DNA from: Mesocentrotus franciscanus
Taxonomy: Eukaryota; Echinodermata; Echinoidea; Camarodonta; Strongylocentrotidae
DNA: 64,000 nucleotides
Direction of reading: 5' to 3'
NCBI GenBank assembly: GCA_037976565.1
Contig: CP137675.1
Coordinates: 23,950,629-24,014,628 of the forward strand
Both the position numbers and the translations under genes were made by a program. The notes under the pieces are model-generated. The model saw nothing but the letters and a program-made list of their open reading frames with translations. It made no database searches and was not told the origin of the DNA. This document shows positions 1 to 64,000 of the stretch, one piece after another (the first letter of the stretch is position 1; every line of letters begins with the position of its first letter).

Positions 1-22
1 TTCTTTTATAATTGCGTTGAAG

Positions 23-352
23 ACACCGCTGAAGGAGATGTCCGCCTTGTTGATGGGGCCAGTCCAAACCAAGGCCGGGTTGAGATCTACCACAATTACC
101 TGTGGGGGACAGTCTGTGATAACAGTTGGGGTGACTCTGACGCGAGGGTAGTTTGTCGACAGCTTGGATACTCAGGTGATGCTGGTGAAGCCAGGACCGG
201 TGGTACTTACGGACAAGGATCTTACCCGATATACCTTGACGAGGTCCGCTGTTCAGGATATGAAACAAGGTTGGAGTACTGTAGTCACGCCGGATGGGGC
301 ATCGAAAACTGTGATCACAGCGAAGATGCAGGCGTTTACTGCAATGACTATG
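23..352 (+). CDS. SRCR domain exon A
   Basis: 330 bp. The acceptor AG is at 21-22 and the donor GTAAGT starts at 353. It begins with DVRLVDG and contains [26 protein letters not shown] and [11 protein letters not shown], the usual SRCR blocks. Six cysteines are visible. The exon starts with two bases completing a codon and ends with one base, so it is symmetric and can be duplicated without a frameshift. The acceptor lies close to the window edge, so its polypyrimidine tract is only partly visible. Confidence 0.9.
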
Positions 353-3300
353 GTAAGTCGCAAACAATACAAAGTAGGCATTAAACAAAGATACTTTGTC
401 CCTTTTGCAGCCAACATCAAATTCTGTAGAACTTTGCAGGAATTATGAATATGTCATGTATGTCCTATCTGTGAAATTTAAACGTTAGCAGTGTCCTAAT
501 ATTCAAATTATGCAAGGAAACCCGTTTACTTGCTAGACTTCACTGTCAGACACTATTGAGTGACTGACTGGCTTTTTTCATCTTTGGTAATAACATACAT
601 AAAATGAGCTGTAAAGGGTACATGAGCATTTGTCTACATCAATAACCCACTTCTTGTAATGGCCAAAATTAAACTGATTGAATCTTTGCGCAGCATAAAA
701 CGTACGACCATTCGGTACAATGGTCTGAAAATCAGACTATTACTTACTGGCTCTATAGCTCCTAAGTCGATTCGACAACTAATAGTCGTTATTTTCCCAC
801 TTAAAGACATTTTCAAGCCCCCTTTTTTAAAGGGAAGTTCTAAATTAGTATTGTCTTTCAAATGCCGTTGGAATTTAACCTTTTCATTTTTATGGCCTGC
901 AAATGGGACATAGTACCTTTAAGGAGGCGAGTAATTGGCTTAATCGGTAAATTATTTATATGTATTTATTGATTCAAGTCTTCTTTAAACAGGGTAGCCC
1001 TTCCAATAACGAATATTGCTCTTCCAAGGGGACCTGTGTGTAAAATTAAAAGGACATAACAGACATTACAAGACTACATAAAATATAAAATAACAAAAAA
1101 AATAAACAGTATTAAAGAATATAAAATATATCAGGTTAAGAAAAAAGATAAGGCATAACCCCTAAAAAAAGCGTCTGCCTGTCGAACCAACATGATCAAA
1201 GATCGTGGCTTCAAACCCAACCCAGGCGGATGACTGAAGCCTGTGTTATGTGCTAATGTGCCCCTCCCCTTTTTCATAGATTCACGCGATGTTACAGTTG
1301 AAACATCCCGACCCTCGGATAGGAAGTAAAAAGGAGGCCTCTTGTAGAGGAAAGTCACCATCTTTGCACGGAACCCAAATGCACTATTTGTATAAAAGTA
1401 GGGGAAAACCCTGGTGCAGTGGTCAACCCCAATCAGTTATATCGGGAGGAGACCTGAGGGTAATAGAGTTGTATTGAATTGAATTCATTTTCTTTTGCAC
1501 AAAATGCCAAACATACAAATCAAATTACATTTCAGCGATACAACATAAACAAAATATTTTTAAAATACAGTATGATCATAATAAAAATGTTGACTTTAAA
1601 ATAGATTACAGTAATTCATGTTGCTTTTCCTTTCCTAGGTAGAGGTGACGCCAAATGAAAATTGTTCTTGCATTACCTGTACGTTTCCTTTTTTGGCATA
1701 TAGAGCTTGGCTAAATCCAACGAAAACTACGGCCCACGAGACCAACTGCCCACAAGAACGATAATAGCTAGAATCACATAATCGCAACCTGTAACACAAA
1801 CTCCAAAAATCGGAGGAATTCACCCTGGTCACAAAGACATTATATGGCCAGTACTCTACACTATATATAAACTGGCATAGACTTTTTGTGAATACCTTTA
1901 TATGGCATATACGTTTCCTTGACGGATTTGTATACAGTCACTAAATTCGTTTTGCTTATTGTCCTTGAATTGATTTCTGTTCTAAGTCTCCATTAACGAT
2001 AATATCACAGACAGTATAACTAGTACGAATATATTTTGCCAGCAATGATACAAGGTAGGCCCTAAACATATTTTGTTATAGCTTTATCTTCCAAATCACA
2101 GAGTATTGTAAGTCTAAAAAAGCCGTAAAAATGAATACTTCATACTTTCCTATTCATTTTTGTTGATGACGGTGGATTTCGTCAGATAAACCAGATGGGT
2201 CGAACAGATTTGTTGACAGTACCAAACCCGCCAAGGGAACCATATTTTCAGTCACACAAGCCCTAATCTGCTTTCCTTCTATTTGTAGCTGACACAATTC
2301 TTTGAACAGGGCGCCCTGGGAGAACAGTGCATGTCACCGATGGGGCTACCGTGATGTTGTTGTTCATGATGAAGATGATGACATTAACAATAATAACCTT
2401 CTCTTTAAAAAGAAAAAACAGTTGTGCATTACGCGTACTATGGACTATTAAAATTAAGTACGCTTTTAAAAATATTGGTCGTAATGTTACATCTGATGAG
2501 GATTTTTTAAAAATGTTTTCATCCTGCAGAAAGTGCCTTAGAAGGTGAAGTCCGCCTTGTTGAAGGGTCCACTCCAAACCAAGGCCGGGTTGAGATTTAC
2601 CACAATTCCCTGTGGGGGACAGTCTGTGATGACAGTTGGGATGACTCTGATGCGAGGGTGGTTTGTCGACAGCTTGGATACTCAGATGATGTTGGTGTAG
2701 CTCAGAGTGGTGGTACATACGGACAAGGATCTGACCCGATATATCTTGATGGAGTCATCTGTTCGGGATATGAATCCATGTTGACGGATTGTAGCCATCC
2801 AGGGTGGGGCATACACAACTGTGGACATCGTGAGGATGCTGGCGTAGCTTGTACTGGTAAGTTTGTTAATAACAACAATACTAATGATAATAAAAATATT
2901 AATGAAAATAATTGTTCCATCTAAAGCCTGTATCCAACTGTAAACTGATTTTTAAAAGTGCTTTACAGAACAGACTAACAAATATTTGAAAACTTAGAAA
3001 CATACTTCATATAACACAAGTAAATACAATGAAAAAAAGACGTTTTGAGATACTTCTTGAATGATTCAACAAAGGTACTAGCTTGTAATTCATGTGGTGA
3101 CCAATTCCAGAATTGGCGGGACAGTGTAGTAAATGGTTGCTTACTTACAAGCATGTACATGCTTTCTTAGCACTCAGGTAAAACAACCATCTCCTCATAA
3201 AATACATCGCTCCATCTTTGAATTCATTCTAGGTACTTGAATGGTTGTGTGTAGTTGAACGAAGTCTTAATGTAGAGTGACTGGGAATTTGTAGCAAGGA

Positions 3301-6237
3301 AGACGAATATATATTGGGGCGATGTTCTGTGTACATTTTAAAGAAACAGAATAATTGTGTCCATTATTCTATTTTTTGCAACTGGTAACCAATTAAGTTG
3401 TCTAAGAAGGGGTGGTGCATGATCCTGCTACCTAGCTGGAAGAACGACCCGAGGATACCGAGCAGAGCGATTCTAAATGCGCTGTTGTCTTTGAATTTCA
3501 GATACCGGGGCATTAACAAGTGATAAGTGTAGTTACAAAGGCTCTGTACAAAATGGGGCCTGTAAGAAATTAATGAAATATGATTTTAACACACAACTAA
3601 AAAAGAGTAACTGTGAACTAAAACGAATCAAAAACAATAATATTTGTCATAATAAATGTACAGGATTGTTGTCACAAAGTAGGTATTTGGGGAAAGATAA
3701 TCGAATTGGTTATTCGATGGTTGAATTGAATAGATTCGATGATTGGATTGAATTGGGGCGGTTTAGACAAACGGCGTTGGACATGCCTCACTTGAACCCG
3801 ATGGCAGTGATTTGCTGGGTCTTAAAGGTACTATGTCCCATTTGCAGGCCAAAAAAATGAAAAGGCTAAATTCCAACGGCATTTAAATTACTAATTTAGA
3901 ACTTCCCTAAAAAAGGGGGGCTTGAAAATGTCTTTAAGTGGGAAAATAACGACTATTAGTTGTCGAATTGACTTAGGAGCTATAGAGCCAGTAAGTAATA
4001 GTCTGATTTTCAGACCATTGTACCGAATGGTCGTACGTTTTATGCTGCGCAAAGATTCAATCAGTTTAATTTTGGCCATTACAAGAAGTGGGTTATTGAT
4101 GTAGACAAATGCTCATGTACCCTTTACATCTCATTTTATGTATGCTATTACCAAAGATTAAAAAAAAAGCCAGTCACTCACTCAATAGTGTCTGACAGTG
4201 AAGTCTAGCAAGTAAACATGTTTCCTTGCATAATTTGAATATTAGGACACTGCTAACGTTTAAATTTCACAGATAGGACATATACATGACATATTCATAG
4301 TTCCTGCAAAGTTCTACATAATTTGATGTTGGCTGCAAAAGGGACATAGTATCTTTAACACTTGTGCAGCACTGTCTTAAAGTGATGGGATCAAGGGGTT
4401 CATTGGAGGGAAGAAAACTATGTCATGATGTAAATTAAAATTCATAGAAGGAGGTGAACGGATAAAAATAACCCTTCATAATAGCTTGGTTCTATTAACG
4501 TAATCTAGCGAAACGTATAAGGGGGTTTACAAAAAAGGTCACAATCTGACTACTTACTGATGATTTTTTTTTTTTAATGTATCGATCCTGCAGGAAGTGA
4601 ATTTGAAGGAGATGTCCGCCTGGTTGATGGGTACAGTTCAGTTGAAGGCAGGGTTGAGATCTTCCATGAAGGTGAATGGGGGACAGTCTGTGATGACAGT
4701 TGGGATGACTCTGATGCGAAGGTAGTTTGTCGACAGCTTGGATACTCCGGTGATGTTGGCGTAGCTCAGAGTGGTGGTACATACGGACCAGGATCTGACC
4801 CGATATATCTTGATAACGTCATCTGTTCGGGATATGAATCCATGTTGACGGATTGTAGCCATGCAGGGTGGGGCTTAAACAACTGTGGACATAGTGAGGA
4901 TGCTGGTGTAGATTGTACTGGTAAGTCGTCGAGAGCGTTAACTACATACAATAGCTGAAAAATGTAAATCTGTTCATGCTTTTTTTTTATCGCCATTATT
5001 GGGTGATTCTCAGTTTTCATGGCCAACCAGTGGCTAGTGTTTATTAAAGGGAAAGTTGAGTTCTTGTTTAAGACCGCAAATACCTTCAAAGTCCATGGTT
5101 ATTGCTCTTATTCTTATTTATGACATTTATAGTGCCCTTTTAGAACCTAAAACTGCTATGAAGGTAATTTTAGACCCCAAAATGTGTGAATTTAGATTGA
5201 ATACGATATCAATTCAGCTCCACTTTCAAAAAATAACGATGACCGTTAATTAACTCATTAATTAATGATAACAATACACGGGCCGGCTGGTTGTGCGTAT
5301 CATAACCAACACGAAAAAGCCAATATTAGCATCGACTGGAATAAAGCGTATAAGGCGCTATCTCGTTTTTCAAAGGCTGGTTCAAAAATACCGAATATTT
5401 GTGGGGCACCACAAACATTATAAATTGTTATATGTATGGATATTTCAGCCCTCTCTGAACCGATTTTGATCAAAGATGATTTTGTCATTTAAATTGTTTA
5501 TTCTTTCAAATTTGACACCTAGTTTTTCATTATCTCACAAAAAATTGTTTTGTCTAGCGCCCTCTGCAACAAAACTCAACTATCCCTTTAATCCCGTGTT
5601 TTATAATGGTACACCATGTCTCATAAGTTCGTTCACACTATCAAGACCGACCTGTTACTAGGAGATGCGGATGCAGATCCAATTATTTCAAAATCTAGTA
5701 TGTCCTTTATTCTTTTTGACAACAGCCTCAAGTATTTCAGGCATAGAATGTACCAGATGACTCAATTTTGTTGCATTGGAGATGATTTTTAGAGAATTAT
5801 TTTTGCAACCACGTATGACACTTTTTTGGTGAAATTCATATACAAATATTTAATTTTCTAATTGGGGAGGATGAACTTTTGAGACACGGGGTATAGTGAA
5901 ATGAGAATGCCATCTGTACTGAAATGAGGAAACTCATATTTCTATTAACTTTTCTTTTTAATCTATTGTTTTTGCTGCAGTTTCACTCGCTACATCTTCA
6001 CCCGCTACATCTTCACGTGTCGTGGGCATCATGTCGTTTGTTGGTGTGTCTTTGTCCTTGCTGACACTGTTTGCTTTCATAGCTGTATGTCACACCTGCA
6101 GTCAGCGTAAGCCGGCCGTCATGCCTACGCATTCGGAGCCACCGCAGATCCCTCTCAGCACCATTAGTTCTCATCATGCCGCTCATAACACCGCTGCGGC
6201 TCCCACTTCAAATGGCATGATAACCGTGTCCCCTTAG
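23..6237 (+). CDS. SRCR-domain membrane receptor, 3' part (4 exons; 5' end outside window)
   Basis: Seen: exons 23-352, 2530-2856, 4594-4920 and 5981-6237. All introns are GT-AG and all junctions are phase 1, so the reading frame is continuous. The first three exons each encode one complete scavenger receptor cysteine-rich domain; the last encodes a transmembrane helix and a short cytoplasmic tail. Family knowledge: SRCR receptors are cell-surface or secreted ligand-binding proteins, greatly expanded in echinoderms, where many are expressed in coelomocytes. Each domain shows six cysteines (group A-like) but is a single exon. Inference: a type I membrane protein with ectodomain outside and tail inside. 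Signal peptide and earlier domains lie upstream of base 1. Intron 1 holds a MITE and a LINE fragment; intron 2 holds a second, inverted MITE copy. The TAG at 6235 may not be the original end of the protein (see the tail entry). The ligand cannot be inferred. Confidence 0.9.
381..922 (-). mobile_element. TTAA-flanked MITE, copy A
   Basis: About 540 bp with near-identical copies at 3822-4358 and 9688-10223, both in the opposite orientation. Ends are inverted repeats of the form TTAAAGGTACTATGTCCC, with TTAA at or beside each end. The left end of this copy reads TTAAACAAAGATACTTTGTCCC-like and is degraded by a few bases. No transposase is encoded; short open frames shared between copies are by-products of the common sequence. 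It starts 28 bp after the donor of SRCR exon A. TTAA flanks suggest piggyBac-type mobilisation; this is inference. Confidence 0.75.
923..2529 (+). other. SRCR intron 1, no gene seen
   Basis: AT-rich intron sequence with no convincing coding. A segment at 1370-1480 ends in GAATTGAATTGAATTC, a short repeated motif also seen near 24640 and 44690; it may be the tail of a retroelement. Short open frames here show no family resemblance. Confidence 0.5.
2530..2856 (+). CDS. SRCR domain exon B
   Basis: 327 bp. The acceptor is TCCTGCAG ending at 2529; the donor GTAAGT starts at 2857. The domain starts EGEVRLVEG and contains [27 protein letters not shown] and [11 protein letters not shown], again with six cysteines. 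Phase is 1-1. It is closely similar to exon C, pointing to a tandem exon duplication. It is flanked by inverted MITE copies in introns 1 and 2. Confidence 0.93.
2975..3460 (-). pseudogene. LINE (CR1/L2-like) reverse-transcriptase C-terminal fragment
   Basis: Reading the minus strand, the order is a [23 protein letters not shown] segment, stops and frameshifts, then [19 protein letters not shown] and a [20 protein letters not shown] end. This matches the well-known tail of CR1/L2-type ORF2 proteins (HWLPV..RI ... LWNSLP..LR.S.S..SFKK.LKT.LF). Several stops interrupt it, so it is a dead 5'-truncated copy inside SRCR intron 2. Confidence 0.7.
3822..4358 (+). mobile_element. TTAA-flanked MITE, copy B
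   Basis: 537 bp including TTAA at both ends. Termini TTAAAGGTACTATGTCCC and the reverse complement of TTAAAGATACTATGTCCC are clear. It is an inverted copy of 381-922 and a direct copy of 9688-10223, and lies in SRCR intron 2. Confidence 0.85.
4594..4920 (+). CDS. SRCR domain exon C
   Basis: 327 bp. The acceptor is TCCTGCAG ending at 4593; the donor GTAAGT starts at 4921. It starts [10 protein letters not shown] and contains [27 protein letters not shown] and [11 protein letters not shown], with six cysteines. Phase 1-1, the last SRCR domain before the membrane exon. Confidence 0.93.
4921..5980 (+). other. SRCR intron 3, no gene seen
   Basis: About 1.06 kb of AT-rich sequence between the last SRCR exon and the membrane exon. 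I see no coding, no element ends and no tandem array. Confidence 0.5.
5981..6237 (+). CDS. Transmembrane and cytoplasmic-tail exon of the SRCR receptor
   Basis: The acceptor TTTGCTGCAG ends at 5980 and the frame continues from phase 1. It encodes a Ser/Thr/Ala-rich stalk with a repeated ATSSPATSS, then a hydrophobic segment from about [20 protein letters not shown] to IAVC, followed by HTCSQRK as the inner-face charge. The tail is rich in Pro, His and Ser. It stops at TAG 6235-6237. The same frame then stays open to a TAG at 6415-6417. Confidence 0.85.
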
Positions 6238-6417
6238 CCACCAATGCCGCAGCAATCGCCAAACCCCTATCCTCCAGCAACTGACACCGACTCCCTACCA
6301 AGTCCTCTCGCATATAACGCCTTACAGGGTGGACTATCATATCCTCTGCCACCGCCGAATCAACACAGCATAATTAAGCTAAACCCTGAAAGGAACAGTT
6401 GGCGGGGGGGCATATAG
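6238..6417 (+). other. In-frame continuation of the SRCR tail after a TAG (readthrough, allelic stop or 3'UTR)
   Basis: After TAG at 6235, 59 codons stay open in the same frame to TAG at 6415. The composition resembles the preceding tail: repeated Pro, Gln, Ser and Tyr, for example PPMPQQSPNPYPP and YPLPPPNQ. Either the TAG is a recent truncation or polymorphism, or the stop is read through, or the similarity is by chance. Confidence 0.5.
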
Positions 6418-6582
6418 ATACACCCCGGACGCGCGCCGCAATATGTTCGAGGAATTTTATTTTTGTCCCGCTGCGAGCTTTCATGAAGTCCTGGCCAAGA
6501 GTCTTAAGAGACAATCCAACTCTTGTAATAAGATAATTTGTATGAAAGCAGAAATAAGATAAACAGAATGGCGAAGGTTTGA

Positions 6583-6588
6583 AATAAA
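6583..6588 (+). terminator. Candidate poly(A) signal of the SRCR gene
   Basis: AATAAA about 170 bp after the second in-frame stop. It is the first canonical hexamer downstream. Cleavage there is not shown. Confidence 0.4.
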
Positions 6589-6599
6589 TCGGAACAATC

Positions 6600-8740
6600 A
6601 TGAGAAAGTTAAGATTTGTTTTAATATGACATCACTAAGTCTATACGAATTTAAAATTGGCAGTTTGGTCAGTGCACTGTGACGTCGTTGCGGATAACTC
6701 TCCCGTTTGTCGTGTACAAAAATATCAGAAATTTCTGTTTTTCTCCCAAGTGCCATCTTACTTTAGGAGCTACTGAAAATATATTATGAATATCATATTA
6801 TTATAGGTCCTCTATATATAGAGACAAAACACTTCTGTGTCATGCATTTTTGAAACATTGAAATTTTAGTCATTTTCAGATGGGAAAGTTGTTCGCCACT
6901 ACGTCACAGAGAGTACCAAAATAATCCGGCCTTTCTCATGTTTAGATATCCCATCAAAGAGGTATAAAATGAGTAATGACGCAGATATATATCTCTACGA
7001 GAATTGTATAGGTTTATATTGCTGTTGTAAAGGTTTACATTAACAACTTGAAACGATTCTTGTTTTTAAAAAAAAGCCTATAGTCTATTTGGTGAGTGAT
7101 TTTCCGAGGATCTGATAACTTTTTTCATATAACGTAATATATATTTCAAATTAAGTTCACATTGTCAGTCAAATGACGAGCCTGCGTTCATCATTTCCTA
7201 TGCCTTGGAATTATTCTCATCTTCTAAAGCATAACATGACTGTCTCAATCAATGTACTATTTTCAGTACTAACAATCAAAGAAATAAAAACACGAAAACG
7301 AATGAAGAAATAAACAAATAATTTTAATACATGTGCGACGTTTTTAAATACCTGGAATATTAAATCTCCTTTTTTTATTGTATATACTTGCATTAAAAAG
7401 AGGAAGTTTCTTAAAACAAATTAAGCTCCAAAAAAACCGGAATAATGGGAATTAAAATATTCATCTTGAACATTGTACTGCATCAATGGTTGTGATAAAG
7501 TAATTTGTATGAGCTCTTTAATATTGAATAATAATATTTGCCTAATATGCTACACTATCTCTTTTTATAGAACATATGAACATAATTCGCATGTTCCTGC
7601 TGTTTCGGCTTGGTTCATCATCATCAGGTAACTATAAGAATAGATGGACAGACTCCTGTTTAAGTCTGAGAGTTGATGGTATACGTAACATAATGAGTTT
7701 AATGTGTATTTAACCAAGAAATCGATACTTTTATTGTATGCAGTGATACATATTAGGTCTAGAAAATCTGCAATATCACGTGCGACGATATTGTGTGCGC
7801 GGTGGTGTGGTTGTTTGTGTGTGTGTCTTACGAATGTTACCGATCATGATTGTCTTAAGTTGTATATAAAATTATGCGTGGTTCTAATCCATGCATCATT
7901 TCAACAGAGTGATTTATAACATCGTAAAAAGAGAGGGTGGATCAGTACTGTCATCCTTTTTATCATCATGAGAATTATTGTACTAATCATAATCATTGTT
8001 TTTTTCATATAGCAGCTGATGATTTATAACTTAAATTTACGTTTCTTGTATTTATATACCCAAAGAAAATACCATCTTACTGTTTTAGTTTTGTTACCAC
8101 TAAAATGCATTTGTTTCCCCTGCACTATATACAATTATTCTCAATTTAAGATGTATGTATAGAAAAAATAATGTAAACGTTTAAGGAACATACAAACGAT
8201 AAATAATGTTATGCTTAATTCAACCATTGGATTAATCAGAAAGAAAAGAATATGTAGCGACTTTCCTTTATATTATATATATAGAAGCCAGATTATATGT
8301 GGGAAAAATTGGCTAAGATACCTCGTTGATTGTTTTTCCCATATGGAAAAAAAGAATATGGAGACTGTAATGATACATGCATATCTTATAAGTCTAAAGG
8401 TTAATAGCTCCACCTTGTGGTGATATGTCAGGCATGCCGTACAACAAAGGTACATCTCTATATAGATGCTACATATAGTGGTAATCCCATGTACTGATAA
8501 GTATGTTTCAACTAATAAAAGTTTCTTTTAAAGCCTGTCTGCACTAGTTTGGCCAGGAGGGATTAGACCTTCCAGCGTGGTCACTGACAGGTGGTTATCT
8601 CATCAACTCAGCAAAAGAGGATCATGGGGGACTAACGGGCACCGCTTAGGCATTGTTTTCTATATAGAGGGAGCAAGTAGCTGCAAGTACTGCAGTGGGG
8701 CGTTAAGCTTCTAACTCGATGTCAACCATAATTATTACAG
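6600..8740. other. Intergenic AT-rich DNA, nothing recognised
   Basis: No exon, repeat ends or RNA gene could be supported. Short open frames are AT-rich and unlike known families. Confidence 0.5.
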
Positions 8741-9293
8741 AAACAAAGTATTTTGCGATATTCTGCAGAATCTACTAACGGATATTTCATTCAAAATGGA
8801 GGTGTCAGGAGAAAAGATATCGTTCCCGGATATATCTGTCATGAACCTAAATGTAAAATTAAAGACGGAAGTACATTATAAAGTCACTGACATTGATCAA
8901 TATTAGCATCTTGTCTCCTACCATCCACGCCACTCAGAAATAAATATACCATATAATCTGGCTAGAAGAATTTGTACAATTTTATCGAACAAAGAAGTGA
9001 GAGAAAAAATCAAAAGAATTAAAATCCATGCTTATGCTTTGGAAATATCCGGGAAAATTGTATCAGAGTAGGTGTACATATGCAAGTAATATAGAACAAA
9101 ATATTTTTAAAACAAACAAAAGAGAGGATAAATCAAACGGAAGATAAAGTTTATGTACCTTCATACGATCCCAATGATAGGAATCTTTCAAATATTATCA
9201 AACAAGTGTTCCCCCTTTTAACTGAAGATTATCATCTAAAAACATATTTTGGAAAACAAAGTATGTTTCAAGTAGGGGACAAGCGCCGAATTT
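8740..9293 (+). pseudogene. Penelope-like retroelement, decayed C-terminal part of the polyprotein
   Basis: Plus-strand reading gives a KISFPDISVMNLNVKLKTE-like segment, then YKVTDIDQY, YHPRHSEINIPYNLARRICT and EDKVYVPSYDPNDRNLS, ending near 9293. This follows the end of the Penelope reverse transcriptase: a FLDI strand, TDSHQYL, the CHPRHTK...IPY.LA.R.R.IC block, then the YNPN...I linker after the RT core. In-frame stops and a frameshift between blocks show it is dead. The RT catalytic part and the GIY-YIG endonuclease are not recognisable upstream or downstream. Confidence 0.75.
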
Positions 9294-9687
9294 AGAGATA
9301 TTGAGCTGTTGACCTCAACTTCATTGCAAAGTTTATTATCTGCAAGTTAAAATGTTGTCTGTATATAGTAAGTAGTTTTTTAAATATATCTCGTCATTTC
9401 CTTTTTCTAATTTTCTGTCATTTGTAATGTAAGGAGAAGATTGTGAATGAATCATCTCCTCATGGGTTGTACTGAATGGAACTTGATGGAAAATAAAGAC
9501 CCGTTCATACTTGACGTGGATTACCCCGGCGTTGTTGTTGTTTTTGTCACGTGTGAATGAAGACCAAGTTGCGATTCGATGAAGAAAACAAAAGTAGCAA
9601 CACGCAACAGCCGTCGTACGCATACTCACAATATGTGTTTTAAGATACCGAGATGTAAAGCGTATTACTCTTACATCATTGAAATCA

Positions 9688-10223
9688 TTAAAGGTACTAT
9701 GTCCCATTTGCAGGCCAAAAAAAATGAAAAAGGTTAAATTCCAACGGCATTTGAAAGACAATACTAATTTAGAACTTCCCTAAAAAACGGGGCTTGAAAA
9801 TGTCTTTAAGTGGGAAAATAACGACTATTAGTTGTCGAATCGACTTAGGAGCTATAGAGCCAGTAAGTAATAGTCTGATTTTTCAGACCATTGTACCGAA
9901 TGGTCGTACGTTTTATGCTGCGCAAAGATTCAATCAGTTTAATTTTGGCCATTACAAGAAGTGGGTTATTGATGTAGACAAATGCTCATGTACCCTTTAC
10001 AGCTCATTTTATGTATGTTATTACCAAAGAGAAAAAGCCAGTCAGTCACTCAATAGTGTCTGACAGTGAAGTCTAGCAAGTAAACGGGTTTCCTTGCATA
10101 ATTTGAATATTAGGACACTGCTAACGTTTAAATTTCACAGATAGGACATACATGACATATTCATAATTCCTGCAAAGTTCTACAGAATTTGATGTTGGCT
10201 GCAAAGGGACATAGTATCTTTAA
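9688..10223 (+). mobile_element. TTAA-flanked MITE, copy C
   Basis: 536 bp including TTAA at both ends, direct copy of 3822-4358. Both terminal inverted repeats are intact. A single extra T separates its internal reading frame from that of copy B, so the apparent open frames in the family are not conserved coding. Confidence 0.85.
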
Positions 10224-11383
10224 AAGGAGAAAATGTCCCGTTCTCCTTACCATGTCATATGGAAATGGAAATTAAAGGGAGAAGGGTCCGACAACAGTTT
10301 TACGGATATTGTGACATGATAACAAAAAGTAAACTTGGATCTAAGCAATTTGACATGAGCGCCATCTGGTGAAAAATCATCGTATTTCCAATAGTTTATC
10401 CCCTTCTTGGGTTTTTTCTTGTATTCATCATGCCCGGAGAAGGGCCAAGGTAGCGGCTACACTTACGCCTTTGAGAGTGAAATGGCTAAATATAATTGAA
10501 ATAACAATAAATAGAAATAAATATATTTGAAAACAAAAAATGGTCAATGAATAAAAAGTGGAACGGTACTCAAAAGCAAAAATATATTGAGTTTCACCTG
10601 AACAACCTTCTCCTGTGTTTGTGATATGAATTTTAATGGATTTCTGCAGCTTTGTCGAATAATACCCATTTCTTTCTTCTTCGACGTAACGTCTAATAAG
10701 TCACGATCTGTTTATTCCAAGAGGTTTACACGTGTGTATTTTCTTCCACTTTCCTCGATTGTCGTCGCCGTCAGACACTTTTATGGCGTGATACGTTGGG
10801 GCTCCAGATCAATGGAGTTCCCTGCCTTTTGTTTCAATTATTGGTCGTTAAACTCTGCGCATCGTCCAAGTTCTGAGATTGATCCTGAACTGAGACGGAT
10901 GGCTAATGGGCCTTGTTGGCTTTCCACACAAGCTCTCTAAGTCAATGACGCTTCCACGTAATACACATTCCTGGTCATTAGCAGACTTCCTGCTTCTTGT
11001 CTGTTGGGTCGACAACGACGACTACGACAACGACGACGTCAAAGCATGTGAAGACACATCAGCCCCTGACAAGTGTTCATTCAATGCATAATGGCCATAT
11101 CAACATGATAATGGGAGGAAAATACTATCCATGTATATACGAGGAAAATGAGAGAGAAACAGAAATATTGTTTTTAACAAAATCACAGACAATCTATGAA
11201 ATTTATGAATTCTCAAACTTGAAATCACTAATAACATGAATACTATTCTTATGGCAATTACAAGTATGCCATCATGATGTGATGTCACATCCATTAGGAC
11301 GCTCGTAACTACTTTCGAAAATTAAATCCAAGGCAATTTCAATGGCCTTGTGCGTCACCTTTCGAAATGTACGAACATAACAA
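10224..11383. other. Intergenic, nothing recognised
   Basis: No gene, RNA or repeat boundary supported. A short run of GACGACNAC triplets occurs near 11010-11040. Confidence 0.5.
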
Positions 11384-12213
11384 TAGTCAGGTGGCTTAGC
11401 GTCAAATTTATCGATTATCGTTACTTGCCAGATAAAAGCACCATTCTTGGTACAGGGCTTCCTTAGGACCTACTGAACGATATTAGGGTAGGATCCCCCG
11501 GCAAGAATATCATATAAGGGTGTGGGACAGGGGCGTCGCCTCGTAGTCCACACATAATTTGTAAGGTAATATAATATTGATTTGATGTTGTACAAACGCC
11601 ATGGGCACCCAATCACACATATATGAAAATATATGCCGAGGGCTCCTACCTGACCATCATTCAGCAGGTCCTAATGAAGCCCTGTACCAAAAATGGCGTT
11701 TGTACAACAACAAATCAATGTTTTATTACCTTACAAATTATTTGTGGACTACGAGGCGGAGCCCCTGTCCCACACCCTTATATGATATTCTTGCCGGGGG
11801 CTCCTACCCTAATATCGTTCAGTAGGTCCTAAGGAAGCCCTGTAACAAAATGGCATTTGTACAACATCAAATAAATGTTACATTACCTTCTAAATTATTT
11901 TGGGGCTACGAAGCGACACCCCCGCCCCACACTCTTATATGATATTCTTGCCAGGGGCTCCTACCCTAATATCGTTGAGTAGGTCCGAAGAAAGCCCTGT
12001 ACCAAAAATGACATTTGTACAACAACAAATCAATGTTATAACATTATTTGGGGGCTCCAAAAGACGCCCCCGCCCCCACACCCTTAAATTGATATTTTTG
12101 CCGGGGGCTCCTAGCCTAATATCGTTTAGTAGGTCCTAAGGGAGCCCTGTACCAAAAATGGTGCTTTTATCCGGCAATTTAAGTAACGATAATTTCGCTA
12201 AGCCACCTGACTA
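11384..12213. mobile_element. Foldback element with iterated arm repeat
   Basis: About 830 bp bounded by the inverted repeat TAGTCAGGTGGCTTAGCG and its complement at 12196-12213. The arm continues inward for roughly 200 bp. The right arm is made of about 157-bp direct repeats starting near 11636, 11794, 11951 and 12101, each with GGGGGCTCCTACCCTAATATCG and GCCCTGTACCAAAAATGG motifs. The left arm (11440-11600) is one inverted copy of that unit. No protein is encoded. Such a transcript or strand would form a long hairpin. Confidence 0.75.
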
Positions 12214-12527
12214 CAAAGACGTATGACGTAATCCGAACATTATATCTACGCGATTTGCGATGGGGTATTGAAGTTGATTTTTCTAAAGTAGTTGCGATCA
12301 TGCTCATTGTATTCTCCAATCTGTTGCGTAAAAACGAGAATTATCTACAAATTTCTTTTTCAATTGTAATCATTAACAGGCTTTTGTTCCTCAAGGCATT
12401 ACTGGAAACTTATTTTATTGTCCGCCGGTACAAAAGAAAAGGTACATAAAACATATATCTGATCCATTAGAAGAATTCAGAAATCAAATAGAGGTCTACA
12501 ATATGACCCCATACCATACGGAGATCT

Positions 12528-12686
12528 GGGCCCCGTATTACAAAGAGTTGATATCAATCGTAACTTATTTGCGATTGATATCAATCGCAACCATGTACAT
12601 AAGAGATAGGAGAATGCAAACTTGCGATTGATTGGAGGACTTACGATTGATTTGGATCAATCGTAACTCTTTGTAAGACGGGGCCC
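12528..12686. mobile_element. Short MITE with GGGCCC...TTACAAAGAGTT ends, copy 1
   Basis: About 159 bp. Ends are an inverted repeat containing TTACAAAGAGTTG next to GGGCCCC. The interior contains repeated TGCGATTGATATCAATCGCA palindromes. A second copy of the same family is at 29282-29413. Confidence 0.75.
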
Positions 12687-13900
12687 TGTTGTTGTTTTTT
12701 TATGTTTTGTCTGCTTTCTTGAAACCCAAATTCAAAGAACATCCCCTTAAGCATTCATCATAACAGTTTTCATTATTAATTTTTTTTTAAGTATAACCTT
12801 CATATTTCGATTTTTATTTTCGATTTTTCTTAAACGCCCACTTATCTATTTATTTTGTGTGCATGTTTGTTTTCGTTTTTATTCTGCTTCCTTGAATCCC
12901 AAATTCTTAGAAACTTAACAAAACTATTGGTAGTGTCTTTCGTTCGTGCATAAGGCTGTCATATTACTGCTAGTTTGTATTTCACTCATGACCCTAATTA
13001 AACGAGCAGAATTTCAATTAAAGCTTGTTGCGATTTTGCTGAAGTTGCAAAATGACGAGGAAAATTTCCCTACTTTATCCCCCTATGTTCATCCTAATTT
13101 TCACACATATCAATCAAATTGTTTGATTGTGAGTGTGTCATTTCATCCTACTTAAAGACAGAAGAATCCACTACGGACAACGAATCAATTATTCTATTCA
13201 CGAAAAACTGCAATCTTTTGCTAATGAAAAAATAGTGACGTATAATCTTTAATTCGAAAAAAATCATTAGGTGTAATGAGGCGAGGTGAGGGCGAGAATC
13301 ATTTGAAAAAGATAAACTATTGTTTTTATTTTTTTGTGTAAGAATTACGCATTCAAGGGATATTTTTGTTAAGCATCATAATTGATTATAATCATTATTA
13401 TAATTCAATTTTACAAATATAGATGGATGGTGTTTTTTTTTTCAAATACGAGGAAGATGTCCATTTGGAAATGACACTGATTACTAAAATATTATTCCCT
13501 ATAAATTTCTACAATTGTGGTAGTGATGAATTCTTAATTTGCTGTTAAAATGACCCCTTGTAGACTGATAGAAATACCATCAAGATAACTGAAATGTCGC
13601 CTGAAATACTTAATTACCCTAATGAGAACCTTTAAGTAATGTTCACAGCGAGCAAAAATTAAATATGGGAACTTATCAAAGGTGATTCGGAGAAGAAAAA
13701 CAGGACATGGTGTATGATATTATGTGCAAACTTGGAATAAATAAAAGCAAACAAACAAACAGCAGCAACAACAACAAAAGAAGTAGTAACATATGATTGA
13801 CTTGAAATTGAAATTGAACGTTTTCCAAGCCCTGTAGTTATAAACAATCTTTTTCAAACTGGTAGTTTTCTCCAAGAAAGGATGAGATCAAACTGTGTTT

Positions 13901-14129
13901 GATATTCTGCGGTCTTGACTTATTTACACATGGTGATTAGAAAGCCTTCTTTAATTGATAATATTCATTTGGTAATTACTGTAACCCATTATGACCCAAA
14001 TACAATTTTTCTTAGATATTCTGCGGTCTTGACTTTTTTTACACATGGTGATTAGAAAGCCTTCTTTAATTGATAATATTCATTTGGTAATTACTGTGAC
14101 CCATTATGACCCAAATACAATTTTTCTTA
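13901..14129. repeat. Two-copy tandem repeat, period 114 bp
   Basis: The block starting GATATTCTGCGGTCTTGAC at 13901 is repeated almost exactly at 14015. The paralogous place near 48900-49020 in the other arm has a single diverged copy, so the duplication post-dates the arm duplication. Confidence 0.8.
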
Positions 14130-14163
14130 GAAAAGATATAAATTTCACCTACGTAAACAAATC

Positions 14164-14397
14164 TTATCCTAAAGGAGACCCACATACATTTTTACGATTG
14201 AATCGATGAAAAGCATTCAGTGCACGACCATACATCATTAAAATGCTGGTTATGATAGGATTTCTCGCAATAATGGATATATGCTTACCAGATGCGATGC
14301 AATACATTTGTGAATTACCTACCTCATGATCCCATCTTCTTGACGTATTCCGCAGCGCGTGGTTGTACACTTTCATCTCCACTGCGTGATATTTCAA
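14164..14397 (-). other. Open frame of unknown status, paired with 48643-48837
   Basis: A 77-codon frame containing MKVYNHALRN and a SIIARNPIIT segment. The paralogous arm keeps the same frame open over 62 codons with about a quarter of residues changed and no stop. No family is recognised. It lies just upstream of, and divergent from, the small secreted-protein exon, so conserved promoter DNA is an alternative explanation to coding. Confidence 0.25.
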
Positions 14398-14559
14398 AAC
14401 AGTTGCGCCAATAAAATGTAATCATTTTGTTGCCGATGGTAGTATTTTGAAGAGGAACTAGGCTCTCATGCAATTTTTTCTCTTCCTTGAAGTCCATTGA
14501 TGGAAACACAAACGACAATACATCCAGTTCAATTTGCTTCTGAAAATAATCATTTTATC

Positions 14560-14730
14560 ATGGATCTGCACAAGGCCTCAATCACCATTTCAAAAATTCA
14601 GAAATCTTTGTGCATGCTACTCATCTTCGTCGTCATCATCGCCTTCGTCGGGATGACCTCTGCAACGTTTGCAACCGCTGCTTTTTTTTGGACGAACCAC
14701 GCCTCTTGGAAAGAATACTACACAAAAGAG
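14560..14730 (+). pseudogene. Frameshifted copy of a signal-peptide exon
   Basis: Matches the exon at 48291-48464 across the start region, the hydrophobic signal peptide (CMLLIFVVIIAFVGMTSATF) and the donor GTATTT at 14731. After the signal peptide an eight-T run gives two extra bases relative to the other copy, so the frame no longer encodes the acidic/LLERIL segment. Start ATG at 14560 corresponds to the other copy's first ATG. A homopolymer sequencing error is an alternative. Confidence 0.6.
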
Positions 14731-14820
14731 GTATTTCTTTATCTTTCATCAATTAATTTCAATCTTCAAAGAATAGCCTGTTCAGTTACAGATATAAACA
14801 AGTCTAACATTGACGTTTAA

Positions 14821-15182
14821 AAAAAAAAATAATAATAATAGTTCGTCCTTATATAGCGCATTTCAGGACCGCAGGCCCTCTCAATGCGCTTTACAGATAT
14901 ATATTATTACCCCGGTCATCGGATTCATGCTAACTCGCACACAATGTATGCACATTCTCCACTCCCTGGGGCGCATTCCAGCCAGTCGCCATTTTACAAG
15001 CGCCACTTGCTAATCAAACCACATTAACTTTCGCATCCTACCGGGTACCCATTTAACACCTGGGTGGAGAGTGGCAAATGTAGTTCAATGTCTTGCCAAA
15101 GGACATTAGTGCCGCGGTGTGACTTGAACCGCGGACCTAGTGATCCACAGTCCGGTGACATATCCACTCGTCCACGGCACCT
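14821..15182 (-). mobile_element. tRNA-derived SINE, copy 1
   Basis: On the minus strand the head at 15111-15181 reads as a tRNA-like unit. It has an A-box region TGGACGAGTGG and a B box GGTTCAAGTCA, with a GTG triplet where an anticodon would be. A body with ACTAATGTCCTTTGGCAAGA and a GCGCTATATAAGGACGAA 3' end follow, then an (ATT)n tail at 14821-14840. A related copy is at 54403-54709. Confidence 0.8.
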
Positions 15183-15599
15183 AAGTACGTATAATCAAAA
15201 TAAAAATAATAAATGAATAAAGGGACTGGTCCTCCATGGCGCTCTGCATAAAACACAATATTTACATACTTCATAAAATACTTAATGTCTTCTTTTATAC
15301 TGTTAAATGTAACTTCACTTTAAAACCACAGAGTTGTGAAAAATCAAGCAAGATGGTGGATAGAAAGAATTAGGTGATAGACCTGCGAACGAGGAGATAA
15401 GCAAAAAACAGTTGCTCGGTGGAGGAAAGAAGATTTGCCACTGCCTGTGAACGTTTTTTTTTTTTAAATCTTTCTGTACAATTCGAGTATTGGATCATTT
15501 TAGATCTGATTTCTGACCTAATTCTTTCTCTGATCATATTAACAAGAAAGAAAAAAAAATCATTATGAACATCGGCTACTTTCCAGACGTACTAATTAT

Positions 15600-16754
15600 C
15601 AGGGGCGGCGATTTCTTTTCATGACCGGGCGGGGGGACGAAATTCGAGGGACGAGGGAGCAGTGGTGTAATGATAGAAAAGTTTGGGGGGCAGAAACAAA
15701 ATCCGCATCACCACCACTTTTAAATGTTACATGCAGGCCCCGCGGAACATTTTTCAAAGTGGGGGGGGGGGGCTAAAGTATTTACGATCAGGTAGGAGCA
15801 AAGCAAGTGGAGCGTAAATTGGCGTGGGGTCAAGGGGCCGAGCCCCATCAAGCTCAGGGGTTTTAGGTATTTAATAACGGTCAGATGAGCATATTTTGAA
15901 ACCCTATTTGTGAAACTGGCATGCAGGTCACTAACGTGAGTGGGGTCCAGGGGCGGAGCCCCCAGAAGCTCAGGGTTTTTAAGCATTAAATTACGATCAA
16001 ATTAGCATCCAGGGGCCGCCTTAGTGCCCTTGGTGGGGTCTAGGGGGCAAAGCCCCTGGAAGCTCAGGTGTTTTAGGCATTAAATTACGGTCAGATGAGT
16101 ATCCAAGGGCCTGCCTTAGGGACCTGGTGAGGCCCAGGGGCGGAGCCTCCGGCAGCTTTGGGGTTTTAGGCATTCAAATACGGTCAGATGAGCAACCAGG
16201 GGCCCGCCTCGGGGACCTTGGTAGGGTCCAGGCAGAGCCCCCGGAAGCTCAGGGATAAAATCATGCCATTTCAGCAACTTTTTTAAATCACTGGTAACGA
16301 ATTAGATATAAACCACGTTTGAATTTTATTTGGGGGGCACTGCTCCCAAGCCCCCCTCCCCCATCAGTACGCCAGTGCGAAGGAGCATAGTGAACGAGAG
16401 GGGTGAAGGTGACGGAAGTGACTACCCACTCACAGGTTTTTTGAAGTTTTGTTGTATTAAAACTATAGTATAAAAAAAAGCAATATACTTTTTTCACACT
16501 TCACATTTCTACAATATTTACTGGTACATTTCGAAGGATATTATGCGAGGGAGCGTAGCTCCCGAGCGAGGAGATTTTTGAATTTGTATTTGTCCAAACG
16601 CTGCACTCTTGGGCCCTCCAGAGCCTAAAAGTGTGTTGCAGTCTGTAGTCAGTATTCGCTATACATTTTTGGGGGCACTTTTTTTCTTGGGGGAACGTAA
16701 TCGAGGGGGGACTTGTCCTCCCTCGGCCCCTCCCCACGGGGATCGCCGCCCCTG
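15600..16754. mobile_element. hAT-like non-autonomous element with 8-bp target duplication
   Basis: Ends CAGGGGCGGCGAT and ATCGCCGCCCCTG are inverted repeats. They are flanked by the direct repeat CTAATTAT at 15592-15599 and 16755-16762, the 8-bp duplication typical of hAT transposition. The interior contains a tandem array at 15740-16260. No transposase is encoded. The paralogous site near 46430 in the other arm is empty with a single CTAATTAT-type sequence. Confidence 0.85.
15740..16260. repeat. Tandem array inside the hAT-like element
   Basis: Five or so diverged copies of a unit of roughly 85-120 bp, each with GGGGTTTTAGGCATTAAAT-like, ACGGTCAGATGAG and GGGGCGGAGCCCC-type segments. It explains the overlapping open frames in this stretch, which are not genes. 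Confidence 0.7.
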
Positions 16755-16771
16755 CTAATTATATATATATA

Positions 16772-16945
16772 TATCATGAGGCGTTGTGGCGTGCGCCTGT
16801 AATCCAGCTAACAGTGGAAGTTACAAACTGATTCAGCCGAGGACGCAGGTTCGAAACTGAGTCACGTCTTTCGGATGGTGACGTTAAAGGTCGGTCCCCA
16901 GACGTAAATAATCATATCTGATTGATACACGTCTGTGAAAACCCA
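16772..16945 (+). mobile_element. SINE with a 7SL-like head and shared body
   Basis: The head contains GTGGCGTGCGCCTGTAATCC then AGCTA, strikingly like the 5' domain of 7SL/SRP RNA and Alu. A pol III B-box-like GGTTCGAAACT follows about 65 bp later. The body has CGTCTTTCGGATGGTGACGT and ends near ACACGTCTGTGAAAA. The same body, with a different tRNA-like head, is at 51075-51292. The other duplication arm lacks this insertion at 46400. Confidence 0.65.
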
Positions 16946-17334
16946 ATACACACGATGTTAGAACACAATTTATCACGAGCTCGAAGACGGGGGTTGCATG
17001 GTTTTAGTGCTGCCATGCGCCAAGGAAAATTACTATCAACACATTTGCATTGAGAGGAGTGGGAACACACCCAACTATTGGCAACTCTGGAGTTTATGGG
17101 CTTATGACACGAATACATGGGGGTGGGGCGGGGCATTCCAAACTCGGTAGCATATAAGTTACAAGACATCAGTGGTCGAAGAATTATGCATTTTGCTATT
17201 AAAAGAAGCGTCATTTCTTTTGCATTGTTGCCTGCATCAATCAGATTACGCATTCGTTCAATATTTCAGTAATTCAAAGCTCTGTGTGCTCTATTCATTT
17301 AGCATTCCCTGTGTATACTAGCTCGCATAAGGCG

Positions 17335-17555
17335 TCAAAGACAGGCAGTATAGTAGGCCTATAGTAGGCCTAATTTAGATCTAACGTTAGTAGATCTTAC
17401 TTAGTTTAGTAGACTAGATCTAGATCGACTACTAGTACTACTTAACTGTTAGTGTTATATCTATTGTTAGACCTACTACTAGCCATAGGCCTAGACGTAC
17501 TAGACTTCTAGACCTAGATCTAGGCCTAGATCTAGAGTCTAGATCTAACTTTAAT
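17335..17555. repeat. CTAG/AGATCT-rich palindromic low-complexity tract
   Basis: Dense runs of CTAGATCTAG, TAGGCCTA and similar self-complementary hexamers over about 220 bp, with scattered outliers to 17900. No gene is seen around it. Confidence 0.7.
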
Positions 17556-18106
17556 TTTTTTTTAATGTTTCGATCTTAGTCTTACCTTTACCGACAGGAT
17601 CATCCATCATAAACTTGTAAATCAATGCAACAGGTCATAGAAAAACTTGAAATTGTAACTCCAACTTGAACAACGAACGTCTAGAGTCTCTAAGCCTACG
17701 TAGAAGTAACTTAGAAGTTAGAACTCGAACCAGCAAGGTAAAAATGTCTTTCCAAAGTGCAACGTCCAAATAGCGATAATGTACATAAAGAATAATTTTA
17801 AAAGCTGAAAAGTCTAGGCTAACTCAAAGCCAAATATATGTACATCTAGGCCAACACAAATTCTTGTCCTGAACATTACTTAGGCCTAGATCTAGAGTCT
17901 ATTTATTATAAATGTTCACCACACAATCGTGGATTTGAAAAGTTTTTGAATCGTTGAAATGTCCTGGTATATACCTTCTCCTGCGAAAGCGTAAAAGAAA
18001 TATGCTTATGGGAATTCACATGAACTGAGTCACGATCCGGAACTACTATTTCAAGCGGCCGTCTGATCGTGTGCATGGAATATGCGCGATTACGGGCCTG
18101 CTTGGA

Positions 18107-18297
18107 CCCCGGCCCCCCACTCAGTGTTATTTAGGGTACGCATATGCGTGTTCCTCCTTTGAAAACACCCCTAAGTCCGGTGTGTAAAGTCAATTTTGGT
18201 ATGTACGAGCCGGACTTTGGTGCGTGAAAAGCACCCTTTACCGGACATTTTGGTAACACGCATGCGGTCATTCCGACCCCGGAGTGGGGGGCCGGGG
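18107..18297. mobile_element. GC-rich MITE with target duplication CTTGGA
   Basis: Inverted termini CCCCGGCCCCCCACTC and GAGTGGGGGGCCGGGG bound 191 bp. CTTGGA flanks both sides (18101-18106 and 18298-18303). The interior repeats a GTCCGG/CCGGAC theme. It sits just past the 3' end of the Crypton-like fragment. Confidence 0.8.
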
Positions 18298-18342
18298 CTT
18301 GGACCTGGTCCAAGACCAGGATCTGGAACCGATTGAGTTGCA

Positions 18343-19400
18343 CTAGGCAAAGGGATTTTCTTTTCTCGTAGAGATGACTTCCAAGTGCGAGGACATTTGT
18401 TTATTTCGCTCGTGGCTAGTATTACAGTAATTCTTGAGTGACTGCTCACTGTGGTGACCACTCACTGATTGAATGTCTCGAGACTCGAAACCGGCTCTAT
18501 CCAGAGTCGTGATGCATGTTGCTCTAAGCAGTGGTTTGTATACAAACAACTTTAGGCATCCATCTTTCTGGGAAATCTGTTTCATCTTATTTCCCATAGT
18601 GGTTTTGCCCACTGGAACATTGCAGTACCAGTTGTCACCATCTTCTGGCTTCTTTGCTTTTGATTTCTGCCATAGAGAAGGGCAATCTTTGTTCAGCTTT
18701 AATATGTACCGCATGAAACTCTCAACTGGACACTTTGAACTTCCAGGTATTTCGTACATTACTCCGCTGTTCGACACCTCATCATCATCCTGATGTATCG
18801 AAGCCCGTCTCCATCTGTCTCAAGTCGAAAATCGTCTGGTTTAAGTTCTCGAAGATTTTCGCGTCCACGATTACAGAAGTAGGGCCTAAGTCATAAAATC
18901 GACGAACACCTTGATCTGTAATCCAGCTGGCGTGTCACAATCGAGCACCGACGAGTTTTGTATGATTTGCATGTCACTAGCTGAGATCGCGGGTTTGTGC
19001 TTGATGGAGCCTTTGCCTTCCTTCTTGAGCTTCATTAAGACGGATTTAAACATTCTCACACTTTGTGAGAATGTTGCCTTGTCACGGATACCAAAGTTAT
19101 GCAAGTCCAAACAGTGTCTCTGTACACCATACCTGATTACTTGCATGGTTTTCTTGCTATACCAGGATCCATCTTCGCGACGGAGACTTGAATAGAAAGT
19201 GCACTAAACGTCATCCAGTCTAGGCCTGTCGGTTGTGATTTCAGCTAATTCAATTTGTTTCATGCCCAAAAATGCTTCGAATTTCGCAAAGCCAAACGTT
19301 ATGCTCTTCTTGGTACTAGCAGAATCAGTCCCACTCAATAGCTCTTACATTTCTTCAGTCGAAAGAATTCCAAACGTAGGCGTTTAAAATTCCGCGGCAG
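18343..19400 (-). pseudogene. Crypton-type / DUF3504 tyrosine recombinase remnant
   Basis: Read from 19400 downward, the order is: an N-terminal FGILSTEE and KFEAFLG region with internal stops; SLRREDGSWYSKKTMQVIR and YGVQRHCLDL near 19150; TPAGLQIKVFVDFM; GRENLREL after a stop; then an open 145-codon part with LWQKSK, NWYCNVPVGKTTMGNKMKQI, a CITTLDRAGFESRDIQSVSG block and GHHSEQSLKNY. This is the order in Crypton-derived domains of KIAA1958/ZMYM/QRICH-type proteins. The catalytic H-x-x-R region near the end is partly recognisable (R, then SGHHSEQSL and a Tyr). Stops and at least one frameshift near 18790 make it non-functional. Confidence 0.8.
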
Positions 19401-19814
19401 CCATTTTCGAGCCAAGAGTAAAAGTAAAACGATGAAATCTCAATGGCTACTATACCATCGCAACAACAAGATGTGTTAATGACCGGTCATTAGTAAAATT
19501 ACGTTTAGGCAATCGGTCTTATTCTTTGGAGGGAAATACAAATTAACAGCGGCATTGATTTAGGGGAGTGTGTGAGTGAAGAGTTATGGCGTTTTCTGTT
19601 CATGTTGCCTAGGTCCCCTCCCTTGTGACCTTTTCACTTTCTCCCCCTAGTCCCCCCTCCGACCATTTTCGAGCATTCGTTTGATGCAGGGCTGTCAACC
19701 CTCCCCCATTTGGAGGGAGTCTCACGCCACCACGCTCGTTCTCCTGCCGTCCCACCAGCTCGTAGTGGGAGACTCCCGCCACCACTCCCTTCCTCCCGCT
19801 CTCCTGCATCCCGG

Positions 19815-19935
19815 TTTATGAAAAAACCTCCTCCAAACGTCAAACTAGACCAAAAAAATGTGCTCTCCCTCCCCTGTTAGACTGTTATGAAAAAACCTCC
19901 CGCCAAACGTCAAACTAGACCCCAAAAATGTGCCC
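19815..19935. repeat. Two-copy tandem repeat in CT-rich DNA
   Basis: A block with ATGAAAAAACCTCC, CCAAACGTCAAACTAGACC and AAAAATGTGC occurs twice, about 70 bp apart. The surroundings at 19600-19810 are CT-rich and their open frames are not genes. Confidence 0.6.
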
Positions 19936-20425
19936 CCTCCGCTTAATCAGCGGCCGGCTGAGTCGCTGCGAAATTTCCCCTAAAAAACTGGACAAAAAAA
20001 AAAAAAAAAAAAAAAAATGTGCTCTTCAACCCCCAACTAATTTATGGAGGGGGCATATAATGACGTTTACAATAGAACTTAAGGATATTTTTTTTACAGA
20101 GCAAGTAGGAGAGGTACTAGTTAGGTGTATGCTAGAGTTGCAAATGATCTTTGATAACTTTTTAAATCATAACTTTCATGTCCTTGATCGGATTTTAAAA
20201 ATCAAACTTCAACTGATCTTTCTATAATTTTCTGCTTTTATGAAAGCTAATTTCATTTTAGGGTGGTCTTCCCCTTGAACCCTTCTAACTTTGTGTGGTG
20301 CGTGGTGCGTGTCAATTCTGTGAGTGTTATCATGAAGTGTTTGGAATGGGGTTAGAAGTATAGGGTATGGATAGAACTGAGCTCCATTCTCAGTTGCCAT
20401 AGTATAGTATAGCTGGTTGGAGAGG

Positions 20426-21015
20426 CCAAAGTGGTATGCGTGCTCGTCACAGCACCTCAAAAATGGACCCTAAATGGCGTAAGAAACTAAAATGGACCCC
20501 TAAACGGCGTAAACTCTAATATGGACCCCTAAATGGCGTAAACTCTAAAAACAACCCCATAAATTGTGCAACACACCTACACAGTAATTATTTACATGAA
20601 ACATAATTTATTTCAATTTTGGCCTTTCATAATTAAAATCTTGCAAACAAATATATATCGGAATGCAAGTGCTACGAAACTATTGCAAACCCGGCTGCAA
20701 ACCCACTGCAAACCCAGGTAATTCAAAGTCTCGGCGTAGAGCCCCGCGTAGAGACTAGAAAAATCAAGGGAAATATATCTCTTCGGAGGAACTTATTTTA
20801 AAGAGACATGGGTAGTATACACGCAAATAAATGTCGGCGCTGGCATGGCCGAAAAGTGACCCTAAACGTCGAACTTGAAGTTGAAAAAAGATACCCTAAA
20901 CGTCGAAACTTAGCCTGAAAAGCACCCTTTTTTCTAAAAACGTCGACGACGCCACAAGGCCAAAAATCGACCCTTTTTCGACGTTTTTTTATGACGAGCA
21001 CGCGTACCACTTTGG
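20426..21015. mobile_element. Inverted-repeat element in the left duplication arm
   Basis: The termini are a near-perfect 24-bp inverted repeat beginning CCAAAGTGGTATGCGTGC. Inside are repeats of ATGGACCCCTAAAYGGCGTA and CCTAAACGTCGAA. It interrupts the duplication at the host position GGTTGGAGAGG, the same place where the large palindrome sits in the other arm. Confidence 0.65.
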
Positions 21016-22094
21016 TATGCGAGTGACCCACCCCCGGGGTGGGAGGACCTCGACAGCCCTGAGTTCAATATCGGTTGAAGATAACATGAAGACCCATGGA
21101 TTTGGGTTGTTTTTTTGTAAAGGTTGTATAGCAATGCTTAAATACAACAACAACAACAAAACTGGCAGCGAGTCTATACGACACGAGGGGCTATTTCTCG
21201 AGATTTTTACAAGTTCATCATTTAATAAGCATCTACCCCAAACAAACAAATACAACTCTTTGCGTCGAAATACTTGAATCGTTGAATGAAAACCAAATTA
21301 ATCATCAACAATTGTTGCTATTTTTCTTATACTTCAGTATAGGTTAAATTCTGTGTCCTAAAACTTAGTATCCTTATCCTTTTTCTTTTTTTTAAACAGA
21401 CGTTCGTCGAATTTCTGTGAGTGGGCAATCAACATCACCTACTGTACAACTTAATCCTTTTGCTACAAAACCACATTGATATGTCTCAAATCATATCCAT
21501 TAATGATTTCGTTACGGATCACAAACATACAAGACAATACTATGTCTAAATGTTCTGTTTTTCATCCTGAAGGCGATATGTACAACCTAGTACAACGAGT
21601 TGACACGTCGGTTGCTATCTCTGCATGGCCGATCATTTGCCACAAAGTCGAGAACAGAGCAAGAGTGTGCCCTTTTCAGATAGCCGCAAACCTCGCTCAA
21701 ATCTATCATCACCATGGAGCCTTCAAAAATTACATCTATATAATTAGTACTTTAGCTAACGGTGTTTTTGCTTCTCATTCAATAGCCACTGGCAAGTACA
21801 TCTAGTAGTCAGTAACATGTCGCTAGTAGCCAGTGATGGATGGATGGATAAATTGCTCAATGAATTTTCATAAAAACTCACTGATCTGTTTCTATCATTT
21901 TTCTGCTTTTACTAATAACCTCGCACTAAGACGGACCTCTCAATGAAGTATTTGTCTAAGAATAGTTTTACTTATAGTTTGAATTCCAAAATAAAAATAT
22001 CTAATATTATATCTATGTTATACCATGAATACAGTTCCGTTAAAAATGACAAGTAGACAGTATGAGTATTCTGATGAGGCTACCCTGGGTAAAC

Positions 22095-22100
22095 AAAACA

Positions 22101-22160
<60 letters not shown>

Positions 22161-22185
22161 CATTATTATTATTACCTAGTAATGT
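22095..22185. repeat. (ATT)n microsatellite after a possible LINE tail
   Basis: Preceded by GATGAGGCTACCCTGGGTAA; the same lead-in occurs at 33980 before a (GTA)n tract. The shared lead-in suggests two copies of a retroelement 3' end with different simple-repeat tails. Confidence 0.7.
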
Positions 22186-22975
22186 ATATATGTTTATACA
22201 TGTTCTTACTTATTCTTTGTTGCTGTTATGAGTTTATGTTCATGATTTTGTTATTATCATTATTATTATATATATATATAGTTTGTTTAACTATTGTTTC
22301 TTATTATGTATAACAGGGCCTCATGGAAGACCACCATTATTGGTGATAATAAGTCACCCTGTCTAAATATCAGAAATAAATAAATTAATTAATAAATAGT
22401 ACCTGCCCAGGGATAAAGAATGGTATATTGAAGAAACTCAATATTTCAGTTCAGTTCAGTCTATCTTTGTTTTCACTCTCAATAAAACAGCATACATAAA
22501 GTTTATAAACAACAGAGCATCATCTATAGAGATCAATACAGAGCAATTGTAAAGAAAAAAATACGAAAATGAGGGGTCAACAAAAAAGAGCAAATAGCCT
22601 TATAGAACGTTGACCCCCAAATAAAAATACAGACGTAATTATAACAAGCAAACAGACAAACAAATAAAATAAGGAAACAAACATGCAATATATATAACTT
22701 TTCACGTGATGAATACAAACTTAAAAGATGGGATTGTTAACGGCGTTCAAAAGAAATAAGTGATGGGCGGATCTTTAGTGCAGGAGGAAGATTGTTTACG
22801 AGAGAAGGACCTTTAAAAGATATTGAGTTATGGAAAATCAAAGTTTTTACATGATATGAGGTAAATGATAATTAGATGAATTACGAGTATTGTGTTGATG
22901 TATGGTTAAATAAAGATAAAAACTTAGACTAACTGGGGTGTAAGACCTTTAGAAGAACAAAAATATATATATATG

Positions 22976-23424
22976 CAGGGGCGTAGACAACGGGGGGGAT
23001 GAGGGGGATGCATCCCCCCAGGTTTTGGGGAATGATATTTGCTTACTTAATAAGTCATAATGATGATAATAATAGTAATAATAATAATGATAACAATTAT
23101 AATATTAATAATAATAATAATTATGATGATGATAATAATAATCCTCATCATTATTGTAATTGTGTTTATTGTTATTAGCCGCATTCACACGGTGAAAGCC
23201 AATTCAGACGGTAAAAAAAAAGAAAATCTTACAAGTATTTTGTGGTTATCTTGTGGTTTGGAAACCACAAGATAACCACAAGATTAATCGCGCATATTTT
23301 GCAGTGCGCGCAATCTCGTGGTGTGGAAACCAAAGATAACCACGAGTTTTGCGAGTTCAAATGGGGCAAACCACAAGATAACCACAAGATACCTCTAAGA
23401 TTGCAAACCACAAGATTACCACTG

Positions 23425-23514
<90 letters not shown>

Positions 23515-24318
23515 TATAAGACTGAGATCAAATAGAAGTAAATAATGCCTTAATTTGAAACGATGCAATGCCGTTATGGTTCCGATTTCTTCACAAACTT
23601 ACAAAGCAGTATTGTTACTCCATGGATCATAGTGATACTGTTTATGTTTTTTGTATCTGTATGTTAATGAGCCGCCAGCCAATATCCATCTATGGATACT
23701 ATGCCTGTTTCTTTGAGGTAAAAAAGCATAGTATGTACGTATTCATTATGCTTTATAATGAACAGACATATTGTTCAAAGTTTAATCGTTATTTGTTTGT
23801 TGTTTATGTGTTCTATTCACAAATGGCCACAGAGGCTGTTTTCATTCATAACCACATACCCTTATCAAGACAACAAAGACTATACCTGCGTGTACACAGT
23901 TGACATTGGTTTTTTTTTCTGAAGAGGTGTAACAGCAAAATTCACAGAGATAAATAAATACGTAGTGTGGTTCAATATGCAATACTATGTGTCAGTCCAT
24001 TCTGTATTCGTATGCCACGGTGTGTAGATCTTGTCGATGTATGTCTGTCCATTCAAGGCGTAGTATGTGTGTGTGTGTGTGTGCGTGAGTATGTGTGTGT
24101 GTGCGTGCACGCTTGTGTGTGTTATTTTACCTCATTAAGTATGCATCAGATTGCACGATTTGAAGTTCAAAATTGCAAAAGCTCCCTACCGTGGGAGGGG
24201 ACACCCTCCCACACCCTCCCGCTCGGTCGCTTCGCTCCCTCGCTCGGGCGCTTCGCGCCCTCACTAGCGTTGGCAGCCCAGTCATCCCCCCAGGTGTACG
24301 AACCTGTCTACGCCACTG
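22976..24318. mobile_element. hAT-like element with TATATATG target duplication
   Basis: Ends CAGGGGCGTAGACA and TGTCTACGCCACTG are inverted repeats, flanked by TATATATG at 22968-22975 and 24319-24326. The interior holds (ATR)n at 23050-23135, a perfect hairpin at 23237-23284, (ATT)n at 23418-23515 and (GT)n at 24066-24122. No transposase is seen. Confidence 0.85.
23237..23284. repeat. Near-perfect hairpin and its inverted neighbours
   Basis: TGGTTATCTTGTGGTTT is followed after a GG by AAACCACAAGATAACCA, forming a stem of about 20 bp with almost no loop. Further AAACCACAAGATAACCAC copies lie at 23369 and 23406. Confidence 0.85.
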
Positions 24319-25759
24319 TATATATGATCAAGAATTAATCTAAGTTTTCTCTTTCATGCCCAACGGCAACTATATGTTTGTTCATGCGTTTTACCAGGAA
24401 ACATAACTCGTTTGTGTTAGTTTGAGTTCCAGGCATTTATTTTACAATACCGTTGATTGAATGCTTTCTATTGGATGAAATTGAGAACGGTTTTGTTGCA
24501 AATCTTGTTACAATAATGAATAATTATACGAATTAAACTTTGTAAACATAACATTTTCAATATCCTGCTCTTGCCAAAGAATCCGCTCACTGAATTATGT
24601 ACATGTAGATTTCAAAAGAAAAGAATAAATAAATTAAATTCAATTCAATTCAAATCCAAAAAAATATTTTTTATTTATTTATTTCCACATGTGAGATGGA
24701 TTACCCTTTCAACTTAATTTGGTTTTCAAAGGGGTCCACAAATAACTAATTAAATCAAAATAACTAATAAACACATTTTCAATGAAGCACTATAATATAT
24801 ATCGTTTCTTTATATATAACATTTCTCTAGCTTGAAAATCAGGAATATGTCAAAGATGTTTGAAAGATTTCTACAAATTTCCCAATCGCAATCATGTTGA
24901 GAAATGACAACATTCAGGGAATACGAGACAAAGAGAGCATTATTTCCGATTTCTCTTGGTAGTTCATACGCCGCTCCACTCAAGAAAATATTCAATTTTT
25001 TCGAGGTAAGAACTGCGAACTAAAATAAGAATACTTTAAGCGGTATGTAAAGATAAACTTTCAAACTGTGAAATTCGGTTTTGAATTGAAAAAAAAATCT
25101 AAGACTCCCTCTTAAATTTACCACTGCGAAAATCGATGTAATCTAAGAGAATAAATGATAATGAAATAACCGTTTTGAGTTCAATCTTTCATTTGGTTGA
25201 AATATGCATGTGTGTCGTTTTTGTAATCATGATGATAGTTTTCAGATGTGTGGATACAGTTGTTAATACCACATAATTGTAAAAGTTAATCAATTCTGTT
25301 CAGACAGGAAAGGAACACAAATTCAAAACAGCAGCAAAGGTCATCCCCATATCATACATGTCTAGTATGAATCGTTAACTAATTTTGTGATCTAAATCTC
25401 TTCCTTATCATTTCATGACAGATGGAGGCCTTTGTGACTGCCTTGATATATCGGGTGCAGTGATTTATTTAGTACATAATGGACCGCCCGCCCCCCGTTT
25501 AAAGCCCCTAAAATTAATTCCAGGATATGCCCTGCTCTGTCCATCTTAATGAAAATAATGTTGTTGTGCTGTATCCCAAATATTTCTCTTTTTAAAGATT
25601 AAAATCTAAATGTTATCCAATCAATCAAGAAAATAAAGCCTAATTCTATCTCGAAACCTTTATCTAGACATGGGTGATTCAAGGTACACAAGGCTAGGTA
25701 TTGAAGTTAAAAAGGTTGGAAAGAGTTCAAAGCTATGCAAGTGGGTATGGGTGAGAGGG

Positions 25760-25805
<46 letters not shown>

Positions 25806-25905
25806 GAGAGAGAGAGATAGCGAGAGAGACAGAGAGAAAGAGAGACAGAAAGACAAAGAATAAGACACAGAGAGAGAGAGAGAGAGAGACAGAGGGGAGG
25901 GAATA
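25760..25905. repeat. (GA)n tract, counterpart of (CT)n at 29430-29710
   Basis: Mostly GAGA with AAAGA interruptions. Its mirror-position partner in the other arm is CT-rich, as expected for an inverted duplication. Long Ser/Leu or Arg/Glu open frames here are not genes. Confidence 0.85.
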
Positions 25906-26814
25906 GGGGGATAGAGATAATGAGGAAGCGGTAAAGATTCTAGAGGAGAAAAATAAAAGGGAAAGAAGGTAGAGACATAGATAGAGAGAGTAGATAAATG
26001 AGCAGACATACAGAGAGACAGAGAGACAGAAAGAGAAAGAATAGCGGTATATTAGGAAAAGAAACAATGAGAGACATTTTATCCAGCAGTATCAACAATG
26101 ACCCATATACAGCCCTGTGTAATTATCATTTTTGTCAATTCATTGTTGTTCGCTTTTTCATTTCGCACCCATGCCTAGCTTGTCTAGAGAAATTATCTTA
26201 TACCCTATATTACTACTATCTCTCTCCTTCGCTTTACTTCTCGCTTTATCTCTCTCTGACCCCCTCTCTCTCTCTCTCTCTCTAACCATCTATCCACCTA
26301 TCTATCTCTTTATCTATCTACCTATCTATCTTTTTTTCCCCCCTCTATTTCTCTCTCTCCCACTTTTAGCCGTAACGTGTCTATTTTTTTTTATTCCTCT
26401 TTTTGTCTCAGTCTAAAGTGTGTATTCTGTTCCGTTTTGTTTTTCTGCGCATGTATATACCTACACGCAACAAGCCTACCTTTTAAGTAGGTTCACTTTT
26501 TTATGATTACTTGTAAATATTGTGATTATATTTGATTCTGTTTCAATAAAACACATTTTAAAAAAATATTTAAAAAATATAAAAATTAGGTTCACTTTTC
26601 ATTTCCTTTTTTTAATGATTTACAGAACATTCTTTCATCTTATTAATTACTATGATTCAGGATTATTTACTTCCATACATGCATTATCTTAAGAAATGTC
26701 AATGTTTTGTCAAATGTACTTGTTTGTTCAAGGAGAGAAAAAATGTTTAGATAACATTTCTAAGAAGACAGTTAAAGAGAGAAAGAAAGAAATGTTATGG
26801 ATACAAATAGATAT

Positions 26815-27460
26815 ATATATAGAGAGAGAGAGAGAGATAGAAGGGGGAGGGAGATAAATACATAATAAGAGAGAGAGGGAAGAGAGAGAAAGAGATAGAG
26901 AGAGAGGGGGGGGGAAGAGATACAAATAAATAATAAGAGAGAGAGAGGGTGAGAGAGAAAGAGAGACAGATAGAAAGAGTGAAGGGGAAGGGAGACAAAT
27001 ACATAATAAGAGAAAGAGAGGGAAGAGAGAGATAGAGAGAAAGAAGGGGAAGGGAGACAAATACATAATAAGAGAAAGAGAGGGAAGAGAGAGAGATAGA
27101 GAGAAAGAAGTGGGAAGGGAGACAAATACATAATGAGAGGGAGGAAAGAAAGAGGGAGGGGAGAGATGCGAAGGGGGGATAGGGAGACAAATTTTGAGAG
27201 AGAGGGGGTGGGGGGAGAAAGAGAAGGGGAGAGAGACAATAGTAGAGAGACGGAGAGAAAGAGAGAGATCGAGAGAGATTGAGAGGGGGAACAGACAAAT
27301 TATGATTGAGAGAGAGAGGAAAGAGAAAGAGACAGACAGACACAGAGAGAGAGAGAGTGTGTGTGGGAGAGAGGGATTGAGGAGAAAGGAGGAACAGGGA
27401 GATAAATACTTAATGAGAGAGAATGAAGAGAGGGAGAGAGAGAAAGAGAATTAGAGGGGT
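26815..27460. repeat. GA-rich minisatellite
   Basis: A unit of about 65 bp containing GGGAGACAAATACATAATAA is repeated at least five times between 26845 and 27140, then degrades into GA-rich sequence. It yields long low-complexity frames on the minus strand that should be ignored. Confidence 0.8.
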
Positions 27461-27779
27461 GGGAAGAAACGCTATAGTTATGACACGAGGAAGATTTTTT
27501 TAATTGCTTTTCAAAGATTTATTGTGATGTGAATAAAATTGGTTCTTAATTCCACCTTCATTATTATTTAATCGGTTTATCAATCATCATACCAAAGTGG
27601 TATGATACGGAAAAAAAGAGCTCACCTCATTTATTCGGCCAATGACCTAATATATTCCTTATATTACATGTATTATTCGGTTATCATGTAATTTTTCAAT
27701 TTGCGACATATTACTTTTTAATATAATTTTAAATAAAATATTATCTTTTGACATGCATGTAACTAGTAACATAGTGAGG

Positions 27780-28165
27780 CGAAGTTCACACATTCATAAT
27801 TTCTAAGGTTCGATTTTTCCGAACGTTCGTCGTTCCAAAGGTTTATAATTCTTTTTGGGGTTAAAATACCGAAAATGAAATAGTGTTTGTTATTCCGAAA
27901 ATTGGAACATAATTCATGATTCCAAAAATGATATAGGGTTCATGATTAGGGAAATGAGCAAGGGTTCATAATTCAGAAAATGAAAAGAGTGCATTAATAC
28001 GAAGGTTCATAAATCAAATAAATAAATACCACTCTGTGTCGTTTTCGGAATTACGACCCTTCGGAATACTGAACCTCATTTCATTTTGGGAATTATGAAC
28101 CCTATTTCATTTCCGGTACGGCAAATTTATCTTTCGGAATTATACACTTTTGGAAAACGATAACC
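27780..28165. repeat. Iterated 'GGTTCATAATTCCGAAAATGA' type motif
   Basis: About ten diverged occurrences, in both orientations, of a 20-25 bp motif around TTCATAATTCCGAAA. A second cluster is at 52680-52930. It may be two copies of one foldback-like element. Confidence 0.55.
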
Positions 28166-28203
28166 CCTCCCATTCCTCCACCCCCAGTTTACCATCAACA
28201 CAT

Positions 28204-28736
28204 TAAAGGGACTTGGTAACATTGTTCAGATGAGAGGAAATGGTGCTAAGGTAGTGACTTTAATGCTAGATGTACAATTAAAGATAATCTGAAAGTTTGA
28301 GTGAAAACAGACCATTATTATTGATACAAATTGGGAAAAACTGATCTGATCGATTCCTTAATTCTCCCAACTTATATTATTACAATTTAATTACATTTTA
28401 GGTAAATGTAAATCGTCACAAAGCAATGAATTGGCTCTATATATACCATTCCAGACATTTAAGTGTTGACAGATTTTTAAAAGCCTGTCTTATGTCTTAT
28501 TTTCGTGGAAAAACGGTTCGGAAAATTCAAAAATGGTTGGGAGAATTTACTATAAGAGGGTGTCCCACAGTGACGCCTTCAAAGAAAACCATAAATATCT
28601 TTGTGGTTTGAAAAAAATTTCCGGATTGTTTGCATGTTAGAGGGTGAGTATAGCAAAAGGAAAATAATAAGTAACATTTTATACAAAAATTACGCAGTTT
28701 TTTGTCAACCTTCAACAATGTTACCGAGTTACTTTA
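28204..28736. mobile_element. MITE at the centre of the old inverted duplication
   Basis: Inverted termini TAAAGGGACTTGGTAACATT and TAAAGTAACTCGGTAACATT (opposite strand). It begins at TTAA and ends at TTTA, so a TA or TTAA target is likely. Its ends resemble the TTAAAGGTACT family seen at 381, 3822 and 9688. No gene is inside. Confidence 0.6.
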
Positions 28737-28739
28737 CAG

Positions 28740-29160
28740 TAACAGAGCGGATCACTGATGAAGACACTTTTCGGATGACTGTTATTACACCTCAGTCATC
28801 ATCACCTGAAGCAGGAGGAAATATCATGGGGTACCTAAAGTTCTCGGACATTTAAAATAAAAATTAGGGATGTGATATTCGATCCACTCATATTCATACA
28901 TAAAGTTGTTTAGATTAATTAGTACCAAATGAACGTCCAAATTTTAGACTACAAATGGCTACAACTAGAGAATTTATCGTCAAAAGAATTCGATATCACG
29001 ATCTCAAAATTCGATGTCGGATCGGAGTGCGCTTCAAAGAAGATGTCATAAAAGCAACCAGTCCTTAATTCGCGCAGGAGAGTTTTCAAGTGATCCAAGA
29101 AAGCGATTCATCAAAGGTAAGGTAAATGCATGAATTCCAGGTAAAAATATCATTTATTTC
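28740..29160. other. Spacer region near the duplication centre, nothing recognised
   Basis: No gene or repeat boundary seen. The arms of the old inverted duplication meet on either side of 27610-29160. Confidence 0.5.
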
Positions 29161-29281
29161 TTTTCGTATCATACCACTTCGGTATGATGATTGATAAACC
29201 GATTAAATATGAAGGTCGAATTGAAAATCAATTGTGTACACATCACAATAAATCTTTGGAAAGCAACTAGAAAAGCTTCCT

Positions 29282-29413
29282 GGGCCCTGTCTTACAAAGA
29301 GTTGCGATTAATCCAAATCAATCGCAAGTCCTCCAATCAATCGCAAGTTGGCAGTATCATATCTATTATGTACATAGTTGCGATTGATATCAACTCTTTG
29401 TAAGACGAGGCCC
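29282..29413. mobile_element. Short MITE with GGGCCC...TTACAAAGAGTT ends, copy 2
   Basis: 132 bp. Same terminal motif as 12528-12686 and the same TGCGATTGATATCAA interior, with one half shortened. Confidence 0.75.
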
Positions 29414-29661
29414 AGGTGTCACAACTCAATCGTTTTCCCCTCTCTCTTGTCTTTCTCTCTATCTCTTTGTATCCATTTTTATGTGCCGCTCTCTTTCTTC
29501 TCTCTTTCTTCTCTATGTGTGTCTGCCCATCTTTCTATCTATATCTCTATCAATATCTTTCCCTCTTAAACTTGTATTTTTCTCCTCTAGAATCTTTACC
29601 TCTTCCTCTTTCAACCCCTTTCCGATCCCCTCCCCCCCCTCTCTCTCTCTCTGTCTCTCTG

Positions 29662-29693
<32 letters not shown>

Positions 29694-30899
29694 TCTCTCC
29701 GTCCCCTCTCGCCCATACACACTTTGAACTTTGAACTTTTCCCAACCTTTTTAACGTCAATACTTAGCCTTGTGTACCTTAAATCATCCATGTCTAGATA
29801 AAGGTTTAGAGATAGAATTCGGATTTGTTCCATTCATCAATTGGAGAAAATGTATTCACCACTTTCATAAAAACATACAAAGTCAAAGAATACAATAAAA
29901 TGTTTCTTGCAAACATAGATAAGCCAATAAAATGGAAAAATACACAATCTCAGAAAAACGAAATAATTGAGATGCAACACACCAACATTTTTATTTAGAT
30001 GAACAGAGCAGAGACGTATCCAAAAAATTAAGGGGCTTTAAACGGGGGGGGGGGCTCCATCCTGTACTGTATAAATCACTGCTATTGATAAACAATAGCA
30101 GTCACAAACGCGTCTTTCTGTTATTATATGAAAAGGAAGGGATATAAATCACAAAAATAGTGATCGATTTATAATAGACATTATTGTATGATAATTATAG
30201 GGATGGTCTTTGCTGCTGCTTTCAATTTGTGATCATTTCCTATCTAAATAAGTTTTACCAAATTCTACGACCATCATGACCATGCGATAATAACAACTGT
30301 ATCCACACATTTAGTAAATAGATAAATGACATACACATATATATTCCAACCAAATGACAGATTGAACACAAAACGGTGATTTCATCATCATTTATTTTCT
30401 TAGATTGCATCAAACTTCGAGGATAACATCGATTTTCTCAGTGGTAAATTTTAGAGGTAGTCTTAAACTACTTTCTTTCTTTTTGTTAAAGGCAAAACCG
30501 AATTTTGCAGTTTGAATGTTTACCTTTAAAATAGTGCTTGGTTTAATCCTATTTTCTATTAATTTTTACCTCGAAAAAAGGTGAAGATTTTCCTTGAGCA
30601 GCGTCTGAACACCCAAGAGAAATCGAAAATGATGTTCTCTTTATCTCGTCTTCCCTGAATGTCGTCATTCCTCAACATGCTTGCGATTGAGAAATTTGTA
30701 GAAATCTTACGATTACCTACGACATATTCTTTAGTTTCAAGATTGCCAAGAAATCCCTCTTTATATAGTGCTTCATTTAAAATGTGTCGATATAATAATC
30801 AAATTGATTGAATTAGTTATTTGATTTGAATTGACTTGAATTAAGTTTATTTTCTCCTTTTGTTTCGAAATCTATAATATGTACATATTTCAGTGAAGA

Positions 30900-31970
30900 G
30901 ATTCATTGTCAAGGGCTGGTCATCGAGGCTTTTATTATCATAAAGTTGAATTCGTACTATTATTTATTATTGTTCCAATATTTGCAAAAAACCGTTCTCA
31001 ATATCATCAATGTAATAGAAAGCAATTCAATCGACGGCATTGTAAGATAAGTGCCTGGAATTCACACAATCACAAACGAGTAATATATTTCCTGCAAATA
31101 CGCATGAGAAAAAAATATTGTCGCCGTCGGGCAGAAGAAGAAGAAAACTTCGATTAATTCTCAATCGTATTGAGGTTCTTCAATATACCATTCTTTACGT
31201 TCATCTCTTGAGAGGTACGCATGTAAATACATTTATTGTCGTTGTCCAGTTAAGAAATTGGATGCAGAATTTATACAAATTAGAAAATACATACCAATTA
31301 TGATTCAGCAAAATAGTAAAGAAAACTATTTAATGATACATAAGATGATGTTTCATCTGGAAAAAAAAAAGTTTATCACCTTTTCCAGAATTGGTTTCAT
31401 GGTATAACATAGATACGATATTAGAAATTTTTTATTTTTGAATTCAAACTAAGTGTAACTATGCTTAAAAAATACTTAACTGAGAAGTCAGACCTAGAGT
31501 GAATTTATAGTAAAAGCAGAAAAATGATAGAAACAGAACAATGAGTTTTGAGGAAAATCCATTGAAAAAATGCAAATTGGCAACATTATGATGTAAGGCT
31601 AAACCACCTCTCCCATATGGGTTGTCCTGAAAAAAAAATCTTGATTGTTCATGAAGGAATATATCTCCTTTTTTTCCATGAAGGGGTTGCGTTAAACAAT
31701 GTGTGTAATGATTCTATAGGGCAAAGGTATAATCACTAATCTGCTTTCAAGAAAATAGGAATTTTATTTATGTTCGCTAGGTTAAATATAGAGTTGCCAA
31801 TTTGTGATTGAACGATCGCTACTTTTTAAAAATAAAATGCCTTTTAAATTTATCTTTCGTTTTTTTCCTCAAACTGTCATAACCTGATTGACCTGTTTTC
31901 CTGCTTTCATTAAATCGAACTGCATATCAGCGTGATTATTTTCCTTTAATGGTATATTTATAGATTCAAT
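30900..31970. other. No gene recognised
   Basis: AT-rich stretch of the right duplication arm with no supported coding or element ends. Confidence 0.45.
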
Positions 31971-34019
31971 TGAGCAATTACATGTATTCATCACTGGCTA
32001 CTAGCTACATGTTACTGACTACATGTACTGGCTACTGAATAAGAAGCAAAAACACTGTTAGCTAACGTACACAATATCTAGATATAGTATCGTACTGTAC
32101 GTGTATGCTTGTGTTTAAATTCCCGATGATGGGATGAAGAACGAAAATGTAACATGACATAACATAATTATATTGTACCACTTTTCAGGCCATCGCCCCC
32201 TCCACAGAATTGCATAAATACAAGTAAAGAAGATAATAAAATACTGTGGAAAACTACCGTATATAGGGACTGGAAACAGAATTTTCTTGAAATAAAAGGT
32301 CTTTTATTTCGGCGGGTCGCCAACATTATTTGACTGTTTGTCACCAAGTTGAAATCTTGTGATCCGTAACAAAATCAATGATTCTGTAACGAATTTATCC
32401 TCCCCATCGATGCGATCCAAGCCAGATTGGTTTCGTAACAAAAGTTTTGGACTTTCAAATTGATACAAAATCACAAGTGTTACAGTTGGCGCCCCATAAT
32501 TGACATGAGCGGTTTTTCCATTCTTCATTATTAGGCCTATTAAATTCATATCCAAAGGATTTCATACGCGTTGTTGTTATGGTATAATGCCGATCCAAAC
32601 TTCGTGGCGTATGAAACTTGGAAAAAGGATGCACAAACCAGAACAAAATCATAAATGTATATGATTTCAGATATATCAAGGTGGTTTTGAATCAGAAGGC
32701 GAAAGTTGTATAGTGGGTGAGGTTAGTTGACCCCTCACAGAAATTCGGCGAATATCTGTTTAAAAGAAAAACAGGAAAAGGATGCTACATTTTAGGACAC
32801 AGAATACTAACCCATACTGAAGTAAAACTTAAAAAGAAAATAGCCACAATAATTGTCGCTGATTAATTAATGATCATTAGAAAATAGTAATTTTGTTTTC
32901 ATTCAACGATCCTTCTTTGTCAGAATGTTCAGAGAGGTATGTAAACCCAGGTATTTCGACGAAAATAGTTTTATTCTGTTGTTTTGGGGTAGATGCTTAT
33001 TAAATGATGAACTTGTAAAAATCTCTGAAAATTGTGTCTAATCTCCAGGACCCTCCCCCCCACCCCTCTATTCCATTCAAAATAAGCCTAGGGTGCTACC
33101 TGGATGGGGTGACGTATAGGGCTTTTTCAGTTAGAGGCGATGCACCCCCTGGAATCGTGGTCGGGAGAGGAAGGGAGTTTCGAGGAAAGCCCCCCCCCCT
33201 ACCCCGTCCCCCGTCTAGGAGCTCACCTTCGTTCATCATCTACTCACCTCAATAATTCTTTCCTGATCCTCTTCTGACATCAGATTGTAGAGTTTGTCTA
33301 GAATGCATGTACTCGCTGCTTGCTATCAGCAGTAAGAAATATAGGTTTGAAATAATAACATCGGTGAGAGATATTAAATGTAAATGCATATTGAGAATAA
33401 TCCGTGTCATAATTATGAGGTCTTAGAAATAGCATATGCAGAAATGTGTTTATTTCTTTATTTGCTTGCCTTTTTTTCCATATCGAGCAACATTGATAGG
33501 ACGATTAAACCGATTGAATATGAATGAATATTAGAAAGACATTGCATTTATTTAGTCCCCCTCCCCTCTGCCACCCCTCTTTCTTTCCTCTCTTTCTCTC
33601 TCTCCCTCTCTCGTTCTACCCACACCCCACTCTATCTCTCTTTCTATCTCTCTTATCGTATTTTCTTATAGACCTGCCTTCTTTTCTATTTTGCCTGCAA
33701 TTAAACGTGAACACTATTGGAAACACATTAAATATAGCTGACACCATATAAAAACAAAACATTCCCCATTCCTTTCCGGCCCAAATTATTTCATTTCGAA
33801 TGTTTATAGTCTATATATATTTGCGTATTACTTGCTTGCACATCTTCATTACCTTTGGCTGGTAAAGGCTCTCCATGGTATCCATGTTTTGACTTCTTGC
33901 ACGTTTCCCTGGGTCTGCATGGACAGAAAAGGAACATTTAAAGGAACATTTGTAGGACCCTCAGGGAGAACAGTATTAATATTGATGAGGCTACCCTGGG
34001 AAAACAAGACATTGTGGTA

Positions 34020-34065
34020 GTACTAGAAGTATAGTAGTAGTAGAGTAGTAGTAGTAGAAATTATA

Positions 34066-34096
<31 letters not shown>

Positions 34097-34341
34097 AGTA
34101 GTAGTAGTAGTGGTAATAGTAGTAGTGGTAGTGGTAGTAGTGGTGGTAGTGGTGGTGGTGGTGGTGGTGGTGGTGGTGGTAAGTGGTGGTGGTGGTGGTG
34201 GTGGTGGTGGTGTGGTAGGTGGTGGTAAGGTAGGTGGTGGTGTTGTTGTTGTTGGTGGTAGTGGTAGTGTAGGTAGTAAAGTAGTAGTAGCAGTAGTAGT
34301 AGTAGTTGGTAGTAGTAGTAGTGGAGTAGGTAGTTAGTAGT

Positions 34342-34372
<31 letters not shown>

Positions 34373-34379
34373 GTAGTAG

Positions 34380-34444
<65 letters not shown>

Positions 34445-34470
34445 TGAAGTAGTAGTAGTAGTAGTAATAT
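34020..34470. repeat. (GTA)n/(GTG)n microsatellite
   Basis: About 450 bp of GTA and GTG triplets with strong strand asymmetry. All frames through it are homopolymeric (Tyr/Thr/His or Val/Gly) and not coding. Confidence 0.9.
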
Positions 34471-35116
34471 AAATGATTTGATAAAAGCTTTATGTAAACA
34501 TATTGTAAAGGCATGTTCATGAGGAAGTGTATTCTACTGACACTATCCCAGATATACTTATAGTGCTATCCGTTGCTCACAATGTCCCGATGTGCCGACA
34601 GCAATGTCCCACAATACATCACAAACTGCATATCGCGCTTGATGTAAAATGTAAAATACACAATGCCTTTAAATGATTTGAAAACAACTATTATGTAACA
34701 TATTTAAAGTAAAGTTCAAACGGCACTGCAGAGGATGGATTTTTTTTTAGAATCTCGAAACATTTAGCACCTTTTTTTCTTCAAATCGATGTGTAATCAT
34801 TATGAAGAAGAATATCTATTTGTTTACACGATTACAGGTCAGTTTGATGGATTCCCCTCAGAAGCGATGATTGATTGTGATATTCGGCATTTTATCAGAG
34901 GTATTAACAGAGATAGTAAATATATTTTGTCAGAAGACACACTCACATATGACCATGCACAGGATTATCGGAGTAGCCCTCGTGTCGTAGACTCGCTGCC
35001 AGTTTATTTTGTTTTTGTATTTAAGCATTGCTATACTACCTTTAACAAAAAATCCCAAATCCATGGGTCTTCATGTTATCTTCAGCCGATATTTAACTCA
35101 GGCCTATCGAGCCCCC

Positions 35117-35218
35117 AGTAGTTATGACAGTGAGTATGGGGACGGCCATAGGTTTTGTACACAAAAATTTTCGTACTTATACTATTTCTAATTGACTCGT
35201 GTACATTAACTTTGACAT
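35117..35218. repeat. Orphan copy of the palindrome terminus
   Basis: 102 bp identical to 35589-35690 (direct) and to the inverted right terminus at 43510-43611. It is separated from the rest of the element by 370 bp of host-derived sequence. Confidence 0.9.
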
Positions 35219-35588
35219 CCACTCTTTCTTTTATTTTTCTTGGGGGTTAATGAGAGCATAGATCTAATTTATAGAGGGAGCATAATTATATTGACGTATA
35301 GAATAGAAATTAAGTTTTTTTTAATAGAGCAAGTAGGAGAGGTACTAGTGAGGTGTATGCTATAGTTGCATATTCGTGTTTGAACTTTGATAACTTTAAA
35401 AATTATAACTTTCATGTCCTTGATCGGATGTTTTCCTCACACTTTAACTGAACCCTTCTAACTTTGTGTGGTGCGTGTCAATTCTGTGAGTGTTGTCATG
35501 AAGTGTTTGGAAAGGGGGTTAGAAGTATAGGGTATGGATAAAAGCTCCATTCTCGGTTGCCAAAGTATACAGCTGGTTGGAGAGGGGG
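35219..35588. repeat. Inverted copy of host flank 43612-43980
   Basis: This block is the reverse complement of the right flank of the palindrome. The right flank is in the orientation expected from the old duplication (partner 20050-20425), so the left copy is the extra one. It ends abruptly at CCACTCTTTC on both sides. Confidence 0.85.
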
Positions 35589-35689
35589 AGTAGTTATGAC
35601 AGTGAGTATGGGGACGGCCATAGGTTTTGTACACAAAAATTTTCGTACTTATACTATTTCTAATTGACTCGTGTACATTAACTTTGACA

Positions 35690-36480
35690 TAGTCTATTTT
35701 TGACAAAAAACGGACTTATAACACGCGTGTCTATGGGGTTTTGACTTTTGAATTTAGATAGGGATTTTTCATTTTGGACTTGTAAATTTTTTCGATAAAA
35801 CCTGAATTATAATACATGTGTCTATGGGATTTTGACTTTATGAATTTTACATAGAGATTTTTCATTATCTTCTGGACTTGTAAATTTTTTGAGAAAAAAA
35901 GTGAGTTTTAACACGCGTATCTATGGGATTTTGACTTTATGAATTTTACTCGTGTGTTTTTATGGGAAGTTTTGACGTTTTGGATATTGGATAGGTATTT
36001 TCTTGTAGGACTTGTAACAAGTGAAGTGTGTCTATGGAATTTTGACTCTTTGACTTTCTATACTTTGTGTTTGACTTTCTGAGGAATGGTTACAACGCCG
36101 TTGTAGGTTGGACCAATATCTATTGTTCGTTTGTATTTAACCCTACTACGAACCTCGCATAGCAACGCGCGTAACCGTATTGTTGTCTATTTGTAAAGGG
36201 TAGGCCTATTGATTTGTGTAGGCCTATAAGTCTATAGTGTCTTTTGTATATGAATTACCTCTTTTCAGCAATAGAACCGTCGTTTCTTATTGATCGTGCA
36301 TTGACTTTATGACCCTCTCACAAGACTTTCGACAACTGAAGTTTGTTTTACTCCGACCCGTTCGTATCGGCGAGTTCTTTGGTGACTATGTGAATTTCAC
36401 ATAGAGATTTCTCATTATCCTCTGGACTGTTAATTTTTTCGAGGAAAAAGTGAGTTAATAAAGGTGTGTCTGTAAGTCAC
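35690..36480. repeat. Subterminal ~100-bp repeats of the palindrome, left arm
   Basis: Three or more diverged units, each with TCTATGGGATTTTGACTTT, ATAGAGATTTTTCATTAT and GGACTTGTAAATTTTTTCGA. The right arm (42660-43510) has one more unit. Confidence 0.75.
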
Positions 36481-36529
36481 TTTTGATTCACACGTCAACA
36501 AATCAGAATTTTATCCTTTATTTTTTATG

Positions 36530-36960
36530 TGTTTTCAACTCCTCTTTCATACATTTCACCATTAAGACTCAATATCATACTTTCTCCATTTCGACTCTAT
36601 GACTCTGTAACTTCATTTTCATACATTTCAACATAAAGATTCATTATCACACTTTCATACTTTCAACAATAAGACTCAATATCATACTTTCTACATTTCG
36701 ACTCTATGACTCTGTAACTTCATTTTCATACATTTCAACATAAAGACTCATTATCACACTTTCATACTTTCAACAATAAGACTCAATACCATACTTGCAT
36801 CATAAAGACTCCTTATCACACTTTCATACATTTCACCAATAAGACTCATTATCATACTTACACCATTTCGACTCTCTGAGACCCTGTGACTTCAATTTCA
36901 TACATTTCACCATTAAGACTCATTATCATACTTTCACCATTTCGACTCTGTGACTCTATG
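36530..36960. repeat. TTTCATACATTTCAACATAA-type array, left arm
   Basis: Short repeat array alternating ATAAGACTCAATATCATACT and ATTTCGACTCTATGACTCTG units, mirrored at 42160-42590. A downstream block at 36985-37250 repeats 36075-36385, duplicating the start of a short ORF. Confidence 0.8.
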
Positions 36961-37179
36961 ACTTTCTTTCTTTACTTTGTGTTTGACTTTCTGAGGAATG
37001 TTTACAACGTCGTTGGAGGTTGGACCAATATCTATTGTTCGTTTGTATTTAACCCTACTACGATACTCGACCGACAACACCAGGCTATTTTAAAGGTTAT
37101 TGATCTAGTGTCTTTTGTATTTGAATTACCTCTTTTCAGTAATAGTACCGTTGTTTCTTATTGATCGTGCATTGGCTTT

Positions 37180-37374
37180 ATGACCCTCTCACAAGACTTT
37201 CGACAACTGAAGTTTGTTTTACTCCGACCCGTTCATATCGACGAGTTCTTTGCACTTTCCCACAACTGGCACTTTGATACATGCATAGCTGTGTTTGAAC
37301 TCTCTCAAAACATCATTCTGGACTTACTTTGTATCTTGTACGACTATTCCGACGTAGAATACACACATCCATGA
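37180..37374 (+). CDS. Short ORF of the palindromic element, left arm (64 aa, unknown)
   Basis: Starts ATG ACC in CTTTATGACC and ends at TGA 37372, with AATAAA at 37375 overlapping the end. The product has a FRQLKFVLLRPVHIDEFF segment and a C-terminal YDYSDVEYTHP. The same frame is open upstream from 36886, interrupted by one TGA at 37162, so it could be a last exon or a short protein. A diverged copy of its first 24 codons exists at 36308, where it runs into a stop. No family recognised. The poly(A) signal directly at the stop and the convergent gene make a real transcript end plausible. Confidence 0.45.
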   Translation: MTLSQDFRQLKFVLLRPVHIDEFFALSHNWHFDTCIAVFELSQNIILDLLCILYDYSDVEYTHP

Positions 37375-37380
37375 AATAAA
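37375..37380 (+). terminator. Poly(A) signal of the short ORF, left arm
   Basis: AATAAA right after the stop codon. Opposite-strand hexamers for the convergent zinc-finger gene are at 37407 and 37418, so the two transcripts would overlap at their 3' ends. Confidence 0.55.
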
Positions 37381-37767
37381 ACACTATGTACTACATAATT
37401 TTTCACTTTATTTTAATTTTATTTGTTTACGTTTCAATGCAGACAACTTCATGCAAAACAGATTTGAATACAAAGATAACAATTACAATTTAGTGATGTT
37501 ACAAGAGAACAGAGATAAAATATACAAAACATGTTTAACTCGAGAAATAGAACCCGAGTCATATTACTATATTATTTCACCGTAAATATGTAAAAACTGT
37601 TAACATTAATGTACAGCGTGCGTAATGTATAGGTATAAATATCTTAAAAACAAAGCAAGTTTAAACTCAGAAAGGTCGATTGATGTACATGTTGAAATAG
37701 AGTAAATGTGTCATCTATATTATTAGGATTGTCTACGAAATATTCTTTGTCAAGATGATGTCAAGAC

Positions 37768-38508
37768 TTAGTTGTCGCTTCCATCTGTACCCTCCGTTTC
37801 TTCTTCACTATCGTCGTCATTCTCATTCTCGCTGTCGCTTTCATCTGCACCCTCCGTTTCTTCTTCGCTATCATCGTCATCGTCATTTTCATCCTGATAC
37901 TGGAATAAGCCCTCGAATCGTGTACCGTGTCTTGCTAAGACTCTTTTCACGGCTTTCCGAAGATTCATACCATTTTCTACTTTTTCCGTGAGATCAGACA
38001 TAATTTCATGATTGATGTCAGCTCGTGCAAGGTACACGTTCTGCTGCAAGAACTTGGAGTAAAGATCGAAAAAGGTACGTTTGACGACCCATAGAACTTT
38101 CACGTGGGCCTTTTCTTTAGCTTCTTCTTCGTCCATTCCCTCGGAGATATATTTTTGGTATTTTTCATCCCTGAGGTCCTCGGTGTTTGTCATGGACTGT
38201 TCTAACCATTCTTGATAAGCAAGGTTGTCCTCAAGTTCTTCCATGTTAGGTATCTCTGACTTTGACGATTCATCCTCTCCTTCACTTTCGGAATCACTTG
38301 TTTCAGCATCATCGCTAGATTCTACAACAGCTCTTTGCTTCTTAGAGGGTGGTTCGGAGAAATTATCTTCACTGGTTTCTTCACCAACGATGGAATCTTC
38401 ATTCTCGTATACATTCGTATCAGGATGTACATTCTGTTCGTGTCTCTGCATGTCGAACTTGCGACTATAGGTCTTATCGCATAGTGAACAACCGTAACGG
38501 TCGGACAT
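37768..38508 (-). CDS. C2H2 zinc-finger/acidic protein of the palindromic element, left arm (246 aa)
   Basis: Identical in translation to the copy at 40609-41349. Residues 1-30 hold one C2H2 finger (CSLCDKTYSRKFDMQRHEQNVH). About 45-90 is Ser/Glu/Asp-rich with a PSKKQR basic patch. About 90-205 is a folded-looking helical region containing YQEWLEQ, EEEAKEKAHVKVLWVVKR and GMNLRKAVKRVLARHGTRFE. The C-terminus is a repeated Asp/Glu tract (SEEETEG twice). Inference: a nuclear DNA-binding protein, perhaps a regulator or maintenance factor of the element. I have a loose memory of lineage-expanded C2H2 proteins with a similar central helical region in marine invertebrates; this is unchecked. The intact frame in both arms suggests youth or selection. 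Poly(A) hexamers follow at 37418 and 37407 (minus). Confidence 0.85.
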   Translation of the reverse strand: MSDRYGCSLCDKTYSRKFDMQRHEQNVHPDTNVYENEDSIVGEETSEDNFSEPPSKKQRAVVESSDDAETSDSESEGEDESSKSEIPNMEELEDNLAYQEWLEQSMTNTEDLRDEKYQKYISEGMDEEEAKEKAHVKVLWVVKRTFFDLYSKFLQQNVYLARADINHEIMSDLTEKVENGMNLRKAVKRVLARHGTRFEGLFQYQDENDDDDDSEEETEGADESDSENENDDDSEEETEGTDGSDN

Positions 38509-38589
38509 ATCGAAAGTATTCGTGTTGACTCGATGATGTTTAGCTCGGAATTGGTCAGAAGAGATTGAATCGTTATAATTATATAGTGT

Positions 38590-38775
38590 AACGCCGTAAA
38601 TCCGTAGTTTATCGCCGTAAATCCGTAGTTTAACGCCGTAACATCCCGTAAATCCGTAGTTTAACGCCGCAACACCCCGTAAATCCGCAGTTTAACGCCG
38701 TAACACCCCGTAACGCCGTAATTTAACGCCGTAACACCCCGTAACGCCGTAATTTAATACCGTAACGGCGTATCG
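38590..38775. repeat. CGCCGTAA iteron array upstream of the zinc-finger gene, left arm
   Basis: About eight repeats of CGCCGTAA with ATCCGTAGTTTAA or CACCCCGTAA spacers, between the zinc-finger start and the inner ORF. Mirrored at 40345-40535. The position fits a promoter or binding-site array. Confidence 0.85.
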
Positions 38776-38996
38776 ACACCGCTGACGGATCATTCCTCTT
38801 TATGCTTCATCGACAATTTTTATAGAGCACCCACTCTCTTTGAGATCTACCACTCTATTATTAACTCCGTAACATCGTCTTTAACCCCACTACGTCTCTA
38901 CTACACTCCTATCAATCTCTTCTGACCAATCCCTCTCTTCTACCCACTTTAATTCTTGTTCGATCACCGGGTCTTCTTCTTCTTCTTCATCATCAT

Positions 38997-39254
38997 TTAT
39001 TCATTCGATATAACTAAGTTGATTGTAGTCTGTATTTTGTTCCAATATGTTATAAATTATAATATGTAATAGGGATACTAGTACTGCAGAACAAAATATA
39101 GAGGTTATAACAATATTAATTCATTCAATATAATTGAGATTACTGTATTTTGTACTCTGTAATTGGTTTCAATATGTTATATATTACAATTTGTATGAAT
39201 TAATATTATTTATTGAGTGAATACAATAAAGAATATTACAAAACAAAAAATCAT
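38997..39254. mobile_element. 258-bp insertion present only in the left arm
   Basis: The right arm reads straight through CATCATCATCCTGG; the left arm has this extra block flanked by ATCAT on both sides. Inside are two diverged copies of TTCATTCRATATAA...CAATATGTTATA. It interrupts the inner acidic ORF of the left arm. Confidence 0.75.
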
Positions 39255-39429
39255 CCTGGTAAAACAAATGCAGACGCAAAGTAAATGTAAAAAACAAAAC
39301 AAAAATCAAAACAAAAACAACGAAAATACATGAAATGCAGTGTGAAGGGAAAATTAAAAAAAAATCGAGAAAATTAATATGTATCATAGATTTTAAGGTA
39401 TTACATCATTATGAGTAGACATGTCTTTA

Positions 39430-39595
39430 TTACCGTTGCTATAAACAAATATGTAAAATGTCTTTATTCCCGTTGCTATAAACAAATATGTAAAATGTCT
39501 TTATTCCCGTTGCTATAAACAAATATGTAAAATGCCTTTATTCCCGTTGCTATAAACAAATATGTAAAATGCCTTTATTCCCGTTGCTCTGGATT
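39430..39595. repeat. Tandem repeats at the palindrome centre
   Basis: Five copies of a roughly 37-bp unit containing TCCCGTTGCTATAAACAAAT on the left side; the right side (39892-39950) has about two. Left and right therefore differ in copy number at the hairpin turn. Confidence 0.85.
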
Positions 39596-39891
39596 TTACC
39601 TTAGTTATATCATTGGTTGACTTTTACCACATGACCAATATGATCTAATAGATATTTGTTTCTAAATATAGGATGATTATTTACATCACTTTAACTAAGA
39701 AATGGTGGGATCTAATCAAATCTCTGGATTTTGCCTTAGTTATATCATTGGTTGACTTTTACCACATGACCGATAAGATCTAATCGATCTTTTGTTTCCC
39801 TTTGGAGGCTTACATTTCATCCGAGGACCAATTGTCATCATCTTCAACCGTGATCTTTAGACCTTGAGTGAGAGCGATCTTTACAACATCG
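39596..39891. other. Single-copy spacer of the palindrome
   Basis: Not part of the inverted arms. It contains two direct copies, about 125 bp apart, of a block with TTAGTTATATCATTGGTTGA and TTTTACCACATGACC. No coding seen. Confidence 0.8.
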
Positions 39892-40119
39892 TTTTATAGC
39901 AACGGGAATAAAGACATTTTACATATTTGTTTATAGCAACGGTAATAAAGACATGTCTACTCATAATGATGTAATACCTTAAAATCTATGATACATATTA
40001 ATTTTCTCGATTTTTTTTTAATTTTCCCTTCACGCTGCATTTCATGTATTTTCGTTGTTTTTGTTTTGATTTTTGTTTTGTTTTTTACATTTACTTTGCG
40101 TCTGCATTTGTTTTACCAG

Positions 40120-40227
40120 GATGATGATGAAGAAGAAGAAGAAGACCCGGTGATCGAACAAGAATTAAAGTGGGTAGAAGAGAGGGATTGGTCAGAAGAG
40201 ATTGATAGGAGTGTAGTAGAGACGTAG
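40120..40227 (+). CDS. Acidic C-terminal exon or short ORF of the palindromic element, right arm
   Basis: A good acceptor TTTGTTTTACCAG ends at 40119-40120. The frame then encodes a DDD/EEEEE run, VIEQELKWVEERDWSEEIDR and stops at 40225. Upstream the same frame to 39988 is hydrophobic, AT-rich and probably intronic. It could be a spliced exon; the partner exon is not found. The left-arm equivalent is broken by the 258-bp insertion. Confidence 0.35.
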   Translation, partial: DDDEEEEEDPVIEQELKWVEERDWSEEIDRSVVET

Positions 40228-40344
40228 TGGGGTTAAAGACGATGTTACGGAGTTAATAATAGAGTGGTAGATCTCAAAAAGAGTGGGTGCTCTATAAAAA
40301 TTGTCGATGAAGCATAAAGATGAATGATCCGTCAGCGGTGTCGA

Positions 40345-40535
40345 TACGCCGTTACGGTATTAAATTACGGCGTTACGGGGTGTTACGGCGTTAAATTACG
40401 GCGTTACGGGGTGTTACGGCGTTAAACTGCGGATTTACGGGGTGTTGCGGCGTTAAACTACGGATTTACGGGATGTTACGGCGTTAAACTACGGATTTAC
40501 GGCGATAAACTACGGATTTACGGCGTTACACTATA
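40345..40535. repeat. CGCCGTAA iteron array, right arm
   Basis: Inverted copy of 38590-38775, ending about 75 bp before the zinc-finger start codon at 40609. Confidence 0.85.
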
Positions 40536-40608
40536 TAATTATAACGATTCAATCTCTTCTGACCAATTCCGAGCTAAACATCATCGAGTCAACACGAATA
40601 CTTTCGAT

Positions 40609-41349
40609 ATGTCCGACCGTTACGGTTGTTCACTATGCGATAAGACCTATAGTCGCAAGTTCGACATGCAGAGACACGAACAGAATGTACATCCTGATAC
40701 GAATGTATACGAGAATGAAGATTCCATCGTTGGTGAAGAAACCAGTGAAGATAATTTCTCCGAACCACCCTCTAAGAAGCAAAGAGCTGTTGTAGAATCT
40801 AGCGATGATGCTGAAACAAGTGATTCCGAAAGTGAAGGAGAGGATGAATCGTCAAAGTCAGAGATACCTAACATGGAAGAACTTGAGGACAACCTTGCTT
40901 ATCAAGAATGGTTAGAACAGTCCATGACAAACACCGAGGACCTCAGGGATGAAAAATACCAAAAATATATCTCCGAGGGAATGGACGAAGAAGAAGCTAA
41001 AGAAAAGGCCCACGTGAAAGTTCTATGGGTCGTCAAACGTACCTTTTTCGATCTTTACTCCAAGTTCTTGCAGCAGAACGTGTACCTTGCACGAGCTGAC
41101 ATCAATCATGAAATTATGTCTGATCTCACGGAAAAAGTAGAAAATGGTATGAATCTTCGGAAAGCCGTGAAAAGAGTCTTAGCAAGACACGGTACACGAT
41201 TCGAGGGCTTATTCCAGTATCAGGATGAAAATGACGATGACGATGATAGCGAAGAAGAAACGGAGGGTGCAGATGAAAGCGACAGCGAGAATGAGAATGA
41301 CGACGATAGTGAAGAAGAAACGGAGGGTACAGATGGAAGCGACAACTAA
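40609..41349 (+). CDS. C2H2 zinc-finger/acidic protein of the palindromic element, right arm (246 aa)
   Basis: Start ATG in GATATGTCC, stop TAA at 41347. Amino-acid sequence identical to the left-arm gene. One N-terminal C2H2 finger (Cys-X2-Cys-X12-His-X4-His spacing), acidic linker, a helical domain of about 115 residues, and an acidic repeat tail. AATAAA signals follow at 41694 and 41704. It converges on the short ORF at 41743-41937 (minus). Host transcription is likely, since no polymerase is visible in the element. Function unproven. Confidence 0.85.
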   Translation: MSDRYGCSLCDKTYSRKFDMQRHEQNVHPDTNVYENEDSIVGEETSEDNFSEPPSKKQRAVVESSDDAETSDSESEGEDESSKSEIPNMEELEDNLAYQEWLEQSMTNTEDLRDEKYQKYISEGMDEEEAKEKAHVKVLWVVKRTFFDLYSKFLQQNVYLARADINHEIMSDLTEKVENGMNLRKAVKRVLARHGTRFEGLFQYQDENDDDDDSEEETEGADESDSENENDDDSEEETEGTDGSDN

Positions 41350-41742
41350 GTCTTGACATCATCTTGACAAAGAATATTTCGTAGACAATCCTAATAATAT
41401 AGATGACACATTTACTCTATTTCAACATGTACATCAATCGACCTTTCTGAGTTTAAACTTGCTTTGTTTTTAAGATATTTATACCTATACATTACGCACG
41501 CTGTACATTAATGTTAACAGTTTTTACATATTTACGGTGAAATAATATAGTAATATGACTCGGGTTCTATTTCTCGAGTTAAACATGTTTTGTATATTTT
41601 ATCTCTGTTCTCTTGTAACATCACTAAATTGTAATTGTTATCTTTGTATTCAAATCTGTTTTGCATGAAGTTGTCTGCATTGAAACGTAAACAAATAAAA
41701 TTAAAATAAAGTGAAAAATTATGTAGTACATAGTGTTTTATT

Positions 41743-41937
41743 TCATGGATGTGTGTATTCTACGTCGGAATAGTCGTACAAGATACAAAGTAAGTCCAGA
41801 ATGATGTTTTGAGAGAGTTCAAACACAGCTATGCATGTATCAAAGTGCCAGTTGTGGGAAAGTGCAAAGAACTCGTCGATATGAACGGGTCGGAGTAAAA
41901 CAAACTTCAGTTGTCGAAAGTCTTGTGAGAGGGTCAT
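41743..41937 (-). CDS. Short ORF of the palindromic element, right arm (64 aa, unknown)
   Basis: Inverted duplicate of 37180-37374 with the same product. AATAAA on the minus strand overlaps the stop. The upstream in-frame extension to 42231 is again interrupted by one TGA. Confidence 0.45.
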   Translation of the reverse strand: MTLSQDFRQLKFVLLRPVHIDEFFALSHNWHFDTCIAVFELSQNIILDLLCILYDYSDVEYTHP

Positions 41938-43611
41938 AAAGCCAATGCACGATCAATAAGAAACAACGGTACTATTACTGAAAAGAGGTAATTCAAATAC
42001 AAAAGACACTAGATCAATAACCTTTAAAATAGCCTGGTGTTGTCGGTCGAGTATCGTAGTAGGGTTAAATACAAACGAACAATAGATATTGGTCCAACCT
42101 CCAACGACGTTGTAAACATTCCTCAGAAAGTCAAACACAAAGTAAAGAAAGAAAGTCATAGAGTCACAGAGTCGAAATGGTGAAAGTATGATAATGAGTC
42201 TTAATGGTGAAATGTATGAAATTGAAGTCACAGGGTCTCAGAGAGTCGAAATGGTGTAAGTATGATAATGAGTCTTATTGGTGAAATGTATGAAAGTGTG
42301 ATAAGGAGTCTTTATGATGCAAGTATGGTATTGAGTCTTATTGTTGAAAGTATGAAAGTGTGATAATGAGTCTTTATGTTGAAATGTATGAAAATGAAGT
42401 TACAGAGTCATAGAGTCGAAATGTAGAAAGTATGATATTGAGTCTTATTGTTGAAAGTATGAAAGTGTGATAATGAATCTTTATGTTGAAATGTATGAAA
42501 ATGAAGTTACAGAGTCATAGAGTCGAAATGGAGAAAGTATGATATTGAGTCTTAATGGTGAAATGTATGAAAGAGGAGTTGAAAACACATAAAAATAAAG
42601 GATAAAATTCTGATTTGTTGACGTGTGAATCAAAAGTGACTTACAGACACACCTTTATTAACTCACTTTTTCCTCGAAAAATTAACAGTCCAGAGGATAA
42701 TGAGAAATCTCTATGTGAAATTCACATAGTCACCAAAGAACTCGCCGATACGAACGGGTCGGAGTAAAACAAACTTCAGTTGTCGAAAGTCTTGTGAGAG
42801 GGTCATAAAGTCAATGCACGATCAATAAGAAACGACGGTTCTATTGCTGAAAAGAGGTAATTCATATACAAAAGACACTATAGACTTATAGGCCTACACA
42901 AATCAATAGGCCTACCCTTTACAAATAGACAACAATACGGTTACGCGCGTTGCTATGCGAGGTTCGTAGTAGGGTTAAATACAAACGAACAATAGATATT
43001 GGTCCAACCTACAACGGCGTTGTAACCATTCCTCAGAAAGTCAAACACAAAGTATAGAAAGTCAAAGAGTCAAAATTCCATAGACACACTTCACTTGTTA
43101 CAAGTCCTACAAGAAAATACCTATCCAATATCCAAAACGTCAAAACTTCCCATAAAAACACACGAGTAAAATTCATAAAGTCAAAATCCCATAGATACGC
43201 GTGTTAAAACTCTTTTTTTTTCTCAAAAATTTACAAGTCCAGAAGATAATGAAAAAATCTCTATGTAAAATTCATAAAGTCAAAATCCCATAGACACATG
43301 TATTATAATTCAGGTTTTATCGAAAAAATTTACAAGTCCAAAATGACAAATCCCTATCTAAATTCAAAAAGACAAAACCCCATAGACAACCGTGTTATAA
43401 GTCACTTTCGAAAAAATTTACAAGTCAAAATGACAAATCCCTATCTAAATTCAAAAGTCAAAACCCCATAGACACGCGTGTTATAAGTCCGTTTTTTGTC
43501 AAAAATAGACTATGTCAAAGTTAATGTACACGAGTCAATTAGAAATAGTATAAGTACGAAAATTTTTGTGTACAAAACCTATGGCCGTCCCCATACTCAC
43601 TGTCATAACTA

Positions 43612-43980
43612 CCCCCTCTCCAACCAGCTGTATACTTTGGCAACCGAGAATGGAGCTTTTTATCCATACCCTATACTTCTAACCCCCTTTCCAAACACTT
43701 CATGACAACACTCACAGAATTGACACGCACCACACAAAGTTAGAAGGGTTCAGTTAAAGTGTGAGGAAAACATCCGATCAAGGACATGAAAGTTATAATT
43801 TTTAAAGTTATCAAAGTTCAAACACGAATATGCAACTATAGCATACACCTCACTAGTACCTCTCCTACTTGCTCTATTAAAAAAACTTAATTTCTATTCT
43901 ATACGTCAATATAATTATGCTCCTCTATAAATTAGATCTATGCTCTCATTAACCCCCAAGAAAAATAAAAGAAAGAGTGG
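43612..43980. repeat. Host flank of the palindrome, original copy
   Basis: Partner of 20050-20425 in the old duplication and, as an extra inverted copy, of 35219-35588. It contains CAACCAGCTGTATACTTTGG and CTCACAGAATTGACACGCAC. Confidence 0.85.
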
Positions 43981-43984
43981 AAGA

Positions 43985-46050
43985 GAGAAGTATACGCAAC
44001 CTAAACCAGAGTTTCCAAATTGCGTGTGATGAGCTAAAATTTAAAAGGAATACTTTATACTTTATCAGACTTTCCTGTAAATTTCACTGTATCTAATTTC
44101 TTAAAATATATCGGGGTGGACTTTGCCTTGAAATGCTTCCTGGAGTAGACTTACGATAGCACAAAAGTGGGCAGGACGGTGGAATACAAGTGTTGCAATC
44201 TGTAAAGGGTACACATAGAAAAGAAATAAAAGTGTATGTAAGTGTAAATATAAGTTATATATCTGGTTATACTTATACTTACAAGCATGCACATGCCTTC
44301 TTAACAGTTAACAGTCAGGTAAAAATTAACAAACAAACAAATTTAAATTGTATAATATCTACAAAGGCAATAACACAATCTTTCGGCATATCTAGGTTAG
44401 GAATACACAACAAACAGCATAGCCTCCCCCAAAAAAAAAAAAACCGATGCCGGGAAATGGTCCGGGGGGAAATGAAAAGGTCACAAAGGAGGGGCCAAGG
44501 CAACGTGAAATGAAAACGCCATAACTCTTCACACACCCTCCCCTAAACCAATGGCGCTGTTTCATCACAACAAGTAAGACCGATGCCCCCCCCCCACCGG
44601 GCCCCGTGCTATGCTCCTGACAGAAGATATAACATGCCATTATAATTAATCTGTCGGCATTTTTCTAAAACCGTGTGCAATACAATTGAATTGAATTGAA
44701 TTGAATTGAATTTATTTCCATATTTCACAAATATATTTGAACAAGTAATTATACAAACAAACAATACATTAAAAAAACAAAATACAATTAAATGAATAAA
44801 TTGATGACTAAAGTACAATAAAATATTACATAATCAACAATTTGTTTGTAATTAACATAACGTGATATATGGGGGAACCAAAAAGAAGCAATGCTTTTAA
44901 AAATATTTGGTTCCCAGGGGTAATTGTGTCTAATTAATATTAATCAAGAAAAATGTAATAAAAGAAATCGCTAAGACTTTCAAGAAATCACCTGAAGGGT
45001 ACTTTTTATATCCTATAGTATAATCGCATACAAAACATCATCGGATTAGGCAGTACCTAATTGTAATGTAATTGTTGAAAACTGTATATTTGCGGTTTAT
45101 TCTATATGTTCATATTAGTCGTTATTGGTACATTATTAATATTATCCATTTTTATCGCGCGCAACTATACAGTCAAAGTATAAGTCAAATACGTGTGTTT
45201 TGCACCCGCACGTACATACGCGCTATAGTGCACCTCTGACCTCATACATTACGAAACCGGCAACACACGTTTTCATTTGCACTGTTGACCCACAAAACAC
45301 GCTTTCAATTAGTTATTTTTAATTTTGTTTTTACAATTAAAATCACGTAATTAGGTGACGATTTGAATAATTATTATACAACACCTTTTTGGCACCATGT
45401 AGCTTCCTCCTCCCCGGCCACCATCCACTCAAGCTCCCTGCTTTTCATTGTTTTCTTATTTTAATTTTATTGATAAAAATGTTCTTTGTATATTTCATCT
45501 TTAATTTTTTAATAAATGCAGAAATAAATCTGCCTTAAGCAAAACAAAACAAATGTTCGCATATTTCTAAAGAGGATGCACAAGGCTTATAAAGTTGTCT
45601 TTGGTTGATTTCTCTTAGTGATCATGTTGTACTAGTTGAACTGAATAAACAACACTGTTAAAGCTAGCAATGATAATGTAGAAGAATGACGATTCAACAT
45701 TTATTTAATCCATTTTATTGTATAGTGAAAACCAGCAAAGGTGTTATATATAGTTCCCGGTTGTTTTCAGGTGTAAAGGGCAATGTATTAATAAATGTGT
45801 AACAAATAAAGTTCCCTATTGTTTACACGTGTTCAGTGTAGGGTATTCAGCAAATATTACCATGGTAACAGTCTGCTAAATTTAAGGATGTACGTAAGTG
45901 CTTGCTTAGTGGAAAGTAAAGAAATATCGCAGATAGTGTAGCGTGTTACTAATACAGTTATATCGACTGCTACGAGAGGACTAGCTGTTTTTATACGCTC
46001 AAGGGATAGTTGAATCCCCTGCCATCACCCCGAGGCGCGCCTGGGTGGGC
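43985..46050. other. No gene recognised
   Basis: AT-rich stretch with a GAATTGAATTGAATT run at 44685-44712 and a few G/C homopolymers at 44430-44610. No supported coding or element ends. Confidence 0.45.
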
Positions 46051-46659
46051 GGCGCACACAGAGCTTTGAATTACTGAAATATTGAATGAATGCCTTCACA
46101 GGCGTAATCGGCTTGATGCAGGCAATAACGCAAAAGAAATGACGCTTCTTTAGCGAAATGCATCATTCCTCGACCACTGACGTGTTGTATGCTACCGAGT
46201 TTGGAATGCCCCGCCCACCCCATGTATTCGTGTCATTTCTTAAGCATAAGCCCAGAAACTCCAGAGTTGCCAATAGTTGGATGTGTTCACACTCCTCTCA
46301 ATGCAAATGTGTTGATAGTAATTTTCCTTGGCAGCACTAAAACTATGCAACCCCCTCACACCGTCTCCGAGTTCGCGATAAATCGTGTTCTAACATCACA
46401 AAGCTCATGATATATATAATTAGTACGTCTGGAAACTGGTCGATGTTCATGATGATTTTTTTCTTTCTTTCTATTTAGACTATGATCAGGAAAAGGAGGT
46501 CAGAATTCAGATCTAAAACGGAAGTTATCTAGTACTCGAATTGTACAGAAAGATACCAAATAACGTTCACAGGCAGTATACATTTAAATTTTCTTCAGTT
46601 CCTCCACCGAGCAACTGTCATTTTTTGCTTATCTCTCTCCTTCCACAGGTCTATCACCT

Positions 46660-46725
46660 TATTCTCGCTCGCTCTCTCTCTCTCTCTCTCTCACATACAC
46701 ACACACGCACACACACACACTGGCG
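46660..46725. repeat. (CT)n and (AC)n microsatellite
   Basis: CTCTCTCT followed by ACACACAC, directly before a TGGCGTACTGATGGAGGGGG sequence that also occurs inverted inside the hAT-like element at 16320-16375. Confidence 0.8.
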
Positions 46726-46929
46726 TACTGATGGAGGGGGCTTGGGGGCAGTTGAAGCCCCCAAAATAAAATTCAAACGTCGTTTATTTCTAATTCGATA
46801 CCAGTGTTGTACAAATGTTGCTGAAATGACATGATTTTCCGGATTTTTTCTCTCACTTTTGCCCATTATGCCAGAAGCGGCACTCCCTGTGGGGGCACTG
46901 TGACCCCATTTGTTCAGGCACCCCAAAGT

Positions 46930-47475
46930 GCCTTTTTTACATAGGACAAGTTCCCCTTTTCTTTTCTAATAACTGTCCTTTTCCTCTCTTTTCATCTCTG
47001 ATGAGTACCTCTTTTCAGGTGCGAGAATTTCCCCTTTTCACCTCCGTTATTTTAGCCCTTTTTTTACTTTGACTCGTGCCCCTTTTCCTTTTTAATAAGT
47101 GCACTTTTTCCTTCGTAATAAGAACCCCTTCCCTTTCTCTTAAATGCCACTTTTCATGTCTGATAAGTGCCCTTTTCCCTTTTTATATGAGCCCCTCCCC
47201 CTTTTCAAAATGCCCCTTTTCACATCTGATAAATGCCCCTATTAAAATCTGTTAGGTGCCCTTTTCCTTCAACAGATTCCCCATTTCCATTCTCACAAGT
47301 GCCTTTTTTCATTTCTGTTGAGTGTCCCTTTTCAGGTGCAAGAAATGCCATTTTCACCTCTGATAATTGCCCTTTATTACTTTGACACGAGCACCTTTTC
47401 TTTTCTAATAACTGTCCTTTTCCCTTTTGATAAGTGCCTACTTTTCCTTTCTTCATAACATGCACCCCTAATTCA
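46930..47475. repeat. Minisatellite with TGCCCCTTTTCACMTCTGAT-type unit
   Basis: About eighteen diverged copies of a roughly 28-30 bp unit (CCCTTTTC plus CTNATAAGTG). The minus strand gives an open Lys/Gly-rich frame at 47220-47465 that is an artefact of the repeat. Confidence 0.75.
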
Positions 47476-48290
47476 AGGCGACTTAGAGCCCCTTTTTCTA
47501 TTACTTTCCCTAGAATTCGCTCGCTACGCTTGCTCGTATTTATAGATGTTATAATTATGTTACTTATAAAAGAACTTTTCAGTCTTTATTCATTAGATTG
47601 TGCTTAATGCTCATCAGGGTTTGTTTTTTGTCTTCTTTATAAGATGTAATTTTCGCACTGGGACCTCACAAATCTTAATATTCAGACCATCACACCCAAA
47701 TGCAAAGTATGTTGCTTATCTTTACCACGTCAATAAAGAAACAAATATTGATGTTGTCCCTGGTAGTGTAATCACAATCATGACGATGTAGGGGTAAATA
47801 CCAATGCTTTTTGATGTTTCCCTTTGTAGGTGCCCTTTTTCCAGAAAGTGTCCTTTTATTGGTGCCCCTATTTTGGAAGACTCACCGCCACCCCGGCATT
47901 ATGCTACTTGGTGGTAATGTGGATTTTGTTCTGACCCCCATTTTTTTTTTTTTTTTGAACACTTCTCCCTCTCTCTCTCGCTCTCTCTTTCCCCCTCTCC
48001 CTCTCTCTCTCTCTCTCTCTCTTTCTCTTTCTCTCTCTTCCCTATCTTGCTTGATTTTTACACCTCTGTGTTTTTAAGATGTAACATTTAACAGTATTAA
48101 AGAATAAATATTTTATGAAGTATGTAAATATTCACTGTGCCGAGCCCTGTGGAATACCAGTACAGTTATTCTTTTTTTTGTAGTTTAATTATTATTTTGT
48201 TATTATAAATGAATATATGTATACATTTTAACTGAACAAGCTACTCTGGTTAAAGAATTAAAATTAATAAATAACAAATATAATAAATAC

Positions 48291-48464
48291 CATTTTCCCT
48301 CTCTTGTATAGTATTCTTTCCAAGAGGCGTGGCTCGTCCAAGAAGGCATCGGTTTCAAAAGTTGCAGAGGTTGTCCCGACAAAGGCGACGATGACGACGA
48401 AGACAAGTAACATGCAGAAAGATTTCATTTTTGAAATAGTGAACGGGGCGTTCAGCAGATCCAT
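48291..48464 (-). CDS. Signal-peptide first exon of a small secreted protein (unknown)
   Basis: Starts at ATG 48464, or at the second ATG 48428, which directly precedes the signal peptide. That signal is KSFCMLLVFVVIVAFVG followed by TTSA, a good cleavage context. The mature start is TFETDAFLDEPRLLERILYK, then a basic RGK. The donor GTATTT follows at 48290 and is shared by the paralogue at 14731. An acidic stretch followed by a basic site after a signal peptide is typical of neuropeptide or antimicrobial precursors, but the mature peptide would lie in a later exon that I cannot find. The paralogue in the other arm is frameshifted. Confidence 0.5.
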
Positions 48465-48642
48465 GATAAAATGATTATATTCTGAAGCAAAATGAACTGG
48501 ATGTATCGTCGTTTGTGTTTCCTTCAGTGGACTTCAAGGAAAAGAAAAAGCTGCTTGAGAACCTAGTTCCTCTTCAAAATACTACCATCGGCAACAAAAT
48601 GATAACATTTTTATTGGCACAACTGTTCTGAAATATTCAACA

Positions 48643-48837
48643 GTGGAGATGAAAGTGTACAACCACGCGCTGCGGAATTCGGCAAGAAAATGGGATTGTG
48701 AGGTAGGGGATTCACAAATTTATAGCATCGAAGCTGGTAGGCATATATCCATTATCGGGAGAAATCCAATCATAACCACCATATTAATCATGTATGATCG
48801 TGCACTGCATGCATTTCATCGATTAAATCATAAATAA
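48643..48837 (+). other. Open frame of unknown status, paired with 14164-14397
   Basis: Keeps the same frame as its paralogue (MKVYNHALRN..., SIIGRNPIITTILIMYD) and ends in TAA. It lies divergently upstream of the signal-peptide exon. Regulatory conservation is an equally good explanation. Confidence 0.25.
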
Positions 48838-50129
48838 TTAGGTGAGACTCGTTTTAGGGTAAAAATTGTTTCCGTGTATGAATTTTAAATCGCTTCTAAG
48901 AAAAATGATACCTGGGTCATGATTGGTCACAGTGGTCACCGAATTACTATTTTTATTTAAAGAAGGTTTTCTTATCACCATTGTGTTAAAAAACAAAAAC
49001 AAACAAACAAAAGCGCAGAATATCAAACGGTTTTATATCATCCTTCCTTAAAGAAAACCACCAAAGAAATTGTGATTTGTAAAAGAAAGTTTTAAAAAGT
49101 CATCATTGAATTGTAAAACTACAGTCCTTGGAAAATCGTTTATTTTAGGTCAATCTTATGATCCTGTTTGTGTTGTTGTTGTTGCCGCTGTTTATTTGTT
49201 TGTTTTCATTTATGCCAAATCACGTTTGAAAAGTTTCTTGCCGGCTATAAGTATAGTGTAAAGCTTCATATGTTGGTAATTTAGTATTTATGGGGACATT
49301 TCAATTATCTTGATGGCATTTCTATCAGTCTGCTAGGGCCAATTTTAACAGCAAATGTAGAAATCACCAACACAGAAACTGTAAAAATTTATAGGGAAAT
49401 AATATATCAATAATGAGTGTCGTTTGAAAATGGAATTTTACAAATGATTCCCTCCCTCGCCTCGCTTCGCTACACCTCATGATTTTTCCAATTAAAGATT
49501 ATACAACACCTAGTTTTCATTAGCAAAAGATTGCAGTTTTTCGTGAATAGAATAATTTATTCGTTGTCCGTAGTAAATCCTTCCGTCTTTCAGTACGATG
49601 GAATGACACATTGAAACAGTTTGATTGATATGTGTGAAAAATAGAAGAACATCGGATAGGGATAAAGTAGGGATATTTTTGTGTCCTGCATGGGGAGTGT
49701 TTCACAAAGACTAAGATCGACTTTAATTTGGACTTAACTATGGCAGGCCGTTTATGCCACTGTTTGCTCTCACCATTTACTGGCATTGGTCTCTCAAGGG
49801 ACGTACAAATCGTGGTCACAAATCTACAGAATTTAACTTTTTTTGATAGTTCATTATTCAAGGAAAAAATAGTATCTAAAGATCATAATTGAGAGACCAA
49901 TTGTGAGAGCAACCAGTGGCATGAATGGCCTGCCATAGTTAATTCCAACTTAAAGTCGCTCTTAGTCTTTGTGAAACACCCCCTAGTCATTATGCAACTA
50001 CAAGCAAATTAAAATTCCGCTCATTCAATTAGGGGCATGAGTGAAATACAAACTAGCGGTAATATCATAGACTTATGCAAGAACGAAATATACTCCCACT
50101 GGTGTTGATAATATTCTAAGAAGTTGGGA

Positions 50130-50261
50130 TTCAACAAAAATATATTTATTATCATTATTATTATTATCATCATTATCATAATTAATATTATAATTGTCAT
50201 TATCATTATTATCATTAGTATTATTATCATGATTATTATCATCATTATTATTATTATCATG

Positions 50262-50326
<65 letters not shown>

Positions 50327-50341
50327 GAGAAGGAGGAGGAG

Positions 50342-50421
<80 letters not shown>

Positions 50422-50425
50422 TGCA
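50130..50425. repeat. (ATT/ATC)n then (AGT)n microsatellite
   Basis: About 130 bp of ATT/ATC followed by about 150 bp of AGT with a GGA interruption. It marks the outer end of the right duplication arm. Long Leu/Ser/Thr frames are artefacts. Confidence 0.9.
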
Positions 50426-51074
50426 CAATGTTTTTTATCATTAAACTCTCAGATAATGAGATCCCCAAGGAAATCGTCAATAAGTAATAAAGAAACAAAG
50501 AATTTTATTTTAAAGAATTTTGAATTTTAAACAAAAACGAAAAACCTGGACTTCTCTAAAACATGTTTCATACTTGAAACTCGTGTAATAATGGAAAAAA
50601 TATTTAGATAAAAAATTACATATTTCCGGAAAGAACATTTTAAAAAAATATCTAAGAAAAGAGGAATTCGGGAAAAGAACAGCCTTGCATCTACATGTAC
50701 ATGTTTATCAATCTGCTTTTGATCTGATTCTTTACCTATGAATTTTGAGATTTTTCTTCTTTCTTGAATAGGGTCGTCATTTGCGAGTTATTTGAAAAAT
50801 TGATTCAGGACAGAGGGCCAAGATACCTTAATTTCCTATTTAGTTTACTGTCCTCTCGCACACTGATGTGCCACAGAAATATTCTATAGACTCAGTGGTG
50901 TAGCTTGGGAGGGGTGCGAGGGGCTCTTGCCCCTAATCGGATAGAAAATGATAAAAAGAGGAAATAATGGCAAAGGAAGGGGGAGGTGGAAGGCACGTAA
51001 AGAGGATAGGATTATGACCCCACAACATCGCCACTCAATTGCCCACTCAATGGCCTTGCTATCTAGTATTCCAC

Positions 51075-51292
51075 CCACATAGATCGTGTAATTGTTTTTG
51101 TTTACAGACGTGTATCTTGTCAGGATTGTGAATTGATTGTTTAGTTTCTAGTGAAAGTTTAGGTCCAGTTCTGATTACTGCGTATGGGGCCGACTTTGAA
51201 CGTCACCATCCGACAGACGCGACTCAGTTTCGAAACTGGATCCGTAGGCGAAGACAGAGAGCTGACCGCACCACTAGACCAACACGCTTCTC
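51075..51292 (-). mobile_element. SINE with tRNA-like head and the same body as 16772-16945
   Basis: On the minus strand the head has TTGGTCTAGTGGTGCGGTCA (A-box region) and CAGTTTCGAAACTGAG (B-box region). The body CGTCTGTCGGATGGTGACGT follows, ending near ACACGTCTGTAAAC. The body and end match the 16.8-kb SINE; the head does not. Confidence 0.65.
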
Positions 51293-51399
51293 CCTGGAAA
51301 GGGCGTTGCCCCCCTGTCATGATATCACTATGGACCCAAATTACGAAACCTCCCACACCCTCCCCCTCCATGACATTCTACCTTTGATACGACAGTCGT

Positions 51400-52680
51400 A
51401 AATTCATATCAGTGATATATTAGGTGTAGTTTTTTCCTGGAAATATTATGTATGACGTTTATCAATCAATAAATAGCTTGTGAATTCAGATTTAATTCAA
51501 TTGGAGGTCAGATGAGTTTTATTCTTATTTTTATGTAATCTGTTCACCAACTTCCATCCTGTTCAGTCTTTATTTATTTCTTACCTGTAGATCGCTTAAC
51601 TTAATTTATAATGAAGGAAAATTGGTTGGGTATTGAGAATTGGGGGCTAGAGACCCCAGGCCCCTCTATACCCGCTACTGCTGTAAAAGGCGAAGGATTT
51701 CGACCGTACCAGTAGAAGCTCTGCCACAAATTAGTTTTGATTGAAGTGAAATACGGCAATAATTGTAATGAGTATCCGGCTCGTTTCACTTCAATGCACG
51801 CATGATCACCATCCCTCGATAAATTTTCCAAAAATATGGTTCGCTTTTCGAGCAAAGCTCCAGTTCAACGTTTCCAATTAATGATTATGATTAATGATAA
51901 AGTGGCTGAAAAATTATGTAAAAAAAGTATGATTTCAAACTCACTGAAAAGTTTTCATCCAAAATATCCCATTTTACTATTTTAAAATAGTACGCATTTA
52001 TCTTTTTTCCTAATCGTTATTTGCGAATGCACTGGGGAGAAATGCCCAAATTACCCACAAATTTGATTTTGAAATATTTGGCTCTCGAATTTCCGAACAT
52101 GTTTTCTGACAGACTCGAAGTGTTTGATGAATTCGCTATCACTTCTGTGAGTTTGGGCTATTAAACATGTAAGACACGTCTTGTATATATGAACAACAAG
52201 AAATGTTTAAACCCTTCTGAAAACTAAATTTATAATCGCGAAAACACAGGCAAAACAATTGCAAGGTGGTGCCTATTCATTTGACACTTTTTTCATTTAA
52301 TTAGAAATTTCACGAACACATTCAATAGTATTGTTTTATTCAATCAGTCAATTGATAACGATCTCAGTGGAACGATTGGTGATGGATATTTCCATAGGCT
52401 TAAGGATAAACAGTAAATCAAAATGAAGTGGTTTCATTGATCAGGTAGTAATTTCAAGAATTGCAAATGAAGTGACATCCCTGGAATCTGTAATTACTAT
52501 GTCTGCAGTATTTGTATTCATGTTCACGTCCCTACTACTTCCGGCATACCGTTTTATTTTGGTGGGGGTGGTCAGGTCAGAGACTAAAGATATAACAAAG
52601 ATAAGAAGGCCGTTTGCGCTCCTATTTTACCAGCTAACAGCTTAACCCGAGCCCTTACGTTGGTGGGCCGGTTTCATTTC
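51400..52680. other. No gene recognised
   Basis: AT-rich intergenic sequence with no supported exon or element end. An open frame at 51601-51855 (minus) is unlike known families. Confidence 0.45.
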
Positions 52681-52930
52681 ATTTTCCGAAGGTTCGTTAC
52701 TCCTAAGGTTCGTAATTCCGTAGTTTCCTTTCTCCGAAGTTACATAATTCCGGAGGTTCGTATTCCCGAACAGCGTTCATGATTCCGAAAATGACGCAGA
52801 ACCCTGCATCTTTTTTTGGAATTACGAACCTTCGCAAAACGTACACTTTTTTTATTTTCGGAATTATGAACCCCCTTGGTACGGGAAATTTGTTTTGCCG
52901 GAATTACGAACCTTCGGAAAAAAACTGGTG
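52680..52930. repeat. Second cluster of GGTTCGTAATTCCGAA-type motifs
   Basis: Same motif family as 27780-28165 with both orientations present: CGTAATTCCG, TTCATGATTCCGAAAATGA, GGAATTATGAACC. Confidence 0.55.
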
Positions 52931-53169
52931 CCTCCCGATAAGCCAATCCAAACGAATAAGTATCGATCTGATCTTCATTTCTTTCAATGAACATTATACA
53001 TTTACAAAGCTTTTGAATTTTATACAGAAGAAGGATCACCATAAGCAAAGACTTAAATACACGTCCGCTTGATGAAGGCAAAAGATTACGAATTATGAAA
53101 TAGGTAATGGAATAATTCAGGGAATGAAATAGAAAGTTAGCAGTGACGAGAAAGAGGAAAACGAGAGAT

Positions 53170-53174
53170 AGAGT

Positions 53175-53215
<41 letters not shown>

Positions 53216-53300
53216 GGGAGTGAGAGAGAGGGAGTGAGAAAAGGAAAGAGAGATAGGCAGACACACACAGAGACGGAGACACAGAGACAGAGAGGCAGAT
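53170..53300. repeat. (GA)n tract
   Basis: GAGAGA run followed by GACAGA variants. The overlapping minus-strand frame 52740-53282 is low complexity and not a gene. Confidence 0.85.
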
Positions 53301-54134
53301 GTAGAAAGAGGGCTAAAACTAAGTTTTATTCAGATGGCATCATTGGAAAATATGTAGTTGTATGCCCATGTATACTTATGATAATAACAGGGGCTACTAA
53401 TTACTTAGAATAATTAACATAATATTATGTGTGCGACACGAAGGTGTACGGGCACAATTTCAGCTGGAGAATGGACATTTCTTAATTGCCCTAATAGGCC
53501 TATCAAATTTCCATCTTTATTTTTTTAATAATTTTCACGAGCGAGCAAAATAGACAGTCAACTGAGAATTTGAAATATTTTTAGATTGAAAAATGGAATT
53601 CCGCCATTGAAGATAATTATCAAAGAGTTTAACAAAAATATATATATAAAAAATTTCGATTCCCGAATGGAAAATTACCGCTTTTAGAAGATTGAACATT
53701 CCCACATTTCTCTCGGCCTACAGTCCCTGAGCGACCAGGTAGCCACTTCGTATCTTTTTGCTAGATCTGATATTAATGTAAGAGCGATATATATATATAT
53801 TTATATATACTTTTTGAAAAATCGTTTTAGGAAGTATTTTTTTAAAGATCACACTTCTACCATTGATTCGCTATAATTAACGATGGGTCGCATTCTATGA
53901 ATAAATAAACATCATTTAAATCTTCCAACCTCAAAGAAAGTAACCTTTGTCAAATAAGATTGAGATAATTAGTAAAATTTTGTAAGCATCAACTTGAGTT
54001 TATATGCTTTTACACGAGACGATACAGAGCAAAATATACACACATATCTTTGATATTAGTTGATGTGTTTTCTTTTTGGCAAAGCTGTCGTTGGAATTAT
54101 TTCGATATTATGTAGACGATTGGCAGACGACTCA

Positions 54135-54233
54135 TCAATCGGCTTTGGCGCGCTTTTCAGGACCACGTGACGGGAAGATGCCGAGCAGTGCAAGCTGGGT
54201 AATACCGGATACCATCCCCGGGACACTGGGTAT
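54135..54233 (-). CDS. SLC50A1: SWEET exon 6 (last)
   Basis: Acceptor CTTTCACCAG, then IPSVPGMVSGITQLALLGIF and a basic tail ending at TGA (54137-54135). Encodes the seventh helix and C-terminus. Phase 0 entry. Confidence 0.92.
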   Translation of the reverse strand: MPSVPGMVSGITQLALLGIFPSRGPEKRAKAD

Positions 54234-55626
54234 CTGGTGAAAGAAAAAAAAAAGAGATTAATTTAGTCAATACTCTTCTACGAAAGATGTATTATATTAA
54301 AGAGTCAAATAGTGTGACCATACTGCAATCGCATAGATTCAGCAAAATAATTCACTTAAAATTCATATCACGAAAAATACAGTCGGGTAAAACCTAGGAG
54401 AACAATAATGATAATAATGATAATAATGATAATAATGATAATAATGATAATAATAGTGGTTTCTTGTCTGTCAGACTTGATACTTTTGGCATTCCATAAT
54501 TATTGACCCGGCTTTAGCATGGCTGCCATTATGGCGCTCTAGCATTACAATGAACTTTATCCTGCCAGGTACCCATTCACCTTACCTTTGTTGAGTGTGG
54601 CAAATGTCGATTAATGTCTTGTCAAAGGACATTAGTGCCGCGGCGGGACTCGAACCACGGATCATGTGATCCACAGTCCGGTGACGTATCTACTTTACAA
54701 CGACACCTCCACAAAATACCGTTTATGTGAGAGTTACATTAAATATACACGCATTTTCCATCGAACTGTTTAGAATAGATTCCTATTGATAGGAGATGAA
54801 GCTCTTCTTTTATTAATATATTTATTATTCTGAAATTAATATATTCAATATATTTTAATAAAGTTCAAGATTTAGGTTATATTTTCTTTTATTCATATTT
54901 TCACACTATGGACTTATTACTTACTTAACTACAGTAGCAAATATAACATCAACCAACATTGTTTGCTTTTAGAGCTATTGAAAATATAGTAGGAATGAGA
55001 ATGTACGATGGAACCTAAAGAAGAAGTAGCCTTTATTATAGACTCCCAAGAGTAATAATTAACACATGGTTGCATAACTTTTATTTCACATGAAATCAAT
55101 GAACTTGAATCTGTCCAGAATCGAGCCGCTAGATTAATTCTTGGCCTTGGATCTCGGACTTCTCCTTTGATTAATGAACTCCGCTGGTTACCTGTACAAC
55201 AACGCATCATGTTTAAGGTCTGCGTGTATGTCTTCAAAATTCTAAATCTTACGGCACGTGCATGTCTTAATGACACCCTCCAAAATATACACACTAGCTC
55301 GTAACCTTCGCTCAACAACTGACAAATATAAACTAATTATTTCCAAATCCAGACTCTCATTTAGCGAGAACATTTTTTACAGTGGCTGCTTGAAAACACG
55401 GAAAAATTGATATCTAACTTTCTATTAGAGAATTAACCTGTCTTGCCACTTTCAAAAGATCCGTTAAACATACCCTTTTCTCAATAACTTAATGCAAATT
55501 ACCTATTTTTATAAGTCTATGTCTTTCATGTTTCTTCTTCGCATCCTTTATTTTTTTTAAAGAGCTATGGTACTTTTTTATTTCAGCTTTCCTAAATCGA
55601 TATAATTATTATAATTATTTTTGTTA

Positions 55627-55711
<85 letters not shown>

Positions 55712-55722
55712 CATTATTATTC

Positions 55723-55762
<40 letters not shown>

Positions 55763-57743
55763 CATCGTTATTATTATTATTATTACTATTTCAAGAAATG
55801 AAAATAGAATATATTATTTTCACTGGATTGTAATGAAGGTAGGTTTACCTGTACATAAATGTCTTCTATAAGCAAGCCATACAATGTCCAAGCAAGTGAA
55901 GTCAGAAACATGGCGCTCGCCATAAACGCAGAAAACGATTCACTGTTCCGTTTTCTAATGGCGTTCCCCTGCAATTTAGGAATATGAAGCGTGACGACAC
56001 AAATCATTAATAATGAGATTAATATTAACTGAAACAATATTGAGATTTATGTTTAGATGTTTCCTCATTTCGAACCCATGTAGTCTCATTAAAAGAACAT
56101 GCAGGATCAAATTCCAAAGACCTTGTTTAGATCAGTTTTCTAATGGCGTTCTTCTGCAATTTAAGATTGTGCAACATGACGATACAAGTCATTAATAATG
56201 AGATCGATACACTGTATTAACTTAATACCGTGAAACAAACGTGTGTTTCATTCATATGTAATCACATTTCGAAACCATACAATTTTATTTGAAAACCATG
56301 AAAGATCGAATTCGAAAGACCGAGTTTGTTATGGCGGTCTCCTGCAATTTAAGAATCTGAAGCGTGATGATACAAACAAAGCATCGATAATGAGGTTAAT
56401 ATTAACTTAATAGCGTTGAACAAAGTTGTGTGTATTGTGTAATCTTATAAGAAAACCACGCAAGATCAAACATGACCACGTTTTATATGCTATGAACTTA
56501 AGCGGTATTGACAACTTCTCTGTAATCTCAAGGGCCAACTATAAAAGCAAGATCAATTACATCAAATAGAGACAGATTCAGACGGCTGAAGGGCTCACGC
56601 CACCCTGTTACACCCACAAATGTAATAACGCCCACAAATGTAATAACACTTTACCCACAAATGTAATAACACCCACAAATGTAATAACACTTTACCCACA
56701 AATGTAATAATTTCACCCACAAATGTAATTACCACTTTACCCACAAATGTAATAATTTTGGTAAGTGGTTGTTACACCCACAAATGTAATAACGCCCACA
56801 AATGTAACAACGCCCACAAATGTAATAACACTTTACCCACAAATGTAATAATTTTGAATCACCCACAAATGTAATAATGACTTTACCCACAAATGTAATA
56901 AATTTGAAGGGATATTTTGTCGGATTTGTTCAAAACTAAAACCCTGTAATAAAGCATGGGTATAGCGCGCAGTCTTTACTCCAGACCCGGTTATTTCAAA
57001 AATTTAAAAAACAGACCCCATAATCATTTTCCTGTGGAATAACATAACAATCGAGCGTAGTCTTTCCTCCAGACCCGGTCATTTCAAAAATAAAAACAAT
57101 AAAAAACAAAACAAAAATTCAAATCTAAGACCCAACAATCCTCCAAATTAAGACCCGGTAATAAAGTATGGGATTAGAGCGTAGTCTTTACTTCAGACTC
57201 GGTTATTTAAAAAAAAAAAAAATCTTCAAACTAAGACCTCCCCATCTTATTCCTGTGGAATAACATGGGTATAGAGCGTAGTCTTTCCACCAGACCCGGT
57301 TATTTCAAAAGAAAAAGAAATTTAAACAAATCTTCGAAACTAAGTCCCACCATCTTATTCCTCTTTTTCATTTAAAAATAAATTACATTATTACATATGT
57401 GGATACAACACGTCACAAATAAATGATTGGTCGGCGGTCACACGAACTGACAAATCAGTCAAAATGGTCCATATATATAACACACAGAGGAGGGACCGAT
57501 TCGATGGTTCGTTGACCGTCGACGATTTGTTAATATGTAAAAATTCTAACGCCCACAAATATCCTGGAATTCAATGTTCGTAGAAAAAAAAGTAATCGAA
57601 TAAGTGACCTTAAATGTATTTAAATATTGTATATATTATATCATTTTTTTGAAATGACCGGGTCTGGAAGAACAACTATGCTCTAAACCCATGCTTTGTT
57701 ACAGGATCTTAGTTTGGAAGATGGTGGGTCTTAATTTTAAAGT

Positions 57744-57775
<32 letters not shown>

Positions 57776-60700
57776 GAAATAACCGGGTGTGGAGTAAAGA
57801 CAACGCTCTAAACCCATGCTTTATTACAGGGTCTTAGTTTGGAGGATTGTTGGGTCTTAGATTTGATTTTTTTTTGTTTTGTTTTTTATTGTTTTTATTT
57901 TTGAAATGACCGGGTCTGGAGGAAAGACTACGCTCGATTGTCATGTTATTCCACAGGAAAAAAGATTATGGGGTCTTAGTTTTGAAGATTTTTTAATTTT
58001 GAAATAACCGGGTCTGGAGTAAAGACTGCGCGCTATACCCATGCTTTATTACAGGGTTTTAGTTTTGAACAAATTCGACAAAATATCCCTTCAAATTTAT
58101 TACATTTGTGGGTAAAGTCATTATTACATTTGTGGGTGATTCAAAATTATTACATTTGTGGGTGAAATTATTACATTTGTGGGTAAAGTGTTATTACATT
58201 TGTGGGTGTTATTACATTTGTGGGTAAAGTGTTATTACATTTGTGGGCGTTGTTACATTTGTGGGCGTTATTACATTTGTGGGTGTAACACACCCCCTTG
58301 CCTTTTTAGAAGAAAAACAAAATAATGAAGTTATGGGACTGTTCAGGAATGTTCATATCCCCTTCGAGGAGTCCCCCAGTTTATTAATGTCTAGGTTCCA
58401 AATATGCTTACTAGTTCAGCTAACGGTGAAATATTGGTTGCAAGAACCATGAGACAAGTGGTTAATCCAAGCTGATTCTCGACCACGGATCTTTCTTCGA
58501 TGACGTGGTTGAAGTAGATGTAGATACCGGCTAGGAAGACCCCTCCGAGAAGAGCCTTCTGATTTGCACTTTCCTAAAATGGTGAAAGTCAAATGGCATC
58601 GAGGTAATTTCATATCGTGTTAAAGGTATATATTTAGAATGTCGGATCCTCTATTTTTTCTTGCCGGGTCTGGGGTTTGTCGGAATACTCTCTGACATCA
58701 CATTGTTAGGTGTCAATTTGGGTCTGAAGTGTTACTGCGGGGTAATAATAAAAAGGGCACATGTGTTTGTTCGTTCAATGTGTACTTAACCGCTACGTGC
58801 GCCCCGAGCCGCTAATGACATTATTGTTTAATAAAGGGAAGCAAGATTATATTTGTGGTGATTTTTTTTGTTGCTAATTTAAATAATGATAAGGATACTA
58901 ATAACACGAATTTAAGTGCCTTTAAGCTTTCTGGTCAGAATAAATGCCGAATCGGCTTCAAATCGTAGACAATCGTACTACTGATCTGACGGACGGCACT
59001 ACGATTCCTAGCCGATTTTGCTTTTCCTCCTTCAAGGAAGCTTGAAATCCTTTAAAATTTAGATTTTATTAATCACATGAATATATTCATATCATCGATC
59101 ATTAAGATTTGAATGTTCATATAAAATTCTTCCAAAATCGGATCGCAGTTGGATCGCAGTCGGATCGCAGCCGGATCACGTACTGTGCCCCTATATGGGA
59201 CTAAGAGTTAAAAATGAAACTTAACAATAATTTCTGAGTTATGGTTGTCAACCTTCATCAAATTTTCTTACCCTATCCTTGGCGCAAAACAGATATGTTG
59301 TGACGTAAAAGATATGAAAAACGACTCCTGTACTGTTCACTACGATCATCGTGAAGTCATCCTTCAATACACCGTACCATAGACATGCTATACCACTGAT
59401 AAATGGTGATAAAAGTGAGTTTTATCACAGGAAGAGAGTAAGAGAAACGAATTTCGACATTATAGATACGATGTTTAGATTCACATCAAGATTCACATTC
59501 AGATCAAGGGTCACATTCAGATCAGATCAAGAGCATTTGTTCTCTTACACGCCAGTCACACCGACCGACAAGCCGACGTCAGACCGACCGATGTTTGGCC
59601 ATGAGCGGTAATGCAATTTTTCTGTTCGGTTTGCAGTCGGTCTGGTGTCGGTCTGGTGGGCAGGGTTGACTGAGATATTACAGCTGAAATGGGCTATCCG
59701 CTGCATTTTAAAAACTAAATACCTTTATGTAAATGCAGGTTATGCAACTCATGTCTTTTGTTTGATCACGGATATAAAAACAAGCAACAAACAATTCATT
59801 TAATTATCGAATTCCAAATAATAATACAAATCGTGTGCACAACACCATATATTCCATCTATACAACTGCGAAAATCTGAGACGATTTTCGGTTGAGAAGG
59901 TGAGAGACGGAGAAAAGTAGTGGGAGAGAGAAATTTAAAACAAAGTAAAAAGAAAGAGAGAAATCCAATTGCACAACTATTTGTACAAATCGGTAGAATG
60001 CAAACCAAATACTCCCACCGCTTCTCTCCCGTTCCCCGTTTCCCTTTCTTTCTCTCTCCCTACCTCTATCCAGTGGCGGATCCAGGGAGGGGGGCACGGG
60101 GGGCCGGGGGCCCGGGCCCCCTCCCCTAGGAAAAACAGGTAAAAACACCCTTTTTTGTAAAAAAAGAAAAGAAAAGAAGATGGACCTCCTCCCCTGGCGC
60201 TCAAGGGGGGGGGGTGGTGGTTAAAAAAAAATTAAATTTTTGGAGGCATTTTTTTTAAATGCTTACCTCCTCCCCCCTCCACTGAGCGGAAAATCGGCCG
60301 GCACGGTTTTCAAATTTTCGCACGTAGTGGGCCCCTTTTTCGGCCCCCTCCCTTGCCGCCGGCTGGATCCGCCCCTGCCTCTATCTCTCTCTCATTCTCT
60401 ACGTCCCTCTTAATTCCTTTCTATCTCCCTCTCAACTTCCAATTGTCAAAGTCTGAAATAAAGAGATGTGTACAGACTTGGCCCCATTTTAAACACCCGA
60501 TTCTATTTGTATTTAGATATTAAGTAAACGATGCATTGAATGAATATTTCTCTTTGTATTACCTTTTCTCTCTGTTACTATTCAAATACGTGCTATTTTG
60601 AAATTTGTAAACGTCCAACAGAATGGAAAATGTACGAATTTCTGTCTTTAGTTTCAAACAGAAGGGGTGCCGCGGCGCTTCTCATCTGGCTCCATCTAGA

Positions 60701-62889
60701 TCCTCCACTGAGAAAAAAAAATCATACTATGTGAACAAAATGGCCGGTATTCGTAAAAGCAAACTACCTTTAGTCCAGGTTTAATACCAACACTATTATG
60801 TTGGTGTAGTTAGTGCACTGATTGTGGAGCACCAAGTTTCAACCTCCTTATTTCATAAACAAAACTACCACTATTATGTCTAGCATTAAACAAACAAATA
60901 TCATGTTAATTAATGTGATTTTGGGGGGGTACATTCCTTGCCTTGATAAAATTTGTTTATTCATTTTGCAACGGAATCACAGTTTTTTTTCCCAGAATAA
61001 AGAGCTTGATACTTGGCGCTCCATAGATCAAAGAACTAAGTCAAACCATGTAGTAGCTAGGTCAGTGGTCAAACCAGGGTTAACATTAGCCCACTTTATG
61101 AATAAAAGCCAATGTACTTACTTCATCAATCCAAGAAGGAAAGGAAGAAAAGGAACGTTACCAGTGGATCCTGAGTTAACGATTGGTATGAAGACTGGTC
61201 TAAAGATTTGAAAGAGAGATAATTATATAGATACCATTAAGTCTTGTTCTGCTTTTGTGTCACATGAAAAAGCATTAATCCTAAAATGGTGAACTATATA
61301 AGAAACGAAAATCATATCAAAATCTAGTCTCTGAATAACGATTTCAGGTAAAGATTTTTTGTTTCCCTCCATTGAACAGGAAGAAAGTGAGGGGAAATAT
61401 ATCCAGTGGGAGGCAGCAGGTGCAAGAAAAATGAGAAGACAAGATGATAGGAACCCCATAATATTATGTACCATCCACCAAATCGATGGCCTTGTTAACT
61501 CAATCTCCGAGTAGTACCGATGCCATCCGGGAGGGCACTTCCCCTCTAATGTCGGTAGGCCTACCCCCGCCCCCCTGGACAGTGGCAGTGTGAGTGAGGT
61601 CTGAAGGAAAGTTTGTTTTGGATCATGTACACAATCACCGACGAGCCTGCTATGAATACAATGAAACTTCCACCGAATAGAAAGAAACTTTGTACCACCC
61701 CTGTGGCCCACTTAACCCCATGTTCGATCCCCTTTGAATAGGACAGTCACGCAGGGAGTTGGGATTCCCAACTCCATGAGTCACGTTGGAAAAGCATGCA
61801 TGGAGCTCGGGTATATAATGGGGACCCTGTATCGAGGTCAGTTAAGGTCATGTGTATATTGCCCATTGGTGGCGTGCATGTAGATACGGGGGGAGGGGGT
61901 TGGCATGAGGGACACGTGCCACAATTGAGTGGCGATAACACAGAGAGAGAGAGAGAGAGGGAGAGAGAGAGAGGGAGAGAGAGAGAGGGAGAGAGATATA
62001 TAAATATAAAAAAGGGGATAAATGAAACGTGATGGGAAAGGGAACGTGGTATAATGGTAGGACCAATCCAATTTCTATACCACCGCCCCCCCCCCATCCC
62101 CATCGTTTGTCTAGTTGATTAGCATTTTTAATTATCGCAATTATTATTCAATTGATACAAGTGCATCGCCCCCTTAATGGCTGAACCAAGGCTACGCCAA
62201 TTTTCCCAATCGAGAAACAAGCTTTAAAACATCCGTCATGCATGATATTGATCTACAGGACTACAGGCATGACATTCAATGGTATTCATACCAACCAGCA
62301 CGGGAATCTCCCTGGAGTCCCTGCTATATCCTGATAACTAAAGCCAAGTCTATATTGGACCCAAAGCGGTCATTTACGAGTAACTACTTTACGATCATGA
62401 TCTAAAATCTAGCCAGGACGAAGCAGACTAGATTAGGATGATGTTAGTGTTTATGCCACAGTCATAAAAAGATGAATTATATCAGAATATTATGAATATA
62501 CTGCATGCCTATCGAGTATTTTTATCAAGGGGGCAAACTCGCTTTACTGCTGCATATAATTATGTACATGTACAATTAACAACTAAATTATTCACCATCT
62601 TACCAAATTCTGTTATTTTTTTTAATATGTGAAAATTGATTTGTCCTGATTTCTGTTTTTTGAGAATGCGGCATATTAAAGCTTACATCTTAATTAAATT
62701 ATTTAACAAAGGTCCTATATAATATGAGCTCCTTGCGGAAGTTCTAGTACATGTGCATGTTACATTGTATAGCTATAGGCCTATTAAGATATGACAGTCT
62801 TAAAACAGTAACTTTACTTACATGCCCGAGGCAAAGAACCCGATCGTTGTTACAATACATATCCACGATAGAATACTAAGGGTATCCAT
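54135..62889 (-). CDS. SLC50A1: SWEET sugar transporter, complete six-exon gene (216 aa)
   Basis: Exons on the minus strand: 62889-62822, 61199-61122, 59395-59272, 58573-58412, 55968-55849, 54233-54135. They total 651 bp with every junction GT-AG and in matching phase. The product has two MtN3/PQ-loop three-helix repeats joined by a linker helix. Repeat 1 is about residues 1-85 with STGNVPFLPFL (34-44) and LWYGVLKDD (54-62); the linker is about 91-115; repeat 2 is about 125-205 with SPLAEL (139-144), IRKRNSES (148-155) and WTLYGLLIEDIYVQIPSVPG (171-190). Known: SWEETs are uniporters moving sugars such as glucose across plasma or Golgi membranes, as oligomers. Odd: the proline normally present in the SFP-type motif of the second repeat is replaced (SFSAF). 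The tail after the last helix is short and basic. Intron 4 holds a foldback element and exon 5 has duplicated decoy acceptors. The start is the only ATG in frame before the first helix. Confidence 0.93.
54403..54709 (-). mobile_element. tRNA-derived SINE, copy 2
   Basis: Tail of (ATTATC)n at 54403-54455, body with the ACATTAATCGACATTTGCC segment, and tRNA-like head at 54637-54709 with B box GGTTCGAGTCC. Same family as 14821-15182. It lies in SWEET intron 5, in the same orientation as the gene. Confidence 0.8.
55075..55795 (+). pseudogene. LINE (CR1/L2-like) 3' fragment with (ATT)n tail
   Basis: The plus strand encodes ELESVQNRAARLILGLGSR, then INELRWLPVQQRIMFKV and YVFKILNLTARACLND, the standard C-terminal part of CR1/L2 ORF2. 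Stops follow. A microsatellite of ATT repeats at 55612-55795 forms the tail. It is antisense to the SWEET gene in its intron 5. Confidence 0.85.
55849..55968 (-). CDS. SLC50A1: SWEET exon 5
   Basis: Acceptor TAAATTGCAG, donor CAG|GTAAAC. 120 bp, phase 0-0. Starts GNAIRKRNSESFSAF and ends LLIEDIYVQ. Its first 20-odd bases and acceptor are repeated upstream (see 55955-56490). Confidence 0.93.
55955..56490 (-). repeat. Three tandem copies of the exon 5 acceptor region
   Basis: Imperfect repeats of about 190 bp starting near 55955, 56137 and 56330. Each carries TAAATTGCAG followed by the first exon bases (GGGAACGCC, AAGAACGCC, GAGACCGCC). Copy 2 soon meets an in-frame TAA and neither extra copy has a nearby donor, so they look like decoys. 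Confidence 0.8.
56607..58289. mobile_element. Foldback element with CCCACAAATGTAATAAC arrays
   Basis: Inverted arms start GTTACACCCACAAATG and end with its complement at 58289. Each arm has an outer array of an 18-bp CCCACAAATGTAATAAC unit, many with ACTTTA or GC spacers, and an inner region of diverged 100-150 bp repeats containing AGTCTTTACTCCAGACCCGG and CTGTGGAATAACAT. The spacer is about 57380-57640. No protein is encoded. It lies in SWEET intron 4. The layout recalls the sea urchin TU foldback elements described in older literature; not checked. Confidence 0.85.
58412..58573 (-). CDS. SLC50A1: SWEET exon 4
   Basis: 162 bp, phase 0-0, donor CTA|GTAAGC, acceptor CCATTTTAG. Encodes the linker helix, the ERSVVENQLGLTTCLMV loop and helix, and ends SPLAEL. 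Confidence 0.93.
58640..59270 (-). other. SWEET intron 3, nothing recognised
   Basis: No element ends or coding found. A short iterated ATCGCAGTYGG run is at 59145-59170. Confidence 0.45.
59272..59395 (-). CDS. SLC50A1: SWEET exon 3
   Basis: Acceptor CCATTTATCAG, donor AGG|GTAAGA. One base completes Asn49, then GIACLWYGVLKDDFTM to LFCAKDR. Encodes helix 2 end and helix 3 of the first repeat. Confidence 0.93.
60071..60377. mobile_element. hAT-type MITE with CCTCTATC target duplication
   Basis: Termini CAGTGGCGGATCCAGG and CAGGGGCGGATCCAGC (opposite strand), flanked by CCTCTATC at 60063-60070 and 60378-60385. 307 bp, non-coding, G/C homopolymer rich. Lies in SWEET intron 2. Confidence 0.9.
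61122..61199 (-). CDS. SLC50A1: SWEET exon 2
   Basis: 78 bp. Acceptor AATCTTTAG, donor ATGAA|GTAAGT. One base completes Ile23, then PVFIPIVNSGSTGNVPF and LPFLLGLM, then two bases of Asn49. Carries the first PQ-loop-like STGNVPFLPF motif. Confidence 0.9.
61200..62821 (-). other. SWEET intron 1 with a (GA)n tract
   Basis: A GAGAGAGA tract is at 61941-61995 and a C-run at 62085-62096. A 162-codon minus-strand frame (61223-61711) shows no recognisable family and lies wholly inside the intron. Confidence 0.6.
62822..62889 (-). CDS. SLC50A1: SWEET exon 1
   Basis: ATG at 62889, MDTLSILSWICIVTTIGFFA then SG and two bases of Ile23, donor AT|GTAAGT. The first helix begins directly after the start, as usual for SWEETs. 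Confidence 0.9.
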
Positions 62890-64000
62890 AATTCATTGAG
62901 TCCCTGGGCTAAACACGACAGTGATCCGACTGGCTTCGATCCTACAACGTCTTTAAGTGGTGCTTCGTTGTACCATATGCTAGGCCAAATTGAGAACCGG
63001 TAAAAAAAAGTATTGCTCCTTGCCCAACAATGTGATATTAGAGCAGTGTTTTCATAGTCAACAAGTAGCCCCTTGATCTCTAGATTATAAGTAGAACAGG
63101 TATATTGGTGTTGACGAGACTACACAGTGCCTCAGTAAGAAGAGAAAAGTTCACGCTAATTCACGCGGTTTAACTATAACGCTGAATTGTTTGGTACTAT
63201 AGCATGTTTCGAATACAAAGAGCAACACATTTATTTATGGCATGCCTGCTTTTGTAGTTCTTTGTTCATTCTAAAAGATCATAAATTGGCGGTATTATAC
63301 CACGAGTTCACGGTCTGATTATCATATCAAAATAAGAGTGCATATTTCATGAATCAGAAAGGCCATTATCATACATTTCTTCACGTTTACTCAGTCGTAA
63401 GAAATTACCGGGCAAATATCTCGTCACAACTAAGTCATTGATTGTTACAAAATTATATACTAGGCTTGTAAATGCAATATTTCAAACGCGTTTTGTATGC
63501 ATTTTGCGGAAATGTAGTTTATAGACTAAAACTCAAACCCTAAATAGTCATGGATAATCTAGTGATGAATATATAGTCTATGCCTGGGTATCATTGATCA
63601 TGTGCTATTTTTTGCAGCTCACTGTATTAGGATTACAGGATGCAGTGTGTAAATAGTGGCCTATATTATGTATTGTAACAAAACAGCGATTGGAAAAAAC
63701 ACATCACGTACCTCTTTTTACTATGAAAACTTTGAATCTTTACTCTTGAATCTTTACTCGCGTTGATCGAGCCCAAAATAAAGTTCATAGTCCGTGAATC
63801 GGATTGAGGGGTGTATTGTAGAGTGAATAATAACAAATCGATTAGACTTTGGATTATTATAATATGACGAGATTACCATGATGTCAGGTTCACCTACATG
63901 ACGGTGAGGGAATCAGACAACCATTAGATTACTAAAACCGTTACCACGCATCTACGTGTATTTCCTCTTAAAATATCTTCCGATATTACCGAATATTTAA
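62890..64000. other. Region upstream of the SWEET gene
   Basis: Presumably 5'UTR and promoter of the SWEET gene, then intergenic DNA. No TATA-type element, repeat end or other gene could be supported. Confidence 0.4.

Follow-up and report, generated by a model that had tools for sequence, protein, structure and literature searches.

A long palindrome at a sea urchin locus spans a repeat-rich element and part of its host flank

The locus and the limits of its palindrome

We analysed a window of 64,000 nt from Mesocentrotus franciscanus (assembly GCA_037976565.1, contig CP137675.1, positions 23,950,629-24,014,628, forward strand); all positions below are numbered within it. From left to right the locus consists of host flank, CCCCC, a 102-bp element end, 370 bp of inverted host DNA, a complete element end, an arm, a 0.3-kb centre, the opposite arm with its end, CCCCC and the right host flank (Table 1).

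Which flanks are native can be told from another, colinear copy of the host repeat, located at 20037-21193 of the window. Since the stretch at 35219-35588 is an inverted copy of host flank, the inverted repeat includes host sequence, and inverted-repeat comparison places the symmetrical portion at 35219-43981. The first-pass annotation had described 35117-43611 as a near-perfect 8.5-kb palindrome. Long, near-identical inverted arms do exist, but that interval is no symmetrical element. The palindrome is present in the sequence, yet its limits differ from those of the element; the equation of palindrome ends with element ends was dropped once the host-flank copy was recognised.

Table 1. Features of the locus, by position in the window
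Feature	Position	Strand	Remarks
Left host flank, dispersed host repeat	34974..35111	-	Matches window 21193-21049 at 89%
Left CCCCC	35112..35116		Apparent target duplication
Outer element terminus	35117..35218	+	102 bp, starts AGTAGTTATGACAG; breaks into inverted host DNA, 1 base common at joint
Inverted copy of right host flank	35219..35588	+	370 bp
Left arm	35589..39588	+	Terminus AGTAGTTATG, subterminal repeats, gene, iteron-like repeats, 37-bp repeats
Subterminal tandem array	36544..36943		Periods 35/72/107; left arm, right-arm counterpart 42251-42573
Gene copy 1	37768..38508	-	246-aa C2H2/acidic/helical protein; ORF list, family search
21- and 31-bp direct repeats	38584..38766		Iteron-like; upstream of gene copy 1
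258-bp segment	38992..39249		Left arm only; probable later insertion
37-bp direct repeats	39421..39588		4.5 copies in left arm; between one and two in right arm
Single-copy centre	39589..39892		Two 71-bp direct repeats; would be the fold-back loop in the preferred model
Candidate C-terminal end of truncated upstream gene	39810..39893	-	27 codons and stop, open up to junction; weak
Right arm	39893..43611	+	Finishes ...CATAACTA before CCCCC, 2 bases short of ACTACT
Candidate second truncated coding end	40117..40227	+	36 codons and stop, acidic, after splice-acceptor-like CAG; weak
21- and 31-bp direct repeats	40351..40533		Upstream of gene copy 2
Possible TATA box, TATATAAT	40532..40539	+	70 bp upstream of ATG of gene copy 2; read from sequence
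Gene copy 2	40609..41349	+	246 aa, identical to copy 1
Two AATAAA poly(A) signals	41694..41710	+	3′ of gene copy 2; read from sequence
Right host flank, source of left-side copy	43612..43981		Starts CCCCC (43612-43616); 43615-43935 matches window 20425-20037

The inverted arms are 99.6% identical over 3286 columns (35713-38996 against 43403-40121). The longest block of inverted match is 2475 nt; in 20 mononucleotide shuffles of 13 kb, exact inverted matches reached at most 22 nt. Flank and arms together, compared side against side, show 6 substitutions and 11 indels, the latter including an 87-bp tandem unit and the 258-bp segment. All 6 substitutions lie in the arms (about 3.6 kb aligned). 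Apart from the two long segments the differences are mostly 1-base indels, many of them in homopolymers. The left copy of the right flank has no substitutions relative to the original in 370 bp, and departs from it by four 1-base indels (one at the edge) and by 2 bp at the inner junction. Tandem arrays were found in both arms, in agreement with the iteron-like and subterminal repeats first annotated. The CCCCC seen earlier on either side is likewise there; the target duplication reads as 5 bp, between a left 6-mer GCCCCC and a right CCCCCT, with a C-run that blurs its length.

Genes and protein family

Each arm carries an intact gene for the same 246-aa protein, as had been annotated. The protein is built of one C2H2 finger, an acidic linker and a helical domain. 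Its own zf-C2H2 score (P0001, 18.4 bits) is under the Pfam cut-off of 25.2; Pfam zf-C2H2 is found at E 0.01 in 35 of the 39 family members scanned, and the first residues of the predicted model align with solved fingers. The helical domain is modelled with pLDDT mostly >90; comparison with Pfam, PDB and viral models turned up nothing informative for it.

A family search with the protein gave 23, then 60 profile matches, Lytechinus pictus among them. Scoring in the 60-match search was restricted to the 7981 candidates sharing most words, and two of the 60 (P0060, P0061) cover only 10% of the query. A remote sister group was matched with a profile probability of 99.7%. Family alignments held 17 of 24 sequences (A2) and 39 of 61 (A3), the latter leaving out fragments, near-duplicates and models that were chimeric or doubled; further alignments took 14 of 16 matches (A4), four of those 14 (A5), and 8 of 61, seven of them shared with A3 (A6).

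Confirmed second copies or longer relatives numbered zero in IMG/VR, using profiles A2, A4, A5 and A6, P0060 and an 18-base terminus; the number was also zero in GTDB contigs, using profiles A2 and A4. These collections are viral and prokaryotic and may omit the window's own genome or near ones, so the absence says little on animal genomes. Literature on the gene family or on palindromic Mavericks was not found by title and abstract start, which is not proof of absence in print.

Probably the element encodes the 246-aa protein as a nuclear DNA-binding factor, which would act on the element's own repeats, for example in autoregulation or replication. Its family is uncharacterised. One member is now linked to an element whose ends are of Maverick type, and this offers a concrete handle on the purpose of these genes.

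The convergent short ORF of the first-pass annotation did not stand as a gene. It encodes 92 aa from a GTG start within AT-rich repeats, matches no Pfam family, and was dropped as probably a chance, repeat-derived ORF. As to the two candidate truncated coding ends, the sole Pfam match of the fragment at 39810-39893 is ROQ_II, at E 0.061, below cut-off, and a Pfam scan of the fragment at 40117-40227 gave no match. We agree with the earlier reading that no replication or integration gene is recognisable: the longest ORF of the element is that of 246 aa, and Pfam gives only the zinc finger. Genes for polymerase B, integrase, ATPase, protease and capsid are absent from the ORF list, which alone covers the 81- and 82-aa ORFs, and from Pfam scans of the 246- and 92-aa ORFs.

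Termini and affinity

All three element ends are alike. Two start with AGTAGT (35117, 35589), and the right end, two bases short, reads ...AACTA before CCCCC. The outer left end and the right end have 101 bp in common in inverted orientation, at 100% identity. With triplet arrays set aside, the 64-kb window has 33 occurrences of AGTAGT/ACTACT on its two strands, a count that takes in those of the element itself.

Among vertebrate Mavericks the most frequent end motif is (AGT)2, arranged as 5′-(AGT)2//(ACT)2-3′ and thought to serve jumping-back during protein-primed replication; their target duplication is 6 bp (PMC8097293). A Polinton sequence from S. purpuratus is listed in PMC4028283. The present element is like Mavericks/Polintons in the AGTAGT at two of three ends, in its inverted terminal repeats and in its short target duplication. 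It is unlike them in a duplication that reads as 5 bp, within a C-run that blurs it, rather than 6 bp, in the short right end, in carrying a C2H2 gene (unmentioned for Mavericks in the available text of PMC8097293), and in lacking polymerase, integrase, ATPase, protease and capsid genes. As it has none of the polymerase, integrase and capsid genes, we do not class it as a Maverick. Assignment to Rehavkus/Mutator, where the duplication is 9 bp, was dropped, as was assignment to IS481EU, which has TG..CA ends (PMC10045372).

A virus-like replicon, or a non-autonomous partner of one, had been proposed at first pass. The evidence supports an insertion with its own termini, an apparent target duplication, iteron-like arrays and an uncharacterised gene, and a non-autonomous partner or piece of such a replicon would suit the Maverick-type AGTAGT end; the palindrome as the element's own compact architecture finds no support.

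History of the palindrome

We consider it somewhat short of an even chance (about 0.45) that an element with Maverick/Polinton-type ends inserted here and that a single local fold-back inverted duplication then made the palindrome. The mobile element would have inserted where a dispersed host repeat is rich in C, leaving the 5-bp CCCCC duplication. A later break may have arisen near its left end. Fold-back synthesis from the right would have made an inverted copy of the right-hand ~4 kb of the element together with 370 bp of host flank. The copy would then have been joined to the initial 102 bp of the left terminus, with the intervening sequence lost. Each arm would represent one end of a longer parent element. 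One such event would account at once for the palindrome, for the two copies of gene and host flank, and for the sequence cut off at the centre. The palindrome is probably a local accident and not the normal shape of the element; as the element's own architecture it is unsupported, because the inverted repeat extends through the host flank and the centre may carry truncated coding ends.

Several observations support fold-back. The inverted repeat takes in host flank, the substitution counts of flank and arms are compatible with one age, the arms are separated by a non-duplicated 304-bp centre, and a coding-like stretch remains open to the central junction. Counting against it, the substitutions are too few to prove joint doubling of arms and flank, and any difference in age would be wiped out by arm-to-arm gene conversion. 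Both coding-like fragments are also short, with no convincing match. Fold-back inverted duplications of chromosomes similarly consist of two inverted copies around a single-copy spacer, of 766 bp or more (PMC3907307). The event proposed here differs in its short range and in that its product would have been joined back to the element's own other side. Its spacer of ~0.3 kb, against at least 766 bp, also counts against it, being shorter than in any of the 21 sequenced human cases in the available text of PMC3907307.

A natively palindromic element is unlikely, though the best placed of the alternatives. It would be a fold-back transposon or a snapback defective Maverick-like virus genome with enzymes supplied in trans, its host flank doubled by a second event in which a break in the left terminus was repaired by outward copying from the right terminus. 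The likeness of the three ends, with the perfect match between outer left and right, speaks for this history. The long inverted ends of fold-back transposons stop at the element boundary. The locus resembles these transposons (TU of sea urchin, FB, Galileo, Tetris) in its long, repeat-rich inverted ends and short centre, and is unlike them in that its inverted repeat takes in 370 bp of host flank and its arms hold intact genes. Tetris, in a paper that also cites the sea-urchin TU elements, has internal tandem repeats in its long inverted ends, which favours a native palindrome, but its duplication is 8-10 bp (PMC4079207). Snapback subgenomes are known in AAV, where one genome end is doubled as a palindrome as it is here; AAV, however, is a parvovirus genome, and the present palindrome includes host DNA (PMC8235507). 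A native palindrome requires two rare events, not one, has host DNA within it, and has a centre that appears, on weak grounds, to hold truncated coding ends and not a dedicated loop.

Another DDE-superfamily transposon, with a 5-bp target duplication, long terminal inverted repeats and AGTAGT by chance, is improbable, since two of the three termini fit the described protein-primed end motif exactly. The duplication length would suit it, Ginger2 having 4 or 5 bp (PMC10045372). A second element at 56606-58290 of the window has inverted ends composed of repeats and perhaps a C-rich duplication of 5 bp, so another mechanism using such targets may be active here.

More improbable still is a palindromic satellite spreading in sea urchins: a snapback-derived Maverick-like genome end that keeps a pair of protein-primed origins, has its regulatory gene in duplicate and would be replicated and integrated in trans by a helper Maverick. 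If true, it would be a defective-interfering-like Maverick form preserved in a genome, none being described in the literature surveyed by title and abstract start. Were palindromic copies common, they would reveal Maverick genomes in animals that are defective and depend on a helper; otherwise the locus would be a clean case of a repeat-rich insertion hit by fold-back duplication.

We give as little credence to an assembly or chimeric-read artefact, in which a fold-back read or a mis-joined haplotype pair made the inverted join: the prevalence of 1-base indels between the sides, often in homopolymers, is typical of long-read error, but a single folded molecule would not yield arms that differ by 258-bp and 87-bp segments, and the joint at the outer terminus, with only one base in common, is unlike a repeat-graph jump.

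Inverted arms, element ends and host flank

The first-pass annotation had taken 35117-43611 as a compact palindromic element with two zinc-finger genes. The palindrome is real: when the region was searched against itself with BLAST, 35713-38996 matched 43403-40121 in inverted orientation at 99.6% identity over 3286 columns (a second independent tool agrees), while 20 mononucleotide shuffles of 13 kb contained no exact inverted match longer than 22 nt. The same self-search extends the repeat outward (35218-35949 versus 43981-43265, 94.5%) and inward, through a 233-nt block (39250-39482 versus 40125-39893). Each arm carries an identical 246-aa ORF and tandem arrays of several periods, with 21- and 31-bp repeats preceding the gene in both.

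The boundaries did not hold. Three copies of one terminus are found within the window (Table). The right terminus lacks two bases relative to the inner left one, at the point where end meets flank. The 370 bp following the outer left terminus are the reverse complement of 43612-43981, directly right of the element; the two differ by no substitution and by four 1-base indels, of which one lies at the edge. Together with the left flank (34974-35111), this stretch is part of a dispersed host repeat. A second copy of that repeat (20037-21193) holds both parts colinear, split by a different small element whose ends are CCAAAGTGGTA. This colinearity identifies the left and right flanks as the native neighbours of the insertion; the stretch between the outer and inner left termini is the right neighbour copied backwards, and the palindrome as annotated therefore includes host DNA.

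Table. Features in and around the palindrome, and other repeats in the window
Feature	Position	Strand	Description
Outer left terminus	starts 35117		AGTAGTTATGACAG..., after CCCCC 35112-35116; extends to 35218 only
Inner left terminus	starts 35589		preceded by GGGGG
Left arm	35589-39588
Gene copy, left arm	37768-38508	-	246 aa
Left-arm-only segment	38992-39249		258 bp; possible small insertion with ATCAT duplication; large indel in global alignment
Single-copy centre	39589-39892
Coding-like stretch	39810-39893	-	27 codons to a stop; open as far as central junction
Right arm	39893-43611
Coding-like stretch	40117-40227	+	36 codons to a stop; after CAG acceptor-like site
Gene copy, right arm	40609-41349	+	246 aa
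Right terminus	ends 43611		...CTGTCATAACTA, then CCCCC
Insert in second host-repeat copy	20426-21015		~0.6 kb; inverted ends CCAAAGTGGTAYGCGTGCTCGTCA
Older inverted repeat, arms	24331-24669 and 31161-30811		79% alike
Older inverted repeat, arms	24831-25593 and 30741-29954		75% alike

Another dispersed repeat, of ~540 bp, occurs at 387-925, 3821-4356 and 9685-10221, the first copy inverted relative to the other two (95% and 98% match). Three SRCR domains lie in separate ORFs within 1-4955 (three of ten ORFs scanned; E 2e-32 to 3.6e-32), which are probably exons of a scavenger-receptor gene. These domains and the named relatives of the 246-aa protein are consistent with a sea urchin as the source.

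Origin of the palindrome

The likeliest origin of the palindrome is a local event in which fold-back duplicated one end of an element that has Maverick-type termini. Synthesis would have run leftward from the right flank across the element's right end, then folded back and returned outward to the flank; the product would have been rejoined to the 102 bp that remained of the left terminus, with one shared base at the joint. Human chromosomal fold-back inverted duplications have a single-copy spacer between the copies, given for 21 cases as 766-70,466 bp in PMC3907307; the centre here, at 304 bp, is below every one of those spacers. Alternatively, the element was already palindromic at insertion and a second event put the inverted right flank at its left, but this requires an extra event, whereas one fold-back accounts for everything.

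When 35219-39482 was aligned globally to 39893-43981 in reverse complement, the two sides differed by six substitutions and 11 indels; one large indel is an 87-bp tandem unit absent on the left, and the gene region shows no differences. That the palindrome is an assembly error is made unlikely by the 258-bp and 87-bp segments by which the arms differ. Substitutions number 0 in the 370-bp flank and six in ~3.6 kb of aligned arm; these counts agree with arms and flank having been doubled at one age and cannot prove it, as gene conversion between the arms could mask a difference.

The two central coding-like stretches have coding-looking composition but are short, and Pfam gave nothing convincing for them: the minus-strand stretch had a single match (E 0.061) and the other had none. 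They weakly suggest a longer parent element, of which each arm would be an end.

Further inverted structures were seen. A second fold-back-like element of ~1.7 kb (56606-58290) has inverted ends TGTTACACCC made of 18-23-bp CCCACAAATGTAATAA repeats, inner inverted arms ~91% alike and possibly CACCC on both flanks. The large inverted repeat at 24331-31161 is older.

Element class

An ORF and Pfam scan of the element found none of the defining Maverick genes, the longest ORF being 246 aa; the likeness to Mavericks is in the type of end, and we do not class the element as one because those genes are absent. It may be a piece or dependant of a Maverick-like element. ORFs at 18346-19203 (minus strand) resemble those of a Crypton-like tyrosine-recombinase element; against Pfam the first gave a weak Phage_integrase match below cut-off (E 0.0033) and the second none.

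The commonest end motif of vertebrate Mavericks is 5'-(AGT)2//(ACT)2-3', with target duplications of 6 bp; a role of the end repeat in jumping-back during protein-primed replication has been proposed (PMC8097293). Here AGTAGT is present at two of the three element ends, the third lacking two bases. AGTAGT/ACTACT occurs 33 times in the window on both strands, triplet arrays left out; by chance, any one 6-mer should turn up roughly once per 4000 positions. Since several families were considered, the motif is taken only as moderate evidence for a possible Maverick affinity. The target duplication is 5 bp within a run of C, which makes its true length uncertain; by the ranges quoted in PMC10045372, a 5-bp duplication is also compatible with Ginger2 (4 or 5 bp) and LTR elements (3-6 bp). 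A sea urchin Polinton exists, as S. purpuratus appears among the alignment abbreviations of PMC4028283.

The 246-aa protein family

It is this uncharacterised family of genes, together with its connection to Maverick-type termini, that is of lasting interest. One search gave 23 relatives of the 246-aa protein and a profile search gave 60 at E <= 0.001, two of which align across just 10% of the query. Lytechinus pictus, with three entries, is the only organism named; one further entry has the accession XP_011665040.1, from a Strongylocentrotus purpuratus series, and the other relatives are on contigs that include one Tara and one JGI source. Searches of viral and prokaryote collections yielded no confirmed relative.

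Pfam recognises only the finger in the 246-aa protein; zf-C2H2 was matched in 35 of 39 members scanned, the remaining Pfam families being finger families or scattered weak matches. AlphaFold predicts a confident finger and helices from residues 96 to 202, with pLDDT block means of at least 90 up to residue 200. The helical domain is doubled in some relatives (P0025, P0026). A remote sister group (16 matches, including its anchor P0060) shows homology over 189 columns that span the finger, the acidic linker and the helical domain (hhalign probability 99.7, E 1.1e-25), with a similar predicted helix order at lower confidence. Foldseek (PDB and viral models) and VIA-align (287 chains) returned no outstanding match to the helical fold, which is not proof of a new fold.

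Iteron-like repeats stand in rows directly before the gene, with a TATA-like box in between. Because of these, and because a single finger adjoins a long acidic stretch, we suggest that the protein is a putative DNA-binding regulator of the element itself.
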